In this document: piece by piece, positions 1 to 64,000 of the stretch
Numbering within the stretch: position 1 is the stretch's first letter
Layout of the letters: every line of letters starts with the position of its first letter
Assembly (NCBI RefSeq): GCF_015533855.1
Contig: NZ_AP024154.1
Coordinates: forward strand, 2,982,501-3,046,500
Direction: 5' to 3'
DNA from: Echinicola sp. 20G
Lineage (GTDB): Bacteria; Bacteroidota; Bacteroidia; Cytophagales; Cyclobacteriaceae
Length of the DNA: 64,000 nt
The notes under the pieces: model-generated
Seen by the model: the letters and a program-made list of their open reading frames with translations, nothing else
What the model was told of the DNA's origin: nothing
Database searches by the model: none
Position numbers and translations under genes: made by a program

Positions 1-1
1 C

Positions 2-589
2 TGGCAAACCATGTTGAAAGCTATCCGGGATCTTGCAAAAAAGGAATCTCGAAGGGGATGGGTGATCATAGATGCACATGTTCCAAAAGGGGGAATGCTA
101 AAGGACGGTATAAGTTTAATCGATTTTAATTCTTTCCCGCTCAGGGTCAAAGAGGTAGTCCAAAGACCGCTCGGTGGTATATTGGAAGTAGGGCATTTGG
201 ATGCCATTTACCAAAGGAGTGATGGGGGAATGACCCCGTCTGGCTGGACCTGCGATCACCTTCCCTATTTGGTTGAATTTGATAATTTCGGAAAGTCCCG
301 AAATTCTGGAATGGCGGATACGACTTCTCATTTTGTATGGGGCTGGGATGAGATTTCATGGTTTTCCCTCTTGGATGGCACTCAGCGTGATGAGTGGATA
401 CATTATGCCTATAATTGGCTTAAGGAAAATGATCAAAATGGTCACTTGCAAATGCCTGGGAACAGGATGATCACCTGCCCCAATAGAAGTGAAGGAAGTT
501 ATCGTGCCAATACCAAGAGTCAAGGATGTCCAATCGGTTACTCACAGGAAAAAACGATCAGTACAATCTGGGATCCCAAGGGGCATTGA
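2..589 (+). CDS. C-terminal part of an unrecognised, possibly glycoside hydrolase-like protein (5' truncated by window)
   Basis: The frame is open to the left edge: codons for W-Q-T precede the first ATG at 11, so this is the 3' end of a longer gene and the ATG is probably internal. About 195 residues are visible. I do not recognise the family. The segment HLPYLVEFDNFG followed by HFVWGWDEISWF and a LQMPGNR segment has the look of the last strands of a TIM-barrel glycosidase, with an acid residue at a strand end (E in VEFDN) and aromatic sugar-stacking residues, but this is an impression only. The tail holds CPNRSEGSYRAN. The gene ends 73 bases before a GH92 alpha-mannosidase on the same strand, so it probably belongs to the same glycan-degradation locus. 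Confidence 0.6.
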   Translation, partial: WQTMLKAIRDLAKKESRRGWVIIDAHVPKGGMLKDGISLIDFNSFPLRVKEVVQRPLGGILEVGHLDAIYQRSDGGMTPSGWTCDHLPYLVEFDNFGKSRNSGMADTTSHFVWGWDEISWFSLLDGTQRDEWIHYAYNWLKENDQNGHLQMPGNRMITCPNRSEGSYRANTKSQGCPIGYSQEKTISTIWDPKGH

Positions 590-662
590 TAAGGTCTTTG
601 AGTTTACCATCAAGTACACAATCCATTTACCATATAGATAAATTAACCTTTTTAAGAATATC

Positions 663-2945
663 ATGAATATCCATCTGAAAAAACTATTGGCTCGGTTTTC
701 TTTGCTCAGTATTACACTTCTGTACTCTTCCTCATGCCAAGACCGCACAGTAAGTGATTCAAAAGGAATGACCCCTGTCGATCTGGTTAACCCGTATATG
801 GGAAATATTAGCCATATGCTGGTGCCTACTTTTCCCACTGTACATCTGCCCAACAGTTTGATGCGGGTATATCCGGAGAGAAGAGATTTTACTGGGGATA
901 GATTACATGGCTTGCCGATGATGGTGACCAGTCACCGAGGAAGTTCAGCATTTAACCTCAGCTTTTACCAAGGCAATGAAGAGGGGATCACATCAGTGAT
1001 CGATTATAGCTATGATCAGGAGAAACTGACACCATATTCCTATAATGTGTTTTTGGATGAGGCAGAAATTGAGGTGGAATTTGGACTTTCTCACCAATCT
1101 GCACGGTATGAAATCACCTTTACACAGAATAAACCTACCCATCTAATCCTCAATTCCAGAAACGGAAAGTTAAAATGGGACGGACAGGCAGTAAAAGGCT
1201 ACCAGCAGATAGCCAATGGAGTAAAAGTTTACGTATACATGAAACCGGACATACCCCCTTTACAAGTATCAGGTCTTAACCGGGAAGACAGTCTTGTAAG
1301 CATGGATTCGGAATCAGGCGCTAGGGCTTTGGTATTGCACTATGATCATAGTAGTTTGCTCGCTATCAACTATGGGATTTCATTTATTGATGAGCGGCAA
1401 GCCCAAAGAAACCAAGAAAGGGAGCTGTATGGCAAAAACGTAGAAATGCTACAGCAAAAAGGCAGAGAGATTTGGAACGATGCTTTGGGGAAAATCAGCG
1501 TAAGGGGAGGGACAGACAAGGATCAAAGGGTATTCTATTCATCCCTTTACAGATGTTATGAAAGACCTGTGTGTATTTCAGAAGACGGGCGGTATTTCAG
1601 TGCGTTCGACGGACAGGTACATGAAGACGAAGGTAGGCCTTTCTATACGGATGATTGGATATGGGATTCCTATCGAGCACACCATCCCTTGAGGGTGCTG
1701 ATCGATGCCGACAAGGAAAGTGATATCCTGCATTCCTTTGTGACGATGGCAGAACAAATGGATGACTTCTGGCTACCTACGTTTCCGGAAATCACTGGAG
1801 ACAGTCGCAGGATGAATTCAAATCATGGGGTAGCTACTATTGTTGATGCATATAGGAAAGGAGTGCGGGGATTCAACCTAGAAAGTGCTTATGCCGCATC
1901 CAAAGGGGCCATCACTGAGAAAACCCTTGCCCCTTGGTCCGGAAGTCCTGCTGGGCAGTTGGATTTGTTTTATAAAATGAAGGGGTATATTCCAGCATTG
2001 TATCCAGATGAAGAAGAGACCATTCCTGAGGTAAGTGGTTTTGAAAAACGTCAACCAGTAGCTGTAACCTTAGGGACGGCTTATGATGAATGGTGCTTGG
2101 CACAAATGGCGTCTGATTTAGCGTATGATGCCGATTATAAGCACTTTTTGGCTCGTTCGCACAATTATCGAAACTTATTTAATGAAGAAACTGGATTTTT
2201 TCACCCAAAGGACCAATATGGGAAATTTATTTCACCATTTGATTACAGGTTTTCGGGTGGCCTAGGTGCCCGTAATTATTACGGTGAAAACAATGGTTGG
2301 ACCTATCGATGGGATGTGCAGCATAATATAGCAGACCTTATCCAGTTGATGGGTGGAAGTGAACAATTTGTGCAAAATCTGGACAGGACTTTCCAAGAGC
2401 CAATGGGTAGGGGGAAATCCCAATTTTATGGGCAGCTGCCCGATCAAACAGGGAATGTAGGGCAATTTTCAATGGCCAATGAACCTTCTCTGCATATTCC
2501 TTACCTATATACTTATGCGGGACAACCCTGGAAGACCCAAAAAAGGATCAGAAGTCTGGTGGATACTTGGTTTAGGAATGACCTGATGGGAGTGCCAGGG
2601 GATGAAGACGGCGGAGGAATGTCCGCATTTGTGGTGTTTTCTCAAATGGGATTTTATCCAGTGACTCCTGGTATGCCCATGTATGTAATTGGAACTCCGT
2701 TTTTTGAACATGTTAAGATTGATTTGGGAGAAGGAACAATACTGTCCATCGAAGCAAAAAATGCATCCAAGCGTAATAAATATATCCAATCTGCAGAATT
2801 AAATGGGAAACCCTTGGAAAAGGCATGGGTTACACACGAAGAACTGTTGAAAGGTGGTAAGCTGGTTTTTGAGATGGGAGAAAAAGCAAATAAACAGTGG
2901 GGTAGTGATCCTCTTTTATCCCCACCATCATTTGATTATTGGTAA
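663..2945 (+). CDS. GH92 alpha-mannosidase-like enzyme, divergent, probable lipoprotein
   Basis: GH92 enzymes are calcium-dependent inverting exo-alpha-mannosidases, normally exported. The protein has 760 residues, the usual family size. A hydrophobic leader ends in YSSSC with C25 as a plausible but imperfect lipidation cysteine. The family opening appears as DLVNPYMG near residue 40. The catalytic-domain landmarks follow in order: DDWIWDSYRAHHPL, WTYRWDVQHN, NEPSLHIPYLY (N606, E607) and GDEDGGGMSAFVVFSQMG (D647, D649). The usual GND/GNED segment is GDED here, and MSAWY is MSAFV, so this copy is further from the family norm than the GH92 at 15752. The N-terminal domain lacks the usual PGA.PFGM stretch and instead reads FPTVHLPNSLMRVYP. 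The specificity may therefore differ from plain mannosidase. It lies upstream of a SusC/SusD pair and downstream of a truncated gene. Confidence 0.88.
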   Translation: MNIHLKKLLARFSLLSITLLYSSSCQDRTVSDSKGMTPVDLVNPYMGNISHMLVPTFPTVHLPNSLMRVYPERRDFTGDRLHGLPMMVTSHRGSSAFNLSFYQGNEEGITSVIDYSYDQEKLTPYSYNVFLDEAEIEVEFGLSHQSARYEITFTQNKPTHLILNSRNGKLKWDGQAVKGYQQIANGVKVYVYMKPDIPPLQVSGLNREDSLVSMDSESGARALVLHYDHSSLLAINYGISFIDERQAQRNQERELYGKNVEMLQQKGREIWNDALGKISVRGGTDKDQRVFYSSLYRCYERPVCISEDGRYFSAFDGQVHEDEGRPFYTDDWIWDSYRAHHPLRVLIDADKESDILHSFVTMAEQMDDFWLPTFPEITGDSRRMNSNHGVATIVDAYRKGVRGFNLESAYAASKGAITEKTLAPWSGSPAGQLDLFYKMKGYIPALYPDEEETIPEVSGFEKRQPVAVTLGTAYDEWCLAQMASDLAYDADYKHFLARSHNYRNLFNEETGFFHPKDQYGKFISPFDYRFSGGLGARNYYGENNGWTYRWDVQHNIADLIQLMGGSEQFVQNLDRTFQEPMGRGKSQFYGQLPDQTGNVGQFSMANEPSLHIPYLYTYAGQPWKTQKRIRSLVDTWFRNDLMGVPGDEDGGGMSAFVVFSQMGFYPVTPGMPMYVIGTPFFEHVKIDLGEGTILSIEAKNASKRNKYIQSAELNGKPLEKAWVTHEELLKGGKLVFEMGEKANKQWGSDPLLSPPSFDYW

Positions 2946-3699
2946 GTCTTTACATAGAGATTAGAGTATATACTTTTTGGTAGGGCTGTCGATTAAACTA
3001 ATGACTGCTGTCTATATAGGTGGTTGTTATGTTTGATTTTTGACAGCCTTCTTCTTTTAATAATAAAGATGGACTATTTTCTGAATTTACATTACGGTTT
3101 TTGTTGATAGTGAAAGTGTTGGATTTACTTTGATCAGTTATAGATTTAAGTCTTTGTTAATATAAATTAATAAATATTAAATATTAAAATATATATAATA
3201 TAGGTCTAATGGACTAATAATTTTATTAATTTCGAATTTAGTTAGATAAAAAATTCGATAAACGATGAAAAGAATAATGATCCATTAATTCCTAAATATT
3301 TTGTAAATATAATTATAGTAAAATAATTGTTTTAAAAAATAATTATTTACGAAATAAAACAATTATTTTAAATCGTGTTTTTGTCCATTCTTTATTCAGA
3401 GTGATTTAGGCTTTTTAGATTTAATAACAAATACATTTCCTCGATATTCATTCGTAAGTGATACTTTATTTGCAAATTTTATATAATTTTTCTCATTTCA
3501 GGGTAATTATTTTTTTATGAGTATTCATTTTTGTTAAGTTTAATGTGTCTTAAATGAATATATAATTGTATTAATTTAATTCAGCTTAAAGTATGGTTGG
3601 TTTACTGTTTACGATGATGAGGCTTTTATGTCTTTATTAATCGAAACTTATATCTAACCATTCGAAAGATTTATTTACCTCATTTAACAATAACCCTAA
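2946..3699. other. 754-base AT-rich spacer upstream of the first SusC
   Basis: No plausible gene is present on either strand. Composition is strongly AT-rich, especially from about 3140 to 3560. A 7-base inverted pair (2984-2990 with 3042-3048) followed by a T-rich run could be a weak end signal for the GH92 gene. A perfect 16-base inverted repeat sits at 3319-3370 (listed separately). One match to the Bacteroidota -7 element TAnnTTTG occurs at 3028-3035, but it is 665 bases from the SusC start and lacks a convincing -33 partner. I could not pick a promoter for SusC with confidence. The size of the spacer suggests a long 5' leader or regulator sites for the SusCD operon. Confidence 0.6.
3319..3370. 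repeat. Perfect 16-base inverted repeat, candidate operator or stem-loop
   Basis: The left arm TAAAATAATTGTTTTA (3319-3334) is the exact reverse complement of the right arm TAAAACAATTATTTTA (3355-3370), with a 20-base spacer. The spacer itself contains a smaller AT palindrome. It lies about 330 bases upstream of the SusC start. In AT-rich DNA short palindromes arise by chance, but 16 of 16 with CAATT/AATTG cores is unlikely. It could be a binding site for a dimeric regulator or a weak RNA hairpin. Confidence 0.5.
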
Positions 3700-6600
3700 A
3701 TGAAACATTTTTACACAAAAAGACTGATCCTATTGATCTGTCTGATCATTAATTATTCTCTTTCATATGGACAGTCCACAAAAATAACCGGAACTGTATA
3801 TGATGAAAATGGTGTAGGGCTCCCTGGAGCAAGTGTCCAACTCAAAGGAACAGGGACCGGTACGGCTACTAATGTAGAAGGAGAGTTTGAGCTACTTGTG
3901 CCTGATAAAAAAAGCGTTCTTGTTTTTTCTTTTGTTGGGTATCAGACCCAGGAGGTTTTGGTTGGGACCAAGACCAGTATCGATATCCATATGGAAATGG
4001 ATTCGGACCTGGAGGAAGTCGTGGTAACTGCCTATGGCGAAAAACAAAAAAAGGAAGCTATTGTTGGTTCTGTTGCTTCGGTACAAGTTGAAGATCTTAA
4101 GATCCCTTCCTCAAATCTTACTACCTCACTGGCAGGCCAAGTGGCTGGTGTAATCGCCTATCAGAGTAGTGGTCAGCCAGGTCAGGATAATGCCAATTTC
4201 TTTATCAGAGGCGTAACTACCTTTGGTTATAAAAAGGATCCCCTGATCCTAATTGATAATGTTGAACTGACTGCCACTGATTTGGCTCGGCTTCAGGTGG
4301 ATGATATTGCCAGCTTTTCAATATTAAAGGATGCCAGTGCTACAGCCCTATATGGTGCTCGTGGTGCAAACGGAGTTATTTTGGTCAGCACCAAGGAAGG
4401 TAAGGTGGGAAAGCCGAAAATCAATGTGCGTTTTGAGAATTCAATTTCCCAAAATGTGAAATCTATTGATTTGGCAGGTCCAATAACCTATATGAATCTT
4501 GAGAATGAGGCAACTGTAACCAGGGATCCTCTAGCTCTACCGCCACATTCGCAGACAAAAATAATCAATACAAAAAAGACGATTGAAAATTCTCCCGGAA
4601 GTAATCGTTTTGTGTACCCTGCAGTTGATTGGCTGGATATGCTGTTCAAACCTAGGACTTCTACCCAAAGGCTAAATATGAATGTAAGTGGTGGTGGAGG
4701 TGTGGCCAGGTATTATGTAGCTGCATCATATAACCTCGATAATGGAATCCTAAAACAGGATGATAGGAACAACAATGACAGTAATATCAAGTTTCAAAAT
4801 TACCAATTAAGGTCCAATATCAATATCGACCTGACCGAATCCACAGAATTGGTGTTAAGGCTTTCTGGAACATTCAATGAATATAATGGTCCCTTAAGTG
4901 CCAATGGGTCTTTTGCAACTGACCTTTACAATATTGCAATGCATACCAGCCCTGTTGAGTTTCCGGCCTATTATCTTCCAGATTCAGCTAATCTGAATAC
5001 CAATCACATCCTTTTTGGAAACAAGGGAGGCAATAACCAAATCCTGTATAACAATCCCTATGCTCTTTTGCTGAGAGGACATAAAAATTCTTCCCAGTCC
5101 AGAATGTCAGCCCAGTTGGAATTAAATCAGGAGTTTGACTTTATTACCGAAGGGTTAAGTTTCAGGGGAATATTCAATACCAACCGGTATTCCTTTTTTG
5201 AGTCTCAAATGGCATACTCCCCATTTTACTACAACATCAGCACATATGATGCCCAACAGGATATCTATAGCTTGGAATGGTTGAACCCTAATCCAATAGG
5301 CAATAATGTGGCCACAGAGTACCTCCAGTATTCACCTGGCCCAACCAGTTTAAATACTTACGTTTATTTACAGGGAGCACTGGATTATAGCCGGAAATTT
5401 GGAGAAAGTCAGGTTAGCTCAACCTTGATTGGAACACGACAACAAACACTTTATGCAAATGCTTCAGAGCTACAGAACGCCCTGCCTTATAGAAACCTAA
5501 CCTTTGCAGGTAGGGGTACCTATTCTTTCAAAAGCAAATATTTCGCTGAAGTCAACTTTGGCTATAACGGTTCTGAACGCTTTGATAAATCCCATAGGTT
5601 TGGATTTTTTCCAACAGGGGGCGTTGGATGGGTGGTTTCAGAAGAACGTTTCTTTGATCCATTCAAGAGCTTTATTGATTTTATGAAGTTGAGAGCTAGT
5701 TATGGGCTAGTGGGTAATGATGCTATTGGTTCACAACGTTTCTTTTACCTTTCCAATGTTGGCTTCAACCAAGGTCCTAATTTTGCCTCCTTTGGAACTG
5801 ATAATGGCTATACAAGAAATGGTATCCAGATTAATAATTATGCCAACCCGAACATAACCTGGGAAACTTCAAGGCAAACCAACCTTGCCATGGAATTGAC
5901 GCTGGCTTCTAACCTGGACATAACAGCAGAATTTTACAAACAGTACAGGTATAATATTCTTATGGGGAGGTCTGCCATTCCTTCAACCATGGGGCTGGAG
6001 TCTCAGATTTCAGCTAATGTTGGATCAGTCAAATCCAAAGGCATAGACCTCAATGTAGACTATAAGCAGAATTTCGCTAGCGGGGCTTGGGCAAGCATGA
6101 GAGGAAATTTTACATATGCCACCAATAAGTATGATCATTATGAAGAGCCGCAATGGGAAGAGGATTACCGCTACCTTTCGGGCAGACAGCCTGTAAACTG
6201 GGCAATAGGATATGTGGCCGAACGGCTATTTGTCGATGATGAAGAAGCAGCAAATTCCCCAACACAAATTTTTTCGACAAACGGAGAAGCGCCTAAGGGC
6301 GGGGATATAAAATACAAAGACATGAATAATGATGGGATCATCAATCATGCCGACCAGGTCTTTTTGGGTTTTCCCACAGTTCCTGAAATTGTATATGGCT
6401 TTGGATTCTCATCAGGTTTCAAAAACTTTGATCTATCTGTGTTTTTTCAAGGCCAGTCGAGGGTTTCCTTCTTTATTGACCCTAGACGTATGAGCCCCTT
6501 TATTCCTGGTCCAGACCAATATGTAATTGGGGACAGCCAGTTGTTACAGGAGTGGGCAGATAGCCACTGGTCTGAAGATAATCAGGACCTATATGCTGCT

Positions 6601-6888
6601 TATCCTAGGTTTGGTACCAATATTCAGGATATAGAGAATAATCTTCAAGCAAGTAGTTGGTGGTTAAGAGATGGCAGTTTCCTACGTCTAAAATCCCTCG
6701 AAATTGGCTATACCTTACCCAAAAGCCTATTGGATAAGGCTTACCTCTCAAATTGTAGGTTTTATTTCAATGGGCTTAACCTATTTACCTTTAGTCATTT
6801 TGATCTGTGGGATCCGGAATTGGGGGGAAATGGATTTGCCTATCCCATCCAAAAGGTTTTTAACGTCGGTGTAAACGTGTCATTGTAA
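3700..6888 (+). CDS. SusC-like TonB-dependent outer-membrane glycan transporter (locus A)
   Basis: SusC proteins form the outer-membrane barrel that imports oligosaccharides with a SusD lid, powered by TonB. The 1062 residues hold a signal peptide (about 1-25, ending SLSYGQ), a carboxypeptidase-regulatory-like Ig domain (about 29-105, GTVYDENGVGLPGASV and FSFVGYQTQ), the EEVVVTAYG motif near 106-114, a plug with the family signature DASATALYGARGANGVI starting at D211, and a long C-terminal barrel. No STN domain is present, so it should not signal to an anti-sigma factor. This differs from the SusC proteins at 20195 and 57061. The last residues are GVNVSL rather than the usual terminal aromatic. 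A SusD partner starts 19 bases downstream. Confidence 0.95.
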   Translation: MKHFYTKRLILLICLIINYSLSYGQSTKITGTVYDENGVGLPGASVQLKGTGTGTATNVEGEFELLVPDKKSVLVFSFVGYQTQEVLVGTKTSIDIHMEMDSDLEEVVVTAYGEKQKKEAIVGSVASVQVEDLKIPSSNLTTSLAGQVAGVIAYQSSGQPGQDNANFFIRGVTTFGYKKDPLILIDNVELTATDLARLQVDDIASFSILKDASATALYGARGANGVILVSTKEGKVGKPKINVRFENSISQNVKSIDLAGPITYMNLENEATVTRDPLALPPHSQTKIINTKKTIENSPGSNRFVYPAVDWLDMLFKPRTSTQRLNMNVSGGGGVARYYVAASYNLDNGILKQDDRNNNDSNIKFQNYQLRSNINIDLTESTELVLRLSGTFNEYNGPLSANGSFATDLYNIAMHTSPVEFPAYYLPDSANLNTNHILFGNKGGNNQILYNNPYALLLRGHKNSSQSRMSAQLELNQEFDFITEGLSFRGIFNTNRYSFFESQMAYSPFYYNISTYDAQQDIYSLEWLNPNPIGNNVATEYLQYSPGPTSLNTYVYLQGALDYSRKFGESQVSSTLIGTRQQTLYANASELQNALPYRNLTFAGRGTYSFKSKYFAEVNFGYNGSERFDKSHRFGFFPTGGVGWVVSEERFFDPFKSFIDFMKLRASYGLVGNDAIGSQRFFYLSNVGFNQGPNFASFGTDNGYTRNGIQINNYANPNITWETSRQTNLAMELTLASNLDITAEFYKQYRYNILMGRSAIPSTMGLESQISANVGSVKSKGIDLNVDYKQNFASGAWASMRGNFTYATNKYDHYEEPQWEEDYRYLSGRQPVNWAIGYVAERLFVDDEEAANSPTQIFSTNGEAPKGGDIKYKDMNNDGIINHADQVFLGFPTVPEIVYGFGFSSGFKNFDLSVFFQGQSRVSFFIDPRRMSPFIPGPDQYVIGDSQLLQEWADSHWSEDNQDLYAAYPRFGTNIQDIENNLQASSWWLRDGSFLRLKSLEIGYTLPKSLLDKAYLSNCRFYFNGLNLFTFSHFDLWDPELGGNGFAYPIQKVFNVGVNVSL

Positions 6889-6907
6889 TTATAATCTGCT
6901 TAAAATT

Positions 6908-8821
6908 ATGAAAGTAATAAAAATATATTTTCTCATCGTCTCTGTTCTTTTATTAGGGGCTTGTGGTGAGTACCTTGATGTGACTCCTGATAATGTCGGT
7001 ACAATTGATTATGCATTCAGGAACCGAAACGAAGCAGAGAATTACCTTTTTGTCTGCTATTCCACAATGCAACAAATGGCGGGTCCGGCCAGAAATGCGG
7101 GGTTTACGGCATCTGGTGAAATAATATACCCAACCAACCTGACCACAATTCAAATAGATGATATCACAGGTTTTAATTTGATCAGAGGAACCCAAAGTGC
7201 CGGTTCGCCTGGACTTAACTATTGGGATGGCGAAAACTATGGTTTGGCTATTTTTAAGGCTTTAAGAAGGTGCAATCTCATGCTTGAGAATATTGATAAA
7301 CCAGCGGATTTGTCACCTTCCGAAAAAAACAGATGGATTGCAGAAATAAATTTTCTCAAAGCCGTCTACCATTTCTACTTAATGAGGATGTATGGCCCAA
7401 TACCCATCATTGATAGTAATTTGCCAATCAATAGTTCCACCGAAGAGGTCCGCGTTAAAAGGGCCCCTGTTGATGACGTGGTAGAATATATTGTTGGGTT
7501 GTTGGATAAAGCGGCTCAGGACCTTCCCAGTAGTATTGTTAGGGAATCCACTGAACTAGGTAGAGCGACCAGTACCATTGCCCTGGCACTGAAAGCAGAA
7601 GTGTTGACTTTGGCAGCTAGTCCCCTCTTCAACGGAAATCCTGATTACGTTTCTTTTCGAGATAAAGAAGGCCAGGCCTTGTTTCCAAGTGAATATGATG
7701 AAAACAAATGGAAATTGGCTGCCGATGCATGTTTGGAAGCAATAGAGATTTCTGAATCGAATGGAGGGAAACTATATTCCTTCAATGCCCCTGGAACAAT
7801 TGGGCAATTGTCGGATTCGCTTTACCGTGTATTGACGATTCAAAATGCAGTAACGGAGGAATGGGACGAAAATCCTGAATTAGTATGGGCTTTGAACGGA
7901 TATTTTCCATATCAAGGCTTTGCAACTCCTAGGATGACCTCCCAATCCGTAATCAATGCTTTTTCTAATCCATCGACGTTTTCTGTTCCAATAGAAATGC
8001 AGGAGATATTTTATACCAGTAATGGTGTGCCTATTAACGAAGACAAAACATGGGACTATGAGGGCAGGTATTCCAATATGGTCAATGGAGACAAGGAAAA
8101 CCGCTTTTATATTAAGGAAGGTTATACTACCATTTCAGCACACTTCGACCGTGAACCTCGATTTTACGCCTCGGTTGCATTTGATGGTGGGATCTGGTTT
8201 GGAAATGGAGTGTTGGACCAGAATAAAGCATATCATGTGGAAGCGAGAGGCAATTCTTCCAAAGCAGGCCCTAAGGACTTGATTAGGTTGAACGTAACAG
8301 GATACTGGCCCAAGAAGTTGGTTCACTACCAATCGGTATATGATGATGGTTTTCAACAGGTCAATTTCAGGTTGCCACTCATAAGGCTTTCAGGGCTGTA
8401 CCTGCTCTATGCCGAGGCATTAAATGAGTATCAAGGGCCGACCGAGGAGGTTTACCATTATGTCAATTTGGTGCGGGAAAGGGCGGGTTTGCCTGCTGTC
8501 CAAGATGCTTGGTCTTCCTTTTCAAAATTCCCCGACAAATTTACAACAAAGGAAGGTATGCGCTCCATCATTCATCAGGAAAGAAGAATAGAATTATGTT
8601 TTGAGGGCCAAGTTGGATGGGATCTCCGGCGGTGGAAAGAATTGCAGGATGTTTTGAGCAAACCACTTAGAGGATGGAGTATATATGATAAGGACCCGGT
8701 CAACTATTATCAGCCGATTACCCGAGTAAATCCTGTTTTTGGGTTGAAGGATTATCTATGGCCTATCAAATCAGATAATTTGGTCAGAAACCCAAATTTG
8801 GTACAAACCCCATATTGGTGA
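6908..8821 (+). CDS. SusD-like glycan-binding outer-membrane lipoprotein (locus A)
   Basis: This is the lid and glycan-binding partner of the SusC encoded just upstream. It has 637 residues, long for the family. The lipoprotein leader is clear: LLLGAC with C19, followed by EYLDVTPD, the usual SusD opening. Helical SusD segments follow, including FLKAVYHFYLMRMYGPIPII near residue 150, the region RATSTIALALKAEVLTLAASPLFN, and the C-terminal signature RLSGLYLLYAEALNE with a downstream ERRIELCFEGQVGWDLRRW. It should be anchored to the outer surface of the outer membrane. Two further surface lipoproteins follow in the same operon. Confidence 0.95.
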   Translation: MKVIKIYFLIVSVLLLGACGEYLDVTPDNVGTIDYAFRNRNEAENYLFVCYSTMQQMAGPARNAGFTASGEIIYPTNLTTIQIDDITGFNLIRGTQSAGSPGLNYWDGENYGLAIFKALRRCNLMLENIDKPADLSPSEKNRWIAEINFLKAVYHFYLMRMYGPIPIIDSNLPINSSTEEVRVKRAPVDDVVEYIVGLLDKAAQDLPSSIVRESTELGRATSTIALALKAEVLTLAASPLFNGNPDYVSFRDKEGQALFPSEYDENKWKLAADACLEAIEISESNGGKLYSFNAPGTIGQLSDSLYRVLTIQNAVTEEWDENPELVWALNGYFPYQGFATPRMTSQSVINAFSNPSTFSVPIEMQEIFYTSNGVPINEDKTWDYEGRYSNMVNGDKENRFYIKEGYTTISAHFDREPRFYASVAFDGGIWFGNGVLDQNKAYHVEARGNSSKAGPKDLIRLNVTGYWPKKLVHYQSVYDDGFQQVNFRLPLIRLSGLYLLYAEALNEYQGPTEEVYHYVNLVRERAGLPAVQDAWSSFSKFPDKFTTKEGMRSIIHQERRIELCFEGQVGWDLRRWKELQDVLSKPLRGWSIYDKDPVNYYQPITRVNPVFGLKDYLWPIKSDNLVRNPNLVQTPYW

Positions 8822-8844
8822 AATTTAATTTAAAGGAAAAAACC

Positions 8845-10092
8845 ATGAAATATTTAAATATAAATAACCTTTTACAATGGCCTTGGGCATTGGTCTTCGT
8901 TTATGGAATGATATGCGCAGCCTGTACGGAAATCGAAGGAATAAAAGGACCCAAAATAGATGACCAAACAATTCCAGGGCAAGTTTCGGGAGTTGAAGTA
9001 GAAAATACCAACGGGGCCGCCGTGATACGTTATCAACTTCCTAATTCGCCAAACTTGCTATATGTCCTTGCTGAATATGAAATCAGAGCGGGTGTAAAAA
9101 GAGAAACCAAGGCAAGCTATTATAAAAATGAGCTAATGGTGGAAGGGTTTGAAGGAAGTAAGGATTATGAAGTTAAGTTAACTGTTGTAAGTAAATCCGA
9201 AATCAAAAGTGAACCTGTTTATACTACTGTCCACCCTGATATACCTTCTTATCAAACAGTAAAACCAACCATTCAGATTAGCCCTGATTTTGGAGGGTTC
9301 CATATTTCTGCATACAATGAGTTTGAAAAACCTATTGGTATGGTACTGTATAGAAATGAGAAGAATGTCTCAGGGGAATATCCCGTAATTTCCCAGTACT
9401 TTACTGATAGCGACTCGATTAGCTATTCCGTAAGGGGATATGATTCAATTCCCCATAACTTGGGAATGTATATCACTGATCAATTTGGCAATGTTTCTGA
9501 TACACTTTTTTATACGGTAAAGCCATATTTTGAACAGTTGCTGGACAAACAAGATTTTTTTGTCTATCCACTCGAAAGTGACTCGGAAATAGGATACGGT
9601 TGGTCTTTACCTTACTTATGGGATACAAAAACGGATGTTTATTCTACTGGCTGGCACACTAACCCGGGAGGGGATATCCCTATGATCTGCACGTTTGGGA
9701 TTGGCCAACTTGCCCAGCTTAGTAGGTTTGAAATTTGGGCAAGGCCTGGAGAATTTACCTATGGACACGGTAATCCCAAGGAATTCAGTTTATGGGGAGC
9801 TAATGTGGACAACCCTGGAGATGCTGAGTTGCCTGTTTACGCACCTGTGGGAACGGAAATTGGAGATTGGACCAATTTATCAAATTACCACTTTCCCGAC
9901 CCTCCTTCTGGATTTCCTCCCGGAGCTGTTACTGAAGAAGATGAAGCTTTTATTGCCCAAGGGGTTAATTTCAATATTCCAGTGGATGCTCCTCCCGCTA
10001 AATTCCTGCGGATAGCCGTGTCCGAAACCTGGTCAGGTGGGGATTTCGCCCATATCATGGAGGTATCAGTTTTTGGAAATCCTCTCGATTAA
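8845..10092 (+). CDS. Surface glycan-binding lipoprotein of DUF4959/DUF5126/DUF5000 type
   Basis: I start this gene at ATG 8845 rather than an in-frame TTG at 8815 that overlaps SusD. The ATG is preceded by AAAGG and opens a proper lipoprotein leader ending CAAC (C27). The 415 residues look like three modules: an Ig-like DUF4959 part (about 28-135, including IPGQVSGVEVENTNGAAVI), a DUF5126-like middle (about 140-235) and a C-terminal DUF5000 discoidin-like domain (about 245-412, with WDTKTDVYSTGWHT, FEIWARPGEF and FLRIAVSETWSGG). Proteins of this build follow SusD in many Bacteroidota loci and are thought to bind the target glycan at the surface. The ligand here is unknown. The assignment rests on recalled family patterns. 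Confidence 0.85.
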   Translation: MKYLNINNLLQWPWALVFVYGMICAACTEIEGIKGPKIDDQTIPGQVSGVEVENTNGAAVIRYQLPNSPNLLYVLAEYEIRAGVKRETKASYYKNELMVEGFEGSKDYEVKLTVVSKSEIKSEPVYTTVHPDIPSYQTVKPTIQISPDFGGFHISAYNEFEKPIGMVLYRNEKNVSGEYPVISQYFTDSDSISYSVRGYDSIPHNLGMYITDQFGNVSDTLFYTVKPYFEQLLDKQDFFVYPLESDSEIGYGWSLPYLWDTKTDVYSTGWHTNPGGDIPMICTFGIGQLAQLSRFEIWARPGEFTYGHGNPKEFSLWGANVDNPGDAELPVYAPVGTEIGDWTNLSNYHFPDPPSGFPPGAVTEEDEAFIAQGVNFNIPVDAPPAKFLRIAVSETWSGGDFAHIMEVSVFGNPLD

Positions 10093-10108
10093 TTTAAATT
10101 CTCGAAAA

Positions 10109-11305
10109 ATGAACAATATAACGAAATTATTGGCGGTCACGCTTACTTGTCTTCAGCTCATAAGCTGTAATGTGCCAAATTTGGACTATGGAGAACCATT
10201 GACTTACCCTGGAGCAGTGGACTCCTTGAAGTATAATCCGGGTAACCGACGTGTTGAGCTTAATTGGTTTACAAGTTCGGATCCTACAATAACCTCTTAT
10301 GGAATATTTTGGAACAATGGATCTGATTCTTTAATGGTAGAAAGCGATGAGATAAATCCTTCTGAGAAAGCTGGGGTCATCGTGAGTGGTTTAATGGAAA
10401 CATTGTACGGGTTTTCTGTTTATTCCTATGATTCAAAAGGGAATAGATCCATACCCAAGGAAATTAACAATGTCCGTATTTATGGTGAAAAATATATAGA
10501 GGGGCTTATCAATAGAAAGTACAATGCAGCAAAACCATATGTTGACAACGGTGATGGATCGGTAACATTACAGTTTATTGCTCCGGATACGGTTAATGTA
10601 AACACTGAAATTGTTTTCACTGATATAAGTGGAGAGGAGCAGGTCCTTAACTTGGAAGCAGAAGAAAACAACCTTCTTCTCCCAAATTATAAAAGTGGAA
10701 CGTCAGTAAAATACAGGTCATCATACCTACCGAGAACAGGGGCAATAGATACATTCAAGGTTCAGGAATACAGTACCTTTCCGGAAATTGCTGTTCTTCA
10801 GGAATTGGACAAAGAACTGTTCAAAGCAGTTGGTTTGCCTAATGACATAGAAGCCTATGATAGCCAAACTACATTAGACCAACTCTGGGATGGAGATGGA
10901 ATCGGAGCAGATTATCCCAATATTTTTCACAGTAACGGGGATAGACCACTTCCTCACCATTTTACGATTGACCTAGGGAAGAATTATTCCACCTTGGCAG
11001 AGATGGAAATTATTGGCAGGCCATGTTGCCACAATCCCGTGAAATTTGAAATATGGGGCATAGAAAGCCTTGAGGACGCTAGTACCGTTTTACCGGGAAA
11101 TGATCCCGAATGGCAGGATGAGGCGATTTCTAAAGGATGGAAGCTGCTCCAAGATGTGGACAGAGCAGATGATGGTGTCGCCCCATTTAAAGTTATCCTG
11201 AAGGATAATAGTAATATAAGGTATATCCGTCTCAGGGTAAAAAGTGTGGCAAGTGGCGAGACTAGCTACAGTAATTTGAGTGAGCTCACATTTTGGGCCA
11301 AATAG
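10109..11305 (+). CDS. Surface glycan-binding lipoprotein of DUF4998 type with discoidin-like C-terminus
   Basis: The start is set at ATG 10109, 16 bases after the previous stop. An earlier in-frame ATG at 10037 would overlap the preceding gene and place 24 polar residues before the leader. The product has 398 residues. The lipoprotein signal is LQLISC with C20. The N-terminal half matches the DUF4998 pattern: YPGAVDSLKYNPGNRRVELNW and IFWNNGSDSL, suggesting two fibronectin-like modules. The C-terminal part (about 240-398) contains LDQLWDGDG, FTIDLGKNYSTLAEMEI and RYIRLRVKS, typical of an F5/8 discoidin fold related to DUF5000. It is the last of four genes for glycan capture before the enzymes begin. 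Confidence 0.85.
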   Translation: MNNITKLLAVTLTCLQLISCNVPNLDYGEPLTYPGAVDSLKYNPGNRRVELNWFTSSDPTITSYGIFWNNGSDSLMVESDEINPSEKAGVIVSGLMETLYGFSVYSYDSKGNRSIPKEINNVRIYGEKYIEGLINRKYNAAKPYVDNGDGSVTLQFIAPDTVNVNTEIVFTDISGEEQVLNLEAEENNLLLPNYKSGTSVKYRSSYLPRTGAIDTFKVQEYSTFPEIAVLQELDKELFKAVGLPNDIEAYDSQTTLDQLWDGDGIGADYPNIFHSNGDRPLPHHFTIDLGKNYSTLAEMEIIGRPCCHNPVKFEIWGIESLEDASTVLPGNDPEWQDEAISKGWKLLQDVDRADDGVAPFKVILKDNSNIRYIRLRVKSVASGETSYSNLSELTFWAK

Positions 11306-11370
11306 AATTAATTCAACATAATTTTTAAAGATATCCTTCCTTTAACTACCCTAATTAAGTAGCTGCTTTT

Positions 11371-11400
11371 CTTTCCTTTTCCATTGATGGAAAGGGAAAG
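11371..11400 (+). terminator. Stem-loop between glycan-binding genes and GH95 (locus A)
   Basis: The arms 11371-11383 and 11388-11400 pair over 13 base pairs with a single G-U wobble (77 with 394 of the 11 kb block), closed by a TTGA loop. It lies in the 95-base gap after the last binding-protein gene. No run of T follows, so it is more likely a processing or stabilising stem-loop, or a partial attenuator, than a full intrinsic terminator. A stem-loop occurs at the equivalent position in the other three loci. Confidence 0.6.
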
Positions 11401-11451
11401 TTGGCAGTCTATCAGGAAGAAATTAAACACAATTCATTAAAGCAGATTGAA

Positions 11452-13794
11452 ATGAAATTAAGACAAATGATTTTATGTCTTGCCGGAAGTTATCTGGCAT
11501 GGACAGGTAATCTAATGGCACAATCAAACCCTTTGAGAATTTGGTTTGATGAACCAGCAAAACAGTGGGAGGAGACATTGCCTCTGGGAAATGGTAGACT
11601 GGGCATGATGCCTGACGGAGGGGTGATGCAGGAGAAAATTGTCTTAAATGACATCACATTATGGTCAGGGGCGCCACAGGACGCCAACAACTATGAGGCA
11701 TATAAAAAACTTCCTGAAATAAGGGAACTGATCATAAATGGTAGAAATGATGAGGCCCAAGACCTGGTAAACCAGTCATTTGTATGCTTGGGAAAAGGTT
11801 CGGGCGATGAACCTTTTGGAAAGTTCCAAACTTTGGGTGACCTGAATATCAACTATTTCTACGATGTGCAAGAAGCGGATGGTGATATGGTGGAGGGATA
11901 TACAAGGGAGCTGACATTGAATGATGCCATGGCACGTACAGAGTTTGACCTGAATGGGGTACATTACAAACGGGAGTATTTTACAAGTTTTGATGATGAT
12001 TTGGGAATCATTCGGCTGTCAGCAAATGAATCCGGAAAACTCAATTTTGAACTATCCCTTGCTAGAGAGGAAAGAGCCAACTCTAAAGTGGATGGAGAAG
12101 AACTTGTACTGACAGGTCAACTGGACAATGGTACCGATGGAAAAGGAATGCAGTTTGAAGCCCGAGTAAAGGTAATGTTAAAAGGAGGTTCCATTCGGTC
12201 GGGAAAAAATAAGCTGGTGGTATCCAATGCCTCTGAGGCTATTGTTCTTGTTTCTGCAGGAACTGATTTTAAGAATCCAGACTATAAGCAAGAAGTAGCT
12301 GAATTTCTTGAATTGGCCTCCAATAAAACCTACAAAAAGCAAGTAAAGAACCATACAAAAAATTATGACCGTTTCTTTGGAAGGTTGGATTTTAAACTGG
12401 CCGGAAATGAACTGTCCCAATTAACGACAGACAAGCGTTTGGATAGGTTCTTCGAGGATATTAATGTGGACAATGGTCTTCCGGTACTGTTTATGCAATA
12501 TGGACGGTATTTAACCATTAGCAGTACGAGAATAGGATTACTGCCTCCCAATCTTCAGGGGCTTTGGGCAAACCAGATCAATACACCATGGAATGGTGAT
12601 TACCACCTTGATGTAAATGTTCAAATGAACCATTGGCCAGTCGAAATAATGAATCTTTCAGAACTCAACCTGCCTCTTGCTGAGCTGGTGAGGGGCTTGG
12701 TAGAACCGGGCAAGCGGACGGCCCGGGCATATTACAATGCTGATGGCTGGGTGGCCCATGTGATTACGAATATTTGGGGATTTACTGAGCCAGGAGAAAG
12801 CGCATCCTGGGGATTGGCCAATGCAGGTTCTGGATGGGTATGTAACAATCTCTGGCAGCACTATCAGTATACTGAAGATGAGGATTATCTTGAAAGTATA
12901 TACCCTATTCTAAAAGGATCTGCAGAATTCTATAACAGTGTGCTTATGAAGGATCCTGAGACAGGTTGGTTTGTGACAGGCCCTTCGGTTTCACCGGAAA
13001 ATTGGTTTGTAATGCCCAATGGACGACATGCCAGCATCTGTATGGGACCAACAATAGACAATCAGATCGTAAGGGAATTGTTTGGTAATGTGATAGAAGC
13101 GGCTGAAACTTTGGGGCGTGACAAGAATTTTGTAAGTGATTTAAAGATAAAGCTTGACCTTATCCCTCCAGTAGGTAGGATAGGCAAGGACGGAACTTTG
13201 ATGGAATGGTTGAGGGACAGGCCAGAAGGAGACCCCCAACATAGGCATATATCGCATTTGTACGGGGTTTATCCTGCTTCCCTGATTACTCCTGAAAAGA
13301 CCCCCGATCTTGCAGAAGCTTCAAAAAAGGTCTTAGAAGTAAGGGGGGATGACGGCCCTAGTTGGGCAATAGCCTATAAAATGATATTTTGGGCCAGACT
13401 AATGAATGGGGATAGGGCATACCAACTTTTTCATGATCTAATGAGGCCCACATTGAAAACGGATATCAATTATGGCGCCGGCGGGGGGGTATACCCGAAC
13501 TTATTGACAGCAGGCCCACCTTTTCAGATAGATGGAAACTTTGGGGGGATCACTGGACTTGCAGAAATGTTGATCCAAAGCCATCATGATTACATCGAAC
13601 TCCTTCCAGCTATTCCAGAACAATGGAAGGAAGGAGGGGAAATAAAAGGTTTCAAGGCGAGGGGAAACTATCAAGTGTCGATGAAATGGGAAAATGGAAA
13701 AGTTATTTTCATTGAAATTTCTTCACCCGATCCCACGAAAAAAAGGGTTAAGGTCAAAGTAAATGGTGAATTGAAGGACATAAAAGTAAAATGA
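11452..13794 (+). CDS. GH95 alpha-L-fucosidase or alpha-L-galactosidase, secreted
   Basis: GH95 enzymes are inverting and remove alpha-1,2-L-fucose or, in some members, alpha-L-galactose from chain ends. The start chosen is ATG 11452, which opens a signal peptide (MKLRQMILCLAGSYLAW, cleavage after MAQ). An upstream TTG at 11401 would start inside the stem-loop region. The 780 residues carry WFDEPAKQWEETLPLGNGRLG near the N-terminus, DVNVQMNHWP (D387, N389), SPEN (E516, the likely general acid), HRHISHLYGVYP and DGNFGG (D694). Characterised fucosidases have an N-x-N pair in the third motif, whereas here the first residue is D387, a variation that may bear on specificity. It overlaps the GH110 gene by 4 bases, so the two are translationally coupled. 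Confidence 0.92.
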   Translation: MKLRQMILCLAGSYLAWTGNLMAQSNPLRIWFDEPAKQWEETLPLGNGRLGMMPDGGVMQEKIVLNDITLWSGAPQDANNYEAYKKLPEIRELIINGRNDEAQDLVNQSFVCLGKGSGDEPFGKFQTLGDLNINYFYDVQEADGDMVEGYTRELTLNDAMARTEFDLNGVHYKREYFTSFDDDLGIIRLSANESGKLNFELSLAREERANSKVDGEELVLTGQLDNGTDGKGMQFEARVKVMLKGGSIRSGKNKLVVSNASEAIVLVSAGTDFKNPDYKQEVAEFLELASNKTYKKQVKNHTKNYDRFFGRLDFKLAGNELSQLTTDKRLDRFFEDINVDNGLPVLFMQYGRYLTISSTRIGLLPPNLQGLWANQINTPWNGDYHLDVNVQMNHWPVEIMNLSELNLPLAELVRGLVEPGKRTARAYYNADGWVAHVITNIWGFTEPGESASWGLANAGSGWVCNNLWQHYQYTEDEDYLESIYPILKGSAEFYNSVLMKDPETGWFVTGPSVSPENWFVMPNGRHASICMGPTIDNQIVRELFGNVIEAAETLGRDKNFVSDLKIKLDLIPPVGRIGKDGTLMEWLRDRPEGDPQHRHISHLYGVYPASLITPEKTPDLAEASKKVLEVRGDDGPSWAIAYKMIFWARLMNGDRAYQLFHDLMRPTLKTDINYGAGGGVYPNLLTAGPPFQIDGNFGGITGLAEMLIQSHHDYIELLPAIPEQWKEGGEIKGFKARGNYQVSMKWENGKVIFIEISSPDPTKKRVKVKVNGELKDIKVK

Positions 13795-15728
13795 TAATGA
13801 AACTGAAAAAAAGCATAGTCCCAGAAAAATTAGAATGGTCAAAAATTGTGTATAAACCATGGGGTAATGGGTTGGCTATTTTGATGGTTTTAATTCTGGG
13901 ATGTGCTTTCTCAGTTTCAGGGCGGACATTTGATGGCGCTCCGGCACGCGCAGAAAGGAAGCTTTCCAAAGGAGAGACCACTTATTATGTTGATCTTGTA
14001 AATGGAAACGACCGCAATTCCGGAACAAAAAAGAATGAGGCGTGGAAATCATTTACCCCTGCCAATAATCTTATTTTAAGGTCAGGGGATACCTTAAAAG
14101 TAATTCAACCTGGGAGAATTGATAAGTCTCTTGCCCTTATTGCTGAAGGGGAGTGCACCAACCCCGTGGTAGTAGAATTCATTCCTGGTAAATATAATTT
14201 TTTCCCAGAAAATGCATTACAGAGAAAGCTTAACATCTCAAATACCAATGACACCCCTGATTTGCCAAAATCCATTGCCTTTGAGATTGTTCAATCACAA
14301 CATGTCGAGGTATTTGCTGAAGGGGCTGAGATAATGTTTCGGGGCAAATCAATGGCTTTTCACATTGATCGTAGTAACTGTATAAACATCAAAGGGCTTT
14401 CCATGGATTATGAACGACCCACCGTTTCGGAAATTACCGTTGCTTATGCCGGAAAAAATCATGCTGATCTTGATGTGGGTGAGGATTCGGATTTTGTGGT
14501 GAAGGACGGAAAAGTAATATGGACAGGAGAAGGGTGGCAACACCCTTTACAAAACTATTGGCAAGAATATGACCCTATTGAAAATAAGGTAAGAAGGTTG
14601 GCGGTAGATGTGGGCAGTACAACTTTTGAAAAATTGGGAAATAGGGTGCTTCGTGCCCATTTTCCTAAAAATCCCGGTTTTGTCCAAGGAATGGTACTGC
14701 AAAACAGAAACGTCACACGGGATTATGCTGCAGTATTCATGAACAGGAGCAATAATATATCTTGGCAGCAAATCAGGGTTTATTTTATGCACGGGATGGG
14801 GTTTGTAAGTCAGTTTTGTAAAAACGTTACTGTCGATGGACTTGACGTTAGACCACGTCCTGGAAGTGGAAGAACCTGTGCTGCCTGGGCGGATATATTG
14901 CATTTTTCAAGTTGCAGAGGTGATCTAAAGGTTAAAAACTCCTATTTGTCAGCAGCCAATGATGACGCAATTAATGTTCATGGTACGCATTTGAAAATAC
15001 AGAAAATACTGAATGCACATAGGATAACAGTGTCGTTTGAGCATCCACAGACTTATGGTTTTGATGCATTCGAAAAAGGGGACAGCATAGCATTTATAAA
15101 TGAAAAAACACTTTTGGAAAATGATTCCAATGTGGTGACGGGAGTGAAAAAGTTAAATGACAAGGTGGTGATCCTCGAACTGTTGAAACCTGTTTCTGAG
15201 TATTTGACAGATGGTTATGTAGTGGAAAATACTTCATGGACACCTAATGTAGAAATATCTCGTAATAAAATTACATGTATACCTACCCGGGGAGTTTTGG
15301 TTACCACGCGCAAGCAGGTAAGAATTTTGGAAAATGAATTTAGTAATATACAAATGAGTGCCGTTCTAATTGCGGATGATGCACAAAGTTGGTTTGAGTC
15401 GGGAATGGTTAAGGATGTTGAAATATCAAAAAACAGCTTTATGGAATGTGGAGGCCCAGTAATCAATATCCATCCTGAAAACGAAAAGTCAGTGGATGGA
15501 AGAAATGTCCACCAAAATATTAAAATAATGAATAATACATTCTATTATGATGAAAATGCGTTGATTCATGCCAATAGTGTTGGTGGTCTCTCTTTTTCTG
15601 AAAATAGGATTATCACAACGGAGAAGAAGGAAATTTCCAGCCTCATGTTTATTGAGAATTGTCCAGCCCCTTTAATTTCGGGTAATACATTTTCAGTAGT
15701 TCCTCTATTTAATCAGTCCGGCCAATAG
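13791..15728 (+). CDS. GH110 alpha-1,3-galactosidase-like right-handed beta-helix enzyme
   Basis: GH110 enzymes are inverting exo-alpha-1,3-galactosidases, acting on blood-group-B-like or linear alpha-1,3-galactosides; a marine member acts on algal galactan oligomers. The 645 residues start with an ATG overlapping the GH95 stop (ATGA). An uncleaved or late signal segment lies at about 26-45 (LAILMVLILGCAFSVSG). Family landmarks are YYVDLVNGNDRNSGT, INIKGLSMDYERP, GMGFVSQFCKNVTVDGLDV, SGRTCAAWADILHFSSCRG and NDDAINVHGTHL. Three aspartates, D368, D391 and D392, show the same spacing as the D321, D344 and D345 I recall for the marine enzyme PdGH110B, so the active site looks intact. The product could be periplasmic; whether C37 is lipidated is unclear. 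Confidence 0.88.
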   Translation: MIMKLKKSIVPEKLEWSKIVYKPWGNGLAILMVLILGCAFSVSGRTFDGAPARAERKLSKGETTYYVDLVNGNDRNSGTKKNEAWKSFTPANNLILRSGDTLKVIQPGRIDKSLALIAEGECTNPVVVEFIPGKYNFFPENALQRKLNISNTNDTPDLPKSIAFEIVQSQHVEVFAEGAEIMFRGKSMAFHIDRSNCINIKGLSMDYERPTVSEITVAYAGKNHADLDVGEDSDFVVKDGKVIWTGEGWQHPLQNYWQEYDPIENKVRRLAVDVGSTTFEKLGNRVLRAHFPKNPGFVQGMVLQNRNVTRDYAAVFMNRSNNISWQQIRVYFMHGMGFVSQFCKNVTVDGLDVRPRPGSGRTCAAWADILHFSSCRGDLKVKNSYLSAANDDAINVHGTHLKIQKILNAHRITVSFEHPQTYGFDAFEKGDSIAFINEKTLLENDSNVVTGVKKLNDKVVILELLKPVSEYLTDGYVVENTSWTPNVEISRNKITCIPTRGVLVTTRKQVRILENEFSNIQMSAVLIADDAQSWFESGMVKDVEISKNSFMECGGPVINIHPENEKSVDGRNVHQNIKIMNNTFYYDENALIHANSVGGLSFSENRIITTEKKEISSLMFIENCPAPLISGNTFSVVPLFNQSGQ

Positions 15729-15751
15729 CTCTTGTTTTAACCGGATTTTGG

Positions 15752-18094
15752 ATGTTAAATGTATATGAAAGCATAATGTGTTATTTTAAAAAGGTTTATT
15801 TTTTACTGTTTTTATTGATCACCAATACCCTATTGACCTTTGGTCAACAAAGTAAAAGGCCTGCCTATTTGGTTAACCCTTTGGTGGGGGCTACCACAAG
15901 TGTGGAACTAGCGGGCTCCTATCATGGATTGGGAAAGACATTTCCAGGTGTGGCAACCCCTTTTGGAATGGTACAGGTAAGTCCGAACACAATTACTGGT
16001 GGGGACAACGGCTCAGGGTACAGTGATGAACACCGGAGCATTGAAGGATTTGCAATGACTCAGATGAGCGGTGTAGGGTGGTATGGTGATCTTGGAAATT
16101 TTCTTGTAATGCCCACTGCTGGAAAGCTCAAAACCGTTGCAGGAAGTCATGATCGCCCTGAAGAAGGGTATCGCTCAAGGTTTGACAAGGAAAGTGAAAA
16201 GGCAATGGCTGGCTATTATAAGGTATATCTTACAGATTATGATATCAAAGCAGAATTAACCGCAAGCAAACATTGCGGGATGATGCGCTTTACCTTTAAC
16301 AAAAGTGAAAAGCCCAGGATTCAGATAGACCTTGCCAGGAGAGTTGGGGGTACATCTACCGAACAATATATAGAAATAGTAAATGATCATACTATCAGAG
16401 GGTGGATGAAATGTGATCCCGAAGGTGGTGGCTGGGGAAATGGAGCAGGTAAGGCAAGCTATACTGTTTATTTTTATACACAGTTCAGTGAGCCTATGTT
16501 AGAAAACGGTGTGTGGTCTGCTGAAATACCCCCAAATACCAGCAGAAAACTGGAGGCTGTTACTTCAAAGGAATATTTGGACAGGGTTAAAAATGCTAAG
16601 ATTGTTAAGGGAATATCCAAGATTCAAGACAGGCATATCGGTTTTTTTACAGAATTTGATAAGAGCGCAAAGGTGATAAAGGTTAAAACAGGAATTTCAT
16701 TTACAAATTATGAAAATGCCCAGAACAACCTTTCGGTTGAAATGCCTCATTGGAACTTTAAAAAAGTAAGGGAGAATGCTATAGATGCATGGAATGAGGC
16801 ATTGGGAAAAGTGAAAGTATCCGGAGGCAGTTTGGAGGAACAAAGGGTATTTTATACCGCACTCTATCATACCCTGATAGACCCAAGGGATTTTACTGAT
16901 GTTAACGGTGACTATTTTGGCGGAGATGGAAAAATCCATAAGGCCGAGGGGTTTACAAAAAGGACGGTTTTCAGTGGTTGGGATGTGTTTCGGAGTCAAT
17001 TTCCATTACAGACTATTCTAAATCCTGATGTTGTCAATGATATGATCAATTCCTTGATTTCTTTGGCAGATGAAGCTGGCATGGATTACCTTGAGAGATG
17101 GGAGTTCCTGAATGCCTATAGCGGCTGTATGATTGGAAATCCTGCCGTATCCGTTATTGCCGATGCCTATATGAAAGGAATCCGCAGTTATGATGCTAAC
17201 AGAGCATTGGACTTGGCTGTTAATACAAGCAATAAGTTTGGGAATGGACCTGAAGGATATGTTTCTGGGAATTATGGGATTTCCGAGACTATGGAATATA
17301 GTTATTCTGATTGGTGTACAGGTGTATTGGCCGATAGTTTGGGCCATCATGACATTGCGTCCCGATTTATTGAAAAAGGAAAGAACTATGTTAATGTTTT
17401 CGATGATGAAAAAGGATGGTTTCGTCCAAAAGGTTCCAACGGGAAATTCCTGTCATGGCCTGATGCAGGAAGGTTGGAACAATGGTATGGATGTATTGAG
17501 AGCAATCCCTATCAACAGGGCTGGTTTGTACCGCATGATATCTCGGGGATGTTTAAGTTGATGGGGGAAAAAGAAGATGTGGTCAAAGATCTCACCTGTT
17601 TTTTTGAAAACGCCCCCAATGATCTCAAGTGGAACGACTATTATAACCACGCCAATGAACCTGTACATCATGTTCCGTTTCTTTTTAACTTTTTGGATCA
17701 ACCTTGGCTAACACAAAAATGGACCAGGTATATCTGTAAAATTGCCTACCGCGATGAAGTTGATGGTTTGGTTGGCAATGAAGATGTAGGCCAGATGTCT
17801 GCATGGTACGTTTTGGCGTCCTCTGGACTTTACCAGGTTTGTCCGGGGAATTCCAGATATGAAATTACCAGTCCTGTTTTCGATGAAATTGTTTTTTCCC
17901 TTGACCCTGTTTACGCTACTGGAAAAACATTCACTGTCATAGCGCATAACAATTCTGATCAGAACATCTATATCCAAAAAGCTGTACTCAATGGCATAGC
18001 GTTATCTTCTCCCCACCTCGACTATAGTGATATATCCAAAGGAGGTAAACTTGAATTGTTTATGGGAAGTGCCCCAAAAACCGATCAATGGTAA
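15752..18094 (+). CDS. GH92 alpha-mannosidase, canonical, secreted
   Basis: This is a second GH92 enzyme, closer to the family norm than the one at 663. The 780 residues include a signal peptide (start at 15752; an internal ATG at 15776 is also possible) ending TFGQQ. Then come YLVNPLVGATTS, KTFPGVATPFGMVQVSP, GSGYSDEHRSIEGFAMTQMSG, FSGWDVFRSQFPL, NEPVHHVPFLFNF (N635, E636) and VGNEDVGQMSAWYVL (G675 to D678). The last two correspond to the catalytic acid region and the base/calcium region of GH92. It probably removes alpha-mannose in the periplasm. It starts 23 bases after GH110 and closes the operon of locus A; the next gene is a sigma factor. Confidence 0.94.
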   Translation: MLNVYESIMCYFKKVYFLLFLLITNTLLTFGQQSKRPAYLVNPLVGATTSVELAGSYHGLGKTFPGVATPFGMVQVSPNTITGGDNGSGYSDEHRSIEGFAMTQMSGVGWYGDLGNFLVMPTAGKLKTVAGSHDRPEEGYRSRFDKESEKAMAGYYKVYLTDYDIKAELTASKHCGMMRFTFNKSEKPRIQIDLARRVGGTSTEQYIEIVNDHTIRGWMKCDPEGGGWGNGAGKASYTVYFYTQFSEPMLENGVWSAEIPPNTSRKLEAVTSKEYLDRVKNAKIVKGISKIQDRHIGFFTEFDKSAKVIKVKTGISFTNYENAQNNLSVEMPHWNFKKVRENAIDAWNEALGKVKVSGGSLEEQRVFYTALYHTLIDPRDFTDVNGDYFGGDGKIHKAEGFTKRTVFSGWDVFRSQFPLQTILNPDVVNDMINSLISLADEAGMDYLERWEFLNAYSGCMIGNPAVSVIADAYMKGIRSYDANRALDLAVNTSNKFGNGPEGYVSGNYGISETMEYSYSDWCTGVLADSLGHHDIASRFIEKGKNYVNVFDDEKGWFRPKGSNGKFLSWPDAGRLEQWYGCIESNPYQQGWFVPHDISGMFKLMGEKEDVVKDLTCFFENAPNDLKWNDYYNHANEPVHHVPFLFNFLDQPWLTQKWTRYICKIAYRDEVDGLVGNEDVGQMSAWYVLASSGLYQVCPGNSRYEITSPVFDEIVFSLDPVYATGKTFTVIAHNNSDQNIYIQKAVLNGIALSSPHLDYSDISKGGKLELFMGSAPKTDQW

Positions 18095-18202
18095 ATTTTC
18101 GAATAGACAATTGTTTTGTCAATACCTGGTTGAGGCAATGGGATAAATCACAGTGTTTTATAGAATTTGTATTTTAATTTTATTTATGGTAACATGCATG
18201 TG

Positions 18203-18225
18203 CTTTTTAGATCAGCACTAAAAAG
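18203..18225. promoter_or_regulatory. Short inverted repeat just upstream of the first ECF sigma gene
   Basis: CTTTTTAG (18203-18210) is the exact reverse complement of CTAAAAAG (18218-18225), with a 7-base loop. It ends 25 bases before the sigma-factor start codon. It could be an operator or an RNA hairpin covering the translation start. Eight bases is short, so confidence is low. Confidence 0.3.
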
Positions 18226-18250
18226 TATTTAAAACCCCAAATACCTACAG

Positions 18251-18850
18251 ATGAATTTTATGGAAGCGGATGATAAGGAAATCTGGCAGCGTGTTGTGAA
18301 CGGAAATGACCGGGCTTTTGCCAATATTTACGATCGGTATGCCAAGGACATGTACAAATACGGCCGAAGGTTCACCACAGATACGGAGCTTGTCAATGAC
18401 GTTATTCAGGATATTTTTGTTCATCTGTGGGAAGCCAGAGAAAAATTGGCTATTCAAAAGTCTATTAAGTTCTACTTATTGTCTTCCATAAGAAGAGAGA
18501 CCATAAAAAGGATTAACAGGTCTTATGACAAAGAAAGCTTTGATGAATTTCAATTCAAAGCAGCATGGAATGAATCCTTTGAAGAAGTTCTGTTGGAGAA
18601 TCAAATAACCCTTGAAAGAAACAATAAAATATCAGAAATAATGGACAGTCTTCCATCCAGGCAAAAAGAAGCAATTCATTTACGGTACTTGGAAGAAATG
18701 AGTTATGAAGATGTTTCCGAATTAATGGGGGTTAAAATATCTACCTTATATAATTTAATTTTTACTGGACTTAAAACCCTGAAAGAAAAACTCCCTAGCC
18801 GGAAAATGTTAATTTCAGTACTGGGAATCCTTTTAGGGTTTTTGAATTAA
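18251..18850 (+). CDS. ECF-type RNA polymerase sigma factor (locus B)
   Basis: The 199-residue protein has sigma-70 region 2 at about 20-90 (FANIYDRYAKDMYKY, DVIQDIFVHLWEAREKL) and region 4 at about 130-185 (MDSLPSRQKEAIHLRYLEE, SYEDVSELMGVK). Sigma factors of this kind in Bacteroidota switch on an adjacent SusCD locus when FecR releases them. It is followed by fecR and an STN-type SusC, the complete trans-envelope signalling set. An alternative start at M4 (ATG 18260) is possible. An odd point is the C-terminal tail MLISVLGILLGFLN, a 14-residue hydrophobic run after region 4, which could tether the protein to the inner membrane or pack against FecR. The 134 bases that follow are T-rich. Confidence 0.93.
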   Translation: MNFMEADDKEIWQRVVNGNDRAFANIYDRYAKDMYKYGRRFTTDTELVNDVIQDIFVHLWEAREKLAIQKSIKFYLLSSIRRETIKRINRSYDKESFDEFQFKAAWNESFEEVLLENQITLERNNKISEIMDSLPSRQKEAIHLRYLEEMSYEDVSELMGVKISTLYNLIFTGLKTLKEKLPSRKMLISVLGILLGFLN

Positions 18851-18984
18851 TTGTTATTTTCATTGAATTTTTTTTAAAAGGAGTGCTTTATTTGTGTAAA
18901 TAATATAAATTTTATTTTTTTTTCATTTTTTCTGTGAGATTTCATCATTTTTTGGCTCTTACCACTGAATGAGCTGGAAACTGT

Positions 18985-20037
18985 ATGAAAAGCTACCAAA
19001 AATTAGATGATTTCTTAGAAGACAAGAGTTTCAGAGACTGGGTACTTGGAAAGAACCCGGAAGCAAATTTGGAATGGACTTCTTGGTTGGAAGAAAATCC
19101 ACACCTTGAAGACCTTGTTTTTAAAGCTAAATCCATTCTATTGGAGCTAGAGGCGGTTGGAAATGAATGGAGCCAAGATATACATAGGGAACAGTATAAA
19201 TCCATTGCTGACCGAATTCAAAAAGGAAAGGAAAAAAACAAAAGCCTGTCTAGCAAATCCTATTCCTATCGGGTTGCAGCAGTAATTATATTGCTGATAG
19301 CTGCGACTTCAATCATCTACTTAAGTGGGGGGATTGATTCAAAATTAGGTAGTACTTCTGAAATGGGGAATATAGTTGCCCAAAATAGTGTGACGAAAAA
19401 TACCCCACGAGGTAAAAAGCAAAAGGTTAATCTACCGGATGGTAGCATTGTCTTTTTAAATTCAGCAAGTGAAATAAAGTATGACAATGGTTTCGGTAGG
19501 ACAAACCGGGATATTTCGCTTACAGGAGAAGCTTTTTTTGAAGTTAAACCCAACAAAAAACTACCTTTCAATGTCGTAAGTGATGATTTGGTAACTACGG
19601 CCCTGGGAACCAGTTTTAATGTCAATGCTTATCAGAATGATCAAATAATTGTAAAGCTTACCACTGGAAAAGTTGAAGTCCTTCAATCTTCACAGCAGAA
19701 AAACCTGGTTTATTTAGAACCAGGAGAAGAAGCTATCTATCAACTGGGACAAAAAATAGAGAAGTCCACTTTTGATTTAGATGAAGGTGTTTTATGGAGA
19801 AAAGGAGTTTTAGCCTTTCAAAAGGATGACTTTAAGACCATGGTGAGGTCTCTTGAGCGTTGGTATGGTGTGGATGTTAATGTCCAGAACCTTCCCGAAA
19901 ATGAGGATTTGAGGGTTTCCGGAAAGTTTGAAAAAAAGCCCCTATATAACGTTTTGGAAAGTCTTTCCTACTCAATGGGATTTGAGTATAAACTAGAGAA
20001 AAATCAAGTAACAATAAATTTTAACCCTAAAAACTGA
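18985..20037 (+). CDS. FecR-family anti-sigma factor (locus B)
   Basis: FecR proteins span the inner membrane, bind the ECF sigma factor on the cytoplasmic side and read a signal from the STN domain of the outer-membrane transporter on the periplasmic side. The 350 residues comprise a cytoplasmic part (1-92), one membrane segment (about 93-114, VAAVIILLIAATSIIYLSGG), the FecR domain with TPRGKKQKVNLPDGSIVFLN and TALGTSFNVNAY (about 145-245), and a C-terminal DUF4974-like domain (about 260-350, VSGKFEKKPLYNVLESLSYS). It is 134 bases after the sigma gene and 157 bases before SusC. Confidence 0.95.
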   Translation: MKSYQKLDDFLEDKSFRDWVLGKNPEANLEWTSWLEENPHLEDLVFKAKSILLELEAVGNEWSQDIHREQYKSIADRIQKGKEKNKSLSSKSYSYRVAAVIILLIAATSIIYLSGGIDSKLGSTSEMGNIVAQNSVTKNTPRGKKQKVNLPDGSIVFLNSASEIKYDNGFGRTNRDISLTGEAFFEVKPNKKLPFNVVSDDLVTTALGTSFNVNAYQNDQIIVKLTTGKVEVLQSSQQKNLVYLEPGEEAIYQLGQKIEKSTFDLDEGVLWRKGVLAFQKDDFKTMVRSLERWYGVDVNVQNLPENEDLRVSGKFEKKPLYNVLESLSYSMGFEYKLEKNQVTINFNPKN

Positions 20038-20071
20038 TACCCCATGAAAGAGATGCCCATGATCTGAAAAA

Positions 20072-20103
20072 AGCCAATGATATAAAATATTATACCATTG
20101 GCT
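20072..20103 (+). promoter_or_regulatory. Hairpin in the FecR-SusC gap (locus B)
   Basis: The arms 20072-20084 and 20091-20103 pair at 12 of 13 positions, with an A-C mismatch and a 6-base AT loop. The stem is AGCCAATG with CATTGGCT at the base. No clear T-run follows. It lies in the 157-base gap between fecR and susC. The equivalent gap in locus D also holds a hairpin, which suggests a partial terminator or attenuator that separates regulator and transporter expression. Confidence 0.5.
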
Positions 20104-20194
20104 CCAACTGGTGCAAATAGAAAAGTTTCTCAGGCTCAACCTATTTGCTGATGTTCAATCGCTAATAAATTAACAATAAAACACCCTCAAATTT

Positions 20195-23100
20195 ATGAAA
20201 AAAACATTACATACACTATGTATGATAGGCAAATACTATCTATATGGGTTTGTGTTTCAGCTGCTATTTCTTAACCTGATTTATGCAGCACCTTCTAAAG
20301 CTCAAGAGTCATTGGATCTAAAAAAGGTATTCTTAAGCCTTGACCTTGATAAAGTGCCTTTGGACGAAGCACTTTCTGAAATTAACAAGAAAACCCAATT
20401 TCAATTCATTTACAGACCAGACTTGGTTGAAAACTCTTCTCCAGTCAGCATTCAGGTAACTAACCAATCCTTGGAAAGTGTTCTTCTAAAACTCGCTAAA
20501 AGCCATCGGTTGGCCTTTAAGCAAGTGGACAATAATATCAGTGTCAAGCAAACACCAAGAAGCAAGACCCAAAGCATTTTAATAGAAAATAATATCAGGG
20601 GAACCGTGGTGGATGAGGATGGTCTTCCTATGCCGGGCGTAACCATCGTTGTACTTGGAACCACAACCGGCACCGTAACCGATGCTGATGGGAAATATAA
20701 TATAACGGCCCCGGAAGGAGGAAGGCTTAAATTCAGCTTTGTGGGTTTTAGGACTAAGGAAGTTGAAGTCCAAAATCGGTCCGTTATTGATGTTACCATG
20801 GAGCTGGACCTAATGACCCTCAATGAGGTCTCCATAGTGGGAACCTCGATGAAAGAGTCTGATTTGACTGGGGCCATAGTCAATGTGGGAGAGGAAAAAT
20901 TGAATGAAAGGCCTGTTACTTCCGTCAATGAGGCACTTCAGGGCCGTGCTGCTGGAGTCTACATCCAAAACAATCCAGAACCAGGATCAGATGCAGGAAT
21001 CAGAATCAGGGGAACCAATTCCTTACAATATGGTGGAAACCCAATTTATGTGGTAGATGGAATTATCATGGATAGGGATTTCAATATGGTTAACCTCAAT
21101 GATGTTGCTTCTGTAAATGTCCTTAAGGACGCTTCTGCCACAGCCCTGTATGGATCCAGAGGTGCCAATGGCGTAGTGGTTATTACCACCAAAAAAGGAA
21201 AGACCGGTGAGGGAAAAGTTTCCTATAATGGATGGTTTGGTGTTCAGGAATTTGTCAATGAGTCCCTTACACTTGGAGCCAAAGATATGTTCGAACTTAG
21301 AATAGACGCTTTGGAGAATGCCCAAAATGTCGGAGGAGCTTATTATGCCTCAAATCCGAATGCTTCTAGAGAGGACTTCATCAATGATGAACTCTTGGGA
21401 GATGGTAAAATGTGGTTTGCAGATTATGAATTAGAAAGCTATAACAATGGAAAAAGTTATAACTGGCTAGATGCGGTTACCAGGAAAGCAATGCAACAAA
21501 ACCATACCCTCAGTTTTTCAGGCGGTAGCGAGAAAGGTAACTATTATATGAGCTTTGGATATGTCGATCAGCAGGGATTGGTAAAGAGTTCAGGGTACAA
21601 GCGTTACACCGGTAGGATAAATGCCGAACAGCATATAAAGAGTTGGCTTAAAGTAGGAACCAACTCCACTTACTCCAAAAGTATGGATGACTTGGTGGAT
21701 GGTAAAGTGTTTGGTGTAGCCAGTGTAGCCAACCCATTGCTTCCAATCAGTAATGACTCCCTTTATCTTGCTTGGGGCAACAATTGGGACATCAATATGG
21801 AAAATCCACTCAATTCCATGTTGATTCAAAAAGATCGTTCCAAAAGTAGAATACTTACTTCCAATTATATCAATATCAACCCTATAGAAGGCCTGAATAT
21901 TCGCTCTACTATTTCAATGGATTTGATAGACCAGGAATATTATGAATATACACCTAGCAATATCCAACAAGCTTATAGGGATTCCTTTAGGGGAAGAGCC
22001 ATCCATAACTTGGATCATGCCAGCAATTACCAATGGGATAACTCTATTAGTTATGAAAAACTGGTCAATACCAAACATTTGATCAATGGACTGTTAAGTA
22101 CAAGTATGATCAAAAATCAGTTTAAATATTCCAATGTAAGTGCAAGGGATTTTCCAATAGATGATTTTGGGTACTATAACCTAGGAGCGGCTTTTGATAA
22201 AGAGAATTTTAACCTTGGTTCTAATGTAGTGGAATCTACACTGATGTCATACTTGGGAAGGGTGAACTATGAATATGATGGTCGTTACATGTTGACCGCA
22301 ACGGCTAGGTTGGATGGATCATCGAAATTTGCAGAAGGACATAAATGGGGTGTTTTCCCATCTCTGGCAATGGCCTGGGATATTTCTGAAGAACAGTTTA
22401 TGCAGGATAGCAAATGGATAGACCAAGCAAAGCTCCGAATTGGCTATGGTAGTGTTGGTAACCAAAATATTCCTGATTATGCCTTCTTTAGCCTTTACAA
22501 CCCTGTTTATTCCAATGAAACAGTTTCATTTAATTCAACTGGTTTAAGGGGTACTTCAGCTTTGACATGGGAAAAGCAAGATCAATTCAACCTAGGAATC
22601 AATTTTGGGGTATTAAACAATAAAATTCAATTTACTGCTGATTACTTCAATATTGTCAATTCAAACCTGTTAATAAGAAGGTCTTTATCAACATTGACAG
22701 GATATAGGGAAGCCATTGAAAATGTTGGTGAAATGCGTAACAGAGGGTTTGAATTTTCATTGAATGCCGCGTTGATTGACCATGATGACCTAAAATGGAA
22801 TTTTTCCGGGAATATTTCATTTGATAAAAACAAGATCACTAAACTTTATGGAGATGTAGACGCCATATATAGCTTTGGAGGTTTCACGGGAACAGATATC
22901 CAACGTGAGGGCAATTTCTTCTTGGGAGAATCCATAAACACCATCTATATGTGGGAATTTGACCGAATCATCCAGGAAGAAGATATGGAATACGTCAACT
23001 CCCTTTCACTCCCCGGAAAAACATTGCGCCCTGGAGATATTCTACCAAAGGACCAACAGGCCGAAGGGGAGGAAGGACATGGCATAATTGATGAAGATGA

Positions 23101-23590
23101 TCGCGTTATCATAGGGAAAAAGGATCCTAAGTTTTATGGAGGATTTTCATCTGATATAAACTACAGGAATTTTTCACTCAATGCAGTATTTACCTATTCG
23201 TACGGTGCCAAAAGAGTAAGTGGATTTTATGAAAGCCTCATGAACGGTACGGGATACGGAGCGACCCATAAAGATATGCTCGACCGGTGGACTCCAGAAA
23301 ATACGGACACCAATATCCCTAGGGCTACATACGACAATCCAAGTAGGTTCTCGGCAGGAGAAACTTCTTGGGGTATCCAAGATGCTTCTTACTTAAGGTT
23401 GGCTACTTTGACCTTATCATATGATTTTCCGCAGCCCCTCATTTCTAAATTGGGCTTGAGCAACTGCAGGGTGTATACAACAGGGAACAACCTGTTTACA
23501 TGGACCAAGTACAAAGGCTATGATCCTGAAAATGGAGATTGGTACCCAACGGCAAAGATGTTTGTACTTGGCCTGAACCTAGGTTTCTAG
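20195..23590 (+). CDS. SusC-like TonB-dependent transporter with N-terminal STN signalling domain (locus B)
   Basis: The 1131-residue outer-membrane transporter adds a secretin/TonB STN domain (about 45-125, LDKVPLDEALSEINKKTQFQF and VSIQVTNQSLESVLLKLAKS) after its signal peptide. This domain contacts FecR in the periplasm. Next come the carboxypeptidase-regulatory-like domain (about 133-215, GTVVDEDGLPMPGVTIVVLG), the plug with DASATALYGSRGANGVV starting at D312, and the beta-barrel. The sigma factor, FecR and STN domain together form a self-activating circuit: substrate entry triggers the locus. The usual EEVVV motif is LNEVSIVGTS here. A SusD partner follows after 61 bases. Confidence 0.96.
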   Translation: MKKTLHTLCMIGKYYLYGFVFQLLFLNLIYAAPSKAQESLDLKKVFLSLDLDKVPLDEALSEINKKTQFQFIYRPDLVENSSPVSIQVTNQSLESVLLKLAKSHRLAFKQVDNNISVKQTPRSKTQSILIENNIRGTVVDEDGLPMPGVTIVVLGTTTGTVTDADGKYNITAPEGGRLKFSFVGFRTKEVEVQNRSVIDVTMELDLMTLNEVSIVGTSMKESDLTGAIVNVGEEKLNERPVTSVNEALQGRAAGVYIQNNPEPGSDAGIRIRGTNSLQYGGNPIYVVDGIIMDRDFNMVNLNDVASVNVLKDASATALYGSRGANGVVVITTKKGKTGEGKVSYNGWFGVQEFVNESLTLGAKDMFELRIDALENAQNVGGAYYASNPNASREDFINDELLGDGKMWFADYELESYNNGKSYNWLDAVTRKAMQQNHTLSFSGGSEKGNYYMSFGYVDQQGLVKSSGYKRYTGRINAEQHIKSWLKVGTNSTYSKSMDDLVDGKVFGVASVANPLLPISNDSLYLAWGNNWDINMENPLNSMLIQKDRSKSRILTSNYININPIEGLNIRSTISMDLIDQEYYEYTPSNIQQAYRDSFRGRAIHNLDHASNYQWDNSISYEKLVNTKHLINGLLSTSMIKNQFKYSNVSARDFPIDDFGYYNLGAAFDKENFNLGSNVVESTLMSYLGRVNYEYDGRYMLTATARLDGSSKFAEGHKWGVFPSLAMAWDISEEQFMQDSKWIDQAKLRIGYGSVGNQNIPDYAFFSLYNPVYSNETVSFNSTGLRGTSALTWEKQDQFNLGINFGVLNNKIQFTADYFNIVNSNLLIRRSLSTLTGYREAIENVGEMRNRGFEFSLNAALIDHDDLKWNFSGNISFDKNKITKLYGDVDAIYSFGGFTGTDIQREGNFFLGESINTIYMWEFDRIIQEEDMEYVNSLSLPGKTLRPGDILPKDQQAEGEEGHGIIDEDDRVIIGKKDPKFYGGFSSDINYRNFSLNAVFTYSYGAKRVSGFYESLMNGTGYGATHKDMLDRWTPENTDTNIPRATYDNPSRFSAGETSWGIQDASYLRLATLTLSYDFPQPLISKLGLSNCRVYTTGNNLFTWTKYKGYDPENGDWYPTAKMFVLGLNLGF

Positions 23591-23651
23591 GAAGTTCGCA
23601 TGTATCCGTCTAGGATAACTGTACAATCTTACACCTTAAAATTTTGATCAA

Positions 23652-25157
23652 ATGAAAAAAATTAATTTAGCCATATTATTTACAATCACCTTGTTTAGCT
23701 TGGTGTCATGTAACGACTTTCTTGTTGAGGAACCAAAGACACAGCTTACTGAGGAGCAAGTGTATGGAGATGAAGAAAATATACGTTTATTGATCTCGGG
23801 ACTTTACCTGCAGTGGAGAAACACCAAGCAGGATCGAGGTGGCTTTATGTTTACGCTTGGAACGGATGAAGCCAAACAAGGAGGTCAGCAAGTTCAGGAA
23901 AATAATGTACAAGCTGCACTGGACAAGTACAATGGTGCACTCAATCCCGCTAATTCATCCCTAGCCGAACAGTGGAGCAAAAGATGGCCTGTTGTCACTG
24001 CTGCCGCCAAGGCTGTCTTTTACGCGAAGTCTGACGAACTGAAGGCCCAAGCTGCCTTTATCCGTGCTACATTAAATTTTGAACTGGCAATGCTCTGGGG
24101 GCCAATTCCCATTATTGACATGGAAAACCTCAAAGAGTCCAGACAACCCTTGGAAGATGTTTTTACTTTCATTATCAGAGATCTTGAATTTGCTGCGCAA
24201 CATTTGAACGATTCTGAAGAAGACCCAAAGATCCCTACCAAAGGAGCCGCAGAAGCCTTACTGGGGAAGGTTTATATGTACGTGCCCGAAGCGACTGGTT
24301 TGAGGGATTATGAAAAAGCAATTTCCTATTTCGACCAGGCTATACCCAGGTATTCCCTGATCGATAATTATGAAGACCTCTTTAATACCACAATTGACCA
24401 AAATTCCTCGGAATCCATTTATGCCTTCCAATTTGTCAACATCTACCCGGACAATAACATGGCCCAGCACCATGCTGGATCCAGAGCCGTAGCTGACCTT
24501 GACAACAATACCTATTTTGGAGGGTATGACCTGATCCTTCCTACCGAATACTACTATAAGGATATTACCGAAGGGGGGATATGGGAGCCTGGTGATACCA
24601 GAAAAATGGCCAGTATTCGATATGATTTCACTTTACCTGATGGCCGTGAGCCCTCCATTACCTGGACGGGACAACAGGATGAGCTAGAGCCTCATACCAA
24701 GAAATTCGAGGATGTCAGGACCCAGGGGTTGCAGAATTTCTGGTATTCAGGAGGCCTGATATATTACCTTCGACTTCCTGATATTCTGCTTTGCAAAGCT
24801 GAATGCCTAAATGAGCTCGGAAGAACGTCAGAGGCTGTTCAATTGGTGAATACTACTGTAAGGAACAGGGCTTTTGGAGGAGACCTTCCCGCCGAATTGG
24901 CCTGGGAAACCACTACTTCACAAAGTGAATTCAGGGATATGATCATGGATGAAAGAATGCGGGAATTGGGATTTGAAGGCTGGAGGAGAATGGATCTTAT
25001 ACGCACTGGAAGATTGGTAGAACTCGTGAAGGAACGAAACCCTTGGGCCAAAGCTTCAGGAACCATTGCCGAATACCATAACAGGTATCCAATTCCAGAA
25101 TCGGAAATCAAACAAAATGAACTGATCAACGAAGAAGACCAAAATCCTGGATATTGA
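23652..25157 (+). CDS. SusD-like glycan-binding lipoprotein (locus B)
   Basis: The 501-residue protein begins with a lipoprotein leader (SLVSC, C20) and NDFLVEEPKTQLTEEQVY, the classic SusD opening. TPR-like helices and the segments ATLNFELAMLWGPIPII (near 140-155), AAEALLGKVYMY and the C-terminal IYYLRLPDILLCKAECLNE and MDERMRELGFEGWRRMDLIR support the call. It should cap the SusC at 20195. A perfect hairpin sits 7 bases beyond its stop codon, so the downstream enzymes may form a separate or attenuated transcript. Confidence 0.95.
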   Translation: MKKINLAILFTITLFSLVSCNDFLVEEPKTQLTEEQVYGDEENIRLLISGLYLQWRNTKQDRGGFMFTLGTDEAKQGGQQVQENNVQAALDKYNGALNPANSSLAEQWSKRWPVVTAAAKAVFYAKSDELKAQAAFIRATLNFELAMLWGPIPIIDMENLKESRQPLEDVFTFIIRDLEFAAQHLNDSEEDPKIPTKGAAEALLGKVYMYVPEATGLRDYEKAISYFDQAIPRYSLIDNYEDLFNTTIDQNSSESIYAFQFVNIYPDNNMAQHHAGSRAVADLDNNTYFGGYDLILPTEYYYKDITEGGIWEPGDTRKMASIRYDFTLPDGREPSITWTGQQDELEPHTKKFEDVRTQGLQNFWYSGGLIYYLRLPDILLCKAECLNELGRTSEAVQLVNTTVRNRAFGGDLPAELAWETTTSQSEFRDMIMDERMRELGFEGWRRMDLIRTGRLVELVKERNPWAKASGTIAEYHNRYPIPESEIKQNELINEEDQNPGY

Positions 25158-25164
25158 TAGCATC

Positions 25165-25203
25165 AATAAGTCCAGAAATGATCATCTCATTTCTGGACTT
25201 ATT
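25165..25203 (+). terminator. Perfect 16-bp hairpin after SusD (locus B), probable terminator
   Basis: The left arm AATAAGTCCAGAAATG (25165-25180) is the exact reverse complement of 25188-25203, with a 7-base loop ATCATCT. A short T/A-rich tail follows. The position directly after the SusD stop and 130 bases before the GH36 gene fits an intrinsic or partial terminator that ends the sigma/FecR/SusCD transcript. Confidence 0.8.
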
Positions 25204-25337
25204 TCCCTCTTAAATTGAAAGTTCTTGCCCTTTTGGTCATTTGAAAAAACTTTATCGACTAGAGGTTTTGTATAATCGATCCCAGTGGCCTTTCTGCCAT
25301 ACCAAATGTTAGTTCCGTTAATTTAACCATCACAACA

Positions 25338-27545
25338 ATGAATATTACGGCTTTGAAGCCCTTTAAAATTACTTGGGCGGTATTGCTATGCACTTTTTTT
25401 TCAGCATTAGCCCATGCACAAGAGAATCTCTATATTCCCCTGGAAACACAGCACAATGCCTTGGTGCTATCGGTTTCCAATAGTCATGACCTTAATATCG
25501 CCTATTATGGGAAACGACTCAATTCAGATAAGGAATACTCATCCGTCTTGAGACAGTACAACCAAACGGGGGATTATTCCCAAGTACTGGATGCAGCCTA
25601 TACCTCAGCGGGTTCCAGAAACCTAATGGAACCCGCCATCTCGGTTATCCATGCAGATGGGAACACCTCCCTGTCATTGAAGTACATCTCTCACAAAGTG
25701 GAAGACCTTGATGAAAACATTTCCCAGGCAAGCATAAAATTAGAGGATACTGCATACGGGTTTAATGTATCCCTTTATTATAAGCTTTACAAAAAGGAGG
25801 ATGTTATAGAACAATGGAGTGAGCTGTCCCATAACGAAAAGGGACCAGTGGAATTGACCAAGTTTGCCTCGGGTAATTTATACTTCAGGGATGCCCAATA
25901 TTATTTGACACAATATCATGGAGACTGGGCACATGAAATGAATCCAGAGACAAGCCTGCTCACCCATGGAATAAAGACCATTGATTCAAAGCTTGGCACA
26001 AGGGCAAACCTATTTCAACCGTCGGTTTTTATGGTGGCCATGGACCAGCCTGCAACTGAGGATGAAGGAACTGTTCTATTTGGGGCAATGGAATGGAGTG
26101 GGAATTTTAAAATTGACCTTGAACTGGATTACAGGGACAATTTAAGGCTTATTGCTGGGATGAATAATTATGCATCAAGCTATAAGTTGGAGAAAGGTGA
26201 AATTTTTGAGACGCCAAAGTTTTTGCATCTGCTCTCTCATAATGGTAAAGGAGAAGCAAGCAGGAAATTGCATTCATGGGCAAAGGACTATAAGTTACTG
26301 GATGGCAATGGAGAACGGTTGACATTGTTAAACAATTGGGAAGCAACTTATTTTGATTTCGAGGAAAAGAAATTATTTGAGCTCCTAAAGGACACAAAGG
26401 AACTTGGTGTTGACCTTTTTCTATTGGATGATGGATGGTTTGGTAATAAATATCCACGAAACAATGATGATGCGGGTTTAGGTGACTGGCAGGCCAATAA
26501 AAGGAAACTTCCCAATGGGGTGTCTTCTCTAGTAAAGGAAGCGGGGGAGAATGGGGTCAAGTTCGGTATTTGGATAGAGCCTGAAATGGTCAACCCTGAA
26601 AGTGAACTGTACCATGAGCATCCAGAGTGGGTGATCAAGCAACCGAAAAGAAAAGAACATTATTTTAGAAACCAATTGGTCTTGGACCTGAGCAATCCCA
26701 AAGTGCAGGACTTTGTGTTCAACGTAGTAAATGACCTTTTTTTGGAGAATCCGGAATTGGCCTACATTAAATGGGATTGTAATGCGGTCATATACAATGC
26801 CTATTCCTCTCATTTGGATAAGCAGTCCCACCTGTACATTGACTATGTGAAGGGACTTTACAATGTACTTGAGAGAATCAGGAAAAAATACCCGAAAGTG
26901 CCAATGATGCTTTGTTCCGGAGGAGGGGGAAGGGTTGACTATGCTGCACTTGAATATTTTACGGAGTTTTGGCCAAGTGACAACACGGATCCATTGGAAC
27001 GAATTTTTATGCAATGGGAATACTCTTATTTCTATCCTGCGATTAGTGTTGCAAATCATGTGACCGAATGGGGTAAACAACCCCTAAAATTCCGGGTAGA
27101 TGTGGCCATGATGGGAAAACTTGGGTTTGATATTGTAGTGGGTGAATTGGAGCAAAAAGATCTTCAGTTTGTACAACATGCTGTGAAAACATATGATGAT
27201 ATAAAACAAATTGTTTGGCAAGGTGATCTCTACCGTCTCTCAGATCCAAAAAACACTGATTTTGCTTCGTTAATGTATGTCAATGAAGAAAAAGACCAAG
27301 CAGTCGTATTTAACTACTTGGTGAATAACCGCTACGGGCAAGGTAGTAAACGCCCTGTAAAACTGGGTGGTCTGGACCCGGAAAAAAGATATCGTATCCA
27401 GGAAATCAACCTTTACCCGGGAACCTCTTCCTATATCGATTCCAACCAGGTGTACTCTGGAGATTTTCTTATGAAAATTGGCTTTAACCCAAAGGTGGGC
27501 AAAGGTAAGGAAAGTGTTTTGTTGAAAGTAGAAGCGGTAAGGTAA
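25338..27545 (+). CDS. GH36 alpha-galactosidase with signal peptide
   Basis: GH36 enzymes are retaining alpha-galactosidases that act on raffinose-type and galactomannan side-chain galactose. The 735 residues show a signal peptide (about 1-28, ending ALAHAQ), an N-terminal beta-sandwich, and a (beta/alpha)8 barrel with LFLLDDGWFG, FGIWIEPEMVNPESELY, IKWDCNAVI (nucleophile D480), CSGGGGRVDYAALEYF and WPSDNTDP (acid/base D548). The residue numbers almost coincide with those I recall for Geobacillus AgaA (D478 and D548). Many GH36 members are cytosolic, so the leader is a point of note and places this one in the periplasm. It overlaps the GH97 gene by one base. Confidence 0.95.
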   Translation: MNITALKPFKITWAVLLCTFFSALAHAQENLYIPLETQHNALVLSVSNSHDLNIAYYGKRLNSDKEYSSVLRQYNQTGDYSQVLDAAYTSAGSRNLMEPAISVIHADGNTSLSLKYISHKVEDLDENISQASIKLEDTAYGFNVSLYYKLYKKEDVIEQWSELSHNEKGPVELTKFASGNLYFRDAQYYLTQYHGDWAHEMNPETSLLTHGIKTIDSKLGTRANLFQPSVFMVAMDQPATEDEGTVLFGAMEWSGNFKIDLELDYRDNLRLIAGMNNYASSYKLEKGEIFETPKFLHLLSHNGKGEASRKLHSWAKDYKLLDGNGERLTLLNNWEATYFDFEEKKLFELLKDTKELGVDLFLLDDGWFGNKYPRNNDDAGLGDWQANKRKLPNGVSSLVKEAGENGVKFGIWIEPEMVNPESELYHEHPEWVIKQPKRKEHYFRNQLVLDLSNPKVQDFVFNVVNDLFLENPELAYIKWDCNAVIYNAYSSHLDKQSHLYIDYVKGLYNVLERIRKKYPKVPMMLCSGGGGRVDYAALEYFTEFWPSDNTDPLERIFMQWEYSYFYPAISVANHVTEWGKQPLKFRVDVAMMGKLGFDIVVGELEQKDLQFVQHAVKTYDDIKQIVWQGDLYRLSDPKNTDFASLMYVNEEKDQAVVFNYLVNNRYGQGSKRPVKLGGLDPEKRYRIQEINLYPGTSSYIDSNQVYSGDFLMKIGFNPKVGKGKESVLLKVEAVR

Positions 27546-29536
27546 TGAAAAGAAAAGTGATGATGAAAAAAATAGATTTAACAGTAGCTTCTCGGATAGT
27601 ACTACTGGCTTTTATGGTCATTTTTGTTGGTTGCTCAAACTCAAGGGTAAATGAGTGGAAGGTAACTTCACCTGATGGCAGTCTCAAGGGAATTATTGCG
27701 CTGGACGAAAGCGGGGTTTTGACCTATCAAGTAAAAAAACAGGAGGGGGAACAGCAGCATATTGTAATGGAACCAAGTCAATTGGGGATTATTAGAAAAG
27801 ACCAAAGATTCGATACACTTTATTATGATGGTACCCAGGAAGTAAAAATCATCGATGAAAATTATAAACTCAGGTCCGGGAAAAGATTGAGCAATCAGAA
27901 CCATTATCATGAACTTACACTAAGTTTTAAAAACCACTCTGGAAACCCTATAGATATCATTTTCAGAGCTTATGATGATGGTTTTGCTTTTAAGTATTTT
28001 TTCCCTTCCGATGGAAGTGATGCATTATATACAGTGTCCGAAGAACTGACAAGTTTTGACCTTCCCACGGGAAAGGCATGGATGCAGCCTTATGATAGTG
28101 CAACAGCTTATGCTCCGGCATATGAAAGGAATTATGAAGGGGATATGACAATAGGGACCTCTGCCCCTGGAAAAGAAGGATGGTGCTTTCCTGCATTATT
28201 TCAAGTAAATGGACAGTGGGTGTTGCTTTCTGAGTCCAACCTTAAAGCTAACTTTCATGGATCCCACTTAAAGCCTTATGCTCCAAAAGGCAAATACCAA
28301 GTTACCGGCCCGGAAAGCGATGAGGCATTTGGTTATGGAGAGCCCCTTGCAACTTCAAAATTACCTTGGGATATGCCATGGAGGGTGATGGTAGTAGGGA
28401 GTGAACTTGGAACAATAGTGGAGTCCAACCTGATTAACCATCTAGCAGATCCCTCAAAAATTGAAAATACAGCATGGGTTGAACCAGGAAGAGCATCATG
28501 GGCCTGGTGGTCTGGATATCTCGATGGATCCAATGATACACCGGAAAAACTCAAGCACTTTATTGATTTTGCCCAGGATATGGGCTGGGAATATTCCCTT
28601 ATTGACGCTGGGTGGGACTATCGTCCGGGATTTGATCTTACCGAAATGGTTGAATATGCCAATAATAGAGGAGTTGACCTACTGATGTGGTATAATTCAG
28701 GTGGTCCGATTAATCGTGTCAATGCTGGACCAAGAGACATGATGTTCGATCCTGAAATCAGAAAGCAAGAAATGAAAAGGATTTCCGACATGGGAATTAA
28801 AGGTATAAAGGTAGACTTTTTTTCCAGTGACAAGCAGGATTTTATTCAGTTGTTTACTGCTATTCTAGAAGATGCAGCGAAGTACAAACTATTGGTCAAT
28901 TTTCATGGGTGTACGATTCCCCGGGGCTGGGCAAGAACCTATCCCAATATGATCTCTTATGAAAGTGTGAAAGGTTCAGAAGCATATATTTATCATGCAG
29001 ATTTTGAACGGAATTCACCCATGCACAATACAATTCTTCCTTTTACTCGAAATGTGATCGGATCCATGGACTACACACCAGTGGCTTTTTCAACCCAACA
29101 AGTGCCTCATCGTACCAGTTTTGGACATGAGCTGGCACTTTCAGTGGTTTTTGAGTCTGGCATTACCCACTTTGCTGACACACCGGAGATGTACCTAGCC
29201 CAACCCGAAGAAGTGATCGGGTTTCTAAGTGAGGTTCCCGCTGCCTGGGAGGATACAAAATTTGTCAGTGGATATCCTGCTAAAGAAGTGGTAATAGCCA
29301 GAAGGAAAGGTGAAGAATGGTTTGTCGGTGGAATAAATGGAGAGAATACCTACAAACAACTTCAAATTCCAATGGATTTTTTAGGCACCGGAAAGTATAA
29401 AGCAACCCTAATAGCAGATGGAAAAGGGAACAAGGAGTTTTCCATTGACCAGATGATGGTGTCCAGCCAAAGCTTAGTGGACATAAGCATGCTGGCCATC
29501 GGAGGTTTTGTAATGAAAATTACTCCCGAACCATAA
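27545..29536 (+). CDS. GH97 retaining alpha-galactosidase (GH97b type), lipoprotein
   Basis: GH97 divides into inverting alpha-glucosidases (SusB type, glutamate base) and retaining alpha-galactosidases (BtGH97b type, aspartate nucleophile). This one carries GIKVDFFSS with D424 at the nucleophile position and KGSEAY with E479 as acid/base; the spacing of 55 residues matches D415/E470 of BtGH97b as I recall it. The 663 residues begin with a lipoprotein leader (IFVGC, C30), then the beta-sandwich (EWKVTSPDGSLKGII) and the barrel (RASWAWWSGYLDG, YSLIDAGWDY, MWYNSGGP). ATG codons at 27545, 27560 and 27563 are possible starts; the first overlaps the GH36 stop. It probably clips alpha-galactose from aryl or oligosaccharide substrates in the periplasm. 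Confidence 0.94.
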   Translation: MKRKVMMKKIDLTVASRIVLLAFMVIFVGCSNSRVNEWKVTSPDGSLKGIIALDESGVLTYQVKKQEGEQQHIVMEPSQLGIIRKDQRFDTLYYDGTQEVKIIDENYKLRSGKRLSNQNHYHELTLSFKNHSGNPIDIIFRAYDDGFAFKYFFPSDGSDALYTVSEELTSFDLPTGKAWMQPYDSATAYAPAYERNYEGDMTIGTSAPGKEGWCFPALFQVNGQWVLLSESNLKANFHGSHLKPYAPKGKYQVTGPESDEAFGYGEPLATSKLPWDMPWRVMVVGSELGTIVESNLINHLADPSKIENTAWVEPGRASWAWWSGYLDGSNDTPEKLKHFIDFAQDMGWEYSLIDAGWDYRPGFDLTEMVEYANNRGVDLLMWYNSGGPINRVNAGPRDMMFDPEIRKQEMKRISDMGIKGIKVDFFSSDKQDFIQLFTAILEDAAKYKLLVNFHGCTIPRGWARTYPNMISYESVKGSEAYIYHADFERNSPMHNTILPFTRNVIGSMDYTPVAFSTQQVPHRTSFGHELALSVVFESGITHFADTPEMYLAQPEEVIGFLSEVPAAWEDTKFVSGYPAKEVVIARRKGEEWFVGGINGENTYKQLQIPMDFLGTGKYKATLIADGKGNKEFSIDQMMVSSQSLVDISMLAIGGFVMKITPEP

Positions 29537-29563
29537 AGGGAAGTCTCCCAAACAAAAGAAAAT

Positions 29564-32500
29564 ATGACTATTAACCTATATAAGCCGTTTTTGGATTTGA
29601 TAAAAAGGGTGTACCATAAATGCTATGCCCTTCTTATCACCTCTAATCAAAGAATGATTTGTATGATGGCCATGGCTACCTGCTTATGTTGGTATCCGCT
29701 CAGTGGCCATGCTCAAGAATATCAAGCAGAAATGGAAGGTGGGACCCTAACAAATGGTGCCTCAATTCAGTCATGCAGTTCCTGTTCGAATGGACAACAG
29801 GTTGGAAATCTGGGAGGGACACAAAATGGAAGTATCTTGCTTGAGTTGGAGGTAGCAGATGCCGGTGATTATGAACTGGAACTGTCCTACAGTTCAGCTG
29901 ACCCTAGGTCCATCTTTTTGGCTATTAATGAGGATGGACCGATTGAGATCAAATGCCCTCCTTCAGGGGGATGGTCAGTTACAGATGAAGTGACAGTTCT
30001 TGTAAAACTAGAAAAAGGAAGTAACCTATTTAAGTTTGACAATTCACAAAGCTGGGGGCCAAATTTGGATAAGGCAGTGGTTAGGATGGGAAAAACCGTA
30101 TCAATTTCAGGAATCGTGACCGAAAACGGGGAGCCAATCTCAGGGATCGACGTTGAAATAGAAGGCTACGTTTCCAAGAACGTTAAAACTGGCCCGGATG
30201 GGGCGTATAGCTTTTTAAAACTTCCCTCAAAGAGAAACTATATAATTAGCCCTAAATCAGAGGTTTATCAATTTGATCCCATCTACCGAAATTATCAACA
30301 TTTGGATACTGATTTGGAGGCACAGAATTTTGAAGCGGGTGAAATATGTACGGATTGCATAGTGGAATTTGGTTTTGGGCAGACCGGTAAAGTTTTCTAC
30401 AACACATCAACTGGTACGGCAAGTATTCAGCAAGGCGTAAATAACAGGTTGGAAAATATCCATGCGGAAGTGGTGGTTAATGGTGAACAAATTTCCTCTT
30501 GGGATTATAAGGAGAGAACCATCAAAAAAGAAGCAATAAATGATGCATTTGGTACAGGTTCAAAATGGACTGTTATTAATACCAGTGATGACTTTCCAAA
30601 AATGGAACAGGTGTTTTACGCGTATTCGGATAGAAAGTATATCCTTATGCAAGTAAATGTATCGGGAACCGGTATCAGAAGTAATTTTATGGCTCCACTG
30701 GTAGCCAATAAAGGGGAAATAGGAAATAACATAGAGAATCAGGCACTGGTTATGCCTTTTGACAATGATGCCTTTGTAAGGTATGCATCAAAACCTCTCG
30801 ATACAGGGGTACCCGTGGAAAGTTCAGAAGTGACAGCAGTGTATGAAAACAGCTCACGGAACGGTATGGTGATTGGCTCTGTCAATCAAGACAGGTGGAA
30901 GACTGGAATCCGTGCCAATGGAAGGCCTGGAGAATTGACAGAGCTTGTCGCCTATGGTGGCTATTCTGAAAGAAGTGTGACACGTGATCAAAAGGAACAT
31001 GGGTATCTTACTGGCAGTGTGGTCTCTTCCCCTAAAATCTTGGTCGGATTCTTTGAGGATTGGAGAGAAGGCCTTGATGCATATGGTGAGGCAAACCTAA
31101 TTGAGCAGCCCAGATATATATTTGATTGGAATGAGGCAACACCATTCGGTTGGAATAGTTGGGGAGCCATACAAACGGATTTGAATTTGGACAAGGCTAA
31201 AGGTGTAGTGGACTTTTTTGACCTTCAACTACCAGGGTTCAGAAGTGGTGGAACTGCTTATGTTGACCTGGATTCCTATTGGGACAATATGGTAAGTGGT
31301 GGTCTTGAGGGAGATTATAGCCAATTGATCGAATTTGCCAACTATTGTAAGGAAAAAGGCCTAAAGCCAGGGATTTATTGGGCTCCTTTTGTGGACTGGG
31401 GGAAAAGCAACCGTAAAGTGGAAGGCTCATCGTATCAATATAGCGATACATGGACAAAGGTGAATGGAGGATTTCATGATTTTGATGGGGCCAGGGCAAT
31501 GGATCCTACACATCCAGGAACCTTAAAGCGGATAGACTTGGTAATTGATAAGTTTATAAAATGTGGCTTTGAAATGGTCAAGATAGACTTTATTGGACAT
31601 GCATCCGTAGAGGCAGATAGCTTTTATGAATCATCCGTAACTACTGGAATGCAGGCTTTTCACTATGGTATGAAACACCTAATCGATGCTATGCAAGGAA
31701 AAATGTTGGTGTATGTAGCGATAAGTCCCAATCTCGCAACTGGACCATATGCACATTCCCGAAGAATTGCCTGTGATGCTTACGCTGACATTAATGCCTC
31801 CGAATATACACTTAACAGTACCACGTTTGGTTGGTGGCAGTCTAGTATATATGATTTTATCGACGCCGATCATATGGTTTTTGGCCAGGCTTCTTTTGGG
31901 GAGAATAAAGCAAGGATGGCTTCAGGCATTGCCAATGGTACCTTAATTACAGGAGATGACTATAGCCGTACAGGGCCTTGGACATCCGCTGCGAAACAAC
32001 TGCTACAAAACCAGGACCTACTTGATATTGTACAACATAAGAAGGCATTTAGACCTGTGGAAGGCAATATTGGAGATGGAGCCAGTGAAGCTTTTATCAA
32101 AAAGATTGAAGGTGTTCCTTATGTTATACTTATTAATTATCAAAATGAAAGAAAGTCCTTTGACCTTTCCTTTGAAAGATTGGGGATAAGCCCAGGTAAT
32201 TATGCTTTAAAAGAGCTCTTCAAAGGTGATTATAGGATTTCTGAAGGAAATGTGCTGACCGCTACATTGGAAGCAAAGGATGCTGCCATCTTTCGATTTG
32301 AGGAAGGGCTGATTAATTCTTCCCCACAGGAAAGTGAAGAAAAAGAATTGGTGTTTCCCAACCCCGCACATGATAGGATAACGGTGACAAGCGGGAAGAG
32401 GATAGATCATGTTCAAATGATTGCACTTAATGGCCAAACTGTAAGCAAACAGGAAAATATTATGAAAAGCAAGGTTGAAATCGACCTTCAGTTAATTCAA

Positions 32501-32572
32501 AGCGGTGTTTACCTTCTCTATGTTACCAGGGAAAATGGTGGACGTAATGTTTATAAGGTCATAAAAAGATAG
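29564..32572 (+). CDS. Multidomain GH27-like alpha-galactosidase with carbohydrate-binding module and T9SS signal
   Basis: The 1002-residue protein has a long leader ending SGHAQ (about residue 51; an internal ATG at 29654 is an alternative start). A CBM35/CBM6-like beta-sandwich follows (about 52-180, QAEMEGGTLTNG, GDYELELSYSS), then a carboxypeptidase-regulatory-like domain (about 182-240, SISGIVTENGEPISGIDVEI), a beta-rich linker domain, and a barrel opening with PFGWNSWGA as in GH27/GH36. D675 in KIDFIG is the likely nucleophile and R734 to D738 the likely acid/base motif. Residues 928-1002 form a type A T9SS sorting domain (VFPNPAHDRITV, GVYLLYVTREN, VIKR end). It is therefore probably secreted or surface-attached and makes the first cut outside the cell. 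The exact CAZy family is uncertain. Confidence 0.87.
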   Translation: MTINLYKPFLDLIKRVYHKCYALLITSNQRMICMMAMATCLCWYPLSGHAQEYQAEMEGGTLTNGASIQSCSSCSNGQQVGNLGGTQNGSILLELEVADAGDYELELSYSSADPRSIFLAINEDGPIEIKCPPSGGWSVTDEVTVLVKLEKGSNLFKFDNSQSWGPNLDKAVVRMGKTVSISGIVTENGEPISGIDVEIEGYVSKNVKTGPDGAYSFLKLPSKRNYIISPKSEVYQFDPIYRNYQHLDTDLEAQNFEAGEICTDCIVEFGFGQTGKVFYNTSTGTASIQQGVNNRLENIHAEVVVNGEQISSWDYKERTIKKEAINDAFGTGSKWTVINTSDDFPKMEQVFYAYSDRKYILMQVNVSGTGIRSNFMAPLVANKGEIGNNIENQALVMPFDNDAFVRYASKPLDTGVPVESSEVTAVYENSSRNGMVIGSVNQDRWKTGIRANGRPGELTELVAYGGYSERSVTRDQKEHGYLTGSVVSSPKILVGFFEDWREGLDAYGEANLIEQPRYIFDWNEATPFGWNSWGAIQTDLNLDKAKGVVDFFDLQLPGFRSGGTAYVDLDSYWDNMVSGGLEGDYSQLIEFANYCKEKGLKPGIYWAPFVDWGKSNRKVEGSSYQYSDTWTKVNGGFHDFDGARAMDPTHPGTLKRIDLVIDKFIKCGFEMVKIDFIGHASVEADSFYESSVTTGMQAFHYGMKHLIDAMQGKMLVYVAISPNLATGPYAHSRRIACDAYADINASEYTLNSTTFGWWQSSIYDFIDADHMVFGQASFGENKARMASGIANGTLITGDDYSRTGPWTSAAKQLLQNQDLLDIVQHKKAFRPVEGNIGDGASEAFIKKIEGVPYVILINYQNERKSFDLSFERLGISPGNYALKELFKGDYRISEGNVLTATLEAKDAAIFRFEEGLINSSPQESEEKELVFPNPAHDRITVTSGKRIDHVQMIALNGQTVSKQENIMKSKVEIDLQLIQSGVYLLYVTRENGGRNVYKVIKR

Positions 32573-32602
32573 ATGACCGGGGAAATACTTTTATGAAAGA
32601 AT

Positions 32603-33628
32603 ATGGTCTTTAAGCAATATTGGGGAGATTATAAAAGTAGGGAAGTCTACCTGTTCAGAATCACAAATGCCAGTGGTGCCTATGTGGAATTAATAAACTT
32701 AGGGGCCACAATAGTTTCAATATATGTGCCCAATAAATATGGTAGGCTGATGAATACAGTTCTGGGCTTTCCAACATTAGATGGTTATATCAAGGATAAT
32801 TGTTACCTGGGACGGACAATTGGCAGGTTTGCGAACAGGATTAGCCAAGGGCGCTTTTTTTTGGATGATTGGATGTGGAATCTGGAAACCAATGATGGGA
32901 AGCACAACAACCACAGTGGTAGTGATGGGTTTCATGATAAAGTAATGGATTTTAGGGAGGAAGAAGATGGGGTTGTGTTTTTCTATACTAGCCCACACTT
33001 GGAGGGTGGGTTTCCCGGTACGGTGGATTTTCAAGTGAAATACTCATGGTCACATAAAAATGAACTTCTCATAGAATACGGTGCTGTAAGTGATCGCAGC
33101 ACCTACGTAAACTTCACCAACCATTCCTACTTTAACCTGGAGTTCGGAAGCCCTAAAATTTTAGCCCACAGACTTGTTGTGGAAAGTGAATTGATGATCG
33201 AAAATACTTCAGAGCATATCCCTTCAAGAATAATATCCATTAATGGTAGAAATGAATTGAATGGGAAAAAAGTAGGCCACAGTGTGCTCTATAAGGAAAT
33301 GCGGCATATAGGACTCAACAATTATTATATCCTGAAGAGAAAAGGCAATGATAAGCCGTCTTTGATTCGACTCGAAGCTCCAAGATCTGGTATTGAATTA
33401 AACATTTGTACTTCTTATCCGGGAGTACAAGTGTATACTGGCGATTACCTCAAAACAGCTGTAAGAGGAAATGAAGGGATGAAATACGGTCCCTTTGAAG
33501 GTTTGTGCTTGGAATGCCATAATTATCCGGATTTTCCTAACCAACCTAATTTTCCCAAAGCAGTACTGTTTCCTAACATGCAAATGAAGGAGTTTATCAA
33601 ATATAAATTTGGCGTATTGGAAGAATAA
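32603..33628 (+). CDS. galM: Aldose 1-epimerase (mutarotase)
   Basis: This enzyme interconverts the alpha and beta anomers of galactose and feeds galactokinase. The 341 residues lack a signal peptide, so it acts in the cytosol. Active-site landmarks are NNHSG (H104), NHSYFNLEFG (H174) and LECHNYPDFPNQPNFP with E304 as the general base; E304 matches the lactococcal GalM number. The gene starts 30 bases after the T9SS alpha-galactosidase and 105 bases before the sugar porter. Its presence among three alpha-galactosidases supports galactose as the released sugar. Confidence 0.93.
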   Translation: MVFKQYWGDYKSREVYLFRITNASGAYVELINLGATIVSIYVPNKYGRLMNTVLGFPTLDGYIKDNCYLGRTIGRFANRISQGRFFLDDWMWNLETNDGKHNNHSGSDGFHDKVMDFREEEDGVVFFYTSPHLEGGFPGTVDFQVKYSWSHKNELLIEYGAVSDRSTYVNFTNHSYFNLEFGSPKILAHRLVVESELMIENTSEHIPSRIISINGRNELNGKKVGHSVLYKEMRHIGLNNYYILKRKGNDKPSLIRLEAPRSGIELNICTSYPGVQVYTGDYLKTAVRGNEGMKYGPFEGLCLECHNYPDFPNQPNFPKAVLFPNMQMKEFIKYKFGVLEE

Positions 33629-33733
33629 TAGGAGAGATTTCAAAATCGTAATATAATCCATCCATTTGAAAGTTATGTCCAGTTGATATGGAAAAACCCA
33701 ACTTAATTTTACCCTAACAATAACCTGAATGAC

Positions 33734-35179
33734 ATGAACGTAGATAACCAGTTTAATAAGTCTTTTGTAATGCGCATTTCACTTGTCTCAGCATTGGGAG
33801 GACTTTTGTTTGGATATGATTGGGTAGTAATAGGAGGGGCTAAACCTTTTTATGAACTCTATTTTGGTATAGTAGGTAATTCTGTACTTACCGGTTGGGC
33901 AATGAGCTGTGCTTTGGTAGGTTGCTTGGTCGGTGCAGGAGTATCCGGAATGGCAAGTGATAGGTGGGGCAGGAAGCACCTTTTAATTTTGGCGGCATTC
34001 CTCTTTATAGTCTCCGCAGTAGGTACGGGAGCAGCACAGCATTTTACCAGCTTTATAATATACAGAATTATTGGTGGAATAAGTATTGGCCTGGCATCCA
34101 ATCTATCTCCTATGTATATCGCCGAAGTAACTCCAGCCAAATTCCGCGGGGCTTTTGTATCTATAAACCAGCTTACAATAGTGATAGGAATTTTGGCTGC
34201 CCAAATAGCAAATTACCTCATTGCCGAACCAATTATTGAAGGGGATACCAGTAAAACAATGCTGAATTCTTGGAATGGACAATGGGGGTGGCGATGGATG
34301 TTTTGGATGGAAAACATCCCGGCTTTTATATTTTTCTTGTTAATGTTTACCGTTCCAAGGAGTCCGAGGTGGCTGGCAGCTCAAGGATACCTAAAAGAAG
34401 CAGGAGAGGTGCTTTCGAAAATTGGGGGAAGAAGTTTTGCAAAGAATTCCCTTGAAAAGATCATCGGATCAGATGATGGCCATGTAGCTGAAAAGATTTC
34501 TTTGAGACAGCTTTTCAGCAATAGAACAGGAAAGATAGTAATGATTGGAATAGTATTGGCCGCTTTCCAGCAATGGTGCGGGATCAACGTCATTTTTAAT
34601 TACGCCGAAGAAATATTCACCGCTGCAGGGTACGGTGTCGGCGACCTGCTATTCAATATTATTATCACCGGTACAATCAACCTGATTTTTACGGTCATAG
34701 CCATGTTTACCGTTGATAAGTGGGGAAGGAAACCGTTAATGCTTTTTGGGGCTATTTCACTTTCCATAACCTATTGCGTGATGGGAACAATGTACTTTCT
34801 TGGTATACAAGGGTTCCCTTTATTGGTAATGGTGGTAACCGGTATTGCATTTTATGCCATGTCATTAGCTCCGATCACATGGGTGGTGCTTTCAGAAGTT
34901 TTTCCCAACAGGATCAGGGGAAGGGCCATGTCTGCCGCTACTATTTCCCTTTGGTCAGCAAGTTTTCTGCTTACCTATAGTTTTCCTTTACTTAACGAGC
35001 AGCTGGGAGCCTCAGGTACTTTTTGGCTCTATGGGTTAATCTGTCTTGCTGGATGGTTTTTTATTCGTGAAAAATTAGTGGAAACTATGGGGAAATCACT
35101 AGAGGAAATCGAGTCTGAATTATTGGAAGAAAGAAAGACAGAAGATTCGGAGTTTGTCGAGTTGGTAAATAAAGGATAG
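33734..35179 (+). CDS. MFS sugar porter, probable sugar:proton symporter
   Basis: The protein has 481 residues and about 12 membrane segments. Sugar-porter family signatures are GGLLFGYDWVVIGGA in helix 1, SDRWGRKHLLI between helices 2 and 3, IYRIIGGISIGLASNLSPMYIAEVTPAKFRGA, PRSPRWLAAQG in the central loop, QQWCGINVIFNYAEEIF in helix 7, DKWGRKPLMLFG, and VVLSEVFPNRIRGRAMS. It is related to XylE/GalP-type transporters and should carry a monosaccharide, by context galactose, across the inner membrane. The DUF5107-TPR gene follows after only 6 bases, which suggests tight co-expression. Confidence 0.95.
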   Translation: MNVDNQFNKSFVMRISLVSALGGLLFGYDWVVIGGAKPFYELYFGIVGNSVLTGWAMSCALVGCLVGAGVSGMASDRWGRKHLLILAAFLFIVSAVGTGAAQHFTSFIIYRIIGGISIGLASNLSPMYIAEVTPAKFRGAFVSINQLTIVIGILAAQIANYLIAEPIIEGDTSKTMLNSWNGQWGWRWMFWMENIPAFIFFLLMFTVPRSPRWLAAQGYLKEAGEVLSKIGGRSFAKNSLEKIIGSDDGHVAEKISLRQLFSNRTGKIVMIGIVLAAFQQWCGINVIFNYAEEIFTAAGYGVGDLLFNIIITGTINLIFTVIAMFTVDKWGRKPLMLFGAISLSITYCVMGTMYFLGIQGFPLLVMVVTGIAFYAMSLAPITWVVLSEVFPNRIRGRAMSAATISLWSASFLLTYSFPLLNEQLGASGTFWLYGLICLAGWFFIREKLVETMGKSLEEIESELLEERKTEDSEFVELVNKG

Positions 35180-35185
35180 TAATAA

Positions 35186-38100
35186 ATGATGATCAATATG
35201 GAAAAAGTTGTGGTATGGGTGGAAGACAAAGTAATCCCCACCTATGAAATCGGAGAAGCAGAAAAAAATCCCATTTTTTTGGAAAAAAGAGTTTACCAGG
35301 GAAGCAGTGGGGTGGTGTACCCTTATCCGGTAGTTGAAAAAATTTCAGATGCTAAAACGGATAAAGTTTGGAAAGCCGTATTTATGGAAAACCAATACCT
35401 CAAGATCATGATACTTCCTGAACTTGGAGGAAGGGTACAAATGGCGTATGACAAGATAAAAGAAAGGCATTTTGTTTATTACAATCATGTGATCAAGCCT
35501 GCACTGGTGGGGCTGACAGGACCATGGATATCCGGAGGCATTGAGTTTAACTGGCCACAGCACCACAGGCCAAGTACTTACCTTCCGGTTGAATATCAAA
35601 TAGAGGAAAAGGAAGATGGCAGTAAAACTGTTTGGTGCAGCGAAGTGGAAAGGATGTTCAGGACTAAAGGAATGGCAGGTTTTACCCTACATCCAGATAA
35701 GGCCTATTTGGAAATTAAGGGCCAACTATACAATAGAACTCCAATACCCCAGACTTTTTTATGGTGGGCAAACCCTGCTGTGGCAGTAAACGATCATTAC
35801 CAATCAGTTTTTCCCCCTGACGTCAATGCGGTTTTTGACCATGGTAAAAGGGATGTATCCGCATTTCCCATAGCAAAGGGAACCTATTACAAAGTCGATT
35901 ATTCACGTGGCGTGGATATTTCTAAATATAAAAATATACCGGTACCAACGTCATACATGGCGATCGTCTCTGAATATGATTTTGTGGGAGGATTTGAAAA
36001 CGATAGCAAAGGGGGGCTGTTGCATGTGGCAGACCATCAGGTGTCTCCCGGAAAAAAACAATGGACTTGGGGCAATGGAGATTTTGGAAAAGCTTGGGAC
36101 AGAAACCTTACCGATGAAGATGGACCTTATATTGAGTTGATGTGCGGTGTATTTACTGATAACCAGCCTGATTTTAGCTGGTTGATGCCCAATGAAGAAA
36201 AGTCCTTTACCCAATACTTTATGCCTTATCAAGAATTGGGTGTGGTAAAAAATGCAACCAAGGATGCCCTGTTCAATGTTGAGTTCCAAAATGGAGAGAT
36301 TAGGTTAATGGTATATACAACAGCTCGTTATGATGGGGCTGTAATCAGGGTTTCACAACATGGAAATATTTTGTTTGAAGAAAGGGCAAATATTTCTCCA
36401 TGGTATGTGTTTGACAAATTGGTTCAAATTGATTTAAATCAGGAAGATGAGTTTCAAGTAGACGTGTTTGATGGCAGGAACAAGAACTTAGTGTCCTGGA
36501 GGACTTCCAAAAGTAAAAACACAGAAATTCCCCAGCCTGCTAAAGCAGCCAAGGATCCTGAAGAAATAGAAAGCAATGAGCAACTTTTCCTGACTGGACA
36601 ACATATTGAACAGTACCGACATGCCACTTTTGATGCCACGGCATATTACCTGGAAGCTTTAAAAAGAGACCCTAAGGATTATCGCTGTAACAACGCTATG
36701 GGAATGGTAATGTTAAAAAGAGGGAAATTTCTTGATGCGCTTTCATTTTTTAATCAATCGGTAGCCACCCAGTTGGAAAGAAACCCCAATCCATATGATG
36801 GGGAACCTCTTTATAATCTCGGCCTGGTCCATCGATATCTTGGGAACAGAAAAGAGGCTTTGGATGCTTTTTCTAAGGCTGTTTGGAATGCTTCTTATAA
36901 AGATTCAGGATATTTTCAATTGGCACAATTGCATCTTGAAAATGGTGATTTGGAAAAAGCCCAAGAGGCCGCTGAACAGTCGCTGGCAAGGAACTCCAGA
37001 AGCCCCAAAGCACAGCATCTCCAAACCATTATATTGAGGAAGTCAGGTAAGAGGGATGCTGCCCTTAAGTGTGCCGAACATGGCCTGGAAATGGATTGTT
37101 TTAACCATGGTCTTAGGTATGAAGTATCCCTACTTAAAAATAATGTTTCTGAATTAAATAAGATCAAGGATATAGTTGGCTTAAACGTCCACCCTTATTT
37201 GGAATATGCATTGGATTATGCGTGGGCCGGACAATTTGACGATGCTATTGGTCTAATTGAGCTGGGCATGGAAGCCATCGGATCAGATTATCCAATGGCA
37301 TATTATCTCAAGGGCTGGTTCCAAATTAAAAAAGGAGAGTCAGGAATTGAGGAGTTTGGTAAGGCTGCATTAGCCAGTACTGACTATTGCTTTCCAAATA
37401 GGTTGGAAGAACTATTGGCGCTTGAAGCTGCAGTAGCTCATGGCCCTGAAAATGCAATGACCTATTACTACCTAGGAAATTTCTGGTACCATAACCGCCA
37501 ATACCATAATGCAAAGGAGGCCTGGGAAAAATCAGTTTACCTGAATCCTGCCTTTTCAATAGCCAATAGAAATCTAGCCTTGGTCTGCTATAACAAATTT
37601 AATGAAAGAGATCATGCAATTGATCTAATGGAAAAAGCTCTTTCTAATGCACCAAATGATGCAAGGATATTGATGGAATTGGACCAACTTTATAAAAAGG
37701 AAAACTTAAGTATTGAAAAGCGGATTACCCTATTGGATCAATTTGATCACCTTGTGATCAGCCGAGATGATCTCTACCTGGAGAGATTGACCCTGGAAAA
37801 TATTTCTGGAAGATATGGAAAAGCCTTCGATCTTATTATGGGACGGGTTTTCCATCCTTGGGAAGGAGGAGAGGGGAAAGTGCCGGAACAATATAGGATC
37901 GCTTTGCTGGGACTGGCCAAACAAGAAATACTTGAAGGTAATTTTGAAAAAGGACTGGAATACCTTGCCTCGTCTTTAAAATATCCCAATAACCTTGGAG
38001 AAGGAAAGCTTTACGGAACCTTGGAACCAGAGCTTTACTTTTGGATGGGCTACACACTGGATAAAATGGGACAAAAGGATGATGCAAAAAAATACTGGAA

Positions 38101-38518
38101 TATGGCAAGAGAAGGCACTATTGTCCCTTCTGTCACTTGGTTTTATAATGACCAGAAGTCCGATAAACTGTTTTATCAAGGTCTTGCTTTTAAGATGTTG
38201 GAAAATGAGAAGGAGGCCGATAAAAGGTTTCGGCAGCTGTTGGAATATGGTAAGGAACACCAACAAAAGCAGGTTAAGGTGGATTACTTTGCAGTGTCCA
38301 TGCCTGATCTACTGATCTGGGATGGAGATCTTCAGGAAATGAACAATGTTCATTGCAAGTATTTAATGGGGTTGGGACACTTGGGACTTGGGTCAAAAAC
38401 CGAAGCAGAAAAACTGTTCAGGGAAATTTTGGAATCACAGGCCAATCATCAAGACGCGAAAAATCATCTCGACCTGGTAAAGAACTGGGAATTATGGATG
38501 GATTTGTCTGTTTCCTAA
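35186..38518 (+). CDS. DUF5107 domain protein fused to TPR repeats, predicted cytosolic, function unknown
   Basis: The 1110-residue protein has no signal peptide. Its N-terminal third (about 30-340) matches the DUF5107 pattern, a fold I recall as galactose-mutarotase-like. It is rich in conserved polar and aromatic residues that look like a sugar site: WISGGIEFNWPQHH (E120, H126, H127), WWANPAVAVNDHYQSVFP, HVADHQ (H280, D283, H284), WTWGNGDFGKAWD and GPYIELMCG (E317). From about 475 to the C-terminus it is built of TPR helices (YLEALKRDPKDYRCNNAMG, PLYNLGLVHRYLGNRKEALDAF, AMTYYYLGNFWYHNRQYHNA). It sits 6 bases after the sugar porter and 19 bases before an AraC regulator, so it probably handles imported sugar, as an enzyme or sensor. 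I cannot name a reaction. Confidence 0.85.
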   Translation: MMINMEKVVVWVEDKVIPTYEIGEAEKNPIFLEKRVYQGSSGVVYPYPVVEKISDAKTDKVWKAVFMENQYLKIMILPELGGRVQMAYDKIKERHFVYYNHVIKPALVGLTGPWISGGIEFNWPQHHRPSTYLPVEYQIEEKEDGSKTVWCSEVERMFRTKGMAGFTLHPDKAYLEIKGQLYNRTPIPQTFLWWANPAVAVNDHYQSVFPPDVNAVFDHGKRDVSAFPIAKGTYYKVDYSRGVDISKYKNIPVPTSYMAIVSEYDFVGGFENDSKGGLLHVADHQVSPGKKQWTWGNGDFGKAWDRNLTDEDGPYIELMCGVFTDNQPDFSWLMPNEEKSFTQYFMPYQELGVVKNATKDALFNVEFQNGEIRLMVYTTARYDGAVIRVSQHGNILFEERANISPWYVFDKLVQIDLNQEDEFQVDVFDGRNKNLVSWRTSKSKNTEIPQPAKAAKDPEEIESNEQLFLTGQHIEQYRHATFDATAYYLEALKRDPKDYRCNNAMGMVMLKRGKFLDALSFFNQSVATQLERNPNPYDGEPLYNLGLVHRYLGNRKEALDAFSKAVWNASYKDSGYFQLAQLHLENGDLEKAQEAAEQSLARNSRSPKAQHLQTIILRKSGKRDAALKCAEHGLEMDCFNHGLRYEVSLLKNNVSELNKIKDIVGLNVHPYLEYALDYAWAGQFDDAIGLIELGMEAIGSDYPMAYYLKGWFQIKKGESGIEEFGKAALASTDYCFPNRLEELLALEAAVAHGPENAMTYYYLGNFWYHNRQYHNAKEAWEKSVYLNPAFSIANRNLALVCYNKFNERDHAIDLMEKALSNAPNDARILMELDQLYKKENLSIEKRITLLDQFDHLVISRDDLYLERLTLENISGRYGKAFDLIMGRVFHPWEGGEGKVPEQYRIALLGLAKQEILEGNFEKGLEYLASSLKYPNNLGEGKLYGTLEPELYFWMGYTLDKMGQKDDAKKYWNMAREGTIVPSVTWFYNDQKSDKLFYQGLAFKMLENEKEADKRFRQLLEYGKEHQQKQVKVDYFAVSMPDLLIWDGDLQEMNNVHCKYLMGLGHLGLGSKTEAEKLFREILESQANHQDAKNHLDLVKNWELWMDLSVS

Positions 38519-38537
38519 TCGATAATGGGAAGTTAAA

Positions 38538-39419
38538 ATGCTAGAGAAAAACGAAGGTTTTCAAGGGCAAAAGGTAATCACACTTCCTCCCTCTATTTTA
38601 GAAGCCTGCCAAAAGCATTGCCTTTTGGCAGATTTCTATATTTCAGATATAGGTTACTACCCCAGAGCTCAACATCATTACAGGGAGCGGAATTGTGGAA
38701 CAGAACAATATATTCTGATCTATTGTGTGGAAGGAAGAGGCTGGATGGAAACGGAAGGCGGAAAACAAATGGAGGTTCACCCAAATGAATATGTTATTCT
38801 TCCCTCTAAAATACCTCATCGTTACGGTGCCTCAAAGGATTCACCATGGACCATTTTTTGGGTCCATTTTAATGGGGACAAAGCCGCTGAAATAAGCTCC
38901 CTGCTTTATGGAGAAAATGGAGCGTTGGTCAAACATGCCTCCTTTTCCGATGAAAGAATACATTGGTTCAATAAGGTATATACCTTATTGGAGTCTGGAT
39001 ATAGAACGGAAAACCTTTTGATGGCCAATATCTACCTGAAATCCTTTTTGGTTTCTTTGGCATATGGTGAAAGGGTAAACGGAAAGTGGCTCTCTCAGGA
39101 AAAAAAGGAAATCAATGATTCAATTGAGTTTATGAAAGAAAATCTCGAAAACCCTTTAGCCCTGGAGGAAATAGCTTCCCATGTTAATTTGTCAAAGTCA
39201 CATTTTGCTTTTCTTTTTAAAAAGAACACTGGGTATACTCCCATTGTTTATTTTAACCACCTAAAAATACAGCGTGCATGCCAATACCTTCGGTTTACCG
39301 ATCATAGGATCAGTCAGATAGCCCAAAACGTAGGGATAGATGATGCCTATTATTTTTCAAGACTATTCAGTAAGTCAATGGGTATCTCTCCTAAAGATTA
39401 TAGAAATAGAAAACAGTAG
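38538..39419 (+). CDS. AraC-family transcriptional regulator with cupin sugar-sensing domain
   Basis: The 293 residues split into an N-terminal AraC-binding cupin (about 25-160, REYILIYCVEG-like QYILIYCVEGRGWMETEGG, EYVILPSKIPHRYGA, WTIFWVHFNG) and a C-terminal double helix-turn-helix (about 190-290, SIEFMKENLENPLALEEIA, LSKSHFAFLFKKNTGYTP, RISQIAQNVGIDDAYYFSRLFSKSMGISPKDYR). It is probably a cytosolic sugar-responsive activator of the alpha-galactoside genes. It lies inside the same gene run, 19 bases after DUF5107-TPR and 2 bases before the esterase fusion, so it would be co-transcribed with its likely targets. Confidence 0.94.
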   Translation: MLEKNEGFQGQKVITLPPSILEACQKHCLLADFYISDIGYYPRAQHHYRERNCGTEQYILIYCVEGRGWMETEGGKQMEVHPNEYVILPSKIPHRYGASKDSPWTIFWVHFNGDKAAEISSLLYGENGALVKHASFSDERIHWFNKVYTLLESGYRTENLLMANIYLKSFLVSLAYGERVNGKWLSQEKKEINDSIEFMKENLENPLALEEIASHVNLSKSHFAFLFKKNTGYTPIVYFNHLKIQRACQYLRFTDHRISQIAQNVGIDDAYYFSRLFSKSMGISPKDYRNRKQ

Positions 39420-39421
39420 CA

Positions 39422-41428
39422 ATGGAAAATGTCCTACAACCAAAGAAAATGATGAAATTTTCGTTCATCTTGTTGCTCCTTTTTGTAATGGCCCAAATAG
39501 CTTTAGGTCAAACATTAGTGCCAAACCATTCAGGAAAATGGATGGGATTTGATAAAACTGACAGCTTGTTTGATGGAAAAGAAATGAGATTGGTTTATTC
39601 CCGAACTCCTCTTCCTGGAAAACCGTGGGTCTGGAGGGCACGCTTTCCGGAATGGCATACCAAGATGGACAGTATTTTACTTGAAAAAGGCTTCAATATT
39701 GCTTATATCAACACTGATGGAATGTATGGGAGCGACAGGGCAATCGAGGTTTGGGATAATTTTTATTGCTGGGTGACATCATCATTAGGCTGGCAGAACA
39801 AAGTAGTTTTGGAAGGCGTCAGCAGAGGAGGACTGTTTGTACTCAACTGGTCGATCAGAAACCCTGAAAAGGTTGCAAGTATATACTTGGAAGCGCCGGT
39901 ATGTGATTTTAAGAGTTGGCCGGCAGGATGGGGAGACGGCTTGGGAAGTGATCAGGATTGGAAGAAATTAATGGCCGAATATGGGTTTGAAAATGAAGAA
40001 CAGTCGAGGATATACCAAGGAAACCCAATTGACCAAATCCAAAAACTGGCCAAACATAAAGTGCCCATTATGATAATGATTGGTTTGGACGACAAGCATG
40101 TCCCCCCTAAAGAAAATGCATTGCCACTTGCTGAGAAGTATATTGGGTCAGGTGGGCCGGTAACAATAATACCCTGTACCTCTGGTACACCAACAATGGA
40201 AGGACATCATTTTCCCATCGAAACACCATCTGTTGCCGCTGAATTTTTGTCCTTTCATCAGCGTAAGAATGGGTCGGCTCCTCTTTTTTCTGATGCCTAT
40301 CACCATATGAGAAATGGACTCCAAAACAGTAGGCTTGTTTTTGAGCGTACCCAAAAGGGTAGGGTCGCCTTTTTGGGCGGTTCCATCACTTATAATCCGG
40401 GTTGGCGTGACAGTGTCAAGAATTATTTGGTGAAGCGATTTCCCAGAACGACATTTGAGTTTGTGGATGCGGGAATTCCATCTATGGGAACAACCCCCGG
40501 GGCTTTTAGGCTGGAAAGAGATGTGCTATCCAAGGGTAAGATTGACCTGTTGTTTGAAGAAGCAGCAGTTAATGACCATACCAATGGCAGGTCACCTATA
40601 GAGCAGGTAAGAGGGATGGAAGGGATCGTTCGGCACACCATAAGGGATAATCCTGCAGTAGATATTGTCATGATGCACTTTGTGGATCCCGAGAAAATGA
40701 AGACCTACCGTAATGGAAAGGTACCTGAAGTGATCGAAAACCATGAAAGGGTAGCCGAACATTATGGAATACCCACTATTAATTTGGCCAAAGAAGTAAC
40801 CGACAGGATTGACCATGGTGAATTCACATGGGAAGGTGACTTCCAGAATCTTCACCCTTCTCCATTTGGACAGCAAGTGTATGCCAACTCGATAATTCAC
40901 TTTTTGGATAGGGCTTTTGGTGGAAGGGTTGATCCAGATGACAAAGCCATAGCCCGTGAACTTCCACAGCCACTGGACAACAATTCTTATGATAATGGAA
41001 AATTGGCAACGGCGATATCCTCAGTGACTAAAACAAAAGGATGGCTGGAAGTACAGGATTGGGAACCTTCTGACGGTGTCGGTACACGGGAAAATTATGT
41101 GAATGTTCCCATGTTGATTTCAAAGCTTCCGAAGAAAAAGCTGAACTTTGTATTCCATGGTAGCGCAGTGGGTATAGCAGTAGCCGCAGGGCCGGATGCA
41201 GCCACGATTGCATACAGGATCGATAAAGGAGATTGGCATTACCAAGATTTATTCACGCCTTGGAGCCATTTTTTACATTTGCCATGGTATTATACTTTGG
41301 GAGTTGGTTTGGATGAGGGAAGGCATACCTTGCAAATTAAGTTGGCTGGGACAAAAAATTCCAATAGCAAAGGGAATGCTGTACGCATAAGGTATTTTTA
41401 TTGGAATGCCACAGGTGACGATAATTGA
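39422..41428 (+). CDS. Two-domain secreted esterase: alpha/beta hydrolase fused to SGNH/GDSL hydrolase
   Basis: The 668-residue protein starts 2 bases after the AraC stop; ATG 39449 or 39452 would give a more typical signal peptide (MKFSFILLLLFVMAQIALG). Domain 1 (about 30-285) is an alpha/beta hydrolase with nucleophile S134 in GVSRGG, acid D223 or D224 in GLDDKHVPP and H262/H263 in EGHHFP. Domain 2 (about 290-500) is an SGNH hydrolase with S321 in FLGGSITYN and H478 in NLHPSPFG; the acid usually three residues before the histidine is Q here, with D473 nearby. A beta-rich C-terminal part follows. The pairing suggests removal of two ester types, for example acetyl and another acyl group, from a glycan in the periplasm. 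The substrates are unknown. Confidence 0.85.
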   Translation: MENVLQPKKMMKFSFILLLLFVMAQIALGQTLVPNHSGKWMGFDKTDSLFDGKEMRLVYSRTPLPGKPWVWRARFPEWHTKMDSILLEKGFNIAYINTDGMYGSDRAIEVWDNFYCWVTSSLGWQNKVVLEGVSRGGLFVLNWSIRNPEKVASIYLEAPVCDFKSWPAGWGDGLGSDQDWKKLMAEYGFENEEQSRIYQGNPIDQIQKLAKHKVPIMIMIGLDDKHVPPKENALPLAEKYIGSGGPVTIIPCTSGTPTMEGHHFPIETPSVAAEFLSFHQRKNGSAPLFSDAYHHMRNGLQNSRLVFERTQKGRVAFLGGSITYNPGWRDSVKNYLVKRFPRTTFEFVDAGIPSMGTTPGAFRLERDVLSKGKIDLLFEEAAVNDHTNGRSPIEQVRGMEGIVRHTIRDNPAVDIVMMHFVDPEKMKTYRNGKVPEVIENHERVAEHYGIPTINLAKEVTDRIDHGEFTWEGDFQNLHPSPFGQQVYANSIIHFLDRAFGGRVDPDDKAIARELPQPLDNNSYDNGKLATAISSVTKTKGWLEVQDWEPSDGVGTRENYVNVPMLISKLPKKKLNFVFHGSAVGIAVAAGPDAATIAYRIDKGDWHYQDLFTPWSHFLHLPWYYTLGVGLDEGRHTLQIKLAGTKNSNSKGNAVRIRYFYWNATGDDN

Positions 41429-41661
41429 GCTTTTCCATTCTTTATCTTGTTAAAATGTATGGCATCGGATTGACTCATGTTCATAATTAAGCCATAACCA
41501 CAATCCGAACGCTTTTTACCTCCTGATCGACCGATTTTTCCACCTCTGTGCGTCTTCTTAGATGTAAACTTGCTATGGTAGCAATAAAATTATTCCGCCT
41601 GTTCTCGGGTAATTGATTATTGCCGATCAATGATTTCAGTTAACAACTAACCCAGTAATCT
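41429..41661. other. 233-base spacer before the third SusC
   Basis: No gene is visible. An 8-base inverted pair (41465-41472 TCGGATTG with 41501-41508 CAATCCGA), 28 bases apart, is followed by GCTTTTTACC and could mark a weak transcript end or a regulator site. This gap separates the alpha-galactoside module from the third SusCD pair and probably holds the target sites of the hybrid two-component regulator encoded at 50376. I could not define a promoter. Confidence 0.4.
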
Positions 41662-44600
41662 ATGAAAAAAGAAGTACAGTTTTTTCTAGGGAAAAGAGGA
41701 GATGCTTTGGCTATTCCCAATAGCAAACAACTACAAGTTATCAGTAGGTGGAGCAAATTCCTATCCCTTATTATGGTCGCAATGTTCCTGCCTTTGTCTG
41801 TTTGGGCACAAGATATAAGTGTGTCTGGAATGGTGACATCAGCAGATGATGGTCTTCCTTTACCAGGAGTCAATATACTGGTTAAAGGCACCAATAATGG
41901 TGTCGTTACGGGACTTGAAGGAGAATATGACATAAAAGTAGGGAGTTCTTCGGATGTTTTGATTTTTTCTTTTATTGGTTTTGAAAGTCAAGAAATTCCG
42001 ATAAACAACCGATCCAAAATCGATGTGGTATTGGCAATGGATGCTGAGAACCTCGAAGAAGTCGTCGTGATTGGGTATGGAACGCAAAAGAAAAAGGACT
42101 TGACCGGTTCTGTAGCCTCGGTGAGCGGAGATGAAATCAGCAAAATGTCTTCACCGAGAATTGAGCAGGCACTTATGGGAAAATCTGCCGGCGTGCAGAT
42201 CACGGCAGTGGATGCTTCACCAGGAGCAGGCCTGAGCATAAAAATCAGAGGAGATAATTCTATCAATGCGAATAACGAACCTTTGGTGGTAATTGATGGA
42301 TTCATTGGTGGGGACCTGAGAAGTTTGAATACAAATGATGTGCAATCCATTGAAATTTTGAAAGATGCTTCTGCTACCGCTATCTATGGCTCAAGAGGAG
42401 CAAATGGTGTGATCTTAGTGACTACCAAAACCGGAAAGTCAGGAAAGACGGAAGTGGCTTTTACTGCCGAATATGGTACTCAGGAAATTGCCAAAAAGTT
42501 AAGTCTGCTCAATGGTGAGGAATATTGGGCACTTCGAAGGCTTAATTCAGAAGAACTGGATGTTTCTTCATGGGACGTGACCAATGTGGATACAGTAGGC
42601 GTTGGTACGGATTGGCAGGAAGAGGTCATGCAAAATGCTCCCATCCAACGATACAATGCTCGTGTGACCGGAGGAAGTGAAAAAACCAGGTTTGGGGCTT
42701 TTGTGGACTATATTGATCAAAATGGAATCATTAAAGGTTCAGACTATTCAAAAGGTTCTGTTCGTTTCAACCTGGACAATGATATATCGGACAAGGTTCG
42801 TTTTGGTCTGCGATTATCCTATTACAAGTCTACAGAGGATGGTGCACGGATCAATGGAAGCTATGGCTCCCAAGGTGGTCCAATTACCTTGAATGCAGCC
42901 CGATTTGCACCAATTATTCCGGTGTATGCCGAAGATGGCTCCTATAACCCGGCTTTCCAAAACTCCAGCCAAATGGAGAATCCTGTAAAAGCGGCAGACA
43001 AGACCATAGACCAAAGATTCAGGAATTATCTACAGGGGAGTGGGTTTTTGGAATATGACCTGTTGGAAGGTTTGACCTTCAAAGTGAATTTGGGATACCT
43101 GAGCCAAACACGTGAGGACCGAAGGTATGTTTCTAAGGAACTTCAATCGGCTTTAAATGAAGGAAGGGCAAGTTTTAACAACGTATTCAGCAACCGCTAT
43201 TTGATAGAAAACACGTTGAATTACCGTAAGAACATCAACAATGTTCATGACCTTAATATACTTGTAGGCTTTACCTCCCAAGTCGATGAGACCAATCAGA
43301 ACAATATCACGGCAACAGGTTTTGCCACCGAAGCACTCAATTTGAATGATATTGGGTTGGCGGATAATGTAACGGACAAAGGTTCTAGTAATAACCAGAC
43401 CAAGCAGGCTTCGTTTTTGGGAAGGGTCAATTATAGTTATAAAGGAAAATACTTGATGACCATGACAGGAAGGGCCGATGGATCTTCCGTTTTTGCAAAA
43501 AACAACAAATGGGCATTTTTCCCTTCTGCATCATTGGCCTGGAGAGCTTCTGATGAGAACTTTATGAAGGGGATCAATGCGGTCAGTAATTTGAAAGTTC
43601 GGTTGAGCTATGGTCAAAGCGGTAACCAAGCAATTGGACCTTACCAATCTTTGGCCAATTATAGCACGGGTTCTGTGTATACCCTGGGCAATAACCAAAT
43701 GACCAATGGCGTAAGGCTGGGAAGAATAGCGAATGCAGACCTTCGCTGGGAGACCACCCGGCAGACCAATATAGGTATGGATCTAGGCCTGTTTGATGAA
43801 CGACTGACTTTTACAGTAGATTACTATAAAAAACACACCTTTGACCTTTTGTACCAAGCTCAGCTTCCTCCTAATTCTGGGTATTCCAGTCAGTTGCAGA
43901 ATATCGGAGAAGTGGAAAACAAGGGTCTTGAGCTGTCAGTGGGGTCAACTGTTGTTGAATCCGGTGGTTTTACTGTTGACCTATCTGCAAATGCCTCTTT
44001 CAACAGGAATAAAGTCATTGCCCTTGGGCAGGACTCAGTCGTTTATCTAAATACTTCAGGAGGAGCAATGGGCTCTGGGTTCAGCAATACTGGTGTGTTG
44101 GAGATTGATCAGCCCATGGGAAATTTTTACGGGTATATCTTTGACGGGATCTATCAAAATCAGGAGGAAATTGATGACCTCCCATTTGCCGGAGCGGCCC
44201 CGGGAAGTCCCAAATACAGGGATATCAACGGAGATGGACTCGTCAATGATGACGACAGGACCCGAATAGGCAATGCCCTGCCTAGAATGTATTATGGATT
44301 TACGGCCAATTTTGCCTATAAGAATTTTGATCTGAATTTGGTTTTCCAAGGGGTAAAGGGAGCCAAAGTAGCCTATTTGGGTAAAGTAAATCTTCTGACA
44401 CCTGGGTCAGCCAATAATAGTTTTAAGGAAGTACAGGAATATTGGACCTCTGAAAACAACTCCAATACCATGACTGCACTGGGCCGTCCTTGGAATGAGA
44501 TGTCTTCCCGCTTTGTAGAAGACGCTGACTTTCTGAAAATCAGAAATATTTCCCTTGGCTATAATGTACCTAGGGCCTTGGCAGGAAAAATCGGAGCTTC

Positions 44601-44784
44601 CCATCTTCGGCTATATGCCAATGCAATCAATTGGTTTACTTTCTCCAATTATAGTGGTTATGACCCTGAGGTCAATTCAAGACATGGGGGCAATAGCTTC
44701 CAGCAAAATGTACAAAGAGGCGTGGACAATGGTGGCTATCCATCTGTCAGGCAAATCGTTTTCGGGGTCAACGTGACTTTCTAA
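41662..44784 (+). CDS. SusC-like TonB-dependent transporter (locus C)
   Basis: The 1040-residue protein has a long basic N-region and a signal peptide ending LSVWAQ (about residue 50). A carboxypeptidase-regulatory-like domain (about 52-130, SGMVTSADDGLPLPGVNILV, FSFIGFESQEIPI) is followed by LEEVVVIGYGTQKKKDLTGSVASV, a plug with DASATAIYGSRGANGVI starting at D235, and the barrel ending GVNVTF. It has no STN domain, which fits control by the downstream hybrid two-component system rather than sigma/FecR. The SusD gene starts 54 bases later. Confidence 0.96.
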   Translation: MKKEVQFFLGKRGDALAIPNSKQLQVISRWSKFLSLIMVAMFLPLSVWAQDISVSGMVTSADDGLPLPGVNILVKGTNNGVVTGLEGEYDIKVGSSSDVLIFSFIGFESQEIPINNRSKIDVVLAMDAENLEEVVVIGYGTQKKKDLTGSVASVSGDEISKMSSPRIEQALMGKSAGVQITAVDASPGAGLSIKIRGDNSINANNEPLVVIDGFIGGDLRSLNTNDVQSIEILKDASATAIYGSRGANGVILVTTKTGKSGKTEVAFTAEYGTQEIAKKLSLLNGEEYWALRRLNSEELDVSSWDVTNVDTVGVGTDWQEEVMQNAPIQRYNARVTGGSEKTRFGAFVDYIDQNGIIKGSDYSKGSVRFNLDNDISDKVRFGLRLSYYKSTEDGARINGSYGSQGGPITLNAARFAPIIPVYAEDGSYNPAFQNSSQMENPVKAADKTIDQRFRNYLQGSGFLEYDLLEGLTFKVNLGYLSQTREDRRYVSKELQSALNEGRASFNNVFSNRYLIENTLNYRKNINNVHDLNILVGFTSQVDETNQNNITATGFATEALNLNDIGLADNVTDKGSSNNQTKQASFLGRVNYSYKGKYLMTMTGRADGSSVFAKNNKWAFFPSASLAWRASDENFMKGINAVSNLKVRLSYGQSGNQAIGPYQSLANYSTGSVYTLGNNQMTNGVRLGRIANADLRWETTRQTNIGMDLGLFDERLTFTVDYYKKHTFDLLYQAQLPPNSGYSSQLQNIGEVENKGLELSVGSTVVESGGFTVDLSANASFNRNKVIALGQDSVVYLNTSGGAMGSGFSNTGVLEIDQPMGNFYGYIFDGIYQNQEEIDDLPFAGAAPGSPKYRDINGDGLVNDDDRTRIGNALPRMYYGFTANFAYKNFDLNLVFQGVKGAKVAYLGKVNLLTPGSANNSFKEVQEYWTSENNSNTMTALGRPWNEMSSRFVEDADFLKIRNISLGYNVPRALAGKIGASHLRLYANAINWFTFSNYSGYDPEVNSRHGGNSFQQNVQRGVDNGGYPSVRQIVFGVNVTF

Positions 44785-44838
44785 TAGATGTACATAATAG
44801 CAATGTGAAATAATGATATTCCACAAAAAAGACAAGGC

Positions 44839-46317
44839 ATGAAAAAGAACATAATAATAAATATATCCTTACTTCTGGCTCTGGGCAGTTGTGAGACTTT
44901 CTTGACAGAAGAACCTAAAAGCCTTTTGGCACCAGAAAACTTTCCTGCTTCCGCTGAAGATGGGAATTTGATGCTGGGAGGTATGATGTCCACTTTGGAC
45001 GGTTACTATGATCGAGCTTTTTTCCTCTCCGTAGAAATTCCAAGCGATCAATCAGAAGCAAAATATGCAAGCGGTGATCGGTATGATATGGACCACTTCA
45101 CCTATACCACCGGTAACCAGTATTTCAGGAGTGTGTGGGAAGAGGCATACAAGATCATTGGTGAGGCCAATTTGATGACCTCTGCTATGTCCGATGATGA
45201 TTCTTGGGCGCAGCCATATATTGCGGCCGCAAGGTTTTACCGGGCTTTTCAATATTTTCACCTGACCAGGTTATGGGGGCAGGTGCCATTAAGGATAGAT
45301 CCGGTCAGTACCTTTGATCAGGCAAAGGATGCCTCCAAAGCATCCGAGCAAGAGGTGTATGAGCAGATATTGGCAGACCTTTCTTATGCCGAGGAGCATT
45401 TACCAGTGGCATGGGAAAGTGGATCTGATGATGGCAGGCCTACCCAAGGAGCAGCCAAAGCATTGCTGGCAAAAGTCTACCTGACCATGGCAGGGTGGCC
45501 ATTAAAACAGACTGATAAATTCCAACTGGCTGTAAATAAAGCCAATGAAGTGATCAGTATGGGACATTATACACTTTTGGAGGATTTCTCTGAAGTATTC
45601 CTGATCAGAAACCAAAACAGTAGCGAACACATTTGGTCTGTACAATATTCAGATCCAAGTTCAGGAGGGACTATGATGACCGTTCAGTCCCGTCCAAGTG
45701 GTGGAGGCATTAAAGAAGGAGGCTGGTATTTTTGGAATACCTCTGAAGCATTTATGAATACCTTCAATGAACAAGATGAGCGTAAATCAGGTACCTTTCT
45801 AACCGAACTTGTGGAAGAAATAAACGGTGAGACCATCATTACTCCATTTGTGGATTTCGGGGGAGGAAATGAACTTTCTGCTCGACCTTGTATGAAAAAA
45901 TGGCAAGACTACGGAGAAGGAAGAGGATTTACGGACAACTCCCGTCGTACAGGACTTAATTTTCCTGTTTTTAGATTTTCTGAAATTTACCTGATCTTGG
46001 CAGAGGCCGAAAATGAAGCGAATGGCCCTACCCAAAAAGCATTGGATGCAGTAAATAAAGTAAGGTCCCGAGCAGGACTGGAAGACCTGACCGGATTGGG
46101 ACAGACTGAGTTGAGGGAAGCTATCAGGGATGAGTGGTCTTTTGAGCTGGCCCATGAGGGCAAGAGAAGGTTTAACCTCGTTCGATGGGAGCTGTTTGAC
46201 CAAGTAATGGCCAATGACCCCAATGGTTCCACCAATTATAAACCTTATATGAAATTACTCCCTATTCCTCAAAATGAAGCTGATCTTTCCGGACTGGCCC
46301 AAAATGAAGGTTATTGA
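44839..46317 (+). CDS. SusD-like glycan-binding lipoprotein (locus C)
   Basis: The 492 residues begin with LALGSC (lipid cysteine C18), ETFLTEEPKSLLAPENF. Helical SusD segments are AARFYRAFQYFHLTRLWGQVPL (near 130-150), GAAKALLAKVYLTMAGWPL and, in the C-terminal half, FRFSEIYLILAEAENEANG with IRDEWSFELAHEGKRRFNLVRW. The protein should form the surface lid of the SusC at 41662. A strong hairpin begins 11 bases after the stop codon, between this gene and the GH2 enzyme. Confidence 0.95.
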   Translation: MKKNIIINISLLLALGSCETFLTEEPKSLLAPENFPASAEDGNLMLGGMMSTLDGYYDRAFFLSVEIPSDQSEAKYASGDRYDMDHFTYTTGNQYFRSVWEEAYKIIGEANLMTSAMSDDDSWAQPYIAAARFYRAFQYFHLTRLWGQVPLRIDPVSTFDQAKDASKASEQEVYEQILADLSYAEEHLPVAWESGSDDGRPTQGAAKALLAKVYLTMAGWPLKQTDKFQLAVNKANEVISMGHYTLLEDFSEVFLIRNQNSSEHIWSVQYSDPSSGGTMMTVQSRPSGGGIKEGGWYFWNTSEAFMNTFNEQDERKSGTFLTELVEEINGETIITPFVDFGGGNELSARPCMKKWQDYGEGRGFTDNSRRTGLNFPVFRFSEIYLILAEAENEANGPTQKALDAVNKVRSRAGLEDLTGLGQTELREAIRDEWSFELAHEGKRRFNLVRWELFDQVMANDPNGSTNYKPYMKLLPIPQNEADLSGLAQNEGY

Positions 46318-46327
46318 GTTAATGCAG

Positions 46328-46369
46328 CAAGGCTGTACCTTGGTTTTAGGTACAGCCTTGTCATTTTTA
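46328..46369 (+). terminator. Strong intrinsic-terminator-like hairpin after SusD (locus C)
   Basis: A 13-bp perfect stem (46328-46340 with 46348-46360, core AAGGCTGTACCT/AGGTACAGCCTT) with a 7-base loop is followed by TCATTTTTAA. The GC-containing stem and T-rich tail make it the best terminator-like element in the window. It stands between the SusCD pair and the GH2-lyase pair, so the enzymes would be made from read-through or from their own promoter. Confidence 0.85.
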
Positions 46370-46397
46370 ATGAGTTTAGAACAAGAGCATAGTTTAA

Positions 46398-48890
46398 GTG
46401 ATTAATAAATATAAAATAGGAGCCCCAAAAGTGTTTTTGGGGTGCTTGATGTTTTGGATGGCCTTTTCCCTGACTCCAACACTTGGGCAGGATAATAAAA
46501 GGCTGACAGAGAATTGGGAGTTTCTAAAAGGAGACTTAGGAGGAATATGGGAGGCTGTGAGGCCTTCTCCAAAAGGAAGCCCTCAGTCTGTTCCCTTATG
46601 GGAATCTGTTCAGCTTCCGCATAGTTTTAATGCAAGGGATGGAGTAGACCCAGATGTGAATTATTACCAAGGGCCTGGCTGGTACCGTACCGATATTGAG
46701 ATAGAAAACCCGTTTGAGGATGGGAGAACCTTGTTACATTTTGAAGGGGCAGGACAGAAAACAACCGTGTACATTTATACCACCAAAGTTGGAGAACATG
46801 TGGGAGGCTATGATGAATGGACGGTGGACATTACCGATGCAGTGAAGGAGTTTAAAAAGTCGGAAGCATTTGAAAAGCAGTTTGAAGGTAAAATACCACT
46901 TTCAATCCGCTGTGACAATTCCCGCGATTTGGAAATGATACCTTCTGATTTATCTGATTTTAATGTTTACGGAGGACTTTATCGTTATTTGAATCTAAAG
47001 TATGTTCCCGTCGCTTCCATAGACAAGGTTTTTGCTGATGTTTCGGTAGATGAAAAAGGAAAGAAAGGCAAAATTTCGCTGAAGGTGCGTATCCATAATC
47101 CCCAAGAAGTCAAAAATGCAGATTTATCCCTAAGGCTCTTTGATCCACAAGGAAAGGAAGTAGTTGAAAAGGGCTTGAATGATGCCCCAATCGGTTCAGT
47201 AAAAGACCTTTCATTTGGATCACTGGAGGTACGAAATCCCCTTCTCTGGTCGCCAGAAGAACCGATTCTTTACAGATTGGAGGTCAAGATAAAGATTGGA
47301 GGTCAAGAACAGGTCATAACCCAAAACTTAGGATTCAGACATTTCAGGTTTGTGGAAAAAGGGCCTTTTATGCTTAACGGTGAGCGGCTATTACTCCGTG
47401 GAACGCATCGACATGAGGACCATGCCGGCGTGGCCAATGCCATGAGCGAAACCCTGATGCGTGAAGAAATGGAGTTGATGAAAGCCATGGGGGTGAACTT
47501 TATCCGTTTGGGGCACTATCAGCAGTCCCGTATCATTTTGGACTTGTGTGATGAGCTGGGGATTTTGGTATGGGAAGAGATTCCATGGTGCCGAGGTGGC
47601 CTTGGTGGAGAAGTCTATAAGCAGCAGGCTCGTAGGATGCTGACCAATATGATCGAACAACATTACAATCATCCAGCGGTGATCATTTGGGGGTTGGGAA
47701 ATGAAAATGATTGGCCCGGTGATTTTAATGAATTTGACAAGGGAAAGATAAGGGAGTTTATGAACGATCTCAACGGGCTTTCCCATCAACTTGATCCAAG
47801 TCGGAAAACCGCTATTCGCCGATGTGATTTTTGTAAAGATATTGTAGATGTTTATTCCCCTTCCATTTGGGCAGGATGGTACCGGGGAATTTATACCGAA
47901 TACAAGGAAGTATCCAAAAAGGAAATGGAAAAAGTGGATCATTTTCTGCATGTGGAATGGGGAGGAGATAGTCATGCACGCAGGCACTCGGAAAACCCCG
48001 ACAAGATTTTAGCTGGTATTTCCACTGGTGATGGGGCAGATGAAAGGGATGGTGATGCTACCCTATATGGCGGAGCTGCGCGGGTCTCTAAGGATGGAGA
48101 CTGGAGTGAAAGCTATATTTGTAACCTAATCGATTGGCACCTGAAGGAACAAGAAACAATGCCTTGGCTAACAGGAACAGCCTACTGGCCATTCAAGGAT
48201 TTTTCTACTCCTGTAAGACCGGAAAACCCCGTTCCTTATGTCAACCAGAAAGGCGTAGTGGAAAGGGACTTCACAAAGAAAGAGTCTTATTACGTATTCC
48301 AGTCTTACTGGACCAAGCAACCAATGGCACATATATATGGTCATAGCTGGCCTGTAAGATGGGGCGATGAAGGAGAGAAGAAAATGATCAAGGTCTATTC
48401 AAATTGCAGTGAAGCGGAATTGTTTTTCAATGGCAAAAGTATGGGAGTAAAAAAACGGGATAGTCAGAGTTTCCCAGCTGCTGGTCTGAGATGGATGGTG
48501 GCTCCCGGAAAGGGAAAGAACCATGTCAAGGTTATTGCCCGGAATAAGAAGGAAACGGTGACTGATGAAATAACCTTTACCTATCAGACTGAGAAGTGGT
48601 CTTCACCTGCTAGATTAATAGTGAATAAAATCTCTGAAGAAAGTAACAAGGTAACTGTAGAAGTGAAGGTAGTGGATGAAAAGGGTGTTTTGTGTTTGGA
48701 TGCAAGCCAATATATAAGGTTTGGCTTGGCAGGAGATGGGAGGTTGTTGGATGATCTGGGAACAAGCTCCGGTTCCAGAAAGGTCCAGCTTTATAATGGA
48801 CGCGCTCAGATCAGTATACAACCCAATGGAGGAAAAAATGTAGTCAGTGTTTTATCAGAAGGGTTACCAACAGCTATATTGGAACTATGA
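46398..48890 (+). CDS. GH2 family exo-glycosidase (beta-galactosidase or beta-glucuronidase-like), secreted
   Basis: The protein has 830 residues. The start is GTG 46398, because the next in-frame ATG (46449) would cut off the basic region of the signal peptide; cleavage is likely after TPTLGQ. It has a jelly-roll sugar-binding domain (about 30-190, ENWEFLKGD, LPHSFNARDG, GPGWYRTDIEI, GGYDEWTVDI), an Ig-like domain (about 210-310), a TIM barrel with RGTHRHEDHAG, NFIRLGHYQQSRIILDLCDELGILVWEEIPW, GLGNENDW (acid/base E436) and LHVEWGGD (nucleophile E520), and C-terminal Ig-like domains. The motifs support GH2, but they do not fix the sugar: beta-galactose, beta-glucuronate and others are open. 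A 4-base overlap couples it to the alginate-lyase-family gene. Confidence 0.9.
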   Translation: MINKYKIGAPKVFLGCLMFWMAFSLTPTLGQDNKRLTENWEFLKGDLGGIWEAVRPSPKGSPQSVPLWESVQLPHSFNARDGVDPDVNYYQGPGWYRTDIEIENPFEDGRTLLHFEGAGQKTTVYIYTTKVGEHVGGYDEWTVDITDAVKEFKKSEAFEKQFEGKIPLSIRCDNSRDLEMIPSDLSDFNVYGGLYRYLNLKYVPVASIDKVFADVSVDEKGKKGKISLKVRIHNPQEVKNADLSLRLFDPQGKEVVEKGLNDAPIGSVKDLSFGSLEVRNPLLWSPEEPILYRLEVKIKIGGQEQVITQNLGFRHFRFVEKGPFMLNGERLLLRGTHRHEDHAGVANAMSETLMREEMELMKAMGVNFIRLGHYQQSRIILDLCDELGILVWEEIPWCRGGLGGEVYKQQARRMLTNMIEQHYNHPAVIIWGLGNENDWPGDFNEFDKGKIREFMNDLNGLSHQLDPSRKTAIRRCDFCKDIVDVYSPSIWAGWYRGIYTEYKEVSKKEMEKVDHFLHVEWGGDSHARRHSENPDKILAGISTGDGADERDGDATLYGGAARVSKDGDWSESYICNLIDWHLKEQETMPWLTGTAYWPFKDFSTPVRPENPVPYVNQKGVVERDFTKKESYYVFQSYWTKQPMAHIYGHSWPVRWGDEGEKKMIKVYSNCSEAELFFNGKSMGVKKRDSQSFPAAGLRWMVAPGKGKNHVKVIARNKKETVTDEITFTYQTEKWSSPARLIVNKISEESNKVTVEVKVVDEKGVLCLDASQYIRFGLAGDGRLLDDLGTSSGSRKVQLYNGRAQISIQPNGGKNVVSVLSEGLPTAILEL

Positions 48891-50113
48891 AAAGAAATAG
48901 ATTAATCGCTTACACAATTGGCTGGTTGATTTTTACAGCAATGGCATATATGTTTTTAGGGAAGTCTGGAAATTGTCTGCCTGTAAAAGCTATGAAGAGC
49001 AGTCAATTTCCTGAATATAGGGATGTGGTAAGTATCATTAGGGAATATACTTTGGAAGAAGCCAGTTGGGCCATGAAACAACTTCCAATTACCGTTACCA
49101 GTAGCCACTCGCCAAGGAGTGCTGGAGGACTTCATGATTTTTACTCCGAAGGAGACTATTGGTGGCCAAATCCTGAAGACCCAGAAGGTCCTTATATACA
49201 AAGGGATGGCATGAGCAATCCGGATAATTTTGTAGCTCACCGAGAGGCAATGATCCGTTTCAGTAGAATAGTGGGGACATTGGCAGCAGCCTATCGTATC
49301 ACTAATGATACCACTTATGTTTCCAAAGCTTTTGATCATTTGGAAGCGTGGTTTTTGGAGGAAGATACCCGGATGAACCCCTCACTAGAATATGCCCAAG
49401 CCATTAAGGGAAGGGTAACTGGACGCGGCATCGGGATCATAGATACCATTCATTTGATGGAAGTGGCTCAGGGACTTAGCATTATTGGAAATGCCCCAAA
49501 TGCCGATCCAATGAAGGTTGAGAAAATCAAACAATGGTTTGATCAATACTTGGTTTGGCTCACGACCCACCAATATGGAAAGGATGAAAGTATACGGAAA
49601 AACAACCATGGCACCTGCTATTTTATGCAGGTAGCTTCATTTGCAAAACTAACCCAAAACAAAGAGCTGTTGGATACCTGTCGAAAACAATTTAAGGAAG
49701 TCCTACTCCCAAACCAGATGGCCAAGGATGGTAGTTTCCCGCTGGAACTAGAGCGAACAAAACCTTATGGGTATTCTATTTTTAATCTGGATGCTATGGC
49801 AACACTTGCCCAGGTGCTTTCCGACGATGAAAATAAGTTGTGGCAGTTTAGAACAAAAAATGGGCAAGGGATCCGGGATGGTATTCACTACCTGTTTCCC
49901 TACGTAAAAGATAAGCAGGTTTGGCCTTATTCACCAGATGTAATGTATTGGAACGATTGGCCCGTGGCGCAACCTTTTTTGGTGTTTGGTGCAATGGCCT
50001 ATGGAGAGAAGGAATGGTTTGATATCTGGGCAAAACTGGACCATAATCCAAAAGAAGGTGAAGTGCTCAGGAATTTGCCCATCAGAAATCCTATTATTTG
50101 GTTGGAAAAGTAA
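48887..50113 (+). CDS. Alginate-lyase superfamily protein (PF05426 type), secreted
   Basis: The 408-residue protein has a hydrophobic leader (about 8-25, YTIGWLIFTAMAYMFLG) that may be a signal peptide or an anchor. The alpha/alpha-toroid domain shows the family features DYWWPNPEDPEGPYIQRDG, AMIRFSRIVGTLAAAYRIT, KNNHGTCYFMQ (N240 and H241, the usual neutraliser and catalytic residues) and PYVKDKQVWPYSPDVMYW. Members cleave uronic-acid polymers by beta-elimination (alginate, or glucuronan in PL38). No other alginate enzyme occurs nearby, so a glucuronate-containing substrate shared with the GH2 partner is as likely as alginate. The canonical NNHGTWYD is NNHGTCYF here. Confidence 0.8.
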   Translation: MKRNRLIAYTIGWLIFTAMAYMFLGKSGNCLPVKAMKSSQFPEYRDVVSIIREYTLEEASWAMKQLPITVTSSHSPRSAGGLHDFYSEGDYWWPNPEDPEGPYIQRDGMSNPDNFVAHREAMIRFSRIVGTLAAAYRITNDTTYVSKAFDHLEAWFLEEDTRMNPSLEYAQAIKGRVTGRGIGIIDTIHLMEVAQGLSIIGNAPNADPMKVEKIKQWFDQYLVWLTTHQYGKDESIRKNNHGTCYFMQVASFAKLTQNKELLDTCRKQFKEVLLPNQMAKDGSFPLELERTKPYGYSIFNLDAMATLAQVLSDDENKLWQFRTKNGQGIRDGIHYLFPYVKDKQVWPYSPDVMYWNDWPVAQPFLVFGAMAYGEKEWFDIWAKLDHNPKEGEVLRNLPIRNPIIWLEK

Positions 50114-50375
50114 TGCCTTAAGGAACCTAAACCGAGAATTTGAGGGGTAAAACAGAGCAAAATAATAGATACATATTTAATGTCAAGCATCAGGACACTG
50201 AGTTTGTTGTTGATTCAGTGGAACAACTGAAAGTGAGCTAAATACAATATTGGGATTAAAATACTCATCTTGTTCACCTATTTAATCCTTGTCTTTATTT
50301 AAATTGGATTTTAAGAAAATTCGATTTGATATTAAGTTGAGCCCTCTTAAAATTAATTTGCCAAATAACCAACCA

Positions 50376-53300
50376 ATGAAAGTGAAGTTGAAAATTGTTG
50401 TGTTTCTTATCTGTCTTGTCTCCGGCAGGGCGAGCATGGCTCAAGAAGGACAAATAAGGTTTAGAAACTTAGATGTGGCAAATGGCCTTTCACAGGGATC
50501 GGCGATGGCCATTGCGCAAGACGACAGGGGATTTATATGGATTGGGACCAGAGATGGGCTGAATAGATATGATGCTAGGGAATTTACGGTATATAGAAAC
50601 CAACCTGGGGATAGCCTTTCACTTTCTTCCAATTCTATTACCTCACTTTATAATGATAGCCAGGGAAGGTTATGGGTTGGTACAAATCGTGGATTGAATC
50701 GCTATGATCCTAATATGGACAGGTTCCAGCAAGTGTTGCTTGGAGATGAAAGAGGGCGAGCCTTAAATGAAGGTTTGGTGATTTCATTTTTCGAAGATAG
50801 AGAGGGTAGGTTGTGGGTATGCACTAGCATGGGGCTTTATTGTATCAAAAAAGATGAATGTATAGCACGCTTAGCTTTTCATGCTTCCAAGTACCCCGCG
50901 CGAAATATTGCTCCAAGAAATGTTAATGCAGTTTTTCAAGATAGCAAGGGGTTTTATTGGATTGGGACCAGTCAAGGCTTGATAGAAGGAAGATTGGTAG
51001 AAGAAAATTCAAAGATGCCTACATTTGAAATCATGGAAACCTATGATACGGATGGTAGTCATAGCCTACTGAGCGACCATAATATCACCTGTATCAATGA
51101 AGTGGAAAAAGGGCTGCTCTGGGTCGGGACAAAAAAAGGTGGTATAAATATCCTGAATTTGCAGACTGGTGAGGTGAGGTTTATCAAGGCAGATGCACAA
51201 TTTTCAAATGGAATTGCAAGTAATGATATCAGAAGCATTTTCAAGGATAAATTTGGAGGATTTTGGGTGGGAACATTTCGAGGATTAAATCATTATTCCC
51301 AAGAAGGAAAGTGGTCCAAGTATGTAGCAAGTGAGGAAGCTTCAGATGCTCTCAGGCACAATTCGGTTAAAAGCATTTTTCAAGATAGCAAAGGATCAAT
51401 CTGGATCGGGACGTATTATGGAGGAGTACATGTGTTCGACCTGGATATTTCTTGGTTTAACAATCATACTTATTCTCCATACATCAATAGTATCAGCCAC
51501 AACGTGGTCAGTAGTATAGAAGAAACAGATAAAGGGAACCTATGGATAGGGACAGAAGGTGGTGGGCTCAATTTTTTAGATAGGAATTCAGGGATTTTTT
51601 CCCAATTTATTCATCAGGATGATAATCCCAAAAGCCTTAGCCATAACAATGTCAAGTCCCTTTACCAAGACCGCTCAGGGAATCTTTGGGTGGGCACGTA
51701 TAGTGGAGGGCTAAACCTACTTAAGAATGGAAAAAGCTCCTTTGAGCATTTCATGAACCAGGAAGAGGACAGCTTATCACTCTCCAGTGATAATGTCTAT
51801 GCGATAGATGAAGATCAACAAGGGAACCTCTGGCTCGGAACTTTTGGCGGAGGGGTGAATATGATGGGAAAAGGGAACTGGGGCAAGTTCGTCCACTACA
51901 ATACCAATAAAAAGGGGATATACCATTTAAGCTCAAGGGAAGTCAGGACCCTGATTGTAGACACAAAAGATAGGGTTTGGGTGGGGACAGAAGATGGACT
52001 TAACCTGCGAGAGAGAGAAGGCGATCCTTTTCAGGTTTTTCATTTTGAGCCCAATGTCCAAGGTAGCTTAAGTGGAGATGTAGTGGTGAGCTTGCTGGAA
52101 GACAGCAGACACCGAATATGGATCGGTACATTTAATACTGGTCTGAATCTTTATGATGAAGCGTCCAGGACATTCAGAAACTTTACTGTTGAGGACGGAT
52201 TGGCTGGAAATAATGTATTTGGGATTTTGGAAGATGAAAAGGGCATCCTGTGGCTTAGCACCAATAATGGACTGAGCAGGTTTGACCCTGAAACTTTGGG
52301 AATCAAAAATTATGGTCCTGAGGATGGGTTGAGTGGCAGGGAGTTTGTCATGGGAGGAGCTAAAAAACTGACCAATGGGCAGCTTGCTTTTGGGAGTTCA
52401 AATGGTTTTACCCTATTTCACCCTGATAGTTTGAGACAGAGCAGTTACCCACCTCCTGTGGTGTTGACAGACTTTAAATTGTTCAATAAGTCCTTAAAGC
52501 CCGATCCTGACGGAGTAATGGCTGAGAATGTTTCCCTATTGAAGGAGATTGTTCTAAGGCATGACCAAAATATTTTTTCCATTGATTTTGCCGTGCTGAA
52601 TTACGTCATTCCAGAAAAAAATCAATATGCATTTATGTTGGAAGGATTTGATAACCAATGGAATTATGTTAAAAATCCTACTGCCACATATACTAACCTT
52701 AATGCCGGTACTTATACTTTTATGGCCAAAGGCAGTAATAATGATGGGGTTTGGAGTGATGTTCCTGCTAGGATCGTGATCAGGGTATTGCCACCACCTT
52801 GGAAGACTTGGTGGGCGTTTTTGATTTATGGAACAGTGATTTTTGTAGCAGTTTATTACCTCATGCGTTTTGTTCAGACACGTGCCAAACTGGAGCATGA
52901 TCTTTATGTAGAACATTTGGAGAATGAGCAGCAAAAAGAACTGCATGAACTAAAGCTTAATTTTTTCACCAATATTTCCCATGAATTCAGAACGCCATTG
53001 ACACTTATCATTGGGCCACTGGAAAGGCTGCTTCAGGATGGTAAGACAACTGGTTTCCAACTGTCGCTTTTACGGACGATCAGGGGAAATGCGAACAGGC
53101 TCTTAGGACTTGTGAACCAGCTTATGGACTTTAGAAAACAGGAGAGCGGCAATATGCAAATGAAGGTTAGCCAAAAGGACTTGGTTCAATTCCTTGAAGA
53201 AAGACTTACCTTTTTTATCCCTTATGCTGCCCAAAGAAATGTTGCCCTGCATTTTGACAAAAGAGTGGACAGCTTATTGGTGTACTTTGATTCAGAACAA

Positions 53301-54587
53301 CTGGATAAAGTGGTGTCCAACTTACTCAGTAATGCTTTTAAATATACACCTGAAGAAGGAAAGATAGTGCTGAGGGTAGACCAAGAAGCCTTTACAAGTG
53401 ATTTTCCGAAAGGAGCAGCAGTTATTGAAGTGGAGGACAATGGAGAGGGGATTCCTTCTGCCGACCTGGAATTAATCTTTGATGGTTTTTATCAAGTCAG
53501 TGATCAATATACCAGTACAAGAGGAAAAGAAAATAGTTCTGGAATTGGGTTGGCGCTTACCAAAAGTCTGGTGACAATGCATAAAGGTTCTATCCATGCT
53601 TTTAGCAGTGAACTAAATAATGTGGAAAGTGGATCTTCTACTTGTTTTAAAGTGAAAATACCCCTAGGGAAAGACCATCTTTCCAAAGAGCTTATCTGTG
53701 ATGAAAATTCTACTCAGGAAATGAAAGTTTTTGAGCCAATGGAACTGGACACTCTGGATGAGGTCACCATGGTCGAAAAAGAAAATATTGATCTTCCAGA
53801 AAATGACCCACTTCGATACCAAATAGTGGTCGTGGAAGACAATGTGGAGCTTAGGGAATTTATGGTCCAGAGCCTGGAACATAAATATCAAGTAACTGCA
53901 GTAGAAAATGGCAGGAAGGGCTGGGAATATATCCAGAAAGAGTTGCCAGATATGGTAGTAAGTGATGTGATGATGCCGGAAATGGACGGCATAGAAATGA
54001 CAAAATTGATCAAAAAAGACATCCGTACCGACCATATACCTGTACTCTTGCTCACAGCTAGGACTTCTGAGGATTATATGATGAAGGGCTTGGCTTCAGG
54101 AAGTATGGATTATATCACCAAACCGTTTCATCTGGACATGCTCCTTCTGAAAATCCATAATATCCTTGAGAGCCGTGAGAATTTCAGAAAGCGTTTTTCT
54201 ACCGGTTTTCTGAAAAAGATAAGTAGGCAAAAGGAGCAGTCCGCAGAAAAGGAATTTTTGGATAAAATCATCCAAATTATTCAAGACAATTTGTCCGATG
54301 AAGGATTTAGTGTTAAAGTCCTTTGCAAGGAGATAGGGATGAGCAGACCTGTTCTTTACAGAAAGCTCAAGCAACTTACGGACAAGAGCGTAATTGAATT
54401 GATCAATGAAGTAAAGATGGAAAAGGCAAGCCAAATGTTATTGGAAGAGGGAAGCACCGTAAGCGATGTTGCCTATTCACTGGGGTTCAGCGATCCAAAG
54501 TATTTTGGAAAGTCCTTTAAGAACCAATTTGGTAAATCACCATCAAAGTTTATGGAAGAAAACAAAGTAAAGTATATCAATAAATAA
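50376..54587 (+). CDS. Hybrid two-component system regulator (sensor, kinase, receiver and AraC output in one protein)
   Basis: I start at ATG 50376, which opens a signal peptide (VKLKIVVFLICLVSGRASMAQ); an in-frame TTG at 50289 would add 29 unlikely residues. The 1403 residues comprise a periplasmic Reg_prop beta-propeller pair (about 25-700, many IWIGT/LWVGT repeats), a Y_Y_Y domain (about 710-800, NQYAFMLEGFDNQWNYV), one membrane segment (about 812-832), HisKA with H869 in NISHEFRTPLTLI, HATPase_c (NLLSNAFKYTPEEG, GIGLAL), a receiver with phospho-acceptor D1197 (VVSDVMMPEMDG) and an AraC-type helix-turn-helix (about 1290-1400). Such regulators bind an oligosaccharide in the periplasm and activate their own PUL, here most likely 41662-50113. 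Confidence 0.96.
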   Translation: MKVKLKIVVFLICLVSGRASMAQEGQIRFRNLDVANGLSQGSAMAIAQDDRGFIWIGTRDGLNRYDAREFTVYRNQPGDSLSLSSNSITSLYNDSQGRLWVGTNRGLNRYDPNMDRFQQVLLGDERGRALNEGLVISFFEDREGRLWVCTSMGLYCIKKDECIARLAFHASKYPARNIAPRNVNAVFQDSKGFYWIGTSQGLIEGRLVEENSKMPTFEIMETYDTDGSHSLLSDHNITCINEVEKGLLWVGTKKGGINILNLQTGEVRFIKADAQFSNGIASNDIRSIFKDKFGGFWVGTFRGLNHYSQEGKWSKYVASEEASDALRHNSVKSIFQDSKGSIWIGTYYGGVHVFDLDISWFNNHTYSPYINSISHNVVSSIEETDKGNLWIGTEGGGLNFLDRNSGIFSQFIHQDDNPKSLSHNNVKSLYQDRSGNLWVGTYSGGLNLLKNGKSSFEHFMNQEEDSLSLSSDNVYAIDEDQQGNLWLGTFGGGVNMMGKGNWGKFVHYNTNKKGIYHLSSREVRTLIVDTKDRVWVGTEDGLNLREREGDPFQVFHFEPNVQGSLSGDVVVSLLEDSRHRIWIGTFNTGLNLYDEASRTFRNFTVEDGLAGNNVFGILEDEKGILWLSTNNGLSRFDPETLGIKNYGPEDGLSGREFVMGGAKKLTNGQLAFGSSNGFTLFHPDSLRQSSYPPPVVLTDFKLFNKSLKPDPDGVMAENVSLLKEIVLRHDQNIFSIDFAVLNYVIPEKNQYAFMLEGFDNQWNYVKNPTATYTNLNAGTYTFMAKGSNNDGVWSDVPARIVIRVLPPPWKTWWAFLIYGTVIFVAVYYLMRFVQTRAKLEHDLYVEHLENEQQKELHELKLNFFTNISHEFRTPLTLIIGPLERLLQDGKTTGFQLSLLRTIRGNANRLLGLVNQLMDFRKQESGNMQMKVSQKDLVQFLEERLTFFIPYAAQRNVALHFDKRVDSLLVYFDSEQLDKVVSNLLSNAFKYTPEEGKIVLRVDQEAFTSDFPKGAAVIEVEDNGEGIPSADLELIFDGFYQVSDQYTSTRGKENSSGIGLALTKSLVTMHKGSIHAFSSELNNVESGSSTCFKVKIPLGKDHLSKELICDENSTQEMKVFEPMELDTLDEVTMVEKENIDLPENDPLRYQIVVVEDNVELREFMVQSLEHKYQVTAVENGRKGWEYIQKELPDMVVSDVMMPEMDGIEMTKLIKKDIRTDHIPVLLLTARTSEDYMMKGLASGSMDYITKPFHLDMLLLKIHNILESRENFRKRFSTGFLKKISRQKEQSAEKEFLDKIIQIIQDNLSDEGFSVKVLCKEIGMSRPVLYRKLKQLTDKSVIELINEVKMEKASQMLLEEGSTVSDVAYSLGFSDPKYFGKSFKNQFGKSPSKFMEENKVKYINK

Positions 54588-54700
54588 GTCCAAAGTATAT
54601 GCAATGGGTTTTTGAACAAAAATTCCCCCTTCAAGAACAATTGTTGCCCAGTCAGCAGTCGAGTCATTTGCCATTTTTGGATTACCAAATTTATAGATTG

Positions 54701-54805
54701 ATGAAAAAAGAGAGCAAGGGTAAGTTCCGATTTCGTGGAGTAAAGGAGTGGGTTTTAATGGCTTTGTTGATTTCCATGATACTTTTCGTAATCTATATTT
54801 CTTAA
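54701..54805 (+). CDS. Possible small membrane peptide (34 residues)
   Basis: The frame reads a basic N-terminus (MKKESKGKFRFRGVKEW) followed by a hydrophobic helix (VLMALLISMILFVIYIS), then a stop. The same frame is open from an ATG at 54599, 12 bases after the regulator stop, giving 68 residues. The positive-inside charge pattern and clean helix suggest a real small inner-membrane protein, but there is no ribosome-binding site to support it and I know no family. It could be a modulator of the regulator or of the adjacent sigma system, or chance. Confidence 0.3.
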   Translation: MKKESKGKFRFRGVKEWVLMALLISMILFVIYIS

Positions 54806-54924
54806 TGTTCTTTTTCTTTTGATAAAGGTCGGGTATAGGAAGGATTGGACTGGGTAAGAGTGTTTTTGCAGAACAAAATATTTTATGGATAAATAAAACA
54901 TAACCATACTTGGTGTTTGGGGGA

Positions 54925-54932
54925 TAATTTTG
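54925..54932 (+). promoter_or_regulatory. Candidate -7 element (TAATTTTG) upstream of the second ECF sigma gene
   Basis: TAATTTTG matches the Bacteroidota housekeeping -7 consensus TAnnTTTG exactly and lies 75 bases before the sigma start. A matching -33 TTTG/TTG at the proper spacing is not clear; the nearest TTG is too close. This is a candidate only. Confidence 0.3.
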
Positions 54933-55006
54933 TTGATTTGAAATCGGGTGATAAAAATAGTACATGAAAATAATTTAAAGCCCTTTAAAAGAAGAGTAAC
55001 CCCCCA

Positions 55007-55699
55007 ATGGCCTTTAATGAGATGGAACTTAAAAACCTTTTATATAGGATTTCTGTAAAATCTGATAAAAAGGCTTTTGGTCAACTTTTTAAACTTTACC
55101 ATGCTAAGTTAATATCATTTTCCCTCTGCTTTTTAAAGGATTATGCAGACGCTGAGGATGTTGTTTCCGAGGTGTTTATAAGGCTTCTCAAGAACAAGGA
55201 TAGATTATTGGAAATTGAGAATTTTGAAGGTTATTTGTTTCATTCGGTAAAAAACCAATCCCTAAGCTTCCTTAAAAGAAACAAAAAAAGAAATGAAGTT
55301 TTCAGGACAATAGATTACGCCGAAATGATGACAGAGGAATTTGTTCAGCCAATTCATAAACTTATCGAATATGAATTAAGGGAAGAGATTACCAGGGTCG
55401 TTGAAAGTTTGCCGCTTAAAAGGAAAATGGTTTATAAGATGATCAAAGATGATGCGATGAAAATATCAGAAGTTTCCGAGTTATTGGGAATAGCGGACAA
55501 GACGGTTAAGAAACACCTGGAGTTGGCTCTGCGAGATGTTAGAAATGCCATCAGTAATTATCTTTTCGATAAGGACGACAAGACACCAATAATCAATATT
55601 AAATCAAATTTTATTAGTATCGCTTTTTTGACGTTGATGGCAGAATTTGAAATTTTTGAAAATCTTTGCCACAGAAACCATATTACTGAAGTAAACTGA
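55007..55699 (+). CDS. ECF-type RNA polymerase sigma factor (locus D)
   Basis: The 230-residue protein has region 2 at about 25-95 (FGQLFKLYHAKLISFSLCFLKDYADAEDVVSEVFIRLLKNKD) and region 4 at about 130-190 (VESLPLKRKMVYKMIKDD, KISEVSELLGIADKTVKKHL). It heads a sigma, FecR, STN-SusC and SusD cassette. The start at 55007 could also be M6 at 55022. Like the sigma factor at 18251 it carries an extra C-terminal tail, here about 40 residues with a hydrophobic stretch (NFISIAFLTLMAEFEIF), beyond the normal end of region 4. The tail may contact FecR or the membrane. Confidence 0.92.
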   Translation: MAFNEMELKNLLYRISVKSDKKAFGQLFKLYHAKLISFSLCFLKDYADAEDVVSEVFIRLLKNKDRLLEIENFEGYLFHSVKNQSLSFLKRNKKRNEVFRTIDYAEMMTEEFVQPIHKLIEYELREEITRVVESLPLKRKMVYKMIKDDAMKISEVSELLGIADKTVKKHLELALRDVRNAISNYLFDKDDKTPIINIKSNFISIAFLTLMAEFEIFENLCHRNHITEVN

Positions 55700-55950
55700 T
55701 TTTTTAATTTGAATATACTTATAATACCGGCAAAGTTCATAAGGATGTTCCAATGGTCGCTTTAATTGCCATTTCATTGGATTTGGCCTTTGGATTTGTA
55801 ATCTATCCGATAGTTATACCTATACCTTAGAAATTGGGCAAGGATAAGGGCTTATTGGGCCAGTATAAATAATCCCATCAACATTTTTTTTAAAAAAATC
55901 TCATTTCCATTACGCCTTTTGATCATATGGGGAGTCTATATATTTGAAAC
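55700..55950. other. 251-base sigma-FecR spacer (locus D)
   Basis: No gene is visible. The gap is longer than the sigma-FecR gap in locus B (134 bases). It contains AT-rich stretches and, near its end, a T8A7 tract at about 55885-55899. I see no convincing promoter, but the length allows for a separate FecR promoter or a processing site. Confidence 0.35.
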
Positions 55951-56949
55951 ATGGAAGAAAAGAGATTAAATAAGGTATTAAGGAAATATTTCTCTGATAA
56001 ACTTGATCAGGAAGAAGAAGAACTTCTTAGAAGATGGTTGGATGAGGGCGAACACAATCTTAGGGTTTTTGAAACCCTAAAAGTGGTATGGAAGGAAAAA
56101 TCTCAAGAACCGGAATTGGTTAATGTAGAGGAAAGAATTAATGATATATGGGCAAAAGCCTTAGACCAAAGTGTCAATGCTGGATCCGTGTTAAGAAAGC
56201 TGGTAGAAATAGCTGCAGTTGGGCTGTTTTTCATAGTTGCGTCATGGTTGCTTTGGAACAGCGCAAATAAAAGCGATACTGTTGAGCCCCTAAATCAAGT
56301 AACAGAATTGATCTCTAAACATAATTCCCCAGGCCAGAAAACTAAACTTTACCTACCGGATGGTTCCGTGGTCTATCTAAATAGTGAATCTAGCCTGAAA
56401 TTTTTAAAGGGCTTTAATGGCATGGAAAGAAGAATTTATCTTGATGGAGAGGCCTATTTCGTAGTGGCGAAAGATAGTAGTAGGCCATTTGTTGTACAAA
56501 GTAGGGGCGTGGAGACCATAGCTTTAGGGACCGAATTCAATGTCAATGCGTATGAGGAGAACGAAAAAATCAAAGTTTCATTAATTGAAGGAAAGGTACA
56601 GGTGAACAACCTTTTGAGTAATGATGACAGTCGTGATTTGCTGCCCGGAAAGGAGCTGATCATTGATGGCAGAAATAATGAAATGATTGAAAAGACAATA
56701 GATGTTGAATCTGCCACTGGGTGGAAGGAAGGAAAATTAGTGTTTAAGAATGCATCTTATAAAGATATGGTAATCGCCTTGGAAAGGTGGTATGGTGTGG
56801 AGATAAATACTTTCGGGAAAATCCCCAATGATTGGCATTTGACCTCTACTTACAAAGGACAAACCCTGGAAAACATTTTAATTGATCTTACTTATTCAAA
56901 AAGCTTTACTTATGAGATAGAAAAAAATACAATAAAAATCAAATTTTAG
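55951..56949 (+). CDS. FecR-family anti-sigma factor (locus D)
   Basis: The 332 residues contain an N-terminal cytoplasmic sigma-binding part (1-84, KYFSDKLDQEEEELLRRWLDEGE), one membrane helix (about 85-106, LVEIAAVGLFFIVASWLLW), the FecR domain (about 125-235, SPGQKTKLYLPDGSVVYLNSES, ETIALGTEFNVNAY) and a DUF4974-like C-terminal domain (about 255-332, LVFKNASYKDMVIALERWYG). It should hold the sigma factor at 55007 inactive until the STN domain of the SusC at 57061 reports substrate. Confidence 0.95.
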   Translation: MEEKRLNKVLRKYFSDKLDQEEEELLRRWLDEGEHNLRVFETLKVVWKEKSQEPELVNVEERINDIWAKALDQSVNAGSVLRKLVEIAAVGLFFIVASWLLWNSANKSDTVEPLNQVTELISKHNSPGQKTKLYLPDGSVVYLNSESSLKFLKGFNGMERRIYLDGEAYFVVAKDSSRPFVVQSRGVETIALGTEFNVNAYEENEKIKVSLIEGKVQVNNLLSNDDSRDLLPGKELIIDGRNNEMIEKTIDVESATGWKEGKLVFKNASYKDMVIALERWYGVEINTFGKIPNDWHLTSTYKGQTLENILIDLTYSKSFTYEIEKNTIKIKF

Positions 56950-56952
56950 AGA

Positions 56953-56983
56953 AGAATCAACAGGCTGGACCCCTGCTGATTCT
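56953..56983 (+). promoter_or_regulatory. Hairpin in the FecR-SusC gap (locus D)
   Basis: The arms 56953-56964 (AGAATCAACAGG) and 56972-56983 (CCTGCTGATTCT) pair at 11 of 12 positions with a 7-base loop. It starts 4 bases after the FecR stop. No long T-run follows. The position matches the hairpin at 20072-20103 in locus B, although the sequences are unrelated. Confidence 0.55.
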
Positions 56984-57060
56984 AAACTGTTCAAGGGCTT
57001 TCAAATAAAGCTTATTGAACCTTATTAAAATACTGGTCAGTACTTTAACAACCCAAAATT

Positions 57061-60000
57061 ATGAAAAAAAAACCTATACAGCTAATTCTGAAAATGACAA
57101 AATATACCCTTTACGGATTTTTGTTTCAGATGATCATCCTAAATGTAGTCTTAGCTCATAAAATTGAAGCCCAAAAAATCGACGAAGTATTTGTTAGTGT
57201 TTCTTTTAATGATACGGAATTACAAAACGTTCTAACTGAAATAGAAAAACAATCAGACTTTCACTTTACCATCCATGAAAATGAGAAATACCTCAACTAT
57301 AAAGTTTCGGTGCATGGAGCTAATATATCAATAGAAAATTTATTGAAGAAAATCGGAAAACAAACTGGTTTGTCATTTCAACAAGTCAACTATAATATTG
57401 GAATTAAAGAGAAAACCGTCCCCGCTTCCAATAAAGAGGCCACATGGGATACGGAAGAAAAGATAATAGTTAGTGGAACCGTTGTAGATGAAAAAGGAAT
57501 TACCATTCCGGGAGTGAATGTTTTGGAAAAAGGAACCACAAATGGGGCGGTAACAGATATTGATGGAAATTACAGCATTACTGTAGAAAGTCAATCATCA
57601 CTGGTCTTTTCCTCAATCGGTTTTGTCGCTCAAGAAGTGGAATTAAATGGTCGGACAAAACTAGACATCGTACTTAAAGCTGACATAGGCCAACTTGAAG
57701 AAGTTGTTGTTGTGGGCTATGGGACACAAAAGAGAGAGGCTTTAACAGGGGCTGTATCCTCTGTTGGTACGGATAAGCTTGAAAAAAGCCCATCAGCTAA
57801 TTTGACTAATTCTTTGGCTGGCCAAGCTCCTGGCCTAATCGTTAATACAAGAAGTGGAGAACCAGGAAACGACAATGCGGATATTTTAATTAGGGGAAAA
57901 GCCACACTAGGCAATACCAGCCCTTTGGTCGTTATTGATGGAATTCCAGATCGTGCAGGTGGATTTGCCCGTCTAAATCCTTCAGATATAGAAAGCATTT
58001 CCATTTTGAAAGATGCTTCGGCGGCTATTTATGGAGCCAGGGCAGCAAATGGAGTAATTGTGATTACTACCAAACGAGGTGATTCAGGAGATCCAAGGCT
58101 TTCCTTTTCTACTAATTTCGGGTTCACTCAACCTACCCGAGTCCCGAACTTATTGGATTCCTATAAATATGCGATAGCCTCCAATGAGTATAATGAATTG
58201 GTAGGGCAAATGCCGCGCTGGAGTGATGAAGATCTTGAAAAATTTAAAAATGGCACAGATCCATTGACGCACCCTAATACAGACTGGTGGGCGTCGGTAA
58301 TGAAAAATTGGACCCTACAGCAAAACCATAATGTCAGCTTAAGCGGAGGATCAGACAAAGTGAAGTATTTTGTATCAGGACAGTACCTTCGTCAAGAAGG
58401 AAATTATAAAGAAGGAGGTACTTATTACAATCAGGCCCAGACAAGGGTCAATCTTGATATTAATGCTACTGAGAAATTTAAAATAGGTGTTGATATTTCC
58501 TATCGAAATGAATATAGAAATGGAACAGCTCCAAGCTATGATGCGAATGGGTTGTACAGGGAATTATATTTGGCCTATCCGTGGCTGGTCTATGAATATC
58601 CAAATGGTCTTGATGGAGTGGATATTGGAGGTGGCCCAAGGAGCCTAAAAAGAATTACTTCCCCGGAAATGGGATACCAGCACACCAACACAAATTACCT
58701 GTTGACCAAAACATCCTTTGACTGGGACCTCTCTGCTATTACTGAAGGTCTGTATTCTATTGGATACTATTCATATGATATTTCAGATAATAAGTATAAG
58801 GCATTTGAAAAAACGCCTCCTCCTGCATATATGTATAACCCTACTACAGGTGAATATGATGAAATTGTTTCATTAACTCCTCCTAGTCTTTTAGAACGAA
58901 GGGATAATAGTGTTGAACAGTTGTTTCATTTGAGATTAGGTTATACTAAGGATTTTGGACTTCATAATATTGATGCTTTTGCTGCCATAGAGCAGTATAA
59001 AGGAGAATTTGATGGGATTTCGGCTTCGAGAATAAATTTCCTTAGCAATAACCTGGATCAACTATTTGCAGGGGGGCAAAATGTGGCAGATAAGGATAAC
59101 AATTCTAGCATCAAGCAAAATGGAAGGACAAATTTTATAAGCCGTATTTCATATGGTTATGATAATCGAATATTTATTGATTACAATATGAGGTATGATG
59201 GATCCCAGAATTTTCCAAAGGGTGATAGATTTGGATTTTTTCCTGGGGTATCAGTAGGATGGAGAATTTCACAAGAGGATTTCTTCTCTTCCTCTGTTGT
59301 GAACGAGTTGAAAATTAAGGGGTCATGGGGACAGATGGGGAATGATGCTGTGTCATCGTTCCAATATTTGCAAACTTATCTGTTCGGAAATGGTTATTTC
59401 TTTGGTCCTGATGCTGGCCAAACTCCATCTTTTGAACTCGGACCTACACCCAATACCAACATCACTTGGGAAGTTGCTACTTCTTCGAATATTGGTATAG
59501 AGTCAAGATTCTTTCAGGGTGCGCTTGGTGTAAATGTGGACCTTTTCAGGTCCGGGAGAACAGGGATATTAATTCCAAGAAATGCATCTGTTCCTGAATA
59601 TTCAGGGCTTACTTTACCAGATGAGAATCTTGGTGAAGTAGTGAATAAAGGAGTTGAGTTGGAAGCGTTCTTTAATAAAAAATTAGGCAATGGCCTTTCT
59701 TATAATTTGGGAGGTAACTTCACATATGCCAAGAATAAGGTCGTTTTCATGGATGAAGCACCCGATATTCCCGATTACCAAAGGAAAACAGGTTTTCCAA
59801 TAGATAGCTATCTTATTTATCAATCGAATGGACTTTATCAAAATGAAGGGGAAATAGCAGATACACCTCATCCAATGAACTCTGGTCCAGGTGATATCAG
59901 ATATATAGATGTAAATGGAGATGGTCAAATCAATGCCCTTGATCAGGTAAGGCAGTCAAGGTCAAGGACTCCGGAAATAATGTATGGTGTAACATTAGGA

Positions 60001-60438
60001 GCGTCATACGCCAATTTTGATCTTAATATACTGTTGCAGGGACAAGCTAGGGCCAAGGCATTGTTGATGCCAGGAGGGCTGAATATGGCAGAGGAATTTT
60101 TTGATGGGAGATGGCAAAAGGAAGGAGATAACCATTATCCAAGGACCTTTAATGGGGAAACAGGGAGAACATTTGGGGTCAATACCTATGCTTCTGATTT
60201 TTGGTTAAGAAATTCAGCATTTATGAGATTAAAGAATGTTGAAATTGGATATAACTTCCCTGAAGGCCTTGTTCAAAGATTGAAGATGCAATCATTAAGG
60301 GTTTATTGCAATGGAAATAATCTCCTTTCAATTGACCAATTTGGACCTTCTTTCGATCCTGAGACCCCTAGCGATATCGGAGGATGGTACTATCCACAAC
60401 AGAGGATTGTAAACATTGGCCTGAACGTAACATTTTAA
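57061..60438 (+). CDS. SusC-like TonB-dependent transporter with STN signalling domain (locus D)
   Basis: The 1125 residues contain a signal peptide (about 1-36), an STN domain (about 42-112, FNDTELQNVLTEIEKQSDFHF, ISIENLLKKIGKQTGLSF), a carboxypeptidase-regulatory-like domain (about 135-215, VSGTVVDEKGITIPGVNVL), LEEVVVVGYGTQKREALTGAVSSV, a plug whose signature DASAAIYGARAANGVI (from D318) lacks one residue of the usual DASATAIYG, and a barrel ending GLNVTF. With the preceding sigma and FecR genes it forms a complete substrate-triggered circuit. The SusD gene starts 20 bases downstream. Confidence 0.96.
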   Translation: MKKKPIQLILKMTKYTLYGFLFQMIILNVVLAHKIEAQKIDEVFVSVSFNDTELQNVLTEIEKQSDFHFTIHENEKYLNYKVSVHGANISIENLLKKIGKQTGLSFQQVNYNIGIKEKTVPASNKEATWDTEEKIIVSGTVVDEKGITIPGVNVLEKGTTNGAVTDIDGNYSITVESQSSLVFSSIGFVAQEVELNGRTKLDIVLKADIGQLEEVVVVGYGTQKREALTGAVSSVGTDKLEKSPSANLTNSLAGQAPGLIVNTRSGEPGNDNADILIRGKATLGNTSPLVVIDGIPDRAGGFARLNPSDIESISILKDASAAIYGARAANGVIVITTKRGDSGDPRLSFSTNFGFTQPTRVPNLLDSYKYAIASNEYNELVGQMPRWSDEDLEKFKNGTDPLTHPNTDWWASVMKNWTLQQNHNVSLSGGSDKVKYFVSGQYLRQEGNYKEGGTYYNQAQTRVNLDINATEKFKIGVDISYRNEYRNGTAPSYDANGLYRELYLAYPWLVYEYPNGLDGVDIGGGPRSLKRITSPEMGYQHTNTNYLLTKTSFDWDLSAITEGLYSIGYYSYDISDNKYKAFEKTPPPAYMYNPTTGEYDEIVSLTPPSLLERRDNSVEQLFHLRLGYTKDFGLHNIDAFAAIEQYKGEFDGISASRINFLSNNLDQLFAGGQNVADKDNNSSIKQNGRTNFISRISYGYDNRIFIDYNMRYDGSQNFPKGDRFGFFPGVSVGWRISQEDFFSSSVVNELKIKGSWGQMGNDAVSSFQYLQTYLFGNGYFFGPDAGQTPSFELGPTPNTNITWEVATSSNIGIESRFFQGALGVNVDLFRSGRTGILIPRNASVPEYSGLTLPDENLGEVVNKGVELEAFFNKKLGNGLSYNLGGNFTYAKNKVVFMDEAPDIPDYQRKTGFPIDSYLIYQSNGLYQNEGEIADTPHPMNSGPGDIRYIDVNGDGQINALDQVRQSRSRTPEIMYGVTLGASYANFDLNILLQGQARAKALLMPGGLNMAEEFFDGRWQKEGDNHYPRTFNGETGRTFGVNTYASDFWLRNSAFMRLKNVEIGYNFPEGLVQRLKMQSLRVYCNGNNLLSIDQFGPSFDPETPSDIGGWYYPQQRIVNIGLNVTF

Positions 60439-60458
60439 CACCCAAAATTAGCATAATC

Positions 60459-62081
60459 ATGAAGTATCTTAAATATAAATTTATATATCCTATGATAGTG
60501 GCTCTTGCAATTATGGCTTGTAATCCACTAGATCTTGAACCGGTGGATTCATTTTCTGATGATGCTGTTTGGTCAGATCCAAACTTGATAGAATCCTATG
60601 TGAATGAAATATACAATCAAGCTGTATTAAGCTACAAGGACAGTGGATTAGGTTGGGGAGCACAGACTGATGAACTGTACGGTAATTTCAACTGGACAAA
60701 TGAATGGATTTATAACCGTGGCGAAGCTAATCCCGATAATCAGACTTCAGGGTCATTAAATATGTGGGGAGACCTGTACAATACGGTTAGGTACTGTAAT
60801 GTTTTTTTTGAAAAACTTGATGGATCGGAGTTGGTAAACAATATGCAGGTAGAGAGAATGATGGGCGAAGTGTATTTTTTGAGGGCACTGACCTATTTTG
60901 AGCTATTAAAAAGGTTTGGTGGAGTCCCGTTGATTACAAAGGTATATGATGTTAACGACACTGAATTTGATGAGCTTAGAAGCAGTTGGACAGATACAAA
61001 GAACTTTATCCTCAATGATATTGAAATGGCAGAGGATTTTCTTCCTGAGGTATATGAGGATGAAAATCTGGGGCGCGCCACATTAGGGGGAGCCTTGGCA
61101 TTGAAATCTCGATTGCTTTTATACAATGCTAGTCCACTTTATAATCCCTCGGGAGAATTGCAAGCTTGGATAGATGCTAAAAATGCTGCAAAAGCAGTTA
61201 TTGATCTTGGAATATACAGTCTACACGGAGATGAAAATAACTATAATTCAATTTTTACTGACCGTTTTAATGAAGAAGTAATTTTGTCAAGGGTTTATAA
61301 TGGAAGTTATTTTGGCGATCGCTATAACACATTCGATAGGGATATGAGTCCTAATGGATACAATGGGTATAGCGCATATAATCCCCTTCAACAGTTGGTA
61401 GATGATTTTGAAATGGCTGATGGCTCTAAGTTTTCCTGGGATAATCCTTCCCATGCAGCAACTCCATACGCTAATAGGGAGCCAAGATTTTATGCAGATA
61501 TACTATTTAATGGCGCAATGTTTAAAGGAAGGGAAGCTGAGTTTTTTGAAGGTGGATTGGATTCAAGAACTAGTTCAATGTCTCCATGGAATGCTTCAAA
61601 GACCGGGTATACTATCAGGAAAATGGTCGATGAAGACCATGACTTTAATATCCGTGTTCCCAATACTACCCAATGGGTTGTATTCAGATTGGGCGAGATT
61701 TATTTAAACTATGCTGAAGCTTGTGCAGCGCTGGGTGAAACTGGCGAAGCAGTTACTTATTTAAACTACATTAGGACTAGGGCAGGACTTCCAGAGGTAA
61801 ATGCAGTTGGTGAAGAACTGATTAGTGCAATCCGACATGAAAGAAGGATTGAGCTTTGTTTTGAGGGACATCGTTATTTTGATATTAGGAGATGGGAAAC
61901 CCCTGAAATAGGATCCGAAGATGCAATTGGAATTTTAATTGAAAAGGAGGGAGATCAATTTGACTATGGCTTCCAGGTTGTGCAGGAAAGGACTTGGGTA
62001 CCTAGTTTTGTTTATTATCCGATTCCCCGCTCTGAAATTCAAAAGAATCCAGAGATTGATCAAAACCCATTTTATCAATAA
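60459..62081 (+). CDS. SusD-like glycan-binding lipoprotein (locus D)
   Basis: The start is ATG 60459; an in-frame ATG at 60384 lies inside the SusC gene and would put 25 non-signal residues in front. The 540 residues have a lipoprotein leader (LAIMAC, C21), NPLDLEPVDSFSDDAVW, the SusD helices EVYFLRALTYFELLKRFGGVPL, GGALALKSRLLLYNASPLYN and the C-terminal FRLGEIYLNYAEACAALGE with IRHERRIELCFEGHRYFDIRRWE. The last two are strong SusD signatures. It is the partner of the SusC at 57061. Confidence 0.95.
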   Translation: MKYLKYKFIYPMIVALAIMACNPLDLEPVDSFSDDAVWSDPNLIESYVNEIYNQAVLSYKDSGLGWGAQTDELYGNFNWTNEWIYNRGEANPDNQTSGSLNMWGDLYNTVRYCNVFFEKLDGSELVNNMQVERMMGEVYFLRALTYFELLKRFGGVPLITKVYDVNDTEFDELRSSWTDTKNFILNDIEMAEDFLPEVYEDENLGRATLGGALALKSRLLLYNASPLYNPSGELQAWIDAKNAAKAVIDLGIYSLHGDENNYNSIFTDRFNEEVILSRVYNGSYFGDRYNTFDRDMSPNGYNGYSAYNPLQQLVDDFEMADGSKFSWDNPSHAATPYANREPRFYADILFNGAMFKGREAEFFEGGLDSRTSSMSPWNASKTGYTIRKMVDEDHDFNIRVPNTTQWVVFRLGEIYLNYAEACAALGETGEAVTYLNYIRTRAGLPEVNAVGEELISAIRHERRIELCFEGHRYFDIRRWETPEIGSEDAIGILIEKEGDQFDYGFQVVQERTWVPSFVYYPIPRSEIQKNPEIDQNPFYQ

Positions 62082-62109
62082 GGCAGTACTGGGGATTATT
62101 GACAATAAT

Positions 62110-62139
62110 CATGGGAAGAGGCGCTTGCCCCCTCCCATG
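62110..62139 (+). terminator. Imperfect GC-rich hairpin after SusD (locus D)
   Basis: The arms 62110-62122 and 62127-62139 pair at 11 of 13 positions (CATGGGA with TCCCATG at the base), with a 4-base loop GCTT. GTTTGTCTTC follows. It lies between SusD and the GH101-like gene, the same place as the hairpins at 25165 and 46328. A weak terminator or attenuator is likely. Confidence 0.5.
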
Positions 62140-62172
62140 GTTTGTCTTCAATAACTAAAAAATCAATTATTT

Positions 62173-63570
62173 ATGAAATTAATAATATTTCTGGCCATCT
62201 GCATGGCCACGAATTTGGTATTGCCTGTGGTGAACTGTTTAGGTCAGGGAAATAGCAGTGCTTCAAAAACAATCACTGGAGAATACTACGATTGGACCAA
62301 AACAATGAAGCCAGAGAACCCCTGGAATCATGACTATGATCAGACCTTGGTGATGAAAATGTTTCTTTGCTCTCGTGGGGATGATGGTGGTGTAGATAAG
62401 GTTTATCTGGATTTTGAACAGGCTTTGGAGGTTGTGAGAAAATTAGATAACCTCACGTTGGGTGTTCCAAAAATCATTTATTTGGTAGGATGGCAATTCA
62501 ATGGACATGATTCAAAATATCCCGCATGGAACCAAGTGAACAACGCCCTGAAAAGAGAGCAAGATGAGACTTCTCTACAGAGCCTGAAGTGGTTGATGAA
62601 GGAGGCAAAAAAGTATAATACTACGGTAAGTTTACATGTCAATATGATTGATGCCTTTAAGGATTCTCCCTTATGGGAGGAATACTTTGAAAAAGATATT
62701 ATTGCCAAGGATATTAATGGTGCCCCTATCCCTGGGGAAACTTTCAATGGTATGACATCTTATCAGATCAGCTATACCCAAGAATGGGAAATGGGATTGG
62801 CCCAAAAGAGAATTGATAACTTACTTAAGATGTTGCCAGAACTCAAGGATGCTGGAACTGTTCATATTGATGCATTTCATTCGATTAGACCTGCTGCATA
62901 TAAAGAAGGTGAAAACTCTGATGAAATGAGCCCTTTTCTTGGGTATAGTATAGATCAGGAAATCGCTACACAGAGAAAAATTTTCCGGTATTGGAAAATA
63001 ATGGGAGTGGATGTAACTGCGGAAGGAGGTATGTATTGGTTGAGAAAAGATCCGTTTATTGGCTTACAGCCATTTGCATGGCATTTTGAACCTGAAAACT
63101 TTAAGAGTGAGGAATGGCATGGTAAACCCGAAGGTTTTCAGGGGCTTCCTTCAGATTTGTATTGCGGGACACCTATGCATGCAGAAGGCAAAATCATGGA
63201 AGATCCCATTAATCTGAACGGAATAAAAGAGGAGTTTTGTACCAAAGTTGTCCCTTGGTTTATGACGAACAAAATAAAAAAAACGGGTAAAAAGAACGTA
63301 ATCTGGAAATTTGAGAACGGAGAGGTTTATTTGCCAGTTTCCTGGGCAAATAATAAGCTGTTGGTATTTACCGAGAATGGTTTTAAGAACAGAAAACTAA
63401 AGCTTCCTGAGCATTGGAAAGGGTTGGATAAAGTGTTTTTATATTCTTTTGGAGTGAATGGAACACAGTTTTTGGGAGAATTGACGGTCAGGGACCTGAC
63501 CGTCAACCTTTCTTTGAAACAAGGGGACTCTGTTCTGATATTTAAAGATTTAGAAAATTCTAACCACTAA
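62173..63570 (+). CDS. GH101-like putative endo-alpha-N-acetylgalactosaminidase, secreted
   Basis: The protein has 465 residues with a signal peptide (about 1-25, ending VNCLGQ). The barrel region shows PKIIYLVGWQFNGHDSKYPAWNQVNNALKR-type features (YLVGWQFNGHDSKYP), TTVSLHVNMIDAFKDSPLW, YQISYTQEWEMGLAQKRID, VHIDAFHSIRP (D233, candidate nucleophile) and GVDVTAEGGMYWL (E284, candidate acid/base). This pattern matches short Bacteroidota proteins usually labelled endo-alpha-N-acetylgalactosaminidase family. True GH101 enzymes release the Gal-GalNAc core from mucin-type O-glycans and are far larger. The short form lacks their accessory domains and its substrate is untested. It is 91 bases after SusD, the first enzyme of locus D. 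Confidence 0.7.
   Translation: MKLIIFLAICMATNLVLPVVNCLGQGNSSASKTITGEYYDWTKTMKPENPWNHDYDQTLVMKMFLCSRGDDGGVDKVYLDFEQALEVVRKLDNLTLGVPKIIYLVGWQFNGHDSKYPAWNQVNNALKREQDETSLQSLKWLMKEAKKYNTTVSLHVNMIDAFKDSPLWEEYFEKDIIAKDINGAPIPGETFNGMTSYQISYTQEWEMGLAQKRIDNLLKMLPELKDAGTVHIDAFHSIRPAAYKEGENSDEMSPFLGYSIDQEIATQRKIFRYWKIMGVDVTAEGGMYWLRKDPFIGLQPFAWHFEPENFKSEEWHGKPEGFQGLPSDLYCGTPMHAEGKIMEDPINLNGIKEEFCTKVVPWFMTNKIKKTGKKNVIWKFENGEVYLPVSWANNKLLVFTENGFKNRKLKLPEHWKGLDKVFLYSFGVNGTQFLGELTVRDLTVNLSLKQGDSVLIFKDLENSNH
63481..63506. repeat. Near-perfect 26-base palindrome inside the GH101-like gene
   Basis: TTGACGGTCAGG (63481-63492) is the exact reverse complement of CCTGACCGTCAA (63495-63506), with two bases between. 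It falls in the coding sequence for LTVRDLTVN, where a short peptide repeat (LTV twice) accounts for part of the symmetry. It could form a hairpin in the mRNA near the 3' end of the gene or be a coincidence of the repeat. Confidence 0.55.
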
Positions 63571-63596
63571 TCTCCATGACAATAAAATACAACATT

Positions 63597-64000
63597 ATGC
63601 CAAAAGTAAATTTCGGGAAAATCGTAATCTTTATATACACCTTTGTTTTTTCAGTATTTGTCTCCCAAGGGGTTTTTGCACAACATCATGAAAGGCTTTG
63701 GGAACTGAATGAAAAAGGTGGCATCGTGTGGGATATCCTCGAAAAAGAAAAAATCCCACATAAAGACCACATGGAAATGTCGGGACAAAAAGTGGATTTG
63801 ATATTGGAATGGGGAATTGACAGTCTTGGTAGTTTTGAAGCCACCCGGGTGATCCGATGGCCAATGTTACGCACTATTCCAAATGATACTCATGCGAGCT
63901 TGCAAAGGGAAATGAAAGGAGGGAAAGCTTTTTTGCCTACAGTGAATGGAGCAGAGCTTGATAAAGGAAAAACCCTTGCAATAGTTATAGACGGCCATTT
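63597..64000 (+). CDS. N-terminal part of an unrecognised secreted protein (3' truncated by window)
   Basis: The frame is open from ATG 63597 to the window end (134 codons). A signal peptide is clear (VIFIYTFVFSVFVSQGVFAQ). The mature start reads HHERLWELNEKGGIVWDI, then HKDHMEMSGQKVDLIL and RWPMLRTIPNDTHASLQRE. Segments like MSGQ and PMLRTIPNDTHAS remind me of the N-terminal domain of some six-hairpin glycosidase-like Bacteroidota proteins, but I am not sure enough to assign a family. It lies 26 bases after the GH101-like gene and is probably the next enzyme of locus D. Confidence 0.65.
   Translation, partial: MPKVNFGKIVIFIYTFVFSVFVSQGVFAQHHERLWELNEKGGIVWDILEKEKIPHKDHMEMSGQKVDLILEWGIDSLGSFEATRVIRWPMLRTIPNDTHASLQREMKGGKAFLPTVNGAELDKGKTLAIVIDGH

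Follow-up and report, generated by a model that had tools for sequence, protein, structure and literature searches.

Galactose mutarotases of the GalM type (3mwx/4bze, 1l7k) lack a TPR solenoid but share a fold and a penultimate-strand Glu with the DUF5107-TPR protein described here. BDI_1685 from Parabacteroides distasonis (PDB 5cd6; P0362 in our set) is a 600-aa DUF5107 protein that looks secreted by eye. It ends in a PF22256 domain, which Pfam does not find in our protein, lacks the EGGEGK motif, and is encoded in a SusCD/DUF4091 context. A full-text literature search found no functional paper on 5CD6/BDI_1685 and, by title among the matches listed, no functional study of DUF5107, PF17128 or yphG/b2549, with subscription journals mostly outside its reach; this agrees with the original prediction, which knew of no reaction. 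In the portions of the sources available to us, yphG is merely one gene in a list from E. coli ethanol arrays (PMC1599756), the YphF mentioned is a different protein (PMC13068155), and yphG serves merely as a Klebsiella PCR marker (PMC10569728); the available parts of a carrageenan paper (PMC5698469) and a Maribacter arabinogalactan paper (PMC11036162) do not address DUF5107-TPR function.

The window, a 64,000-nucleotide stretch of Echinicola sp. 20G DNA, encodes a DUF5107-TPR protein between a sugar porter and an AraC-family regulator; the 6-base and 19-base gaps reported from the sequence are correct. The locus comprises the following genes:

25338..27545, plus strand: GH36 melibiase-type alpha-galactosidase
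27545..29536, plus strand: GH97 enzyme, with an NCBIfam retaining alpha-galactosidase match below its cut-off
starting at 29564: unclassified protein with a T9SS tail and a weak match to CBM35
32603..33628, plus strand: GalM-like aldose 1-epimerase, no signal peptide apparent by eye
33734..35179, plus strand: sugar porter; XylE is its closest NCBIfam model, with a score under the cut-off
35186..38518, plus strand: DUF5107-TPR protein, 1110 codons; start probably 35198, giving 1106 aa
38538..39419, plus strand: AraC-family regulator with a cupin domain

The open frame 35186-38518 runs through 1110 codons uninterrupted by a stop, the length originally given. The true start is probably the fifth codon, at 35198, because the database copy of the protein (P0002) has 1106 aa, four residues fewer. 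Inspection by eye reveals no signal peptide, in line with the proposed cytosolic location. Pfam places DUF5107 (PF17128) on residues 43-343 with a score of 200.3 bits (cut-off 24.4) and many TPR models C-terminal of it, several over cut-off, which bears out the claimed fusion of DUF5107 to a TPR array. The protein divides as follows:

35186..36235, plus strand: N-terminal galactose-mutarotase-fold domain, residues 1-350
35543..35566, plus strand: E120 to H127 (EFNWPQHH), E120 and H127 invariant in 124/124 aligned rows
36023..36025, plus strand: H280, invariant in 124/124
36134..36136, plus strand: E317, invariant in 124/124, putative counterpart of GalM E304 by fold position
36236..36550, plus strand: second beta domain and linker, residues 351-455, lowest conservation (mean Jensen-Shannon 0.375)
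36551..38515, plus strand: helical TPR solenoid, residues 456-1110, from Pfam TPR matches and the structure model, which is helical over 464-1106
37850..37879, plus strand: solenoid motif FHPWEGGEGK, residues 889-898, from the alignment of 124 rows
37982..38008, plus strand: solenoid motif YPNNLGEGK, residues 933-941, P934 and G940 invariant in 124/124

Structure prediction and comparison, suggested with the original prediction of a mutarotase-like N-terminal domain, confirmed the galactose-mutarotase fold: residues 7-351 of the model match GalM of B. subtilis (3mwx/4bze) and L. lactis (1l7k and mutants). At the level of profiles, neither PF01263 (Aldose_epim) nor TIGR02636 is among the matches of the protein at E 0.001, comparison of the GalM and DUF5107 profiles with hhalign gave no similarity, and hmmsearch of the DUF5107 profile against PDB sequences returned 5cd6, followed by three aldose epimerases at E 0.14 and katanin at 0.16. 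No catalytic glycosidase family matches the protein at E 0.001. E317 lies on the penultimate strand, as does a Glu of L. lactis GalM; the domain ends 33 residues away here and 35 in L. lactis. Strand order and this distance suggest that E317 is the counterpart of L. lactis E304. The strand expected to carry the catalytic His of GalM (L. lactis H170), QTFLWWANPAVA, residues 189-200, contains no His, so GalM chemistry is not simply transferable; H127 or H280 might take its place.

The full-length model was built with a 124-row alignment, the N-domain alone (residues 1-450) with 33 close homologues. The lone domain has a mean pLDDT of 64.7 and falls below 50 at residues 1-4, 30-44, 107-117, 122-131, 212-262, 283-316, 318-331, and 442-450. 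These are mostly conserved loops, with E120 and E317 just outside them; in the full model, ten-residue blocks of the same inner stretches score 61-94. The difference is compatible with conserved N-domain loops resting on the solenoid but does not prove it, since the lone-domain alignment is also shallower and less diverse (33 vs 124 rows). The TPR part may thus belong to the active site instead of scaffolding partners: of the partner scaffold first proposed, the array stands, and its role is recast as one of possibly completing the pocket.

Conservation was scored over 124 rows, 85 of the cytosolic and 39 of the secreted type, chosen from 361 proteins and 80 loci; one locus (L101) was left out for a stop codon. 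E120, H127, H280, and E317 are invariant in both types, as are N122, N196, K290, K291, W293, W295, and W304 and, further along, R478, R827, P891, G897, P934, and G940. H126 is present in 85/85 cytosolic-type rows and replaced by Asp in 39/39 secreted-type rows; H284 is found in 80/85 of the former and is Tyr in all 39 of the latter, and D283 is Asp in 51/85 cytosolic-type rows. The conservation expected of the seven acids and histidines first singled out in the sequence thus holds for four across all 124 rows; H126, D283, and H284 do not extend beyond the cytosolic branch. Among the loci whose gene context we compared, E120, H126, and H127 are kept in 83/83 (the L090 row is cut there) and H280, H284, and E317 in 84/84, which leaves D283 (38/84) as the one listed residue that varies. 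Since four of the seven are kept in both types, the alignment suggests that E120, H127, H280, and E317 form a site common to cytosolic and secreted TPR proteins. One short DUF5107 protein of the secreted kind (L134), with 24% identity across the region compared and a match to the Pfam model over a short piece only, replaces E120, H127, and H280 with other residues; therefore, we do not extend the site to every DUF5107 protein. Mean Jensen-Shannon conservation is 0.459 in the solenoid vs 0.642 in the N-domain. In FHPWEGGEGK, in addition to invariant P891 and G897, E893 is kept in 123/124 rows and E896 in 121/124; this loop and YPNNLGEGK persist between branches with only ~25% identity.

The family is large, with at least 7996 proteins at E 0.001 or better and one DUF5107 match in the window's own genome. 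Full-length relatives at ~40-68% identity, far beyond chance, occur in Bacteroidota, Bacillota, Fusobacteriota, and Enterobacteria. Identity to the window protein is ~50-68% in Bacteroidota, 46% in Cetobacterium, 42% in Klebsiella, and 41% in E. coli; rows from the search that brought in Bacillota show 48-53%. No DUF5107-TPR relatives were found on viral contigs. Sinorhizobium and Streptomyces records contain distant DUF5107 neighborhoods whose annotation was unusable.

We compared gene context across 84 loci: 80 of at least 584 confirmed, three from Cetobacterium, Klebsiella, and E. coli (L002-L004), and the window. Every locus counted carries DUF5107, and a contig end truncates some of them. 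ORFs came from a simple longest-ORF script and family labels from BLAST clusters, ten representatives of which were checked by Pfam. The commonest neighbors are the porter and AraC genes. A porter from a single BLAST cluster occurs in 80/84 loci, directly adjacent and on the same strand in 58, and an AraC gene in 58/84, on the opposite strand in 52. A second sample, spread evenly across the phylum and partly overlapping the first, yielded, besides the window's, 16 full-length loci with ≥50% identity, 14 of them with the porter. An aldose 1-epimerase gene accompanies DUF5107-TPR in the window and 24 other loci (25/84). The Klebsiella group comprises, in order, a divergent ROK regulator, DUF5107-TPR, a porter 53% identical to that of the window, and an aldose epimerase, then, ~80 bases further, a gene whose annotation reads phenylpropionate transporter; in E. 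coli and Cetobacterium, ABC transporters take the place of the porter.

Glycosidase content varies: 22 loci have alpha-type enzymes only, 34 beta-type only, three both, and 25 neither. GH2 and GH35 clusters are taken to be beta-galactosidase-type from their families; the label of the GH27-like cluster is presumed from motifs, with no glycosidase match in its window member or representative. The alpha-galactoside path into which the original prediction placed the protein is thus associated with it in the window, but the locus type is wider, as 34/84 loci carry only GH2/GH35. On the family tree, which is midpoint-rooted and in which the long Enterobacteria and Cetobacterium branches meet, the context changes between alpha and beta at least seven times (starred branches), and the site residues are the same in both. 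This constancy suggests that what the protein encounters is galactose, the product common to both contexts, and not a particular linkage.

Genome-wide co-occurrence points to galactose as well. In the order sample, where carriers have a match at ≥50% identity and genomes with 25-31% relatives count among the others, galK is present in 8/8 carriers vs 95/186 others (p 0.0075, uncorrected for kinship and genome size). In the phylum sample, with carriers at E 1e-100 or better (one of these carriers, G500, has only a 34% relative), it is present in 17/18 vs 126/327 (p 2e-6, likewise uncorrected). The window's own genome is counted in both, and one genome (G207) has a DUF5107-TPR gene but no galK at E 1e-60. 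A separate galT-galK-GalM-LacI group lies elsewhere in the window's genome (L124; GalT and epimerase by Pfam, galK over cut-off). A galactokinase substitute was considered and is ruled out by the galK genes of this genome and of nearly all carriers. The gene galK itself lies in loci L117 and L050. In L117 (genome G139), AraC, porter, DUF5107-TPR, galK, and galT share a strand with GH2 opposite; kinase and transferase exceed their NCBIfam cut-offs, and no GalM match occurs in that stretch. In L050, a single strand carries galK, then the porter and GH35 genes, three more ORFs, DUF5107-TPR, and finally GH2.

GalM-type genes are unevenly placed. With the three loci of both glycosidase types and the 25 of neither left out, they occur in 14/22 alpha-only vs 0/34 beta-only loci (Fisher 5.5e-8), or 12/18 vs 0/34 when GH97 and GH36 alone are counted. 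The split is 5/5 vs 0/6 in Sphingobacteriales and 4/4 vs 0/9 in Flavobacteriales; Bacteroidales have GalM in 0/7 alpha-only and 0/13 beta-only loci, the orders being those we presume from record titles. Four to five tree-independent pairs agree and none disagree (median p 0.0625), and the second sample holds an exception, a beta-only locus with an epimerase (L158). The pattern is weaker than its Fisher figure and is a lead. The anomer preference of galactokinase would call for a beta to alpha step; GalM placement is the reverse of what that step needs, and the consumer at these loci may prefer beta-galactose.

From the computed model fold, residue conservation, gene partners, and galK co-occurrence we infer a ligand, residue roles, a composite site, and a reaction. 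Our preferred reading, to which we give a probability of only about 0.42, is that the DUF5107-TPR protein is a cytosolic enzyme acting on galactose pyranose once the porter has imported it, either ahead of the Leloir pathway or alongside it. Galactose brought in by the neighboring porter would meet the protein in the cytosol and bind in a pocket that the mutarotase-fold domain provides. There E317, at the fold position of GalM E304, could act as general base, while the acid and ligand roles would fall to H127, H280, and E120. The conserved loops FHPWEGGEGK and YPxNLGxGK, held by the solenoid, would complete the pocket. The likeliest chemistry would be acid-base catalysis at the anomeric carbon, with ring opening or epimerization, possibly on to isomerization. 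Against this reading stand the His-free strand 189-200, the carrier genome without galK and the uncorrected galK statistics, the 25/84 loci with no alpha- or beta-type glycosidase in reach, the different transporter and dehydrogenase of the E. coli operon, and the short secreted protein that lacks three of the four residues; if the activity were mutarotation only, the epimerase already present in 25 loci would also count against it.

The strongest alternative, though an unlikely one, is a galactose-sensing adaptor whose domain binds galactose unchanged and whose solenoid signals to a partner, for example the porter, a kinase or the AraC activator. In favor of it, protein binding is common among TPR arrays, the gene lies between its two commonest neighbors in the window, and the strand of the GalM catalytic His is without one here. 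Yet AraC genes already provide a regulator in 58/84 loci, that of the window with its own cupin domain, and both Enterobacteria loci have ROK. We favor catalysis over signaling because regulators and transporters vary by lineage around a constant protein and secreted relatives, one of them fused to GH20, keep the residues where a cytosolic regulator is out of reach; the persistence of the solenoid motifs at ~25% identity also speaks against a sensor.

Less probable still is a new glycoside hydrolase or phosphorylase that cleaves a cytosolic galactoside. The two invariant glutamates, E120 and E317, would suit it, as would the Klebsiella and E. coli groups, which have an epimerase but no annotated glycosidase, and the secreted full-length relatives, with a SusC-like neighbor in 5/9 loci fetched and the GH20 fusion. 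XylE-like porters, however, are known as carriers of monosaccharides, no glycosidase profile matches, and the site residues stay the same through the switches between alpha- and beta-galactosidase contexts. Least likely is a plain second galactose mutarotase in GalM's stead: the fold, the E317 position, and the GalM-free galK-galT group would fit, and with no GalM in beta-only loci the protein could perform the beta to alpha step there, but Aldose_epim does not match it, the strand expected to carry GalM's acid lacks a His, an epimerase gene accompanies it in 25/84 loci, and the window's genome has a further GalM in its galT-galK group.

A narrower form of the enzyme reading, which we consider doubtful, is a new class for cytosolic galactose, specific for beta-D-galactopyranose and including YphG, in which the TPR solenoid supplies part of a mutarotase-fold site. 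If so, retaining beta-galactosidases would deliver the beta form directly, and alpha-galactosidase loci would recruit GalM. A pocket truly built by the solenoid would be an unusual participation of TPRs in small-molecule catalysis. Across many bacteria, a large, highly conserved DUF5107-TPR protein is encoded alongside genes for sugar uptake and galactose; for this family, which spans several phyla, no function was found. Its galactose context narrows the candidate substrates to a few compounds, and the four residues and two solenoid motifs offer targets for mutation.

Secreted-type DUF5107-TPR proteins (e.g., Dyadobacter P0242) have the same architecture, the four invariant residues, and the EGxxEG and PxNLGxG motifs; they differ from the window protein in carrying a signal peptide (by eye), in sequence (23-27% identity), and in their neighbors. 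E. coli YphG is a full-length, collinear relative with 40.7% identity over 97% and the same invariant motifs, and its gene, named from RefSeq rows, matches DNA in 5372/5426 complete E. coli genomes (99%). Like the window's locus, the yphG group contains an aldose 1-epimerase and a sugar transporter, but it has an ABC transporter, a zinc-binding dehydrogenase, and a ROK regulator where the window has an MFS porter and AraC. Because of this different transporter and the dehydrogenase, the sugar on which YphG acts may differ from that of the window protein.

The window around the DUF5107-TPR gene, and related loci and proteins elsewhere, contain several further features.

Window 29564-32572: T9SS-tailed protein of 1002 aa with a weak CBM35 match
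Window 39422-41428: alpha/beta-hydrolase part and GDSL lipase part in one protein of 668 aa
Window 48887-50113: Alginate-lyase-domain protein
L117 848-11907: galactose gene group of genome G139
L134 9273-10988: short DUF5107 protein, 571 aa
L135 9129-10820: short DUF5107 protein, 563 aa

Pfam revealed no glycosidase domain in the T9SS-tailed protein. Of the 84 loci, 10 encode relatives, and their cluster representative, from locus L096, matched no Pfam family at 1e-8. Judging by a sequence motif, the family is perhaps an unclassified, alpha-galactosidase-like one. The hydrolase/GDSL lipase gene lies immediately 3' of the AraC gene, and its ORF has no cluster partner among the ORFs of the other 83 loci. 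Next to the Alginate-lyase-domain gene, the locus encodes a GH2 enzyme and also has a gene of the hybrid-sensor type.

In the G139 group, the AraC, porter, DUF5107-TPR, galK and galT genes share one strand, with GH2 on the other. Database protein P0319 (1798 aa in total) fuses a GH20 domain to a secreted-type DUF5107-TPR, and a 2467-aa open frame in L157/L175 (contig C116 of genome G508) contains a DUF5107-TPR relative at 33% identity. The Proteiniphilum acetatigenes homologue (L101 10001-13279) has one stop in the first frame across the matched stretch, which may reflect a pseudogene, a frame shift or a wrong frame.

The short DUF5107 protein of L134 carries a T9SS tail and lacks a TPR match. 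Genes adjoining the two short proteins encode, judging by similarity, a dehydrogenase, SMP-30, FAH-type, aldehyde dehydrogenase and xylosidase-like proteins; on the same basis, these neighbors look like a non-phosphorylating pentose pathway.
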